Under the pieces are notes generated by a model that was given only the letters and a program-made list of their open reading frames with translations, was not told the origin of the DNA and did no database searches. The translations under genes and the position numbers were made by a program. Positions 1-30,447 of a stretch of DNA of 30,447 nucleotides are shown in pieces; positions within the stretch are counted from its first letter, which is position 1; the number at the start of each line of letters is the position of its first letter. Source of the DNA: a virus; IMG/VR virus record IMGVR_UViG_3300042861_000168, positions 1-30,447 of that record. One strand, given 5' to 3'.

Positions 1-1
1 C

Positions 2-436
2 TTTGTGAAGCAACCGACTGACTATTACTTTGAGCAACAGCTTGAACCATATACAAGCCCAATGAATAGATGGGGTGGTGATAAGTTAGACGCAAATGGA
101 GAAAGCACTTGGGATGGTGGAACAGGGCAAACAACATACCGAACAAGGAATATGCGACCAAATGAAGATGGTAAAAATATGAGAACCGTTTGGAGCATAA
201 ATACTGAACCATCAACAGAAGCACATTTTGCAACTTATCCGCAAAGATTAGTAGAACGAATGTTGAAAGCTGGATGCCCTGAAAATGGGATTGTTTTGGA
301 CCCGTTCTTTGGAAGTGGAACAACTGGAGTTTATGCAAGAAAGGTAAACCGAAACTTTGTAGGAATAGAACTTAATCCCGAATATGTGAAGATTGCAGAA
401 AATAGATTGTTGAAAGAAATCGGAATGTTCTTATGA
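2..436 (+). CDS. DNA methyltransferase, C-terminal part (N4/N6 type), cut by window edge
   Basis: The reading frame is open to the left edge, so this is the end of a longer gene; the GTG at 5 is only the first possible start inside the window. The C-terminal third carries the AdoMet-binding motif DPFFGSGTT (about residues 98-106 counted from the GTG), followed by FVGIELNPEYVKIAENRL, the usual motif I to motif II stretch. Motif I near the C-terminus is the order expected in beta-class N4-cytosine/N6-adenine DNA methyltransferases, whose catalytic (D/N/S)PP(Y/W) motif would lie upstream, outside the window. In a phage such enzymes usually modify viral DNA against host restriction. The target sequence cannot be read from this part. 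The next gene begins after about 130 bp. Confidence 0.85.
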   Translation, partial: FVKQPTDYYFEQQLEPYTSPMNRWGGDKLDANGESTWDGGTGQTTYRTRNMRPNEDGKNMRTVWSINTEPSTEAHFATYPQRLVERMLKAGCPENGIVLDPFFGSGTTGVYARKVNRNFVGIELNPEYVKIAENRLLKEIGMFL

Positions 437-568
437 TTTTATTTAAAAAATGTGCGGTGGCTTTTTCTTTTTGTTTTTCCTTCACGGAACTTCAATTGCA
501 AACGGTCAGCAAGGCATTTCATATAACTAATGGCTAACAGAATAAAAACTACATTTATATAATTAAAT

Positions 569-784
569 ATGAACAATCTAACTGTAATACGCTACACATT
601 TTTACCTTACTTTACTGGATATTTTCAGAATGGAAATTGGTATAATTCAGATGGGAAGCAATTAAAAGAAAAGTATTATAACGGCAGAGTTTGTATAGAT
701 GAAAAGGGCAAACGATACGGATTAGTAAAGTTAAGAAAGTTTGCAAATAGAGTAGAAATAATCGAAGAAACATTACCATTTTAA
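569..784 (+). CDS. small hypothetical protein, 71 aa
   Basis: A 71-residue basic, tyrosine-rich ORF with no motif I recognise. It begins with ATG after a 132-bp AT-rich spacer (437-568) in which I see no convincing promoter. It ends one base before the NinG-like gene at 786, so the two are probably co-transcribed and translationally coupled. The short strands separated by glycines (GYFQNGNWYNSDGKQLKEKYY) suggest a small beta-rich fold, but no function can be assigned. Confidence 0.6.
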   Translation: MNNLTVIRYTFLPYFTGYFQNGNWYNSDGKQLKEKYYNGRVCIDEKGKRYGLVKLRKFANRVEIIEETLPF

Positions 785-785
785 A

Positions 786-1406
786 ATGAAGCCTCTAAAA
801 GAAAAGAAGTGTAAAGAGTGTTCTAATAAGTTCACTCCACAAAGACCTTTACAGTATTTATGCTCAATAGAGTGTTCAATAAAAGATGCTCGTAAAAAGC
901 AGAAACAAAAGGAAAAGAAAGCGGATAAGGTTGTTAAGGATAAGTTGCTATCACAAAAGGACTATTTAAAAATGCTACAAACGCAAATAAATGTTATAGT
1001 CCGTAATATTGATACAAACGCTACTTGTATATCTTCGGGTAGAATTGGTTGCCAATTTCACGCTGGACATTTTCATACGGTAGGTGGTAAACCATCACTT
1101 AGATTCCATTTATTTAACATTTGGAAACAGTCGGCTCAAGATAATAATTTTAAGAGTGGCAATATTCAAGACTATATTATGAACCTAAATATACTTTTTG
1201 GCTCTGAATGGGTACACGAAAACGTAATTAATTTGCCTTATAAATATCCAGTATTAAAACTATCTATACCTGAGTTAATAGAGAAAATAGCGATATGTAA
1301 ACAGATACTAAAAGAGCAAAGGTTAGGGAATCATATTGCACTTTCAACAGAAGATAGAGTTAATATTAGAAATATTTTGCAAAAAAGATTAGGAATATAC
1401 AAATAA
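786..1406 (+). CDS. ninG: NinG/Rap-like recombination protein
   Basis: A 206-aa protein with the layout of lambda NinG (Rap), a Holliday-junction/branched-DNA endonuclease used in phage recombination. At the N-terminus C9-C12 and C26-C30 form a zinc-ribbon-like pair, followed by a long Lys/Arg-rich helix (about 34-60). The core has CISS (81-84), HAGHFHTVGGKPSLRFH (92-108) and KQSAQDNNFKSGN (114-126), matching the family's CISCG, HAGHY..G and KQC..CNNHLSGN blocks. Three cysteines usual in the core are absent here (CISS for CISC; QSAQD for QCxxC), so the second metal site looks degenerate, although the HAGH and SGN residues remain. It is one base downstream of the preceding ORF. Family assignment is fairly secure; nuclease activity is less certain. 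Confidence 0.75.
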   Translation: MKPLKEKKCKECSNKFTPQRPLQYLCSIECSIKDARKKQKQKEKKADKVVKDKLLSQKDYLKMLQTQINVIVRNIDTNATCISSGRIGCQFHAGHFHTVGGKPSLRFHLFNIWKQSAQDNNFKSGNIQDYIMNLNILFGSEWVHENVINLPYKYPVLKLSIPELIEKIAICKQILKEQRLGNHIALSTEDRVNIRNILQKRLGIYK

Positions 1407-1412
1407 TTGTTT

Positions 1413-1420
1413 TATATTTG
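1413..1420 (+). promoter_or_regulatory. possible -7 element TATATTTG without a clear -33 box
   Basis: TATATTTG fits the Bacteroidetes -7 consensus TAnnTTTG and lies in the 123-bp gap between the NinG-like gene and the HNH gene. No TTG sits 17-23 nt upstream, so this is only half a promoter. If active it would give a leader of about 100 nt before the ATG at 1530. Confidence 0.25.
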
Positions 1421-1529
1421 CTTCGCTTACTCACTATGAAAACATTTAAAAAATCCTATCATTTACATTGCCAATAGTTACAACCGTAACGAGTGGGTAA
1501 GCCTTTGTATTTGGTAGGTATTTTTATTT

Positions 1530-2066
1530 ATGGAAATTTGGAAGGATATTCCTAATTATGAGGGACACTTTAAAATCAGTAGTTTAGGTGTAATTAAAAG
1601 CTACGATAGAAACATTAAGCATCCACGAGGCGGTGTTAAATTTCAAAAAGGATTAATAATGAGGCTTAATCCTGATAATAATGGTTATTTATTAGTTAAG
1701 CTGGTTAAGGATAAAATAGGAAAAACATTTAGAGTACATAGGCTTGTTGCACTTACATTTTTAGGAGAGTCTGATTTGTATGTAGACCACATAAACCACA
1801 TTAAAAGCGATAATAGGCTTGAAAATTTAAGATACGTTACTCCTAAAGGAAACTCACATAGCTATCGTATATTTAAAAACCCAGAATGGAAAGAAAAAAT
1901 AAAAAAAGAACCTAAGGAAAAGTTTATGGGATTACCTAAAAACATAACTTACAGAAAAGATATAAATAGGTATTCAATAAGAAAACAACACAATGGCTCT
2001 TATAAATCGTTTGGTTGTTTTAAGACTTTAGAAGATGCAATTAACAAATTAAAAACAATACAGTAA
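1530..2066 (+). CDS. NUMOD4-HNH homing endonuclease with AP2-like C-terminus
   Basis: A 178-aa free-standing homing endonuclease of the type common in phages. Residues 1-25 (EIWKDIPNYEGHFKISSLG) are a clear NUMOD4 DNA-binding motif. The HNH nuclease core follows: VHRLVALTFL (69-78), then DHINHIKSDNRLENLRYVT (86-104), containing the catalytic DH pair and the downstream asparagines. The last ~45 residues (GLPKNITYRKDINRYSIR..FGCFKTLEDAINKL) resemble an AP2-like three-strand DNA-binding domain. The gene sits alone between a 123-bp leader and a short ORF, as expected of a selfish insertion that spreads by cutting alleles lacking it. I cannot see an intron boundary in either neighbour. Confidence 0.88.
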   Translation: MEIWKDIPNYEGHFKISSLGVIKSYDRNIKHPRGGVKFQKGLIMRLNPDNNGYLLVKLVKDKIGKTFRVHRLVALTFLGESDLYVDHINHIKSDNRLENLRYVTPKGNSHSYRIFKNPEWKEKIKKEPKEKFMGLPKNITYRKDINRYSIRKQHNGSYKSFGCFKTLEDAINKLKTIQ

Positions 2067-2111
2067 TAAAATTATACAAAGCAAAGATAAAAGAACTTAA
2101 AAACTAAAACA

Positions 2112-2288
2112 ATGGGAAACAAGATAATAATAGATGAAGAGTCAGAATCTCAAAAGCTATACGAATGGATGCTATCTGATAAAAGAGAGCCAGCACAAAC
2201 ATATTTCTCAAGCGGAGTTATTAGAAATATCGCAAAAGAAATTGAGTTTAGAGAGGAAATGTTTAAAAAAAGTTTGGATATTAAATAA
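2112..2288 (+). CDS. small acidic hypothetical protein, 58 aa
   Basis: Translation from the ATG at 2112 gives 58 residues beginning MGNKIIIDEESESQKLYEW and ending KKSLDIK. It is preceded by AACTTAAAAACTAAAACA, nearly the same A-rich leader found before the ssDNA-binding-like gene at 2326 and the gene at 28440, which supports a real start. The helical, charged sequence (SESQKLYEWMLSDK; AKEIEFREEMFKK) suggests a small helical protein. No family recognised. The -33 box of the next promoter lies inside its 3' end. Confidence 0.6.
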   Translation: MGNKIIIDEESESQKLYEWMLSDKREPAQTYFSSGVIRNIAKEIEFREEMFKKSLDIK

Positions 2289-2302
2289 ATTGTGTATATT
2301 TG
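2274..2302 (+). promoter_or_regulatory. host-type (Bacteroidetes) promoter for the 2326 unit
   Basis: TTG at 2274-2276 and TATATTTG at 2295-2302 are separated by 18 nt, matching the Bacteroidetes primary-sigma pattern TTG-N(17-23)-TAnnTTTG. Transcription should begin a few bases after 2302, giving a leader of about 20 nt. The same arrangement with a near-identical leader occurs at 28388-28419. Confidence 0.8.
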
Positions 2303-2308
2303 CAAATA

Positions 2309-2325
2309 ACTAAAAACTAAAAACA
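2309..2325 (+). promoter_or_regulatory. A-rich translation leader shared with other genes
   Basis: ACTAAAAACTAAAAACA immediately precedes the ATG at 2326. ACTAAAAACTAAAAC recurs at 28425-28439 before the ATG at 28440, and AAAAACTAAAACA precedes the ATG at 2112. The capsid gene start at 20346 also has TTTAAAACATG. No Shine-Dalgarno is present at these starts, and A-rich leaders are typical of well-translated Bacteroidetes genes. Confidence 0.5.
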
Positions 2326-2673
2326 ATGACTGAAATCAAAGGAACTGTAAAAGTAATCGGAGAAACACAAGTAATATCCGATAAATTCAAAAAACGTGAT
2401 ATTGTAGTAACAATTGAAAACGGAGAATACCCACAACACATTACACTACAATTCACTCAGGATAAATGTAACTTAGTAGATAAGTTAGTAAAAGGCGCTG
2501 ATGCTACTTTTCACATAAATTTACGAGGTAAGGAATATAAAGATAAAGGCGGAGAAACAAGATATTTTAACTCTATCGAATGCTGGAAGATTGATAATGT
2601 TTCTGTTGGACAGTTTCAAGGGGTGGATAATGGCGGGAGTCCAGTAGTTGATTATTCTGATACCCCATTTTAG
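2326..2673 (+). CDS. OB-fold ssDNA-binding-like protein
   Basis: A 115-aa protein that looks like a short phage single-stranded DNA-binding protein of the DUF3127-like type: an OB-fold-like run of strands (IKGTVKVIGETQVISDKFKKRDIVVTI; ITLQFTQDK; ATFHINLRGKEY; TRYFNSIECWKI) over residues 3-90, then a flexible Gly/Asp-rich tail ending DYSDTPF. That acidic tail with terminal Pro-Phe resembles the DDDIPF tip of bacterial SSB, which recruits partner proteins. It follows a good host-type promoter and the shared A-rich leader, as expected for an early replication gene. The sigma-like gene begins two bases after its stop. It is shorter than canonical SSB, so the exact family is uncertain. Confidence 0.7.
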   Translation: MTEIKGTVKVIGETQVISDKFKKRDIVVTIENGEYPQHITLQFTQDKCNLVDKLVKGADATFHINLRGKEYKDKGGETRYFNSIECWKIDNVSVGQFQGVDNGGSPVVDYSDTPF

Positions 2674-2675
2674 TA

Positions 2676-3173
2676 ATGAAAGACGCTATTCTTAAAGAAC
2701 TATTTGAGAATAAGGAGATATACAGAGTAGCAAAGAAATATTGCAACTACGATAATCTTCATGGCGACCTTATCTCCGAACTATACATAACGCTACAAAA
2801 TAAAGAGGATGCTTTCTTTGAACGATTAGATAAAAAGCAGTTATTTCTTTATTGTTGTGGCATTTTGTATTTTAGCTGGAATAGTCCAACAAGTCCATTT
2901 TACAAAAAGTATAGAGCATTTCAGTATAGCGAGTTAAAAGGGTTTGACTTAGCTAATACAGAAGAGGATAAAGATACTTTTTGTGTAGCCTATTGGATAG
3001 ATAAGATTAATAAGAATAGCACAATAACAGATAATAACAGCTTAGTAAAGGTAAGAGTATTCGAGAAGTATATGGAGTTAAAATCATACCGTAAAGTAGG
3101 TGCAGAGTTTAATATCCCATTTAAGACAGTAGAGTACATAGTTAAAATGTTTGTAAACGATATTAAAGAATGA
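2676..3173 (+). CDS. small sigma-factor-like / HTH regulator
   Basis: A 165-aa protein with a plausible but divergent two-domain sigma layout. Residues ~10-42 (ENKEIYRVAKKYCNYDNLHG then DLISELYITL) resemble a sigma region 2 entry helix with its acidic DLxxE motif. Residues ~128-160 (FEKYMELKSYRKVGAEFNIP then FKTVEYIVKMF) form a helix-turn-helix like region 4 (SYRKVGAEFNIPFKTVEYIV). The middle is aromatic-rich and unlike standard region 2. It is in an early-type unit behind the host-type promoter at 2274 and overlaps the next gene by ATGA at 3170. I infer that it may redirect RNA polymerase to the distinct late motifs in this window. It could instead be a generic phage HTH protein that does not bind polymerase. 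Confidence 0.5.
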   Translation: MKDAILKELFENKEIYRVAKKYCNYDNLHGDLISELYITLQNKEDAFFERLDKKQLFLYCCGILYFSWNSPTSPFYKKYRAFQYSELKGFDLANTEEDKDTFCVAYWIDKINKNSTITDNNSLVKVRVFEKYMELKSYRKVGAEFNIPFKTVEYIVKMFVNDIKE

Positions 3174-4309
3174 AAAAAATCTTAGTAGTAACTTCGGAGC
3201 GAATAACTGGTTTAAATTACCACCGACAAATAACACCATTCTTTAATCTTAAAGGATTTGATATTGAGTATAAACGGTTTTTAACATCCGAAGAGGTTTT
3301 AGGCGGTTATTGTGATAACTTTGATTGTGTTAGCTTTTTAAGGTTAATCAATAAGCAAGGTAGAACGGATGAAATGGTAAATTACCTAAAGGCTAAAGGC
3401 ATTAAGATACATTTTGATATTGATGACTACTGGGTATTACCAAGTAACCACGCTTTATTTGAAGGATATAAAAAAGAAAAGATAGCGCAACAAGTAATAG
3501 AGGCTTTAAAAAGTGCTGACTTTGTAACTACTACAACTGATAAACTTGCACAAGTAATTAGACAGCATAATAAGAATATTTATGTACTTCCAAACGCAAT
3601 AGACCCAACACATGAGCAATGGACAAACGCAACACTACCAAGTGATAAGGTAAGATTTGGATATATTGCAGGAGTACACCATGAAAAAGACGCTGAAATA
3701 CTTTACGATAATCTAAACCTGTTATACTTTGAAAAGGAGTTAAAAGGCAAATATCAGATTTGTGCCGCCGGATTTAACATTAGTAAGCATGGCGACAAAC
3801 ACTACGTTAATCCTTATTACCAGTACTTAGAGCAATTGTTTACGAATAACTATAAACACTTACTTAAAGAATATGAGGACTATTTAATGCAGTATATCCC
3901 CGATAATAACTACGATTGGGATGAGATTTATAGAAGATTGTGGGGATTAGATACGGTAAATTATGGCAAGTCTTATAACTTTATTGATGTAAGTTTAATA
4001 CCATTGAGAGAAACATTGTTTAGTAGTTGTAAAAGTCAGTTAAAGGTTATTGAGGCGGGCTTTATGAAAAAGGCGTGTATAGTATCAAATGTACAACCTT
4101 ATACACTTGATTGTAATAGTGATAATAGTATATTGATTGAACCGAATAGAAACGGTAGGGGATGGTATAAGGCTATGAAAAAGCTAATTGAAAATCCTAA
4201 TATGCTATCGGACTTAGGCGAGGCTATGTATGAAACAGTAAAGGATAGATATCACATTGAAACGGTAAATGTAGTTAGAAAACAAATATTTGAACAATGG
4301 CTAAAATAG
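3170..4309 (+). CDS. glycosyltransferase, GT4/GT-B-like
   Basis: A 379-aa cytoplasmic protein with a GT-B-like layout. The N-terminal half has FDIDDYW (82-88), a motif common in phage and cell-surface glycosyltransferases of this type, then ADFVTTTTDKLA (116-127) and VLPNAIDP (139-146), the usual boundary before the C-terminal Rossmann half. That half starts GYIAGVHHEKD (164-174). SLIPLRETLFSSCKSQLKVIEAGFMKKACI (275-304) corresponds to the sugar-nucleotide-binding E-x(6-7)-E region of GT4 enzymes. There is no membrane segment. It opens the sugar-transfer cassette, overlapping the sigma-like gene (ATGA) and the next gene by 13 bp. Donor and acceptor cannot be read from sequence. Confidence 0.8.
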   Translation: MKKILVVTSERITGLNYHRQITPFFNLKGFDIEYKRFLTSEEVLGGYCDNFDCVSFLRLINKQGRTDEMVNYLKAKGIKIHFDIDDYWVLPSNHALFEGYKKEKIAQQVIEALKSADFVTTTTDKLAQVIRQHNKNIYVLPNAIDPTHEQWTNATLPSDKVRFGYIAGVHHEKDAEILYDNLNLLYFEKELKGKYQICAAGFNISKHGDKHYVNPYYQYLEQLFTNNYKHLLKEYEDYLMQYIPDNNYDWDEIYRRLWGLDTVNYGKSYNFIDVSLIPLRETLFSSCKSQLKVIEAGFMKKACIVSNVQPYTLDCNSDNSILIEPNRNGRGWYKAMKKLIENPNMLSDLGEAMYETVKDRYHIETVNVVRKQIFEQWLK

Positions 4310-4953
4310 GAATTGGCGTGACTACTTTCCGTAGACCTGAGATGCTACAAAAGTGTTTAGATAGCATTAGAAAGCATACGTTTATGGATGGAGTAACTAT
4401 CTATGTAGCAGACGATAGTAACGAGCGTAAAGGTGTTGCCTATCGTAAAAACGAATGTTTAAGAGCGTTAAAGGATTGTGATTATATTTTTTTACTGGAT
4501 GATGATGTAGAGATTATAAAAGATGGATGGATTGAGTTTTTTGTAGATGGGTATAAATCGACTTCTGTTAATCATTTTCTATATTTAAACTCAACTCATA
4601 ATATGTATGATAAAAGAGTATTTGCAAGTAAGTATGGAGTATTTACTGTTGGGCATTATAAAGATTGTGGTGGAGTATTTATGTTTATGACAAAAGGATG
4701 CGTAGAAAAAGTTGGTGCATTTAATGAAATTTTTTGTATGTGGGGTTTTGAACACGCTGAATGGAGTATGAGGGCTTGTAATGGGAATAGAAATTTTAAT
4801 ATGTTAGAAGGGACTGAAAATTATATCTACTCCGAAGATTACAGTAACCCTAATCATAAAAGCAGTATAACAAATGAAGAAAAAAATTTGTTATTTAAAA
4901 AAAACTTTCCTAAATTTGCCAAAGGAATAAAATCTATATATTTACCATTATGA
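4297..4953 (+). CDS. glycosyltransferase, GT2/GT-A-like (1)
   Basis: A 218-aa GT-A-fold enzyme. IGIGVTTFRRPEMLQKCLDS (4-23) is the typical GT2 nucleotide-binding start, IYVADDSN (35-42) the next strand, and FLLDDDVEI (65-73) the metal-binding DxD loop. GGVFMF (125-130) and GFEHAEWSMR (150-159) match the acceptor loop and the [ED]D-like catalytic base region. No transmembrane helix is present, so it probably acts on a soluble acceptor or a nucleotide- or lipid-linked sugar at the membrane surface. It is coupled on both sides (13-bp overlap upstream, ATGA downstream). Confidence 0.82.
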   Translation: MAKIGIGVTTFRRPEMLQKCLDSIRKHTFMDGVTIYVADDSNERKGVAYRKNECLRALKDCDYIFLLDDDVEIIKDGWIEFFVDGYKSTSVNHFLYLNSTHNMYDKRVFASKYGVFTVGHYKDCGGVFMFMTKGCVEKVGAFNEIFCMWGFEHAEWSMRACNGNRNFNMLEGTENYIYSEDYSNPNHKSSITNEEKNLLFKKNFPKFAKGIKSIYLPL

Positions 4954-5672
4954 GTTTACGTTTGTTATTTAAGTACACCACACGCTCAAGGCGTTCTAAC
5001 TTTCTAAGAGGCATTGATAGTATTATTGATAACCTTGCAGATAAAGAGAATTATCATATCTATACTACATTTGATGTGGATGACGATAAGATGCGTCCAT
5101 TACCTGAGATAAAAGGAAACCATACATACATAGCAGGAACGAGCAAATCGAAAGTAGATGCTATCAATAGGGACATGGATTTTATCAATGCTAATTATGA
5201 CTGGGATATACTTGTCAATATGAGTGATGATGTGGTGATAACTGAGAAAGGTTTTGATAATATTATTAGGTATTATTTTAATAGTTTAGTTCGTTCGGAA
5301 TCTATGTCAGGTTTTGAGAATACACCCTTTATAGAATTTGTATCAAATGAAGTAGTAAATTTAGACCAAGTAATTCACTTTCCAGATGGAAATAGAGATG
5401 ACCTTTTAACCGTTTCAATTATAGGTAAAGACTATTACAAACGAGATAACTACATTTACAATCCTGAATATAAGAGTTTGTATTGTGATAACGAAGCTAT
5501 GGAAGTAGCAAAGCAAAGAGGTTGTTACAAGTTTGTTAATAAAGTAATATTCAATCATTTGCACCCTGCTTATAACAAGGGTATATTTGACGCACAATAT
5601 CAACATACTGAGAGTTTTGGACATGAAGATTATCAAACATATAAAAGACGCAAAGCAAATGGATTCAGTTAA
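4950..5672 (+). CDS. putative glycosyltransferase, GT-A-like (2)
   Basis: A 240-aa protein starting LRLLFKYTTRSRRSNFLRGI, with an alternating strand/helix pattern like the GT-A fold. ILVNMSDDVVI (87-97) supplies the DD metal-binding loop, and FDVDDDKMRPL (41-51) the earlier acidic loop. The second half (YNPEYKSLYCDNEAMEVAKQ..HLHPAYNKG) resembles the acceptor-side region of phage GT2-like proteins that end in a conserved His-Pro. It starts within an ATGA overlap and ends 14 bp inside the next gene. Assignment is weaker than for the preceding enzyme but supported by context. Confidence 0.68.
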   Translation: MSLRLLFKYTTRSRRSNFLRGIDSIIDNLADKENYHIYTTFDVDDDKMRPLPEIKGNHTYIAGTSKSKVDAINRDMDFINANYDWDILVNMSDDVVITEKGFDNIIRYYFNSLVRSESMSGFENTPFIEFVSNEVVNLDQVIHFPDGNRDDLLTVSIIGKDYYKRDNYIYNPEYKSLYCDNEAMEVAKQRGCYKFVNKVIFNHLHPAYNKGIFDAQYQHTESFGHEDYQTYKRRKANGFS

Positions 5673-6234
5673 GTTATCAATATTAATCCCATCCACTCAT
5701 AGCAGAATGGATATGACCATGAAGCTAACAGATAGATTGTTAGACCAAATAGAATTTAACGATTTAGTAGGAGTAGTTGAAGTTGTTACGCTTTGGGATG
5801 ATGGGGCTAAAAGTATAGGCACTAAAAGAAACGAACTTATCCAAATGGCGAAAGGGGATTACGTTTGCTTTGTTGATTCGGATGATGATATTAGTAGCGA
5901 CTACGTTGAACGATTAATGGAAGGGATTAACTTAGGTGTAGACTGTTGTAGCCTAAAAGGTTGTATCACTTGGGATGGAAAGAATCCTGAGATATTTGAA
6001 CACTCACTAAGATATAGCGAGTATAAAACAACTGAGAACCCTATTAAGTACGAACGATTCCCGAACCATTTGAACTGTATTAAAAAGAGTTTAGTATTTG
6101 ATATTAAATATCCTGAAATATCACATGGCGAAGATACGGATTGGGCAACCCAAGTATTTAAAGCTGGTGTATTAAAGACAGAACATTATATTGATTCAGT
6201 TATTTACCATTATAAATTTATTACGAACAAATGA
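5659..6234 (+). CDS. glycosyltransferase, GT2/GT-A-like (3)
   Basis: A 191-aa enzyme starting at the ATG that puts KLSILIPST at residues 5-13, the normal GT2 beginning. An ATG at 5623 or the TTG at 5587 would extend it but would deepen the overlap with the upstream gene to 50-86 bp. KRNELIQMAKGDYVCFVDSDDD (56-77) is a textbook donor-binding stretch with the DxD at 73-77; HGEDTDWATQVFKAG is the catalytic-base region near the C-terminus. There is no membrane anchor. It overlaps its upstream neighbour by 14 bp and the next by ATGA. Confidence 0.8.
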   Translation: MDSVKLSILIPSTHSRMDMTMKLTDRLLDQIEFNDLVGVVEVVTLWDDGAKSIGTKRNELIQMAKGDYVCFVDSDDDISSDYVERLMEGINLGVDCCSLKGCITWDGKNPEIFEHSLRYSEYKTTENPIKYERFPNHLNCIKKSLVFDIKYPEISHGEDTDWATQVFKAGVLKTEHYIDSVIYHYKFITNK

Positions 6235-7073
6235 AAGGCGCAATAAGTTATAGTCTATTTGGTTACGATAGAGAACGAGCGGATAACTGTTTTGACTTTA
6301 ATAGCTATCTTCGTGGTTTAGCTATCAATATTCGTATGGCTCGTTTAATTTATCCTGAGTGGGATATAATTGTACAAACTGACAAAGCAACCTATGAGGC
6401 ATGGAAAGAGTTATTTGGTGCTTATCCTATTAAGTTAGAAGTACACCAAGACCTAGTGCCATTAACATTAGCAATGTTATGGAGGCTAAGACCATGCTTT
6501 GATAATAACTATACTCATGTTCTTTGTAGAGATTTAGATAGCCCTTTAACTTATAGAGAACGTCAAGCGGTAGAGTACTGGATTAACAGAGATAAGGCAG
6601 CACACGCAATAACTGATAGCGTAAGCCATGATGTGCCAATGCTTGGTGGTATGATTGGCTTTAGACCTCAATACTTTAGAGATAAGGTAGGAGTAAGTAC
6701 ATGGGGGGACTTGATAAGAATTAGACCTAACTACCTTTGGAATCAAAAAGGGAGCGACCAGACCTTTCTAAGAGATATAGTTTATCCTAAGTTTGCGCAA
6801 CAAGGGACTGATAGTATTACTCAGCACTATGTTTTAGGGATGCCGAATAGCTTTTTAAGTGATTACCATAATAAGATACAAGATTTAGAACTACCTATAC
6901 CTTTTGAGTTAAAGGAGAGTAACGATACTTGTGGACATATTGGAAGTGCTGGGGCTTATAATGTGGCGTTAGAAAAATTCCTTAGGAAGTATCACGATAA
7001 ATTTGTAGATTTGCATTCAGCAGAAGAATCCTATAAAGATATATTTTATTGGAGATTAAATAATGAATTTTAA
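6231..7073 (+). CDS. putative glycosyltransferase with DxD motif (4)
   Basis: A 280-aa protein beginning MKGAISYSLFGYDRERADNC. It contains THVLCRDLDSPLTYRER (95-111): a hydrophobic strand ending in a DxD motif (D101-L-D103), as in nucleotide-sugar-dependent transferases of the GT8/GT32-like group. MLGGMIGFRPQYF (137-149) and GSDQTFLRDIVYPKF look like acceptor-site and C-terminal catalytic segments, and LGMPNSFL with HIGSAGA follow. No membrane segment. The length and DxD position fit a complete enzyme. It begins in an ATGA overlap and is followed directly by a 58-aa ORF. Confidence 0.72.
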   Translation: MKGAISYSLFGYDRERADNCFDFNSYLRGLAINIRMARLIYPEWDIIVQTDKATYEAWKELFGAYPIKLEVHQDLVPLTLAMLWRLRPCFDNNYTHVLCRDLDSPLTYRERQAVEYWINRDKAAHAITDSVSHDVPMLGGMIGFRPQYFRDKVGVSTWGDLIRIRPNYLWNQKGSDQTFLRDIVYPKFAQQGTDSITQHYVLGMPNSFLSDYHNKIQDLELPIPFELKESNDTCGHIGSAGAYNVALEKFLRKYHDKFVDLHSAEESYKDIFYWRLNNEF

Positions 7074-7250
7074 ATGAACGGAACTGTAATAGATATTGAT
7101 GGCTTGTCGGTTAAAGTTATCCCTATTGATTTAGAGGATAGCACCGACAAAGCACATCTACTTCAAATAACAGATGGACACAAAATAATAACTTTAAGCA
7201 TATCATATGGCAGAATCACAGATGAAACGGTACATAGTTGTAAGCACTAA
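7074..7250 (+). CDS. small ORF inside the sugar cassette, 58 aa
   Basis: Its ATG follows the upstream stop codon with no gap (TAA-ATG). The product starts MNGTVIDIDGLSVKVIPIDL and ends with HSCKH; it overlaps the next gene by 44 bp in another frame. The repeated short strands (TVIDIDGLSVKVIPI; ITDGHKIITLSI) suggest a compact beta fold. No family recognised. Perfect stop-start spacing favours real translation; the long overlap with the next gene argues for caution. Confidence 0.45.
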   Translation: MNGTVIDIDGLSVKVIPIDLEDSTDKAHLLQITDGHKIITLSISYGRITDETVHSCKH

Positions 7251-7953
7251 CAACAACTCCGATTATTATTTTTACCTACCTTACATTGAAAAGGCATGGA
7301 ATAGTTATGGATGGGATTTAGTTGTAATGATTACAGATGACGTAGACGTAAAAACACTAAAGACTAACAACCCGAATACATTAATTTGTAGGTTACCAAA
7401 CATTGAAGGAGTACGCAAAGAAAGTATTGCACAAGCTGGTAGGTTATACGCTGCTAATTATATAATTGGTAACGATTTAATTATGACAAGTGATATGGAT
7501 TTATTACCTTTGTCTAATTACTGGAATCCTAATGTATTTGATGTAACAGTTTACGGACACGACTTAACAGACTTTACTTATTATCCAATGGGATATACTG
7601 CAATGAGAGCAGAAGATTGGCGACACTTTATGAAGCTAACAAACGATACTAAAGCAGATTTAGAACGTGATTGTAACGAGTATGCCTACATGGTTAAGTC
7701 AGATGAATGGGAGCAATGGTGGAACTTTGATTGGCGAATGTTAACAGACCGTTTAACACACGCTAAAATAGTTCACAAACATAGAGGGCGACAAAGTAAC
7801 GGCTTTGCTTATGGTAGGATTGATAGGGGGAATAGCTTACAGTTAATAGAAAAACCTTGGATTGATTTACATGGAGAAAATAATAATGTTATGCATCCTG
7901 ACAAACTTAATAAATTTATAACCTTATTTGAATCAGTACATGGAAAACTTTAG
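7207..7953 (+). CDS. putative glycosyltransferase with DxD motif (5)
   Basis: A 248-aa protein (an ATG at 7222, giving MKRYIVVSTNN, is an equally good start). It begins with a Rossmann-like strand YIVVSTNNN, followed by WDLVVMITDDVDV and by NDLIMTSDMDLLPL (89-102), where D96-M-D98 is the metal/nucleotide-sugar motif. The later YGHD..YYPMGYTAMRAEDW and HKHRGRQSNG segments suit an acceptor site. No transmembrane helix. The 14-bp overlap with the next gene keeps it in the same operon. Confidence 0.7.
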   Translation: MAESQMKRYIVVSTNNNSDYYFYLPYIEKAWNSYGWDLVVMITDDVDVKTLKTNNPNTLICRLPNIEGVRKESIAQAGRLYAANYIIGNDLIMTSDMDLLPLSNYWNPNVFDVTVYGHDLTDFTYYPMGYTAMRAEDWRHFMKLTNDTKADLERDCNEYAYMVKSDEWEQWWNFDWRMLTDRLTHAKIVHKHRGRQSNGFAYGRIDRGNSLQLIEKPWIDLHGENNNVMHPDKLNKFITLFESVHGKL

Positions 7954-8497
7954 AGCAAAATTTACACCACCGAATAACGACCACAGTTACTATCCTTTAC
8001 TTTACTTAGCATTACAAACAACTAAGCAAGGTGGAGTAATTGAGATGGGAACGGGACATGGTAGCACCAAACTATTACATGACTATTGTTTAGTTAAAGG
8101 ACGTAACCTATATTCGTATGATGAAAAAGAAGAGTGGGGGTCTAAGTTCTACGATTTAAGAACCGATAAACATTTAGTAGAAGTAGTAAGTGACTGGGAT
8201 AGTGTTTGTTATACTCATAAAGATAGTGATGTTAGTGTAGTATTTATAGACCATGCGCCAGGTGAAAGACGCAAAGAAGATATATTAAACTTTAAAGATA
8301 TTAACGGTATATTAGTATGCCACGATACAGAGCCAGCAGCCGACTATGGTTATCAAATGCGCCAACACTTTAGTAAGTTCAAATACGTTGTAGAGGTGCA
8401 AACTAACGGAGCATGGGCAACAGCATTAAGCAATACAATTGATATTACTAAATGGGATGGGCAGAAATTTAGCGAATATGTATGCACAAAAGACTAA
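7940..8497 (+). CDS. class I SAM-dependent methyltransferase (Methyltransf_24-like)
   Basis: A 185-aa enzyme read from the ATG at 7940 (a TTG start at 7928 would add four residues). GGVIEMGTGHGSTKLL (31-46) is AdoMet motif I. LYSYDEKEEW (57-66) ends the second strand with an acidic residue. VSVVFIDHAPGERRKED (98-114) corresponds to the motif IV region with D104, and ILVCHDTEPAADYG (124-137) to the catalytic region seen in Methyltransf_24 proteins that cluster with glycosyltransferases. By context I infer methylation of a glycan or of the glycosylated target, not of DNA. The first late-type promoter motif overlaps its 3' end. Confidence 0.72.
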   Translation: MENFRAKFTPPNNDHSYYPLLYLALQTTKQGGVIEMGTGHGSTKLLHDYCLVKGRNLYSYDEKEEWGSKFYDLRTDKHLVEVVSDWDSVCYTHKDSDVSVVFIDHAPGERRKEDILNFKDINGILVCHDTEPAADYGYQMRQHFSKFKYVVEVQTNGAWATALSNTIDITKWDGQKFSEYVCTKD

Positions 8498-8512
8498 AAT
8501 TTATATATAATA
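8483..8512 (+). promoter_or_regulatory. late-type promoter motif, copy 1
   Basis: TGCACA at 8483-8488, 13 nt, then TATATATAATA at 8502-8512, directly abutting the ATG at 8513. It is one of five copies with identical spacing. It opens the small-gene/terminase unit. Confidence 0.6.
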
Positions 8513-8722
8513 ATGACTAAAGAGCAATACGAAGAGGCAAATAAGTATCGAGGGATATTAGAACTATTCAATAAGACTGGAGAGTATGTAGGTGGAATAG
8601 GAAACCTTATTCAGTATTTAGAACCAAGTACTAATACTTCGTGTCCATCTTGCATGAGTGCCTTTTTAATAACGACTTACAATAGAATGTTAGAATATGA
8701 ACGGAATATGCAGAGTATGTGA
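8513..8722 (+). CDS. small hypothetical protein, 69 aa
   Basis: A 69-residue, largely helical ORF (KEQYEEANKYRGILELFNK) with one CPSC pair (44-47) and a charged C-terminus. Its ATG touches the late-type promoter box, so either it is translated leaderless or transcription serves mainly the genes behind it. It overlaps the zinc-ribbon ORF at 8697 by 26 bp. Similar short proteins with a single CxxC precede terminases in Bacteroidetes phages, but I know no function. Confidence 0.6.
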   Translation: MTKEQYEEANKYRGILELFNKTGEYVGGIGNLIQYLEPSTNTSCPSCMSAFLITTYNRMLEYERNMQSM

Positions 8723-8864
8723 GTTAATAGATAACGATACAACACTTAAAGAGGTAGAGTATTGCGAACTATGTAAAGCAAATATATGTAACGAATGTAA
8801 ACCAAACCTACTTAAAAGAGGTAAAGCAGCAATAAAAGAACAAATGGCTAAACTTTATAGATAA
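8697..8864 (+). CDS. six-cysteine zinc-ribbon-like small protein, 55 aa
   Basis: Read from the ATG at 8697, this gives 55 residues with three CxxC pairs: C5-x2-C8, C23-x2-C26 and C31-x2-C34 (ICRVC, YCELC, ICNEC). The last two are spaced like a compact zinc finger. A basic tail follows (KPNLLKRGKAAIKEQMAKLYR). It overlaps the upstream ORF by 26 bp and shares one base with the next start (TAATG), typical of coupled phage genes. A nucleic-acid-binding or adaptor role before the terminase is likely but not proven. Confidence 0.65.
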   Translation: MNGICRVCELIDNDTTLKEVEYCELCKANICNECKPNLLKRGKAAIKEQMAKLYR

Positions 8865-9154
8865 TGACTTTAGAAGAATACGAACAAGGGATTACACCTA
8901 CCGACTTTCTCTCAAGGCAACGCTTTGTTAAGAGTCAAGGATATAGTGGAACGCCTAAATTGGTACTTAACGAACTACTAAAAGGTAAGACGTTTACTAA
9001 GAAAGAGTTAGACGAATACAAATACACCTCAGTTAGTAGACTAATATACGAGATTAAGTTATTAGGTTACGAGGTTATAAAATACAAACAAACAGCCTTT
9101 AATAAGGCTTATACTAAATACAGATTACATTCTAAACATTTAAGCAATGGCTAA
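8864..9154 (+). CDS. putative winged-helix DNA-binding protein, 96 aa
   Basis: A 96-aa basic protein. Residues ~35-75 (LNELLKGKTFTKKELDEYKY..SVSRLIYEIKLLGYEVIKY) read as a winged helix: helix, turn, recognition helix (SVSRLIYEIKLL), then a beta wing (YEVIKYKQTAFNKAYTKYRL). It starts in a TAATG overlap and its 3' end overlaps the terminase small subunit by 8 bp. It may assist packaging-site recognition or regulate the late unit; the sequence alone cannot decide. Confidence 0.6.
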   Translation: MTLEEYEQGITPTDFLSRQRFVKSQGYSGTPKLVLNELLKGKTFTKKELDEYKYTSVSRLIYEIKLLGYEVIKYKQTAFNKAYTKYRLHSKHLSNG

Positions 9155-9551
9155 AGCCGATATAGATTTTAAGAAGTTATTAGGAGGCAGACCAGCTATA
9201 TTCGAAACTCCAGAAGATATGTCTAAGGCTATTCAATTATACTTTGAAAGCACTAAGAACAACTCAGGAAAATACAGACCTACTATTGAGGGAATGGTAT
9301 TTCATATAGGATTAGGGTCAAGACAATCACTTAAGCAATATGCTGATAGAGAGGGGTTTAATGACGTGGTTAAGGCTGCGAAGTCTTTTATCAAGTCTTG
9401 TTATGAAGAAAACCTTTATGGGTTCGCTTGGGCTGGTGCTTCATTTGCTTTAAGAAACATTGGTAAAGAGGACTGGAAAGATGAGATTACCGAGAATAGC
9501 AACCAAATAATAACTAAAGTAGAGATAGTTGAAAAGAAACGAGATGAATGA
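9147..9551 (+). CDS. terS: terminase small subunit
   Basis: A 134-aa protein with the arrangement of gp3-type DNA-packaging small subunits. GGRPAIFETPEDMSKAIQLY (13-32) leads into the N-terminal helical DNA-binding domain; PTIEGMVFHIGLGSRQSLKQYADREGF supplies its HTH-like helices; a helical oligomerisation region (DVVKAAKSFIKSCYEENLYG then FAWAGASFALRNIG) follows; and there is a charged tail. Its position immediately before the large subunit (ATGA overlap at 9548) confirms the role: recognising phage DNA and feeding it to the motor. Confidence 0.85.
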   Translation: MAKADIDFKKLLGGRPAIFETPEDMSKAIQLYFESTKNNSGKYRPTIEGMVFHIGLGSRQSLKQYADREGFNDVVKAAKSFIKSCYEENLYGFAWAGASFALRNIGKEDWKDEITENSNQIITKVEIVEKKRDE

Positions 9552-10747
9552 AGTTAGAAACCACACCAGTATTTACGCAAAACTATGGTTCTGAAAAGAA
9601 GATAGTAATTAATAGAGGTGGTACACGTTCAAGTAAAACCGTTTCAGTAGTTCAGCAATGTGTATTGTGGCTTATTAGTGGTCAGCTTACACGAGATACA
9701 TATATTCCTAAAGGCGTTTGGAGTACTGTCAGAAAGTACTCAACTACATTAGACGCAACAGTTATTCGAGATTTTGAAGAAGAACTAAACAAGCATAAGA
9801 TATTTAACCTTATCCAACACAATAAGACTAAAAAGACTTATAAGTATGGAGATAGGTTAGTGGAGTTTATTGGAGCAGATGACGAGCAAAAGCTAAGAGG
9901 TGCTAAAAGGAATATACTTTACTGTAATGAGGGCAACGAGTTAGACTTTAAAAAAGAGTTCTTTCAGTTGCTTATGAGAACTGAGGATAAGGTTATTATA
10001 GATTTCAACCCTGACGATGAGAACATTTGGATTAACACAGAGTTAGAACAAAAGAGGTTATTTGAGAAAGGCGATGTTGATGTTATTGTTTCCACCTATA
10101 AAGATAATACCTTTTTACCTAAAAGTTTAGTAAGTGAGATTGAGTACTTAGAAAAGACCGACCCTGAATTTTGGAAGATATACGGATTAGGGCAGTATGG
10201 CAAGTTGTTTGGTTTAATATTCGAGGACTATAAAGTAGTAGATAAGATACCTGATACAGCAACACTAATTGCATACGGTCAGGATTTCGGATTTACTAAT
10301 GACCCTTCAGCAATGGTAGGTGTATGGAAACAAGATGGGGAGTTATGGATTAAGGAGTTAATATACCAACGAGGATTAACAAACCAAGACTTAGCTATCA
10401 AGTATAGAGATTTAGGCATTCAATCGCATGAAGAAATAATAGCCGATAGCGCAGAGCCTAAAAGCATTCAGGAGTTAACTAACCAACAATTTAGAGTTAA
10501 TGGAGCAGAAAAAGGAGCGGATAGTATAAAAAACTCAATAGATATATTAAAACGCTATAAACTAAATATAACGCAAGATAGTTCTAACTTGATAAAAGAG
10601 TTAAGAACTTATAAATGGATGCTTGATAAGACAGGAAACAGTATAAATAAACCAGTAGATTATAACAACCATGCTATTGATGCTATTAGATATGTAGCAC
10701 TTAATAAGTTAGGGCATAATAATAATGGCGTTTACCACATAGCATAA
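9548..10747 (+). CDS. terL: terminase large subunit
   Basis: A 399-aa packaging ATPase/nuclease. The Walker A-like loop is GGTRSSKT (24-31) and the Walker B region ILYCNEGNE (123-131). FFQLLMRTEDKVIIDFNPD (138-156) is the coupling region common in Terminase_3-type enzymes. The RNase H-like nuclease domain has its three acidic residues at D246 (YGQDFGFTNDPS), D300 (IIADSAEP) and D378 (HAIDAIRY). Length and motif order are complete. The enzyme drives DNA into the prohead through the portal (22367) and cuts the concatemer. The gene ends just before late-type promoter copy 2. Confidence 0.95.
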   Translation: MKLETTPVFTQNYGSEKKIVINRGGTRSSKTVSVVQQCVLWLISGQLTRDTYIPKGVWSTVRKYSTTLDATVIRDFEEELNKHKIFNLIQHNKTKKTYKYGDRLVEFIGADDEQKLRGAKRNILYCNEGNELDFKKEFFQLLMRTEDKVIIDFNPDDENIWINTELEQKRLFEKGDVDVIVSTYKDNTFLPKSLVSEIEYLEKTDPEFWKIYGLGQYGKLFGLIFEDYKVVDKIPDTATLIAYGQDFGFTNDPSAMVGVWKQDGELWIKELIYQRGLTNQDLAIKYRDLGIQSHEEIIADSAEPKSIQELTNQQFRVNGAEKGADSIKNSIDILKRYKLNITQDSSNLIKELRTYKWMLDKTGNSINKPVDYNNHAIDAIRYVALNKLGHNNNGVYHIA

Positions 10748-10752
10748 TTCTT

Positions 10753-10783
10753 TTGCACAAATGACTTACTTTTATATATAATA
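10753..10783 (+). promoter_or_regulatory. late-type promoter motif, copy 2 (tail operon)
   Basis: TTGCACA at 10753-10759, 13 nt, TATATATAATA at 10773-10783, then GT and the ATG at 10786. Read as -35/-10 hexamers, TTGCAC and TATAAT are 18 nt apart. It lies in the 38-bp gap between the terminase and the tail genes. Confidence 0.65.
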
Positions 10784-10785
10784 GT

Positions 10786-11391
10786 ATGAAAGTTAAAGTA
10801 CCTAAAGGGTGGAATGAAGTAACCCTAAAACAATTTTACAACTTACAAGAGGCTGTCGGAATGGATTTTACGGATGGATTGGAACGTATTACAGCGTACC
10901 TATCCGCTTTGACGTTTATTCCTATCAGTTATTGGACTGAGCAAGCAAGTACTATTGAGTTAAGAGATGCAATAGGGAAGCTAAAGTTTATTAATACTAT
11001 TAGTGAGAATCCAGTTAAGGCAAACGTAAAGATTAATGGACGCAGATTTCATGTAGACTTAATACTGAGGGATAGCATAGCAAGTACGTTTATTGACTTA
11101 GCTACATTATGTAAGGATAAGGAGCAACTAAAGTTAAAGTACCACGAAGTATTGGCAGTATTCTTTTATGAGGTTAATGTGTTTGGATTTAGAAAAAAGA
11201 GAACAGTAAACAGTCAAAAAGAGATAGCAGAGTTTTTAAAAGAACATTGCACAATGGATTTAGCATTTAGTTATGCTGGTTTTTTTTTAAGCAGTTATCA
11301 GAGATTATTGAAAGGTACAAAAGACTATTTGGACAAGGAGATAATGAAACAGAGCAAGAGGGTACAAAAGGAACTAAACCGACTTTCGTAG
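10786..11391 (+). CDS. tail assembly chaperone, zero-frame product (gpG-like)
   Basis: A 201-aa protein starting MKVKVPKGWNEVTLKQFYNL, mostly helical. I assign the tail assembly chaperone role from three facts: position at the head of the tail operon upstream of the tape measure; a perfect slippery heptamer near the 3' end (11283-11289); and a -1 reading frame open from 11271 to 11564 that would make a longer fusion. In siphophages such as lambda, G and GT are produced this way, coat the tape measure before tube polymerisation and are absent from the virion. Sequence similarity to gpG itself is not visible to me. Confidence 0.7.
   Translation: MKVKVPKGWNEVTLKQFYNLQEAVGMDFTDGLERITAYLSALTFIPISYWTEQASTIELRDAIGKLKFINTISENPVKANVKINGRRFHVDLILRDSIASTFIDLATLCKDKEQLKLKYHEVLAVFFYEVNVFGFRKKRTVNSQKEIAEFLKEHCTMDLAFSYAGFFLSSYQRLLKGTKDYLDKEIMKQSKRVQKELNRLS
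11283..11289 (+). promoter_or_regulatory. programmed -1 frameshift slippery site T TTT TTA
   Basis: In the zero frame the codons are GGT TTT TTT TTA AGC (11278-11292), giving the heptamer T TTT TTA at 11283-11289, the U UUU UUA type that works in HIV-1 and in phage chaperones. A slip after TTT TTT would read AAG CAG TTA onward and remain open for 91 codons. I did not identify a stimulatory structure downstream. Confidence 0.75.
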
Positions 11392-11564
11392 AATATTGGG
11401 GATGGTATTACACCTTAGATAACATAAGCGGAAACGATAGGACTAAATGGGAGTATTTTTTGAATATGAATGTTATTGAGTTCTTAAATACGTTGGCTTA
11501 CTATAAAGATAAGCAGGGATATATTGAAGAGCAATTAGAACAACAAAGACGTGGCAGTAGGTAA
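11289..11564 (+). CDS. tail assembly chaperone, -1 frame extension (gpT-like part)
   Basis: After slippage the -1 frame codes for 91 residues starting KQLSEIIERYKRLFGQGDNE and ending QQRRGSR, giving a fusion of about 259 aa. The frame is bounded upstream by a stop at 11268-11270 and has no own ATG before 11466, so it is not a normal separate gene. Its aromatic-rich core (FVEYWGWYYTLDN; KWEYFLNMNVIEFL) looks like folded protein rather than noise and resembles small phage proteins that follow chaperones. It fills what would otherwise be a 159-bp gap and overlaps the next gene's GTG by 14 bp. In lambda the T part binds the tape measure and tail tube subunits. Confidence 0.68.
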   Translation, partial: KQLSEIIERYKRLFGQGDNETEQEGTKGTKPTFVEYWGWYYTLDNISGNDRTKWEYFLNMNVIEFLNTLAYYKDKQGYIEEQLEQQRRGSR

Positions 11565-12108
11565 AACACCTTATCAGATATTAGAAGTTTACGCACAAAG
11601 GATAAGTGATTCTTTGAGAGAAAGTTTAGTTAAGAACGATAGATATGTTAGTGGTGGGTTAGCTAAAAGCATTGAGGCAAGAGTTAAGGTATTTGGGCAA
11701 AGTATTAACATTCAAGTTTACATGGCTGATTATTGGAAGTTTGTGGATGAGGGAGTAAACGGAACTAAAGTAAAGCATGGTAGTCCATATAGTTTTAAGA
11801 AAAAGAATGTAAATAAAGATGCTATGTTAAAACACATAGCTAACAGAGGGAGTAGATTTGCTCCAATGTGGAAAGATATACAAAACAACTATACCAATAA
11901 GAAAGGATTAAAAGTTAAACGAAAAAAGCCTTTGGATGCTCAAGTGTCGAGAAACTCTTTAGCTTTCTTACTTGGTAGAAGTATATCGAAAAAAGGATTT
12001 AAGGGAACTGGATTTGTATCAGAGGGGGTGCAAGGTATTAAAGACGATTTAGAGAAAGATTTATTAGAGGCAGTTGGAAGAGAGATAGAAGTACAATTTT
12101 TAACATAA
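11551..12108 (+). CDS. HK97 gp10-like head-tail/tail completion protein
   Basis: A 185-aa basic protein with a GTG start at 11551 (no ATG fits near it). The opening helices (YQILEVYAQRISDSLRESLV), the SGGLAKSIEARV segment, and MADYWKFVDEGVNGTKVKHG are typical of HK97-gp10/minor tail proteins, where Y/W-x-x-xVDEG is a recurring feature. GRSISKKGFKGTGFVSEG and a helical C-terminus also match. Such proteins cap or complete the tail end that joins the head. It overlaps the frameshift extension by 14 bp. Confidence 0.65.
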   Translation: MAVGKTPYQILEVYAQRISDSLRESLVKNDRYVSGGLAKSIEARVKVFGQSINIQVYMADYWKFVDEGVNGTKVKHGSPYSFKKKNVNKDAMLKHIANRGSRFAPMWKDIQNNYTNKKGLKVKRKKPLDAQVSRNSLAFLLGRSISKKGFKGTGFVSEGVQGIKDDLEKDLLEAVGREIEVQFLT

Positions 12109-12114
12109 GATTAA

Positions 12115-13341
12115 ATGGCAATAACAATACAACAAGATATTACTGGATATAGACCAGCGTATAACGATGATTTCTACGTGGTATCTTCAACAGCAGTGAC
12201 ACAACCTAACTTTCAATACATAGCAGACCTTTACGTTAATGGTAATTATGTAACGAGGTTAAAGACGTTTCCACACCCTACTTATGGTACTGGCTTGTTC
12301 AATCCTAAAAGAAACATTGAGAACTATGTTACTAAAGATTTCGATTTAGCTACTAATAATTTTGCCACAAATGATAATAGCTTTTGTTACTATCAATTAA
12401 AGTTTGGGGAGCAGTACGGTACAAGTGGAACTATCTATGCTGGCTTAACTAATACAGCTACTAAGTATGTATGGAACTCTATTTTTGATTATGAAGATTA
12501 CATTTCTTTTGATGATACACCGTACATATTAGCTAATAGCAATACACAATTCTTAACTAATGCACCTGACAATTTAAAGATACAAAGTACTGAAAGGAAT
12601 TACCTATACGGTATTACAGATACAAGTGGGGATATTTACTATATGAACATAACCACGTTCGATAGTGCAGGAGCGCAAATAGATAGTTACAAGTTATATA
12701 ATCAGTACCAAAATGTAAGCACCGATGCAAGGAAGTTCTTTAGAGTAGGAGTAGGAACATACAACTTTAATGACATTTCAAGTGGGGATTATACTTATAG
12801 TGAGTTTGGTAACTTTCCAGTAATAGGGAGTAACGTGGCAAGTTATAATATCCAAATGAGTAAGCAAGATGGAACGGTAACAAGTGAAACACGAACTTAC
12901 TTTGTAGAGGACGTATGTACTAAGACTGAGGCTCAAAGAATATTCTTTTTGAATAAGTTAGGCGGTTACGATGCTTTAACCTTTAAGAATAAGACTAAGA
13001 TAAATGCAGATATAACACGAAGTAACTTTAAGAAGCCACAAGGCAATTGGATTAAGTCAAATAGTTTTGCATACGGTCAAAGTGATAGAGCAGTAACGCA
13101 ATACGATACTAATATTAAAGATACTATTACTATTGTTAGTGATTGGTTAACTGAGGCTCAAAGCGAATGGATAGAGGAGTTATTTACAAGTCCAGATGTT
13201 TACTTAGATAGAGGTGGAGTTGAGATTCCAATAAACATAACAGCAAGTAGTTATGAAACAAAACAAACTGCTGTTGCTAAGTTAATCAATTACACATTAG
13301 AGTATACTTATTCATATAGTAGATATAGACAAAGGTTTTAA
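12115..13341 (+). CDS. distal tail/baseplate protein (putative)
   Basis: A 408-aa, beta-rich protein starting MAITIQQDITGYRPAYND. The C-terminal third includes FFLNKLGGYDALTFKN and later DTITIVSDWLTEAQSEWIEELFTSPDVYL, a pattern I associate with Bacteroidetes phage tail proteins encoded between the chaperone and the large tip protein. No enzymatic motif is visible. Its stop shares a base with the ATG of the next gene. A Dit-like or tip-hub role is inferred from order alone. Confidence 0.6.
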   Translation: MAITIQQDITGYRPAYNDDFYVVSSTAVTQPNFQYIADLYVNGNYVTRLKTFPHPTYGTGLFNPKRNIENYVTKDFDLATNNFATNDNSFCYYQLKFGEQYGTSGTIYAGLTNTATKYVWNSIFDYEDYISFDDTPYILANSNTQFLTNAPDNLKIQSTERNYLYGITDTSGDIYYMNITTFDSAGAQIDSYKLYNQYQNVSTDARKFFRVGVGTYNFNDISSGDYTYSEFGNFPVIGSNVASYNIQMSKQDGTVTSETRTYFVEDVCTKTEAQRIFFLNKLGGYDALTFKNKTKINADITRSNFKKPQGNWIKSNSFAYGQSDRAVTQYDTNIKDTITIVSDWLTEAQSEWIEELFTSPDVYLDRGGVEIPINITASSYETKQTAVAKLINYTLEYTYSYSRYRQRF

Positions 13342-16118
13342 TGAGAACACGAATTGAATTAGGTAGTAGTGGGGATATAGAGTTATTTGAGGCAATAAGT
13401 ACGCCTCTTACTTTCTCTATTGCAGATATTAGAACACCCGAAACAAGACAAGGGGCTTTTAGTAAGACTATAACTATTCCCGGCAGCAAACAAAACAATA
13501 AGCTGTTAGGGCATATCTTTGATATTAACGTAGGGGATTGTACATTCAATCCTAAGTTAAAAACACCTGCAAGATTATTTATTAACGATGTACCACAGTT
13601 AAGTGGGTTTATGCAGTTGTTAAAAATAAAGAAGTTAGATAACTATAAAATAGAGTATGAGGTTGCCTTGTTTGGTAAGAACTCAAATATCTTTATTGAT
13701 ATTGGCGATAGTCTTTTAACTGACTTAGATTACTCGGAGTTAAACCATAACTACCAAAGAGATGAGCAGGTAGATAGCTGGACGCAAGATTATACCTATG
13801 GTTATGTTTATCCGTTAATTGATTATGGCTTTGATGCAGATATTAATAGTTATGATACTGAGCATTTATTCCCTGCAACGTATTTAAGGACTTATATTGA
13901 TAAGATATTTACCAATGCTGGATATAGCTACCAAAGTAGTTTTTTTGATAGTGCCTTCTTTAAGAAGTTAATCATACCAGCAACAGGTACAAAGATAGGA
14001 TTAAGTTCAGCACAGATTGACGCAAGGATATTTAATGCTTATGATAATACATTAAGAACGTATGCAGGGCCAGTTGCAGGAGGTAATACTGGTGGGAGTG
14101 TCCAACAGTTAACTATTGCAAATGAAACAAACGACCCCAGCAACCAATTTAACACTGGGACTTACATAGCTACAATAGCTAATAGTGGATATTATAATTT
14201 ATACAGTACTTTAGAATTTTATATTGAGGTTACAAGTTCAGTAACATATCCTACTTCTTCTCCAAGAGTTGGTATTTGGATAGAAAGAAAACCGAATGGA
14301 AGTTCATTTTGGAATGCAATAAATAGCAACTATTTAGATACTGGATTTTTCCCTTCAAGTAGTGGTGATATATCGAGTACTTATTCTTTGTATTGCTCTC
14401 TTGGCAATACTTTCTTATCACAAGGCGACCAGTTAAGGCTAAGAACTTATGGCAGTTTCTCAGGACTTGGTGGGTTTTCATTTGATATAAAAGCAAGTGG
14501 AGTAGTATTTGAGAATAGCGTAGTGAATAGCGGTTTAGTAGAGGGCAACACATTAGACTATAACCAAGCTATACCACAAAACATAAAGCAAAAAGAGTTA
14601 TTAACTTCTGTTATTAAGGCTTTCAATCTTTACATTGATGTAGATAACGATAACGATAAATTGCTATTGATTGAAACGAGGGACGATTTTTATGCAGATG
14701 GAACGGTAAAGGATTGGAGTAAGAAATTAGATATATCAAAAGATATTGAGTATACTCCATTAGGGGATTTAGATTTCAGAAAGTTTAAGTACTCTTATAA
14801 AAAAGATACTGATAACTATAATAAGAAGTACGAAGATAATTGGAAAGAGGTATACGGTCAATTAGTTTATGACAATGGCAACGAGTTTTTAAGTAATGAG
14901 AATAAGACAGAATTAATCTTTAGCCCTACGCCGCTATGTGATGACGTGAGTAGTGATAGAGTAGTAAGTAGGATTTGGGATGTACAAAGTAACGGTACTA
15001 TAAAACCTAAAGCATTTAACATACGATTACTTTATTATGGTGGATTAATTAGTACTAATGTAGATTGGATTCATACTGCAAGAGGTGGAGCAGATGTAGT
15101 TAGAAGTACTTATCCTTTTGCTGGACACGTAGATAGTCCTACTGCTCCTACATTGGACCTTAACTTTGGGGTCCCAAGAGAGATTTATTATAGAGCAAGT
15201 ACTTATACTGCTAACAACTTATTCAATACCTACTATTCAAAGTTTATAAACGAGATTACGGATAAAGATAGTAAGATAGTAACTGCTTACTTTCACTTAA
15301 CACCGTTGGACATACTTACGCTTGATTTTAGAAACGAATTTTACTTCGATAATCAAAGGTTCAGATTAAACAAGATATACGATTATAATCCAATTGTAAA
15401 CGAATTAACTAAATGTGAGTTTGTAAAGTTAAAAGAGGCTAACAGATATTCGGGACTGATAGGGCTACCAGTAAACGGAGCGGGATTAAGTAGTGGTGAT
15501 ATTCAGTTACTGCCGAGTTTTGGCGATGACGTTTTAAATGCTCAAGGTAATAATACTCCGAATACTCCAATAGGTAACGATAATACTTATGGTAATGGTG
15601 GACGTAACGTATTAGTTAATGGAGGGAATAACTATGTACACGATTACGTTGATGGAGTTACGCTTCTTAATAGTAGTGGTGATACTGTTTATGCAGGATT
15701 AAGAAATGTAACGCTAATAAACACTAATGATGTAGAAATAACAAGCGGAGATGTAGTAGCTATAAATGGAGTTGTTTATCCAAAAATTTTTAATCAATAT
15801 TCAACTGTTTTAAATGTACCATCGTCTACTAAAACTTATAATTTAGGAGTAGTGGGTGGGTTGTTATTAGTTGAAACTGGTGCAACCAATACGGCTATAA
15901 ATTTACCGAGTGCAAGTAGTATTTATGTATACGATAATACTTATGGCTATGCTTTTGGTAAGATAATTAACATTAAAAAAGTAGATAATGGAATAGGTAA
16001 TGTTGTTATTAATCCGAATGGTAGCGAAACAATAGATGGACAATTAACACAAACATTATATACGCAATACGACAATATATCAATACAGAGTGATGGAACT
16101 AACTGGCATATAATATAA
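13341..16118 (+). CDS. large tail tip/baseplate protein with C-terminal fibre-like module
   Basis: A 925-aa protein. The N-terminal part (SIADIRTPETRQGAFSKTIT, 26-45, then IPGSKQNNKLLGHIF) is the signature of a Bacteroidetes phage tip protein I have seen annotated as tail-associated. The central ~400 residues are beta-rich and also include IDYGFD and LYIDVDNDNDKLLLIETRDDFY. From about 690 it changes to repetitive Gly/Asn-rich sequence (NTPNTPIGNDNTYGNGGRN), then a terminal beta module (VINPNGSETIDGQ..TLYTQYDNISIQSDGTNWHII) common at the ends of phage fibre proteins. It probably forms the tail tip and initiates receptor contact. There is no clear peptidase or hydrolase motif. Confidence 0.7.
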   Translation: MRTRIELGSSGDIELFEAISTPLTFSIADIRTPETRQGAFSKTITIPGSKQNNKLLGHIFDINVGDCTFNPKLKTPARLFINDVPQLSGFMQLLKIKKLDNYKIEYEVALFGKNSNIFIDIGDSLLTDLDYSELNHNYQRDEQVDSWTQDYTYGYVYPLIDYGFDADINSYDTEHLFPATYLRTYIDKIFTNAGYSYQSSFFDSAFFKKLIIPATGTKIGLSSAQIDARIFNAYDNTLRTYAGPVAGGNTGGSVQQLTIANETNDPSNQFNTGTYIATIANSGYYNLYSTLEFYIEVTSSVTYPTSSPRVGIWIERKPNGSSFWNAINSNYLDTGFFPSSSGDISSTYSLYCSLGNTFLSQGDQLRLRTYGSFSGLGGFSFDIKASGVVFENSVVNSGLVEGNTLDYNQAIPQNIKQKELLTSVIKAFNLYIDVDNDNDKLLLIETRDDFYADGTVKDWSKKLDISKDIEYTPLGDLDFRKFKYSYKKDTDNYNKKYEDNWKEVYGQLVYDNGNEFLSNENKTELIFSPTPLCDDVSSDRVVSRIWDVQSNGTIKPKAFNIRLLYYGGLISTNVDWIHTARGGADVVRSTYPFAGHVDSPTAPTLDLNFGVPREIYYRASTYTANNLFNTYYSKFINEITDKDSKIVTAYFHLTPLDILTLDFRNEFYFDNQRFRLNKIYDYNPIVNELTKCEFVKLKEANRYSGLIGLPVNGAGLSSGDIQLLPSFGDDVLNAQGNNTPNTPIGNDNTYGNGGRNVLVNGGNNYVHDYVDGVTLLNSSGDTVYAGLRNVTLINTNDVEITSGDVVAINGVVYPKIFNQYSTVLNVPSSTKTYNLGVVGGLLLVETGATNTAINLPSASSIYVYDNTYGYAFGKIINIKKVDNGIGNVVINPNGSETIDGQLTQTLYTQYDNISIQSDGTNWHII

Positions 16119-17282
16119 ATGAGTTATTTTAGATACCCTAATAATAGAATAGTATTTGTTGATAATACAAATGATTTTCCAGCACCTATTGGTGGAGTGA
16201 TAACGCTTGATGACGAGGTTACATATTTTATATGCAAAGAAGTAGACATTTTAGGCGATAGGCTTGTTTGTGGAGAGAACACAACTATTATAGGAGGTAG
16301 TTCTGAAAATTGCAGATTAAAGTCAACTGGATTGGTAGGCACTGCTTTAATAACTTCTATTTATTCTTTGCCTATTAGAAATATAACAATAGAGGCTGAT
16401 GTAGCTTTAGATTTGCAAGGCGATGGAGTAAATACTGCATTAGATTGGTTTGGAGTTAATTTTACTGATTGTAATTCAGTTGGATATATAAAAGATTACT
16501 CTAACTTTATTATGGCAGATAGTGCTTTTCTTAACTCTGGAAAATTAACATTTGATGGAACTATTGGAACAGTTGGATTAGACCAGTGTTTATTTGATTG
16601 TAATGCAAGTGGTACTATATTTATTTTACCATCGACATTAACTATAACAAGACGTTTTAGAGCAATTTATTCATCATTTATTATCGGTAGTGGAGAAACG
16701 GGATTGGATGTAGATGTAAGTGCTACTATACCAACGGAGGGGTATATTTTAGATACCATTAACTTTAGTGGTGCTGGTACTTATTTAACTGGATTAGACC
16801 ATACAAGTAATGATGCTTTATTTATTAACTGCAAAGGAATAACTAATAGTGCTGTTAATGGGCAGTTGTATATGCAAGGGAACGCAACAGCAACAACCGT
16901 TACTCTACAAAATACATTCTATAAGATAGCAGGTACAACAACTGCGAGTGCTGATAATTCAAAGTTTAGCCATTCAAATAATAGGCTTACTTGTGATGCA
17001 GTAATTAGTAGAAAATATTTAATACAATGTTATTTATCATTTACTGCTGGCAATGGTAATGTATGTGAGTTTGGTTTTTATGATAGTCAATTATCGGCAG
17101 TTAGAACTCCAAGTAAAACTAAGTCAACGGCTAATGCAAGTGGTAGAGCAGAGAATATAGGATTTGCTTGTGTAGTAACTATGGGTTTAGGCGATTATTT
17201 AGAAATACACTGTTCTAATACTTCCGCATCAACAAACATTACAGTAGACAATATGAACTTTGTAATAACAGAAATAAAGTAA
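16119..17282 (+). CDS. tail spike/fibre: beta-helix with C1q/TNF-like jelly-roll end
   Basis: A 387-aa protein directly after the tip gene. Residues ~20-240 have the short repeated strands of a right-handed beta-helix (GENTTIIGG; NITIEADVALDLQGDG; FLNSGKLTFDGT; DALFINCKGI). The C-terminal ~140 residues switch to a jelly-roll pattern: YLIQCYLSFTAGNGNVCEFG, then GLGDYLEIHCSNTS and VDNMNFVITEI, as in C1q/TNF-like trimer heads of phage adhesins. The beta-helix shows no obvious catalytic site, so it is more likely a receptor binder than a depolymerase. Confidence 0.68.
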   Translation: MSYFRYPNNRIVFVDNTNDFPAPIGGVITLDDEVTYFICKEVDILGDRLVCGENTTIIGGSSENCRLKSTGLVGTALITSIYSLPIRNITIEADVALDLQGDGVNTALDWFGVNFTDCNSVGYIKDYSNFIMADSAFLNSGKLTFDGTIGTVGLDQCLFDCNASGTIFILPSTLTITRRFRAIYSSFIIGSGETGLDVDVSATIPTEGYILDTINFSGAGTYLTGLDHTSNDALFINCKGITNSAVNGQLYMQGNATATTVTLQNTFYKIAGTTTASADNSKFSHSNNRLTCDAVISRKYLIQCYLSFTAGNGNVCEFGFYDSQLSAVRTPSKTKSTANASGRAENIGFACVVTMGLGDYLEIHCSNTSASTNITVDNMNFVITEIK

Positions 17283-17283
17283 A

Positions 17284-19002
17284 ATGGCAAAAAAGGAATT
17301 AGCATTTGAAGCGAGTGTAGATATTGGCAATGGTGCTAAGTCTATTAAGGCACTTAAAAACGATTACAAAGAGGCTCAACAAGAGTTAAATGGTTTAACT
17401 GTTGGCACTAAGGAATACGTTAAGCAGTTAGAAAAATTAGGAGGTATTAAGGATAGTATTGGCGACCTTAATGCTGAGATTGCAGCGTTTAACCCTGAGG
17501 GGAAAGTACAAGCGTTTGGTAATGTTATTGGAGGTTTAGCAAGTGGATTCCAAGCAGCACAAGGAGCAGCGGCATTATTTGGAGCAGAGGGTGAAGAGTT
17601 GCAAAAGACTTTATTAAAGGTACAAGCGGCGTCCGCTTTTGCAGATGGTATAAAAGGTATTGCAGGTTTAAAAGACCAATTTATAGTTTTAGGAAATGTA
17701 ATTAAGGCTAATCCTTTGTTATTAATTGCTACAATTATTGCAGGGATTGGTACGGCTTTATTTGCTTTAAAAGATAAGATAGGAATAGTAGGAGATGCTT
17801 TCGATGCTATTGGAGATGCTATTGGATTTGTTACTGATAAGATAAAAGAGTTTACCGATTGGATAGGGCTATCTACGTTTGCTATTGATGAACAAGCAGA
17901 GGCAACAGTAAATGCAGCTAAAAAAACTCAAGAGGCATTAACGCAAAGATATGACGATGAAATAGCACTTGCAAAAGCAGCAGGAAAGAACACCGAAGAG
18001 CTTGAAAAGAAAAAGCAAGTAGCAATTTTAGAGAGTGCTAAAACTCAAATTGAAGCCTTAAAGAGTGTAGCTGCTGCAAATGGGGAGTGGACAGAAGAAC
18101 AAATAGAGCAACTAAAAACATTAGGCAAGTCTATACATGATGCCTCAATGGCTATTAAAGTATCAAATGAAGAAGCAAGAGCAGAAGAACTTGGTAAGGT
18201 AGTAGAATTTAATAAGAAGAAAGAAGCAGAAGAAGAAGCACACCAAAAACACTTAGACGATATTCGTAGAACGTGGAATGAATCTTATGAAGCAGCAAGA
18301 GAAAAGGCGTATTTCGATAAAGTAGAAAAAGATAGACAGCAAGAATTAGCAGACCAAACAATAACAAACGATACTTTATTTGAAGGGGAGCAAGAGCAAC
18401 AAGCAAATTATGATGCTTATTTTAAAGACCTTCATATATTAACTGAGCAAGAGAGATATGCTTTTTCTATGGAGATTGCACAAGCCTCTGCAAACAGTAT
18501 GCAGGCTTTATCCGATGCAGTATTTGCTATTAAGTTAGGCAACTTAGAAAAAGGCTCTAAAGCTGAATTAGAAACTGCAAAGAAACAGTTTAAGATTAAT
18601 AAGGCTTTAGCAATTACACAAACTGTTATATCTACAATTATGGGTATAACAAATGCTTTGTCGGCTCAATCGGTAGTGCCTGAGCCATTCGGAACTATTC
18701 TAAAAGTTGCTAATGCTGTTGCTGTTGGTATTGCTGGAACTGCTAATACTGCTAAGATTGCCTCACAACAATTTAATAGTGGTGGAGGCGGTGGTGTAAC
18801 GGCTGCTAATATTTCAAGTGCTGGTGGTGGAGTAAATATAGCACCTCCGAGTACAGGCAGCACATTACTTAATTCAGATGGTACAATAAAGAAACAAGGA
18901 ACAAACGCACAACCAATGGTTAAGGCTTATGTAACGGAAACTGATATAAGCAGTACACAAAAAAGAGTAAACAGTATTGAGGAGAAGTCACAAATTAAAT
19001 AG
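17284..19002 (+). CDS. tape measure protein
   Basis: A 572-aa protein with the hallmarks of a tape measure: an Ala/Gly-rich helical N-terminus (FGNVIGGLASGFQAAQGAAA, 77-96), a hydrophobic segment at ~145-163 (LLLIATIIAGIGTALFALK), a long charged coiled coil over ~205-430 rich in Glu, Lys, Gln and Ala, a second hydrophobic Ala-rich region (LAITQTVISTIMGITNALSA), and a flexible Gly/Ser-rich end (NSGGGGGVTAANISSAGGGV). At roughly 1.5 angstrom per residue it would specify a tail near 85 nm. It closes the tail operon; promoter copy 3 follows. It lies downstream of the frameshifting chaperone, though the tip genes come in between, which is atypical. Confidence 0.85.
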   Translation: MAKKELAFEASVDIGNGAKSIKALKNDYKEAQQELNGLTVGTKEYVKQLEKLGGIKDSIGDLNAEIAAFNPEGKVQAFGNVIGGLASGFQAAQGAAALFGAEGEELQKTLLKVQAASAFADGIKGIAGLKDQFIVLGNVIKANPLLLIATIIAGIGTALFALKDKIGIVGDAFDAIGDAIGFVTDKIKEFTDWIGLSTFAIDEQAEATVNAAKKTQEALTQRYDDEIALAKAAGKNTEELEKKKQVAILESAKTQIEALKSVAAANGEWTEEQIEQLKTLGKSIHDASMAIKVSNEEARAEELGKVVEFNKKKEAEEEAHQKHLDDIRRTWNESYEAAREKAYFDKVEKDRQQELADQTITNDTLFEGEQEQQANYDAYFKDLHILTEQERYAFSMEIAQASANSMQALSDAVFAIKLGNLEKGSKAELETAKKQFKINKALAITQTVISTIMGITNALSAQSVVPEPFGTILKVANAVAVGIAGTANTAKIASQQFNSGGGGGVTAANISSAGGGVNIAPPSTGSTLLNSDGTIKKQGTNAQPMVKAYVTETDISSTQKRVNSIEEKSQIK

Positions 19003-19030
19003 CACACTATAACTAAATAAATATATAATA
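19000..19030 (+). promoter_or_regulatory. late-type promoter motif, copy 3 (protease)
   Basis: TAGCACA at 19000-19006 (one mismatch), 13 nt, AATATATAATA at 19020-19030 (one mismatch), then GT and the ATG at 19033. It occupies most of the 30-bp gap after the tape measure gene. Confidence 0.55.
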
Positions 19031-19032
19031 GT

Positions 19033-19626
19033 ATGGAAAAGGTATTACCAATTTATAGGCTAACTATAAAAGATGAAGACGATAAAATGGGGGTTAACTA
19101 CGTTGCTCTTGTTGACGAACCAGCAATTCAAACTAATTGGCTAGCATTTAACGGACAAATGAAGTTCGCAATGGATAAGGAGCGCAAGATTATTACTGGT
19201 GCTTTGATGTTAGCAGACTTACCAATATATCGTAGAAGCGAAAAGATGGGAGAGTTTTACGTTGTGTTTGATAAATTCCAAATTGAAAAGATAGTACAAA
19301 GGTTCATGAAAAACGGTTTTACCGATAACGTAAACAAGATGCACGATGCTAAACAAACCGTTGATGGAGTTTATATGTACGAATCATTTATTGTTGATTA
19401 TCAAAGAGGTATAAGACCACCAGTAGGATTTGAAGATGCACCTGAGGGTAGTTGGTTTGGAAGTTACAAAGTAGATAACGAGGACGTATGGAATAACTTT
19501 ATTAAGACTGGCGAATTTAAAGGATTTAGTGTAGAGGGAGTGTTTGATTTAGTACCCGAAGGAGATGCAAAGGAAAAAGATATTATGAAACAGATAGTAG
19601 ATATTATCGCCTCTATAACTGAATAA
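19033..19626 (+). CDS. prohead protease, XkdF-like (S78-related)
   Basis: A 197-aa protein starting MEKVLPIYRLTIKDEDDKMG. The segment YVALVDEPAIQTNWLAF, then KERKIITGALMLADLPIYRR, MHDAKQTVDGVYMYESFIVD, and FIKTGEFKGFSVEGVFDL is the pattern of XkdF-like putative serine proteases in phage head modules: the conserved His in the MHD segment and the Ser in GFSVEG are the likely catalytic residues. It would cleave scaffold and capsid precursors during prohead maturation, consistent with its place just before scaffold and capsid. It has its own late-type promoter. Confidence 0.8.
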   Translation: MEKVLPIYRLTIKDEDDKMGVNYVALVDEPAIQTNWLAFNGQMKFAMDKERKIITGALMLADLPIYRRSEKMGEFYVVFDKFQIEKIVQRFMKNGFTDNVNKMHDAKQTVDGVYMYESFIVDYQRGIRPPVGFEDAPEGSWFGSYKVDNEDVWNNFIKTGEFKGFSVEGVFDLVPEGDAKEKDIMKQIVDIIASITE

Positions 19627-19627
19627 G

Positions 19628-19658
19628 TTGCACACTACTATTAAAAGTATATATAATT
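19628..19658 (+). promoter_or_regulatory. late-type promoter motif, copy 4 (scaffold/capsid)
   Basis: TTGCACA at 19628-19634, 13 nt, TATATATAATT at 19648-19658. Unlike the other copies, this one leaves 17 nt (TATAAATAACTTATAAAA) before the ATG at 19676, so its transcript could carry a short untranslated leader. It drives the genes with the highest expected demand. Confidence 0.65.
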
Positions 19659-19675
19659 ATAAATAACTTATAAAA

Positions 19676-20329
19676 ATGAACATTAACGAAGCACTTGATA
19701 AATTAAAAGGTATCGTAGAGAAATTTAGCGGTACTGAGCAAAAGTTTAAAGACGTTAAACTTAACGATGGTACTACTATTATTTCTTATGATGGTGATAT
19801 GCCAGCACAAGGTATGCCATTATTTGTGGTTACACCTGAGGGTAGAATACCAGCACCAGATGGGGAACACGTAACCGAAGATGGAACTACTATCGTTGTT
19901 ATTGGTGGTTTAATTGCAGAGGTTAAAGAAGCCGAAGTAGAAGCACCAGTAGCGGAAGGAACACCAACAGAAACACCAGCAGCGACACCAGTTGAATCAG
20001 CATCAGCACCAAAAAGAGTAATCAAATCACAAGTTGAAGAACACGTTTTCTCTTTAGAGATTGAAGGTTACGAGCCTATTACAGTTGATTTTTCTTCTAT
20101 GCTTGCACCTTATAACGAAAAGTTTGCAGCACTTGAAAAAGAAAACGCTGAGTATAAAGCTGAGTTTGCAAAAGCAGCAGAGTTTAAAACTGAGGTTATT
20201 AAGTTAGTATCTGAAATTGGCGACCAGCCAGCAGCAGAGGCAACAGACAAAGAAGTAAACAAATTTAAAAAGAAAATGTCTTTAAAAGACGCACAATTAG
20301 AATTTAGAAACGCATTAAAAAATAATTAA
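19676..20329 (+). CDS. capsid scaffolding protein (putative)
   Basis: A 217-aa acidic protein immediately before the major capsid gene. The N-terminal ~75 residues form a small beta module (LNDGTTIISYDGD; TPEGRIPAPDGEHVTEDGTT), followed by an Ala/Glu/Pro/Thr-rich linker (~80-120), then a helical coiled-coil-like part (EKFAALEKENAEYKAEFAKA) and a basic C-terminal helix (KKMSLKDAQLEFRNALKNN) that could bind capsid subunits. Length, composition and position between protease and capsid fit a scaffold that the XkdF-like protease removes. The sequence family is not obvious to me beyond this. Confidence 0.72.
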   Translation: MNINEALDKLKGIVEKFSGTEQKFKDVKLNDGTTIISYDGDMPAQGMPLFVVTPEGRIPAPDGEHVTEDGTTIVVIGGLIAEVKEAEVEAPVAEGTPTETPAATPVESASAPKRVIKSQVEEHVFSLEIEGYEPITVDFSSMLAPYNEKFAALEKENAEYKAEFAKAAEFKTEVIKLVSEIGDQPAAEATDKEVNKFKKKMSLKDAQLEFRNALKNN

Positions 20330-20345
20330 AAAACACATTTAAAAC

Positions 20346-21305
20346 ATGGCAGGATTTACTAACAGTTCGTTAACGGACTACATTGAACAAAACAAGGGCG
20401 ACCTTATCCTTGAAGCGGTAGCAGGAGCACCAACATTGACTTACCCTATTGATATTATTCAAGGGATTAAGTCGAGTCAAGCATTTAATTTTTTAGCTGT
20501 TACAGCACCGTTTCAAACTGGAACTACTTGTGCATTTAACAGTTCAGGAGATGTTACATTTACTCAGTCTACAATCTCTGTAACCGATGTAAAAGTACAA
20601 AATCAATTTTGCCCTAAAACACTTGAGAGCAAATACACTCAAAAGTTTTTACGTCCAGGAGCGCAACAAGAAGAGTTACCAGTTGGCAAATACATTACTG
20701 ACCAAGTAAACTTGTTGATTAAAGCACAAATGGAACAGGCATTATGGCAAGGTGATACTGCTTTAACTAACTTACCTAACTTGAAAATTTTTGATGGTTG
20801 GTTGAAGAAAATTGATGCAGGTTCTCCAGTAATTGCAACTGCAACGGCAGACGTTACAACTGGTAATATTATCAGTATCGTTGATAATATGTACACATTG
20901 TTAGGTACTAACTTGCCAGCTATTATGAGCCGTCCTGACTTAGTATTGGTTATGGGTAAAGATACTTTCCAATTGTTAGTATTAGCATTGCGTAACTTAA
21001 ACTACTTCCATATCGAAGTAAACCAATCGTTACAATCTTGGGAATTAACATTCCCTACATACGGATTGAAAGTTATCGGAGTAGATGGTTTGTCAAACAT
21101 TGCAGGTACTCAAGCAACTAAGAAAGACCGTATGGTATTGACTTATTGGGATAACTTAGTATTTGGTACTGACTTACAATCTGATTATGAAAACTACGAA
21201 ATGTGGTATTCTAAAGATGACAGAGTTATCAAGTTATCAGCAGAGTGGAAAGCTGGAACAGCAGTAAAGAAAACTACTGAGGTTATCACTTACAAAAATT
21301 CTTAA
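20346..21305 (+). CDS. major capsid protein
   Basis: A 319-aa protein starting AGFTNSSLTDYIEQNKGDLI, with FCPKTLESKYTQKFLRPGAQ, LLIKAQMEQALWQGD and the C-terminal GLKVIGVDGLSN, YWDNLVFGTD and KDDRVIKLSAEWKAGTAV, consistent with an HK97-fold shell protein (spine helix, then A-domain, then P-domain strands) of the Bacteroidetes phage type. It follows the scaffold gene, begins after TTTAAAACATG (an A-rich leader), and is closed by a strong terminator, as expected for the most abundant virion protein. Confidence 0.85.
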   Translation: MAGFTNSSLTDYIEQNKGDLILEAVAGAPTLTYPIDIIQGIKSSQAFNFLAVTAPFQTGTTCAFNSSGDVTFTQSTISVTDVKVQNQFCPKTLESKYTQKFLRPGAQQEELPVGKYITDQVNLLIKAQMEQALWQGDTALTNLPNLKIFDGWLKKIDAGSPVIATATADVTTGNIISIVDNMYTLLGTNLPAIMSRPDLVLVMGKDTFQLLVLALRNLNYFHIEVNQSLQSWELTFPTYGLKVIGVDGLSNIAGTQATKKDRMVLTYWDNLVFGTDLQSDYENYEMWYSKDDRVIKLSAEWKAGTAVKKTTEVITYKNS

Positions 21306-21314
21306 TTAACATAA

Positions 21315-21340
21315 GGGGGTTATTTCGGTAACCCCTTTTT
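21315..21340 (+). terminator. intrinsic terminator after the capsid gene
   Basis: GGGGTTA (21316-21322), loop TTTCGG, TAACCCC (21329-21335), then five T (21336-21340). It is placed 10 bases after the capsid stop. No promoter is visible before the next gene, so that gene depends on read-through. Confidence 0.85.
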
Positions 21341-21356
21341 AAAACTTTTATACAAC

Positions 21357-21878
21357 ATGGCTTGTACTATTATTAATGGGAGAGAGATTGATTGCCGAGA
21401 TTCTATCGGTGGTATTGCGGAGGTTTATATTACTGAATGGGCTAATGTTCCACAAGCGAACATTACAGCTACAAGTGGTACAATTACTGCAATGTCATGT
21501 AGTGCTGGTAAGAAATTCTTTACTTTCCAATTAGAAAAAGAAAACGCATCATTTACGGAAACTGAAAATAGTTCGGTAGAGAATGGTACTTTATTTTACG
21601 AAAGTAATTTGAACTTTACTATTAAAAAGATGAGTGCTGCAAATCGTAATGCTTTAAATATTTTAGCAAAGAATAGATTAATGGTTATTGTAAAAGATAA
21701 CAACGGGTTAATTTATTTGATGGGACAAGTAAACGGAGCGGATAAGATTGGCGAAAACAATGCTACAAGTGGTAAGGCTTTTGGGGATATGAATGGTTAC
21801 TCTTTGAACTTCACAGCAAAAGAGCCAAACCCAGTAAACACTTTATCACAAGTAATTCTATCAACTCTTTTAGTTTAA
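21357..21878 (+). CDS. major tail tube protein (putative)
   Basis: A 173-aa beta-rich protein: ACTIINGREIDCRDSIGGIA and EVYITEW at the start, then FFTFQLEKENASFTETENSS, FYESNLNFTIKKMS, RLMVIVKDNNGLIYLMGQVN and GYSLNFTAKEP. The pattern of an early EVYIT/W strand, a long loop, a central helix (AANRNALNILAKN) and a final strand with TAKEP matches tail tube subunits of this phage group. It stands between two intrinsic terminators, next to the capsid gene rather than with the tape measure. Confidence 0.7.
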   Translation: MACTIINGREIDCRDSIGGIAEVYITEWANVPQANITATSGTITAMSCSAGKKFFTFQLEKENASFTETENSSVENGTLFYESNLNFTIKKMSAANRNALNILAKNRLMVIVKDNNGLIYLMGQVNGADKIGENNATSGKAFGDMNGYSLNFTAKEPNPVNTLSQVILSTLLV

Positions 21879-21904
21879 TTTTCATAGTTTTGGTTTTTAG
21901 GGAG

Positions 21905-21933
21905 AGGGAAGCAGTAAAATGTTTCCCTTTTTT
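21905..21933 (+). terminator. intrinsic terminator after the tail tube gene
   Basis: AGGGAA (21905-21910), a 12-nt loop, TTCCCT (21923-21928), and a T run to 21933. The stem is short, so it is weaker than the one after the capsid gene. It lies directly upstream of late-type promoter copy 5. Confidence 0.65.
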
Positions 21934-21934
21934 A

Positions 21935-21965
21935 TTGCACAAAATCCAAATAATTATATATAATA
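21935..21965 (+). promoter_or_regulatory. late-type promoter motif, copy 5 (portal operon)
   Basis: TTGCACA at 21935-21941, 13 nt, TATATATAATA at 21955-21965, then GTAT and the ATG at 21970. It sits right behind a terminator, as expected of a promoter that starts a new unit. Confidence 0.68.
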
Positions 21966-21969
21966 GTAT

Positions 21970-22374
21970 ATGATAATTATAAACAAAAATAGCAATAATA
22001 CTTTTCAGCTTACATTGACTGAGAATATTACGCTATCAAGTCCTAATTATTTATTTGAATTTAAAAGCGATATAAGCAACGAGAGTGTTTGTTTTATTGC
22101 AAGTGATACAAGTGCTTACCAAGAAAGATATAATCAGTTTACGGTAACAGAAACAAGCGGAACTAATATCTTAACAAGTGGAACAATAACACTTGAGCCA
22201 ATGGGATTATGGACGTATAGAGTATTTGAGCAAACAAGTTCAAGTAATCTTAATCCAAGTTTAGCAGATAGCACAACACCGTTGGAAATTGGCAAGGTAA
22301 GAGTAAAAGGGAATAGCACAGTAGATTGGGATTTTTACGATGGGGATAATATAACATTTGATGTAAATGAGTAA
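21970..22374 (+). CDS. small beta-rich virion-associated protein, 134 aa
   Basis: A beta-rich protein (MIIINKNSNNTFQLTLTENI; YLFEFKSDISNE; ERYNQFTVTETSG; GTITLEPMGLWTYRVFEQTS; FDVNE) of a kind common in Bacteroidetes phages near portal and adaptor genes. Its order of strands recalls the N-terminal module of BppU-like baseplate proteins. I would call it structural, but its location in the virion is open. It overlaps the portal gene by 8 bp. Confidence 0.55.
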   Translation: MIIINKNSNNTFQLTLTENITLSSPNYLFEFKSDISNESVCFIASDTSAYQERYNQFTVTETSGTNILTSGTITLEPMGLWTYRVFEQTSSSNLNPSLADSTTPLEIGKVRVKGNSTVDWDFYDGDNITFDVNE

Positions 22375-24169
22375 CACGCAACCTTTATTTATTAAGTTTG
22401 AAAATCACAAAGTACCAGAGTTCAAAGAAGAACGAGGTAAGGATTGGATTTTATTCGGTAAGGATAACTTATACCCTGACTACTTAATAGATTTATATTT
22501 AAGAAGTGCAAAGCATAATGCTATTATAAATGCTAAGACTAACTACATTTATGGTGGCGGTTTAACTATTGACGATAAAACGGCAACGGTAGAACAACAA
22601 GCAATTGCAAATAAGTTTGCTGAAATGGTTAAGAGTTTTAGCAGAGAAATGATAACTGATTTTGAATTATTTAATACGGTATGTATTGAGGTAATTTGGA
22701 ATAAAAAGGGGACACGTCCAGCAGAGTTAAACTATATTCCAGTATCGAGAATTAGAACTAATGGGGATGAAACGGAGTATTACTACTCGAACGATTGGAG
22801 TAAGAACACCCGACAAGATGAAGAGAAAACTGGTTTTAAAGTTTTCAAACCTTTTGACGTAAACAAAAAAGATTTGGTACAACTTTATGTATTTAAAGTA
22901 AAGTCGCCTAAGAAAGGTAAAGAAAAAAACGTATACGCTATTCCTGAGTATATTGGAGCAACGGCAAGTATAGAAACGGATATAGAAATAGCTAACTATC
23001 ACTTAAACAATGTTAAGACTGGATTTAGTGTAGGTACTATTATTAACTTTAACAATGGCGACCCTGGCAAAGAAGGTAGAGAAGAGATTGAAAGTAAGAT
23101 TAAGCAAAAACATACTGGCACTGATAAAGCAGGTAGTTTAGTAATTACTTTTAATGCAAGTCAAGATAACGCCCCAACTATTACCTCATTTACTCCGAGC
23201 GATTTAGATAAACAATTTATCGAGATTAGCAAACGAGTAGAGCAAGATATTTTCACTGGTCATAAGGTAACAAGCCCAATGTTATTTGGGGTTAAGTCAG
23301 AGGGTCAATTAGGCGGTAGAACTGAGATGGTGGACGCTTTTGAGTTATTCCAAAACACTTATATTAACGTAAGACAAACGATGTTAGAAGAGGTAATAAA
23401 TAACTTTGCTGAGTTGTTTAATATCGTTAATAAATTCTACTTTAAAAAGATTCACGCTGTTAAGTCTTTGTTACCTGATGCAGTAATTCAGAGAGCGTAT
23501 GACGATTTAACGACTGATGAATTAAGAGAGATTTTAGGATTACCTAAAAAGAAAATAGCACTACAATTAAGTGTTGAAAAAAAAAAGATTGATTTAAAGT
23601 TATTTGATAATATCGGAGTAAATGCAGACGAATATGAGGTTTTATTTGCTCGCCAATTCTGTAAACAGTCAGATGAAGATTGCATAAACGAGTTTACTAA
23701 AATGCAGTTTGCAAGTGAGTTATCAAGCAACGAACGTGCAATTATAGACTTGTTAGATAAAGACCCTTTAATGCCGAGTGAAGGTATTGCAAAGATTGTA
23801 AAATTGACTGTAAAAGAAGTTAATTCAATTATAAAGGATTTAGTAGATAACGGATTAATAAAGTCAGGAAAGCCAACAAAGGGAGCAACGGATATAGTAG
23901 AAGAAGATGGGGCTAAAACATTAAACATTGAGGTTAAATATAAATACGATTGGCGACCTAATGTAACACCAGACAAAACAAATAGTAGAGATTTTTGCGT
24001 TAATTTATTAAATAAGAATAAGCTATACAGTAGAGCCGAAATAGATATGATGAATAACGAACAAGGCTTAGACGTATGGGATAGCAGGGGTGGATGGTGG
24101 AATAAGGATGGTGCAAATCTTCCGTATTGTAGACACGATTGGTTTCAAGTAGTAGTTAAAAAGAAATAG
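22367..24169 (+). CDS. portal protein fused to winged helix and MuF-like C-terminus
   Basis: A 600-aa protein. Residues 1-~380 are a portal: DWILFGKDNLYPDYL (26-40), the core helix and clip region (YHLNNVKTGFSVGTIINF, 211-228), and ADLDKQF-like crown/stem (TSFTPSDLDKQFIEISKRVE) with TGHKVTSPMLFGV (297-309) and LFQNTYINVRQTMLEEVINN (327-346). Then comes a charged linker, a winged-helix-like unit at 452-505 (SSNERAIIDLL..SEGIAKIVKLTVKEVNSIIKDLV), and a C-terminal domain with SRDFCVNLL (540-548), YSRAEID (554-560), VWDSRGGWW (570-578) and PYCRHDW (586-592). That last set is found in minor head (MuF-like) proteins of other phages. Twelve such subunits would form the DNA entry ring. Portal genes normally sit next to terL; here it is about 12 kb away. 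Confidence 0.85.
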   Translation: MSNTQPLFIKFENHKVPEFKEERGKDWILFGKDNLYPDYLIDLYLRSAKHNAIINAKTNYIYGGGLTIDDKTATVEQQAIANKFAEMVKSFSREMITDFELFNTVCIEVIWNKKGTRPAELNYIPVSRIRTNGDETEYYYSNDWSKNTRQDEEKTGFKVFKPFDVNKKDLVQLYVFKVKSPKKGKEKNVYAIPEYIGATASIETDIEIANYHLNNVKTGFSVGTIINFNNGDPGKEGREEIESKIKQKHTGTDKAGSLVITFNASQDNAPTITSFTPSDLDKQFIEISKRVEQDIFTGHKVTSPMLFGVKSEGQLGGRTEMVDAFELFQNTYINVRQTMLEEVINNFAELFNIVNKFYFKKIHAVKSLLPDAVIQRAYDDLTTDELREILGLPKKKIALQLSVEKKKIDLKLFDNIGVNADEYEVLFARQFCKQSDEDCINEFTKMQFASELSSNERAIIDLLDKDPLMPSEGIAKIVKLTVKEVNSIIKDLVDNGLIKSGKPTKGATDIVEEDGAKTLNIEVKYKYDWRPNVTPDKTNSRDFCVNLLNKNKLYSRAEIDMMNNEQGLDVWDSRGGWWNKDGANLPYCRHDWFQVVVKKK

Positions 24170-24170
24170 A

Positions 24171-24725
24171 ATGGCAACATTATTTATAGGCTCACAGTAC
24201 ATAAAAGATAGTTCATACATTGATGAAAATGTAGACGAAAAACTATTAAAATCAACTATTGCAGATACTCAAGATTTTAGGATTTTGAATATCTTAGGAA
24301 CAGCACTTTATAATAGTTTAAAAGATACTTCACCAACAACTTGGAATGCAAGCCAATTAACATTGGTAAACGATTACATTAAACCAGCTTTGAAATACTG
24401 GGTATTACACGATGGCGGGATGCTATTTCAATACAAGATTATGAATAAAGGTATTGTAAAAAGAACGTCCGAAAATACAGATAGTATTGATAGTGGAGAG
24501 TTAAAAATGTTATTAGACTTATTCAGAAGTAGAGCAGAATTTTACTCTGAACGTATCACTAAATATTTATTACAGAACAACACTACTTATCCATTGTATA
24601 ACAACTTTGGAACTGGAATAGATGCAGTAGCGCCAGCACAAAGTAACTATACTGGTGGATGGTATTTAGACGATAACGATTGTGGATATAAAGGTATTGA
24701 TAGTTTTAAAGAACCAAGATGCTAA
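24171..24725 (+). CDS. head-tail adaptor protein (putative)
   Basis: A 184-aa mostly helical protein: IDENVDEKLLKSTIADTQDF, then RILNILGTALYNSLKD, LTLVNDYIKPALKYWVLHDG, and ELKMLLDLFRSRAEFYSERI, followed by a Tyr/Gly-rich tail. This matches the small helical adaptors (gp6/DUF6712-like) that attach below the portal. The position right after the portal supports this. Its stop overlaps the next small ORF by one base. Confidence 0.72.
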   Translation: MATLFIGSQYIKDSSYIDENVDEKLLKSTIADTQDFRILNILGTALYNSLKDTSPTTWNASQLTLVNDYIKPALKYWVLHDGGMLFQYKIMNKGIVKRTSENTDSIDSGELKMLLDLFRSRAEFYSERITKYLLQNNTTYPLYNNFGTGIDAVAPAQSNYTGGWYLDDNDCGYKGIDSFKEPRC

Positions 24726-24856
24726 TGGCAAAACCTAAAGGAGCAATAAGCAAAAAGACAATTGAAAAAGTAAAAGAGTACTTTTTAAAACAAGATAATG
24801 GCAACAACATTCAACCAAGTAAGGGAGCAATTAGAAGCAATAGCAACAAATCATAA
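24725..24856 (+). CDS. small basic ORF, 43 aa
   Basis: It starts in a TAATG overlap with the adaptor and encodes 43 residues beginning MAKPKGAISKKTIEKVKEYF, very lysine-rich at first. The second half overlaps the next gene (from 24798) in another frame, and its later sequence (NSNKS) looks unconstrained. The overlap and Lys-rich helix favour a real small gene; the long out-of-frame overlap makes it doubtful. Confidence 0.35.
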   Translation: MAKPKGAISKKTIEKVKEYFLKQDNGNNIQPSKGAIRSNSNKS

Positions 24857-25445
24857 ACAGATACATACGTTTGGATTTGGGGATATTTGGGAGATAAACA
24901 CAAGCGGAACTATTGATTATCCGTTAATGTGGGTGCAACCTGAGAATAGTGTTATAGCTAATAAAGTAGAAACATTAAACTTTAAGTTTATTTTTATGGA
25001 CTTAGTTGGTAATGGAGAGATAAACGAAAATGATGTTTTAAGCGACCAATTAGAGATAGTAAAGGACGTTGTAGCACAATTACAACACCCAAGCTATGTA
25101 TGGAAGTTTACTGCTGATAATGTAGTAATAGAACCGTTTACTGAGAGGTTTGCGGATAGTGTGAGTGGTTTGGTAATGGATGTATCATTAGATATTCCTT
25201 TTGCTTTTGATAGATGCTCAATGCCTTATACTGGAAATACAAGTAGTAATTCAGCTTGTCCAGTAGTAACGATATACGATAGTAATGGCAATGTATTAGC
25301 AACGGTAAATGCAGGCGGTAGTTATACACAAACTGGTGGAGGTGGTGCAGGAGGGACAATAAATGTGTACTTAGATGGAATATTACAAAGTTCAACAAGT
25401 TCAAGTGATTTAGATGCAGAAATAGTAAATATATTATGGACATAA
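24798..25445 (+). CDS. tail completion/head-tail connector protein with C-terminal extension
   Basis: A 215-aa protein. Residues 1-~140 (FNQVREQLEAIATNHKQIHT; DYPLMWVQPENS; NFKFIFMDLVGNGEINENDV; SDQLEIVKDVVAQL; PFTERFADSVSGLVMDVSLD) match the Bacteroidetes tail completion/connector type. From ~150 there is a different module (CPVVTIYDSNGNVLATVNAG then GSYTQTGGGGAGGTINVYLD) that resembles the Gly-rich ends of phage fibre proteins. This suggests a connector with a grafted surface module. It overlaps the next gene by 10 bp. Confidence 0.65.
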   Translation: MATTFNQVREQLEAIATNHKQIHTFGFGDIWEINTSGTIDYPLMWVQPENSVIANKVETLNFKFIFMDLVGNGEINENDVLSDQLEIVKDVVAQLQHPSYVWKFTADNVVIEPFTERFADSVSGLVMDVSLDIPFAFDRCSMPYTGNTSSNSACPVVTIYDSNGNVLATVNAGGSYTQTGGGGAGGTINVYLDGILQSSTSSSDLDAEIVNILWT

Positions 25446-25957
25446 ATATAACAAGTCAGGTAAGTCAGTCAATAACAAATGGAGTAACGGATAAAGCACC
25501 AAGTGAGGATGCCGTTTATGATGCTTTAGCTTTAAAGCTATCAAAGTGCCACACATTAAATATGAATCATTCCGCTTTAAATCCAGCCGATTCTACTTCT
25601 TACTTTTTTGCCGCTAACCAAGCAACAGCACAAACATCAAGCACTGCATTAAGGCGTAAGCCAGCAGGAATAACTGGACATATTTATTCAGTTACTATGC
25701 AGATTACTATTGCCACTTCATTAGGAACGTCAGAAACAGCAACATTTAAAATTAACAACGTAACACAAGGAACAAGTACAACGGTATCAACTGGACTGGT
25801 TTATACGGCTACTGGTTTATCTTTACAGTGGGATTTGGGAACTCCATTTGCGGTTACAAAAGGGGATTTAATAGAATGCCAAATAGATATGCCAGCATTT
25901 GCGACAAATCCAGTAAACGTTATTCATTATGTAGATTTGATTATTTACGGATTTTAA
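25436..25957 (+). CDS. fibre-like structural protein, 173 aa
   Basis: A 173-aa protein. ITNGVTDKAPSEDAVYDALA (13-32) is a short trimeric coiled-coil/hinge motif that recurs in phage tail fibres. The rest is an all-beta domain (TGHIYSVTMQITIATSLGTS; TATFKINNVTQGTSTTV; GLSLQWDLGTPFAVTKGDLI; VIHYVDLIIYGF). It is likely a minor fibre or decoration protein. The -33 box of the next promoter lies in its last codons. Confidence 0.65.
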   Translation: MDINITSQVSQSITNGVTDKAPSEDAVYDALALKLSKCHTLNMNHSALNPADSTSYFFAANQATAQTSSTALRRKPAGITGHIYSVTMQITIATSLGTSETATFKINNVTQGTSTTVSTGLVYTATGLSLQWDLGTPFAVTKGDLIECQIDMPAFATNPVNVIHYVDLIIYGF

Positions 25958-25966
25958 TTATATTTG
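25937..25966 (+). promoter_or_regulatory. host-type promoter for the SGNH lipoprotein gene
   Basis: TTG at 25937-25939 and TATATTTG at 25959-25966, 19 nt apart: a full Bacteroidetes primary-sigma promoter inside the late region. The ATG at 25971 is only 4 nt beyond it, so the transcript would be leaderless or nearly so. Confidence 0.7.
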
Positions 25967-25970
25967 CTGA

Positions 25971-27446
25971 ATGAAAAAACTAATATTATCACTAATCGTT
26001 TTAGCCTTTTTAGGATGTCAAAAAGAGCAGATTGAGCCACAAGGTGCGGAGCAATCAATAGTATTAACGCAATCTTTCCGTACTTATTCAAGTCCAGCAC
26101 AAGCATTATTTGATAAATGGGATTCGTTAGGTTGTGGAGCGTCAGCACAAGATAAAGACAAATATTCCGAAGCAATTGATTATCTAATTGCAAAAGGTGT
26201 TTGGGATTCGTTGGACTGCGTTTTTAAGTTTGATGTTCACAACAAAACAGCAGCTTTAGTTAATTGGAAAAACCCACAACATATAGCAACTATTTCAGGC
26301 GATTATGCTGGTAGTTTTATTCCATACAAAGGGTTTGATGGCAACGGTACAACATTTAAAATTAATACTAATTACAATCCTTACAATAGTACTTTATACA
26401 CGCTAAACAACTGTATGAAGGGGATTTATATTAACTCAAATGAAACAACGGCAAGGGTAGATATGAGTTCAGAAAGCGCAACTAATAACGGATTAAATGC
26501 TTTCTTACAGAATAACAACACTCCTAAAAGTATTTTAACTTCTACAAATAATGCGAGTGATGCCTTATACACCCCAATTTTACAAGCGTATGGATGGCAC
26601 ATTTCAACTCGTGCAAACGCAAACGAATACGAAAGTTTAAAGAATGGCGTAAGTATTACAAAGCTACCAAAAGCAAAAGTAAGTACAAGTATTCCTAATC
26701 AAAACGTATATTTGTTTTGTCGTAATGTAAACGGTGTATTTAGTGCCTATTCAAACAAGATTATTTCAGGTGCTTTCTTTGGTGCTAAATGTAACCAGTT
26801 AGAGGTTATTAATGGTTTGAATATTTGGGGGCGTTACGCTGGTAGTGTACCAAGTAAATTATTAATGATTGATGGTAATAGTTTAACTAAGGCAGCACAT
26901 TGGACTGATAGAACATTAAGAAATTACGGAACTTCAAACTTTGTAAACGAGGTTTGTCAGGCTAAAGTAGGAATAAGAACTAATGAAATGTACTATGCTT
27001 TCCCGAATACATTGGGTAAGGTTAAGTCAGATATTTATACTAAGAAGATTTTAGTAGTTTGGGAATTAACAAATGATTTCTATTTAGGCGGTCAAAATGT
27101 AGACAGTGCGTATAACCATTTAGTTGATTATTGCAATCAGGCAAAAGCTATACATGGTAACGATTTAATTATTTTAGTTGGGACTTGTTTGCCTCGTGAT
27201 TATATGACACCAGCATTAAGACAAGAACTTAACACACGAATAAGAAACAATTATACGTCATTTGCAACTGATTTAATAGACGTTGGTGGCGATAGTATCG
27301 TAGGAGTTGATAGTTATGGAGTTAATGGAGTAGGAGAAAGAAATACAACTTATTATGGTGCGGATAAAGTACACATGACTATTACTGGTTATAACTATGT
27401 AGCAGATAATTACTTTTATCCTAAAATTGACTTTTATTTGAATTAA
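25971..27446 (+). CDS. predicted surface lipoprotein with SGNH hydrolase domain
   Basis: A 491-aa protein with a type II signal peptide: MKKLILSLIVLAFLGC, Cys16 after LG, then QKEQIE, close to the QKDDE-like surface-export signal of Bacteroidetes lipoproteins. Residues ~85-270 form a beta-rich module (FIPYKGFDGNGTTFKINTNY; CMKGIYINSNETTARVDMSS) like those of phage fibre proteins. Residues ~295-491 form an SGNH hydrolase: DGNSLT (301-306, Ser304 nucleophile), KVGIRTNE (Gly334), VWELTND (363-369, Asn368) and DKVHMT (465-470, Asp465/His468). This fold commonly removes acetyl or acyl groups from glycans. It may trim host surface glycan or block superinfection (lysogenic-conversion style), or be virion tail protein; the signal peptide favours the cell surface. 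It has its own host-type promoter. Confidence 0.8.
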   Translation: MKKLILSLIVLAFLGCQKEQIEPQGAEQSIVLTQSFRTYSSPAQALFDKWDSLGCGASAQDKDKYSEAIDYLIAKGVWDSLDCVFKFDVHNKTAALVNWKNPQHIATISGDYAGSFIPYKGFDGNGTTFKINTNYNPYNSTLYTLNNCMKGIYINSNETTARVDMSSESATNNGLNAFLQNNNTPKSILTSTNNASDALYTPILQAYGWHISTRANANEYESLKNGVSITKLPKAKVSTSIPNQNVYLFCRNVNGVFSAYSNKIISGAFFGAKCNQLEVINGLNIWGRYAGSVPSKLLMIDGNSLTKAAHWTDRTLRNYGTSNFVNEVCQAKVGIRTNEMYYAFPNTLGKVKSDIYTKKILVVWELTNDFYLGGQNVDSAYNHLVDYCNQAKAIHGNDLIILVGTCLPRDYMTPALRQELNTRIRNNYTSFATDLIDVGGDSIVGVDSYGVNGVGERNTTYYGADKVHMTITGYNYVADNYFYPKIDFYLN

Positions 27447-27449
27447 TTT

Positions 27450-27647
27450 ATGAGCAGTACATTACTAATATCAATCCTACTTTCAATAGTTGCCTTTGTA
27501 GGGTCTTTAATGGTTAAACAGTTAATGCGAATAGCTGAGTCAGTACAACAGATACAAGTTGAGATTAAGGTATTAGCTAATGACCATAGCAACCTAAAAG
27601 AAGAGCATAAGGACTTGAAAAAACGAGTAGAAAAATTAGAGGAATAA
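27450..27647 (+). CDS. membrane-anchored coiled-coil protein (holin accessory/XhlA-like)
   Basis: A 65-aa protein with one N-terminal hydrophobic helix (residues ~4-24, TLLISILLSIVAFVGSLMV) and a charged coiled coil (VEIKVLANDHSNLKEEHKDL then KKRVEKLEE). This resembles XhlA-type haemolysin/holin partners encoded next to endolysins. Its final A of the stop region overlaps the ATG of the endolysin (TAATG). Confidence 0.65.
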   Translation: MSSTLLISILLSIVAFVGSLMVKQLMRIAESVQQIQVEIKVLANDHSNLKEEHKDLKKRVEKLEE

Positions 27648-28045
27648 TGGATAATATTAGCGAACATATCACATTTGCAGAGGCTACCTATACAAGTAAG
27701 AAATTACCAAACGGACCAAGTGAAAACGAACTAAAAGCAATGAAGTTGGTAGCTTTGTTATGCTTTGAGCCAATGCGTAAATGGTACGGTAAACCTTTAA
27801 AAGTAAACTCTTTTTTTCGCTCTAAAGAAGTGAATAAAGCAGTAGGTGGAGCAAGTACAAGCCAGCACTTATTTGGAGAGGCTATTGATTTAACAACTGG
27901 AAACAAAGAAGATAATAAAAAGTTATTCGAGTGGGCTAAAAAGAATTTAACGTACGACCAGATAATTAATGAGTACGATTATAGTTGGATTCATATTAGT
28001 TATAGAAGTGGTAAAAACAGAATGCAGGTTTTATCCATAAAATAG
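27647..28045 (+). CDS. endolysin, peptidase M15 family
   Basis: A 132-aa minimal M15_3-type peptidase. Zinc ligands fit H74 and D81 in STSQHLFGEAIDL (71-82, the SxHxxGxAxD motif) and H116 in YSWIHISY (112-119). VNSFFRSKEVNKAVGG (53-68) is the typical upstream substrate-binding segment. No signal peptide or cell-wall-binding domain is present, so release depends on a holin. It would cleave peptide bonds in peptidoglycan. The adjacent coiled-coil membrane protein and holin support its lysis role. Confidence 0.9.
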   Translation: MDNISEHITFAEATYTSKKLPNGPSENELKAMKLVALLCFEPMRKWYGKPLKVNSFFRSKEVNKAVGGASTSQHLFGEAIDLTTGNKEDNKKLFEWAKKNLTYDQIINEYDYSWIHISYRSGKNRMQVLSIK

Positions 28046-28067
28046 AAAAACAAATTAAGGTTATAAC

Positions 28068-28262
28068 ATGAAAAATTTAGGTCAATTATACTCAAGTCCA
28101 ACTCCAAAGAAGTGGCGAAAAATAGGGGATGCTTTATTAGCAGTATCTACAACAATAACTACTTATGCAATTGCAGATGAGTGGAATAAATACGCTACAT
28201 TATCAGCTTTAATATTAGGTGTTATAGGTAAATTCCTTACTAATTTCTTTAGTGAAGATTAG
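28068..28262 (+). CDS. holin (putative, two TM segments)
   Basis: A 64-aa protein: basic N-terminus (PTPKKWRKIG), hydrophobic segment ~22-37 (ALLAVSTTITTYAIA), short hydrophilic loop (DEWNKYAT), second hydrophobic segment ~44-60 (LSALILGVIGKFLTNFF), acidic end SED. Size, topology and position just after the endolysin fit a small holin. The GTG of the next ORF overlaps its stop codon. Confidence 0.7.
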   Translation: MKNLGQLYSSPTPKKWRKIGDALLAVSTTITTYAIADEWNKYATLSALILGVIGKFLTNFFSED

Positions 28263-28408
28263 TGGAACTAAAACTGAAAACAATAGTTGAGTATGTTTAT
28301 CGTAAGAAAGGCGTAGTAATACAGAACATTATACCACCTCGCAATCAGCACGAAACAATGCTAATGAATACAATGTATAACTTTATTTTGCAAAATCGAA
28401 ATAAATAG
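28262..28408 (+). CDS. small basic ORF with GTG start, 48 aa
   Basis: GTG at 28262 uses the last base of the holin stop. The product starts MELKLKTIVEYVYRKKGVVI (GTG read as Met) and ends FILQNRNK. Tight coupling and coherent amphipathic sequence favour translation, but no family is recognised. The -33 element of the next promoter lies within its 3' end. Confidence 0.45.
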   Translation: MELKLKTIVEYVYRKKGVVIQNIIPPRNQHETMLMNTMYNFILQNRNK

Positions 28409-28419
28409 TTATATATTTG
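28388..28419 (+). promoter_or_regulatory. host-type promoter for the 28440 unit
   Basis: TTG at 28388-28390 and TATATTTG at 28412-28419, 21 nt apart, fit the Bacteroidetes consensus. The leader ACTAAAAACTAAAAC follows, almost identical to the one at 2309, so the two promoter-leader units are close copies. Confidence 0.75.
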
Positions 28420-28439
28420 CCTAAACTAAAAACTAAAAC

Positions 28440-29495
28440 ATGGCTAATAAACGTAACTTAGGCGAACCTGATAGCTTGAATAGACCAAGACTAAACGAGG
28501 ACGAAGTAGATTTAATTAAAAATTATCGAATACAAGTATCTCTTTTAGAAGATGAATGTGAGCAAGCTGGAATAGATAAAAGCACAATCAAACATTATTG
28601 GTATAAGTCTAAGGTATTTTCAATATTTGCAAAGCCTAATCAAAAGAGCTTATTAGACCTTAAAAATCAATTAATGAAGGATATGGACAAACACAGTCCG
28701 AAATATCCTACAATCAAAAGAAAACCACTAAAAGACGCACATTGTTTAGTTATTGACCCTTGTGATATTCATATAGGTAAATTAGGCAGCGAATTAGAAA
28801 CTGGCGAAAAGTACAATACAAGTATAGCAATAAAGCGAGTACATGAAGGAGTTGATGGGTTACTTCAAAAGGCACAAGGATTTAATTTAGATAAGATAGT
28901 TTTAATTATTGGTAACGATATATTGCATACTGATAATACTAAGCGAACTACAACAAGCGGAACGCCTCAAGATACTGATGGAATGTGGTATGATAACTTT
29001 CTATTGGCACGTAGATTATACGTTGATATTATTGAAAAATTAACATCGGTTGCCAATGTTCATGTAATACATAACCCATCAAACCACGATTTTATGGCTG
29101 GTTGGTACTTAGCAGAATCACTACAAAATTGGTTTAGAGTATCTAAAAATATTACATTTGATATTGATATGAAGCATAGGAAGTACTTTGTTTATCACGA
29201 TAATTTAATAGGTAGTACGCATGGCGATGGTGCTAAAGATTCAGATTTGCCACAGTTAATGTCTATTGAGTGTAAGCATTGGAGTAAAGCAAAACATAGA
29301 TATATCTATACACACCATGTACACCATAAGAACGCAAAAGATAGAATAGGTGTAACAATAGAAAGTTCACGTTCTGCAAGTGGCTCAGATGGATGGCACG
29401 ATAGAAATGGTTATAAAGGTGTACCTAAAGCAATTGAAGCGTATTTACACCACCCAAAACAAGGTCAAATAGCACGTTTTACCCACATATTTTAA
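28440..29495 (+). CDS. calcineurin-like metallophosphoesterase with N-terminal HTH-like region
   Basis: A 351-aa protein. The C-terminal ~250 residues contain the five metallophosphatase blocks: DPCDIHIGK (106-114; D109, H111), IIGNDILHTDN (156-166; GND), HNPSNHDF (211-218; N215-H216-D217), STHGDG (259-264) and YTHHVHHK (290-297). The N-terminal ~65 residues (RLNEDEVDLIKNYRIQVSLL; IDKSTIKHYWYKSKVFSIFA) are helical and look like an HTH. Related phage proteins pair the same enzyme core with an HTH; the substrate could be nucleic acid or a phosphorylated metabolite. First gene of a unit with a host-type promoter, so probably early. Confidence 0.85.
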   Translation: MANKRNLGEPDSLNRPRLNEDEVDLIKNYRIQVSLLEDECEQAGIDKSTIKHYWYKSKVFSIFAKPNQKSLLDLKNQLMKDMDKHSPKYPTIKRKPLKDAHCLVIDPCDIHIGKLGSELETGEKYNTSIAIKRVHEGVDGLLQKAQGFNLDKIVLIIGNDILHTDNTKRTTTSGTPQDTDGMWYDNFLLARRLYVDIIEKLTSVANVHVIHNPSNHDFMAGWYLAESLQNWFRVSKNITFDIDMKHRKYFVYHDNLIGSTHGDGAKDSDLPQLMSIECKHWSKAKHRYIYTHHVHHKNAKDRIGVTIESSRSASGSDGWHDRNGYKGVPKAIEAYLHHPKQGQIARFTHIF

Positions 29496-29496
29496 T

Positions 29497-29883
29497 ATGA
29501 ATAAGAACGAAAAACAAAAAGCATACAGATTAAAAAAAGGTAATTCTGTAAGCAAAAAATACGAAAAAACATTTAACGGTTTTATTATGCGAATGTATAG
29601 AAATATGCAAAGCCGAATAACTGGAGTGCAATCTAAAAAGAGCCATTTGTATTTAGGTAAAGAACTAATGAGTAGAGAGGACTTTTATTTTATTGCTAAG
29701 AATAGCGATAAGTTAAAAGCTCTTTTTGCTGAATGGGAATTAAGCAACTACAATAGAAGACTTACACCATCTATTGATAGGATTGATTCATCTTTAGGAT
29801 ATACTTTAGATAATGTTAGATTTGTTCAATTCCACGAAAATTGCAGAAATATAAAACGGATTGTAAAGAATAAAATCTACTAA
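29497..29883 (+). CDS. HNH-like homing endonuclease (putative)
   Basis: A 128-aa basic protein. Its C-terminal part TPSIDRIDSSLGYTLDNVRF, then VQFHENCRNIKR, matches the DRID-x-GY-x-x-DN-x-x-x-x-x-x-x-x-EN signature of small phage HNH-like endonucleases. The usual zinc-binding cysteines are not present, so it may be a divergent or reduced member. It sits one base after the phosphoesterase gene. It is different in type from the NUMOD4-HNH gene at 1530. Confidence 0.68.
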   Translation: MNKNEKQKAYRLKKGNSVSKKYEKTFNGFIMRMYRNMQSRITGVQSKKSHLYLGKELMSREDFYFIAKNSDKLKALFAEWELSNYNRRLTPSIDRIDSSLGYTLDNVRFVQFHENCRNIKRIVKNKIY

Positions 29884-29884
29884 C

Positions 29885-30178
29885 ATGGAACTAATAAACG
29901 GTATTCAGATAGAGGTAACTCAGATACAGATAAAGAAAAACCAACTACTAAACAAGCGGTCAATCTTTAAGTTTAAGCGACTTATTTTTGTTAGTAGTAT
30001 ATTATCTATAAAACAAGATAATTACATGGTAAATCAAAACTATGCAGACTGTACTACATTAGTGTTAGATACCAACGAATGGGTAAAAGTAGTAGAATCC
30101 TACGATGATATTAATCCTATCTTTATTCAATGGTGGAAAGATGCAACCGAAAAAGCCCCACCCGAAGCAACAGAATAA
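29885..30178 (+). CDS. hypothetical protein, 97 aa
   Basis: A 97-aa ORF directly behind the HNH-like gene and ending 8 bases before a strong terminator. The first half is basic with a short hydrophobic stretch (KFKRLIFVSSILSI), the second acidic and Trp-rich (NEWVKVVESYDDINPIFIQW). No family recognised. Operon position supports expression. Confidence 0.6.
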   Translation: MELINGIQIEVTQIQIKKNQLLNKRSIFKFKRLIFVSSILSIKQDNYMVNQNYADCTTLVLDTNEWVKVVESYDDINPIFIQWWKDATEKAPPEATE

Positions 30179-30186
30179 CAAATAAG

Positions 30187-30217
30187 CCTACATTTTAACA
30201 ATGTAGGTTTTTTTTTT
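30187..30217 (+). terminator. strong intrinsic terminator
   Basis: CCTACATT (30187-30194), loop TTAAC, AATGTAGG (30200-30207), then ten T (30208-30217). It ends the 28440-30178 unit and insulates it from the promoter at 30281. Confidence 0.9.
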
Positions 30218-30280
30218 AAAAATTTTCCTTTTGATTATCAGAAAGTTATGTTAAAATTAACCATAAAAGTAAAAATAAAT

Positions 30281-30310
30281 TTGCACGTAAAGGAATAATT
30301 TGTACATTTG
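30281..30310 (+). promoter_or_regulatory. host-type promoter for the gene at the right edge
   Basis: TTG at 30281-30283 and TACATTTG at 30303-30310, 19 nt apart, a good Bacteroidetes promoter. It sits in the 160-bp spacer after the terminator and is followed by an A-rich leader to the ATG at 30339. Confidence 0.8.
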
Positions 30311-30338
30311 TATCGTTAAACAATTAAAACAAATAACC

Positions 30339-30447
30339 ATGCCAAAACACGATGTACTAATTAAATTAGAAAATTCAATTGTAGATGTTAAAGGATTCTA
30401 CACTAAATCAGAAAGAAGTATTGACCCAATGACTCCTGACAGTAGTT
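30339..30447 (+). CDS. partial gene at right edge
   Basis: ATG at 30339 opens a frame that runs off the window (36 residues visible, starting MPKHDVLIKLENSIVDVKGF). A complete host-type promoter and A-rich leader precede it, so the start is well supported. No family can be named from the visible part. Confidence 0.7.
   Translation, partial: MPKHDVLIKLENSIVDVKGFYTKSERSIDPMTPDSS

Follow-up and report, generated by a model that had tools for sequence, protein, structure and literature searches.

The stretch of DNA analysed here (hereafter the window) comprises positions 1 to 30,447 of the IMG/VR virus record IMGVR_UViG_3300042861_000168, and its feature of interest is an open reading frame of 165 amino acids whose position and surroundings are given in Table 1. 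This frame starts 3 nt past the stop codon of a gene for a phage single-strand DNA binding protein (SSB), and its own stop codon forms an ATGA overlap with the ATG at 3170 of the next gene, a glycosyltransferase. Because the codon differences between this frame and its copy in the related contig L008 amount to 23 synonymous and 1 non-synonymous, the frame encodes a maintained protein that is under purifying selection.

In Bacteroidota, the host promoter consensus is TTTG / TAnnTTTG, whose downstream box spans -12 to -5 (PMC6847099, PMC9723704). Strict matches to this pattern number four on the + strand of the window and none on the - strand, when 0.33 occurrences are expected per strand. The initial annotation had assigned the 165-aa protein to an early-type unit read from a host-type promoter, and this assignment agrees with a site, TTG-N18-TATATTTG, that stops 23 nt short of the SSB gene. 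The promoter type, together with the relatives of the SSB and the terminase in flavophages, points to a host among the Bacteroidota. Further promoter-like sites of the host type (TTG...TATATTTG) occur at 25937-25966, before a gene at 25971, and at 28388-28419, before an exonuclease gene at 28440. Between the sigma-like gene and the terminase, a run of glycosyltransferase-like genes occupies 3170-8497, and its order is kept in two other loci (L118 and L121); these genes may serve to modify the virion or the DNA with sugars. In L121 (positions 674-2371) the sigma-like domain and the downstream glycosyltransferase form a single in-frame fusion of 566 aa; together with the ATGA overlap in the window, this marks the neighbourhood of the two genes as a lasting one.

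Table 1. Positions of the genes, protein domains and promoter-like sites within the window
Feature	Position	Strand	Remarks
Host-type (Bacteroidota sigma-A-like) promoter	2274..2302	+	TTG-N18-TATATTTG; 5' of SSB gene
Phage single-strand DNA binding protein (SSB)	2326..2673	+	PHROG 4932, E 1e-25; first gene of the sigma-like gene's unit
Candidate late sigma factor gene	2676..3173	+	165 aa; profile, fold and codon evidence
Sigma-2-like domain, residues 1-89	2676..2942	+	VIA Z up to 8.8; HMMER alignment to SigR, SigH
Sigma-4-like HTH domain, residues about 112-165	3009..3170	+	VIA sigma-4 matches, residues 89/96-165
Late promoter-like site, ATGCACA-N13-TATATATAATA	8482..8512	+	abuts ATG 8513 of a small gene; kept in L008
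Late promoter-like site, exact	10753..10783	+	2 nt before ATG 10786; kept in L007, L008
Late promoter-like site, 2 mismatches	19000..19030	+	2 nt before ATG 19033; kept in L006, L009
Late promoter-like site, 1 mismatch	19628..19658	+	17 nt before ATG 19676; kept in L006, L009
Late promoter-like site, exact	21935..21965	+	4 nt before ATG 21970; kept in L006, L009, L010

Sequence and predicted fold of the 165-aa protein

When searched on its own against Pfam, the 165-aa protein yields weak matches to Sigma70_r2 (E 0.12, residues 14-47) and to HTH_28 (E 0.014), and it is the sole Sigma70_r2 match when the window is searched in all six frames. Since its score of 12.6 bits fails the curated cut-off of PF04542 (Sigma-70 region 2; 24 bits), we describe the protein as one that works like an ECF sigma factor and do not file it as a member of PF04542. 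The region-2-like helix, DLISEL, occupies residues 31-36; D31, L32 and E35 are invariant in the first family alignment, and D31 and L32 are nearly so in the wider one. This helix holds the DL.(Q/E) motif of region 2, which HMMER aligns to the DLVQE of SigR and SigH, and which in ECF sigma factors contacts the polymerase clamp. The family signature, TSPFYKKYR (residues 72-80), falls at the position of region 2.3/2.4, and its SPF.KKY stretch is an insert relative to SigR in the HMMER alignment.

A profile built from 21 family members and run against 177,635 PDB sequences returned ECF sigma factors as its top two matches, namely region 2 of SigR (E 0.0025) and both domains of Mycobacterium tuberculosis SigH (E 0.018), and nine of the 21 members match PHROG 1740, 'RNA polymerase sigma factor', at best with an E-value of 1.2e-7. 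Two AlphaFold models, of moderate confidence (pTM only 0.48-0.52), show two helical domains and, between them, a loose linker that is itself unreliable (pLDDT under 50). In Foldseek comparisons of both models with the PDB, sigma factors made up nearly all of the top 16-18 matches, with ECF sigmas first, at weak E-values (best 0.05-0.12); VIA placed residues 1-89 on sigma-2 domains, with Z-scores of up to 8.8 that are middling for helical bundles, and residues from about 89 to 165 on sigma-4 domains. Among the neighbours in a viral fold library are entries called 'sigma-70 region 2' and 'RpoE sigma24 homolog', and the ECF sigma of the phiEco32-like Cronobacter phage GAP52 was reached in the viral fold search at an E-value of only 0.9.

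The predicted fold has the layout of an ECF factor, with sigma-2, linker and sigma-4 and without sigma-1.1 and sigma-3. Because the domain order, the sequence profile and the named viral neighbours agree, it is very likely that the 165-aa protein has a sigma fold. The initial annotation had proposed a region-2-like helix near the N-terminus and an HTH near the C-terminus, and both are borne out, the one by DLISEL and the weak Sigma70_r2 match and the other by HTH_28 and the sigma-4 fold matches; in the fold comparison that it suggested as a check, the model falls among sigma factors, ECF sigmas leading.

Homologs in related phages

Relatives of the window phage were reached through the portal gene; a first scan gave 550 portal relatives, and ten longer contigs were fetched. 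A sigma-like homolog lies upstream of the terminase, at 22% identity or less, in all eight of the long related contigs that reach this region. In the 19-kb contigs G013 and G016 no terminase was found, so that both probably end short of the region of the sigma gene. Apart from near-identical copies, homologs are about 17-32% identical to the 165-aa protein, and a wider search with the family alignment recovered 18 further members that carry the TSPFYKKY signature and the C-terminal HTH, most of them next to structural genes that belong to this type of phage. By sequence comparison, the sigma-like gene belongs to the core genes of the phage group. Its product diverges much faster than those of its neighbours: the sigma-like protein of L118 (positions 2343-2843) is 32% identical to that of the window, as against 73% for the terminase and 50-61% for the flanking glycosyltransferases.

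Searched as a single sequence, the 165-aa protein gave only near-identical copies and, in a methylase-like protein that is unrelated, one match of 39 residues that was set aside as chance. Three relatives found through the SSB (L012-L014) proved to be other phage types in which no sigma-like gene adjoins the SSB.

A distant syntenic relative of the window phage is the Nonlabens phage P12024L, whose gp35 gene is likewise located upstream of that for the terminase; the unit to which it belongs follows a host-type promoter at 20428. The gp35 protein passes the Sigma70_r2 cut-off, at 25.2 bits, and matches the family profile of the 165-aa protein with an E-value of 2e-4.

Two-box motifs at late gene starts

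The window contains two exact copies of TTGCACA-N13-TATATATAATA, which occurs in none of 100 shuffles, and when up to three mismatches are permitted there are five sites (with 1, 0, 2, 1 and 0 mismatches) against an expectation of 0.26. All five lie on the + strand; their ends are 0, 2, 2, 4 and 17 nt from the ATG that follows, and the TATATATAATA box starts 11, 13, 13, 15 and 28 nt before it; by chance, a gene start lies 10-30 nt downstream of about 1.4% of positions, both strands counted. The distinct family of candidate late promoters that had been noted from the sequence thus holds up under these counts, and in a shuffle test the value observed for the window was reached in one of 200 shuffles. 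Among the genes so preceded are one that comes after the terminase (10786), the head maturation protease (19033), one that sits between the protease and a structural protein (19676) and one that precedes the portal gene (21970). A simple EM motif search recovered no motif even in the window; gapped-pair counting and ortholog-anchored alignments did. Within IMG/VR, exact copies of the motif were confined to near relatives, plus two unrelated single matches that we took as chance.

L008 retains both of its motif sites despite a replaced terminase. In this contig (positions 8400-9760, corresponding to 9548-10747 of the window) the large subunit of the terminase has been swapped for an unrelated terminase-like protein of 400 aa, and the flanking genes and late promoter sites are nearly identical to those of the window. 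The only match in L118, GTGTACA-N13-TATATTTAATA with three mismatches, lies in the gap orthologous to the window site at 8482.

In P12024L, an unbiased tally of gapped word pairs in the regions before genes yielded another motif, AAACAAA-N14-CGTTAATA, with seven sites when 0.4 are expected and with an observed value that none of 200 shuffles reached. All seven are on the + strand, at the starts of gp01, gp05, gp08, gp37, gp42, gp45 and gp46, which belong to late or structural blocks; the second box starts 12 nt before the annotated ATG at six sites and 11 nt at the seventh, and at nearly all of them 4 nt separate the motif from the ATG. Its AAAC...CGTT layout resembles that of bacterial ECF promoters, for which a CGT box has been noted (PMC9723704). 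A scan of IMG/VR for this motif followed by ATG returned 13 stretches, in all but two of which it stands at gene starts with the same spacing; the two exceptions (L146 and L147), where the site precedes only a frame of 6-14 codons, were taken as chance. Those contigs found by the motif that reach the region carry relatives of gp35, at 49-92% identity.

In a sister clade (G007 and G013-G019), TTGTGAAATT or TTGCAAC is followed by a spacer and then by ACATTTAC 4-6 nt before the ATG. This motif precedes the protease, the pre-portal gene and others that are orthologous to the late genes of the window; gene-anchored alignments show that both boxes are kept and that the spacer varies, and G018 has six sites on the + strand and none on the - strand. 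A distinct class of putative promoter thus stands before late genes in gene-carrying genomes of three kinds, those of the window, of P12024L with its relatives and of the sister clade.

No convincing motif family was recovered in G004 or G005, both of which carry the ortholog, and no clear one in the wider loci L119-L135. In the loci of G004 and G005 (L100-L103), TATATATACAAATA lies directly before start codons of genes at the scaffold position and of pre-portal genes (e.g., G004 reversed, 15707 and 17944), and these few sites possibly represent a fourth promoter type. Two flavophages without an annotated protein of this kind gave no motif signal, their observed values being reached in 94 and 35 of 200 shuffles. 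The co-occurrence that the initial annotation had offered as a check is therefore found: the gene is present in every long relative with the region, and gene-bearing lineages have two-box late motifs of their own; neither this check nor the fold comparison counts against the proposal. Its pairing of this protein with this motif gains support from the lineage-specific motifs that accompany the gene, and comparison across genomes favours the 165-aa protein as the factor that would directly read TTGCACA-N13-TATATATAATA.

A candidate early-to-late switch

Our main reading, to which we assign a probability of about 0.78, is that the 165-aa protein is an ECF-like sigma factor of the phage, made early, that directs host RNA polymerase to late promoters. 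The fold, its conservation in the lineage, the motif, the motif's position and the matching arrangement of other motifs in relatives are all computed from the genomes, and from them we infer binding to RNA polymerase, a direct match of protein and motif, the timing and the start of transcription. Early in infection, host polymerase with its own sigma-A would transcribe the unit of SSB and sigma-like gene; later, the phage sigma would bind the host core polymerase and bring it to TTGCACA-N13-TATATATAATA, mostly at structural and packaging genes, with the sigma-4 HTH reading TTGCACA and the sigma-2 domain reading the TATATATAATA box.

Because at four of the five window sites this box begins 11-15 nt ahead of the ATG, transcription may start on the start codon or within a few bases of it, giving leaderless or near-leaderless late mRNAs. 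If the rule for Flavobacterium johnsoniae (box at -12 to -5) applies, a box 12 nt before the ATG, as in P12024L and at most sister-clade sites, would make the A of the ATG position +1. The spacing thus suggests late mRNAs that are leaderless or nearly so; in F. psychrophilum, 5.5% of mRNAs are leaderless (PMC9723704). As to the broadest version of this proposal, a widespread and fast-diverging family of ECF-like sigmas in Bacteroidota-type phages, with late promoter codes that re-evolved by lineage at constant genes, promoters fused to start codons and an entire late regulon that is leaderless in hosts that seldom make such mRNAs, we see even odds.

It is also conceivable, if unlikely, that the sigma-like/HTH protein acts elsewhere, for example against the host, and that the motif is read by a host ECF factor or a modified sigma-A. 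Several ECF sigmas exist in Flavobacteria, and the sister-clade box TACATTTA is so close to the host sigma-A box TAnnTTTG (consensus in PMC6847099) that host polymerase with sigma-A alone might serve that clade. However, neither TATATATAATA of the window nor CGTTAATA of P12024L has the TTTG of sigma-A, and lineage-specific motifs at orthologous late genes are more readily explained by a phage factor that diverges than by a host factor that stays fixed. A sigma-fold gene is retained in all long relatives that include the region.

Less probable still is an HTH activator of late operons whose resemblance to sigma-2 is superficial. Chance matches do occur among helical bundles, and VIA also paired the C-terminal domain with many HTH regulators, including those of the HetR and LysR types; but the order and extent of both domains are those of a sigma, sigmas lead both the profile and the fold searches, DL..E is conserved and gp35, the syntenic protein, exceeds the cut-off of Sigma70_r2. 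That the motif might be a signal for translation or RNA processing at start codons, and no promoter, we regard as very improbable. It does lie immediately 5' of start codons, and Bacteroidota initiate translation by the identity of the upstream sequence instead of a Shine-Dalgarno signal (PMC6847099). Yet the spacing is fixed at 13-14 nt, at most sites the boxes begin 31-35 nt ahead of the ATG, a layout like that of -35 and -10 elements if the ATG is near +1, and the sequence is specific and confined to a few operon heads, with one window site 17 nt from its ATG.

If the 165-aa protein is indeed a late sigma factor, it offers an account of how a large group of environmental phages passes from early to late transcription, a switch for which the literature searched describes no mechanism in this group. 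The family would form a natural series of sigmas and matching promoters, with at least three motif types, for studying how specificity evolves, and its factors and promoters could become orthogonal expression pairs for Bacteroidota. Should late mRNAs begin at the start codon, a phage sigma would be tied to leaderless translation without Shine-Dalgarno signals.

Known systems share parts of this arrangement. One is gp35 of P12024L and P12024S (Inhavirus), annotated merely as containing Sigma-70 region 2, which has the same gene order, the same place upstream of the terminase and the same kind of late regulon, but aligns at an identity of only about 17%, has no TSPFYKKY insert and goes with another motif. 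The ECF sigmas SigH, SigR, SigL and RpoE, which give the best PDB matches, likewise consist of sigma-2, linker and sigma-4 with DL..E; unlike the 165-aa protein, SigR and SigH lack the SPF.KKY insert at region 2.3/2.4, and no anti-sigma gene was recognised beside the sigma-like gene. In phage T4, late promoters have a TATA-like box, TATAAATA, and the small sigma-like late factor gp55 brings host polymerase to them; gp55 has no domain that reads a -35 element and needs gp33 and the gp45 clamp. The 165-aa protein resembles it as a small sigma-like protein for late promoters, and differs in having a sigma-4-like HTH, just as the window motif has a -35-like box.

The closest precedent is gp36 of phiEco32 and its relatives (phages 7-11 and SU10), an ECF-type sigma of the phage for middle and late genes (PMC4281155, PMC4331800). 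It is alike in role, a small factor working with host RNA polymerase, and there too a few well-conserved phage promoters precede late genes and the sigma gene is read from host-type promoters. The phiEco32 group is, however, unrelated to that of the window, with its Bacteroidota-type host; it has an anti-sigma, gp73, whereas none was identified in the window's phage; and its promoters have in common a single short motif, tAATGTATAtA, located 6-8 nt before the site where transcription starts (PMC4281155), in contrast to the two boxes of the window, which keep a fixed spacing and lie almost on the start codon. Our literature search found no paper on the sigma-like family or its promoters. Phage ECF sigmas for late genes are already known, and viral databases label distant relatives 'sigma-70'; what is new is the family with its regulons, a promoter code that changes by lineage at the same genes, and the geometry of a promoter set upon the start codon.

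Follow-up and report, generated by a model that had tools for sequence, protein, structure and literature searches.

The window, the whole 30,447-nucleotide stretch of viral DNA analysed here, contains a cassette of eight open reading frames (ORFs) at 3170-8497 encoding six glycosyltransferases (GTs), one small protein and a methyltransferase (Table 1). All eight lie on the same strand, head to tail and with overlaps, as a sequence-only reading had claimed, and the cassette occupies 5,328 of the 30,447 bases (17.5%), in line with the share of over a sixth given there. Its placement between early genes and the packaging unit is likewise confirmed, with a sigma-like gene on one side and terminase genes on the other; in three relatives the sigma-70-region-2-like protein and GT1 form an in-frame fusion. 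Family matches and folds bear out the proposed order of enzymes, GT-B-like, then GT-A-like with acidic motifs, and the SAM methyltransferase last, and we found no membrane-like segment in any cassette protein of the window, again as claimed. Dozens of contigs share this gene order, which excludes chance, and the cassette is present in the window as described.

Table 1. Features of the glycosyltransferase cassette and its immediate flanks (window coordinates).
Feature	Positions	Strand	Description
o2676	2676..3173	+	Sigma-70-region-2-like protein, directly 5' of GT1
GT1	3170..4309	+	GT-B type (group-1/GT4-like) glycosyltransferase, 379 aa, core
GT2	4297..4953	+	GT-A family-2-like glycosyltransferase, 218 aa, DDD motif, core
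GT3	4950..5672	+	GT-A-like glycosyltransferase, 240 aa, invariant SDD, core
GT4	5659..6234	+	Family-2 glycosyltransferase, 191 aa, core
GT5	6231..7073	+	GT-A fold (model), 280 aa, invariant CRDLDS, distal
P58	7074..7250	+	Conserved small protein, 58 aa, between GT5 and GT6
GT6	7207..7953	+	GT-A fold (model), 248 aa, invariant D-M-D, distal
MT	7940..8497	+	SAM methyltransferase, 185 aa, distal
Downstream boundary	8513..10747	+	Two small conserved ORFs, third ORF, terminase small and large subunits

GT1 matches the glycosyltransferase family phrog_7162 (E 5e-44), and the Pfam group-1 GT profile, which stays below threshold on the window protein, is represented among relatives by GT1 proteins that pass Glyco_trans_1_4. 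In the PDB profile search it showed a single similarity, a weak one (E 0.013), to a lipid-linked GT of the PglA type; the same searches gave no meaningful match for GT3, GT5, GT6 or MT. Both GT2 and GT4 pass PF00535 (Glycos_transf_2), at 24.5 and 28 bits respectively against a cut-off of 23.3, and match phrog_2456 (E 8e-33) and phrog_8858 (E 3e-40), with relatives of GT2 occurring in mycobacteriophages and phAPEC8-like phages. The only family match of GT3 is phrog_14945 (E 9e-9), its SDD motif being invariant in the alignment. For GT4 we prefer the ATG start at 5659, the listed TTG at 5587 adding 24 residues that have no counterpart in relatives.

Neither GT5, which has 101 viral relatives, nor GT6 gave a significant Pfam or PHROG match, and GT6 was also without a match in the annotated phage collection. 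Their AlphaFold models (pLDDT 86 and 90, respectively) are Rossmann-like GT-A folds with invariant DxD motifs, rather than the folds without GT active sites that the earlier reading had named as counter-evidence. The GT5 model resembles glycogenin, GlyE and LARGE1 (Foldseek; VIA Z about 12), and that of GT6, which may start at 7207 or 7222, resembles LgtC, glycogenin and blood-group GTs (Foldseek; VIA Z about 13). The 58-residue ORF proves to be a conserved gene: homologues are recognisable in other phages, likewise between GT5 and GT6, and its codon differences from relatives (14 synonymous versus 15 non-synonymous) are as expected under purifying selection. MT, for which ATG 7940 is the preferred start and TTG 7928 is also possible, gives a sub-threshold match to Methyltransf_24 and conserves the motifs GxGxGST (G-x-G-x-G-S-T, invariant), IDHAPGERR and HDTEP in the alignment; it is probably a sugar O-methyltransferase.

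Relatives were sampled by their terminase and not by their GTs, giving 21 distinct loci that had 5.5 kb or more of upstream sequence. GT1-GT2-GT3-GT4 lie directly upstream of packaging in 18 of these, showing that core and morphogenesis block move together; two loci (L160 and L213) have no cassette. The distal genes are found less often (GT5 in 8, GT6 in 6 and MT in 6 of the 21). Adjacency counts are 54/59 for GT1-GT2, 71/90 for GT3-GT4 and 19/19 for o2676-GT1. Exchange at the distal end is seen directly in one close relative, L005, with 92–98% nucleotide identity to the window in most flanking genes, GT1 and GT3 (86% in the tail-protein gene o12115), in which GT6 and MT are swapped for another GT, an LbH acyltransferase and a Polysacc_synt_2 dehydratase, identity resuming at 8480 with 97.8%. 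Other relatives carry GT11, TylF, FkbM, sulfotransferase, WbqC, GDP-mannose-dehydratase-like and C-methyltransferase genes as distal decorations. Across the lineage, the functions that vary at this end include fucosyl-, sulfo-, acyl- and methyltransferases and sugar-nucleotide dehydratases. The cassette is therefore no stray accessory but a constant component of a phage lineage, its core conserved and its distal end open to exchange. The host phylum is likely to be Bacteroidota.

Some further observations were made on these genomes. In 69 of 139 cassette loci there is a gene for a small membrane protein bearing the motif KPFxCxxCLxFW, which is absent from the window. GT1-GT4 and a terminase also lie together on a 360-kb contig of a Bacteroidetes MAG, resembling a prophage remnant. 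The window's tail protein (13341-16118) was without a match in the annotated phage collection.

We lean towards a reading in which the cassette enzymes act in the cytosol as a pathway, fixed in its core and exchangeable at its tip, that glycosylates a phage protein, the putative acceptor being part of the virion. In its favour are the linkage of the core to the packaging block, the exchange of distal genes, the homology of GT4 to Che8 gp108 and, in the relatives' records searched, the lack of ThyA-family and lipid-carrier enzymes and the rarity of integrases, all detailed below. GT1-GT4 would build a conserved core oligosaccharide step by step, using nucleotide sugars of the host; GT5 and GT6 would lengthen it and the methyltransferase would cap its end. 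The chain would most likely be attached to an amino-acid side chain of an abundant capsid or tail protein, either ahead of particle assembly or in its course, and swapping of the distal enzymes would change the exposed tip and leave the core as it is. No gene for sugar-nucleotide synthesis is present in the window, which fits the use of host donors first suggested, whereas some relatives carry such genes. There is no obvious Ser/Thr-rich C-terminal tail on the major capsid protein (MCP, 20346-21305) or the putative tube protein, a feature that the site need not have, and we count against virion glycosylation that relatives of GT1 and GT2 also occur in phAPEC8-type myophages, that the cassette is missing from two terminase-anchored loci and that GT4 alone has a tie to Che8. 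The likely benefit would be altered binding to the particle, whether by phage-binding proteins, by host or environmental glycans or lectins, or by antibodies where animals are present.

If the enzymes instead act on a precursor of the host's envelope glycans, in infected or lysogenic cells, they could serve receptor masking, superinfection exclusion or serotype conversion. We consider this unlikely, although the PglA-type similarity of GT1, the prophage-like MAG contig and the small membrane protein of many relatives all speak for it, as does the resemblance of the distal enzymes to O-antigen and capsule tailoring enzymes. Cassettes of this lineage share with bacterial O-antigen and capsule loci a conserved start, variable distal GTs and genes for sugar-nucleotide enzymes and acyl-, methyl- and sulfotransferases, yet they differ from these loci in being phage-encoded, tied to packaging genes and without a detected initiating lipid transferase or flippase. 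The earlier argument that proteins lacking membrane segments imply a soluble acceptor carries little weight, since many GTs of lipid-linked pathways are themselves peripheral proteins. Its conclusion is better served by the absence of initiating phosphoglycosyl transferases (PglC/WcaJ-type) and Wzx-type flippases from 15 relatives' records (PF02397 and PF13440, controls positive), although these records may be fragments and host enzymes could stand in for the missing ones. Furthermore, no cassette gene product is membrane-embedded, the window lacks the small membrane protein, and no gtrA-gtrB-gtr-like unit, the GtrA flippase, GtrB bactoprenol GT and membrane Gtr of serotype-converting temperate phages, was seen among the loci read. 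A tyrosine integrase was found in only 1 of 19 relatives' records, and the relatives are thus mostly lytic by available evidence.

Transfer of the sugars to some other soluble acceptor, be it a small molecule, a base in tRNA or a non-structural protein of host or phage, is rather improbable. While no accepting site was recognised on the virion proteins, up to six GTs, tailoring enzymes and linkage to packaging exceed the needs of a single small-molecule modification. Glycosylation of modified DNA bases to block restriction is very unlikely: like the DNA GTs of T4 and TET phages the enzymes are phage-encoded, and GT2 weakly resembles TAGT (sub-threshold against the TET-associated GT family, 19.5 versus 27.5 bits) and weakly matches phrog_842, a beta-glucosyl-HMC-alpha-glucosyltransferase, but no base-hydroxymethylating enzyme was found in relatives, the thymidylate-synthase/hydroxymethylase family (ThyA, PF00303) being absent from 19 relatives' records, possibly fragments, with control genomes responding; Tet_JBP was unmatched, a weak point given a silent control, the acyl-, sulfo- and methyltransferase variability at the end is unlike known DNA-sugar systems, and the window carries the end of an ordinary DNA methyltransferase (5-436). 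Of the acceptors originally listed without ranking (virion, host surface, DNA), a virion protein is thus the best supported, and the evidence speaks against DNA.

To our knowledge, virion glycosylation in tailed phages has been reported essentially from mycobacteriophages, in which it gives protection from antibodies. We tentatively suggest that a widespread lineage of Bacteroidota siphophages may decorate its virions with a glycan whose core is inherited and whose serotype-like tip is exchangeable, built directly on a structural protein with no lipid carrier, so that phage particles would show antigen-type variation. A predicted multi-step pathway is here a constant feature of a lineage of environmental phages, its tip varying like bacterial surface sugars. 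If confirmed, phage particles would be under serotype-like selection outside animals, raising the question of what recognises them in water and sediment, and the cassette would offer a set of soluble enzymes for decorating protein shells with defined sugars.

The phAPEC8-type coliphage cluster (gp071-gp074; GT1 against phAPEC8 gp073, E 6e-38, hhalign) also has GTs in tandem, among them homologues of GT1 and GT2, but it belongs to a large myophage, lies beside replication genes and has no distal tailoring genes seen adjoining it. In the Mycobacterium prophage prophiFSAT01-1, a GT2 homologue (31%) is followed by a methyltransferase (gp45-gp46), with the terminase genes a few genes further downstream, as in the window, although this is its single annotated GT gene. 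Virions of mycobacteriophage Che8 are reported to be glycosylated in PMC11256854, and the C-termini of capsid and tail-tube proteins of Mycobacterium phages in PMC12619734, both citing Freeman et al. 2023. Like the window, Che8 has soluble GT genes in tandem with methyltransferase activity (gp108-gp110), the C-terminal half of gp108 being a TylF-like methyltransferase. GT4 and the N-terminal domain of gp108 are homologous (34% over 181 aa, E 4e-29, BLASTP), and GT4 is the only GT of the window with a tie to Che8. Equivalence of GT2 with gp110 and of GT3 with gp109 was considered and rejected, as neither pair matched. The two systems differ in host phylum (Bacteroidota being likely here) and in GT number, three in Che8 and four to seven or more in window-type cassettes. 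In contrast to Che8, the cassette described here is fixed beside the packaging genes and its distal part is exchanged between close relatives.

At 3170-8497 of this linear, 30,447-base virus record, the ORF listing contains eight head-to-tail ORFs, all on the + strand, and the six glycosyltransferases (GT1-GT6), 58-aa ORF and methyltransferase (MT) proposed by the sequence-only reading are real and well conserved. The cassette does lie between early genes and the packaging unit, as that reading had placed it, with a NinG-like protein, an HNH endonuclease, SSB and a sigma-like gene on its 5' side and small ORFs, terminase, tail genes, protease, capsid and portal on its 3' side. The gene order across 9147-24169 is itself unusual, running from terminase through tail genes and tape measure to protease, capsid and, last, portal. 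Beside the lysis gene is the predicted lipoprotein gene, where a phage-encoded exported esterase would be unusual.

Positions and assignments of the cassette and associated features
Feature	Position	Assignment
Sigma-like gene	2676-3173	sigma-70-region-2-like, judged by relatives
GT1	3170-4309	clear phage glycosyltransferase profile
GT2	4297-4953	clear phage glycosyltransferase profile
GT3	4950-5672	PHROG match only, E 9e-9
GT4	5659-6234	clear phage glycosyltransferase profile
GT5	6231-7073	
58-aa ORF		
GT6	7207-7953	
MT	7940-8497	weak Methyltransf_24 match; GxGxGST loop conserved
Terminase	9147-10747	
Tail gene o12115	12115-13341	
Lipoprotein	25971-27446	signal MKKLILSLIVLAFLGC; C-terminal half SGNH hydrolase-like by eye
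Sigma-like/GT1 fusions, relatives	L018:8105-9760; L019:1086-2735; L135:7666-9312	single frame
KPFxCxxCLxFW protein, relatives	L026:10439-10708; L027:13825-14049; L163:7955-8269	small, hydrophobic

Profile searches of the window proteins gave no glycosyltransferase match for GT5 or GT6, and their structures were therefore predicted from alignments of viral relatives (n=33 and n=18, respectively). The GT5 model (pLDDT 86) matches glycogenin, GlyE and LARGE1, and the GT6 model (pLDDT 90) LgtC, glycogenin, KfiA and the blood-group transferases; the acidic motifs CRDLDS (GT5) and D-M-D (GT6) were invariant in the first alignments. Judging from its homologues, which occupy the GT5-GT6 interval of other phages and have a few residues (STD among them) in common down to ~20% identity, the 58-aa ORF is a gene; against its nearest relatives, codon changes (14 synonymous, 15 non-synonymous) are far from the unconstrained expectation.

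Scans seeded with GT2, GT5 and GT6 recovered the order GT1-GT2-GT3-GT4-GT5-GT6-MT in dozens of contigs, in which terminase and the same set of tail genes come next. Because such samples are biased by the query, a terminase-profile scan was added, keeping loci that had 5.5 kb or more of upstream sequence (n=26). At least three cassette genes were present in 23 of these 26, or 18/21 after removal of near-identical terminases, the anchoring clade being that of the close relative L005 and not the window's own, since terminases are exchanged within the lineage. Two loci, L160 and L213, have no cassette, and an exception, L217, retains GT1 with two other ORFs, GT-like by eye. Where GT1 was in view (19 loci), GT2, GT3 and GT4 were each present in 18, GT5 in eight, and GT6 and MT in six each, making GT1-GT4 the conserved core and the distal part optional. 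The cassette is a trait of the lineage rather than a stray set of genes, and is richer than first described.

L005 is 92–98% identical to the window at the nucleotide level in GT1, GT3 and most flanking genes, except for o12115 (86%) and the replaced terminase genes. After GT5 it carries another GT, a left-handed-helix acyltransferase and a Polysacc_synt_2 dehydratase in place of the window block, identity returning (97.8%) from window position 8480. Other relatives fill the distal slot with a GT11 fucosyltransferase, TylF and FkbM methyltransferases, a sulfotransferase, a WbqC-like protein, a GDP-mannose-dehydratase-like enzyme or a C-methyltransferase. Separately, the window terminase genes share 67-69% nucleotide identity with L005:8122-9721 and those of L002, between flanks 92-98% identical. 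The KPFxCxxCLxFW protein, usually between cassette and terminase, occurs in 69/139 cassette-bearing loci and is absent from the window.

The sigma-like gene lies directly 5' of GT1 in all 19 detected cases and is fused to it in three relatives, the L135 product scoring above the Pfam cut-off for Sigma70_r2 as well as that for Glyco_trans_1_4. This suggests that regulator and glycosylation are co-expressed, perhaps timed at the switch to late genes.

The nearest terminases (36-37% identity) belong to faecal and Flavobacterium phages, and GT3 relatives in genomes span several phyla, Bacteroidota being commonest. One is L135, a 360-kb Bacteroidetes MAG contig (NGFH01000005.1) in which GT1-GT4 and a terminase, along with additional GT and methyltransferase genes, sit between non-phage-looking flanks, probably as a prophage remnant retaining the cassette. 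The hosts are likely, though not proven, to be Bacteroidota. A tyrosine integrase occurs in 1/19 records.

The GT domain of Che8 gp108, which is fused to a TylF-like methyltransferase, is a homologue of GT4. The Che8 major capsid protein is reported to bear glycans (PMC11256854, citing Freeman et al. 2023), as are capsid and tail-tube C-termini of Mycobacterium phages (PMC12619734, citing the same work). An abundant protein acceptor would fit both the linkage of the cassette to packaging genes and a GT count of up to six. The window's virion proteins showed no recognisable accepting tail, so it is by inference, and with a slight leaning, that we regard a virion protein as the acceptor. For a lipid-carrier route, neither PF02397 nor PF13440 was found in 15 records, and the cassette proteins, as anticipated, have no membrane-like segment; for DNA, no thymidylate-synthase/hydroxymethylase family member was found in 19 records (controls positive in both searches).

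The cassette would work like a known kind of system, phage-encoded virion glycosylation, though its membership there is unproven. What is new is the fixed-core, exchangeable-tip organisation in the window's lineage, and the gene vocabulary of the distal slot in relatives is the same as that of bacterial surface polysaccharide variation.
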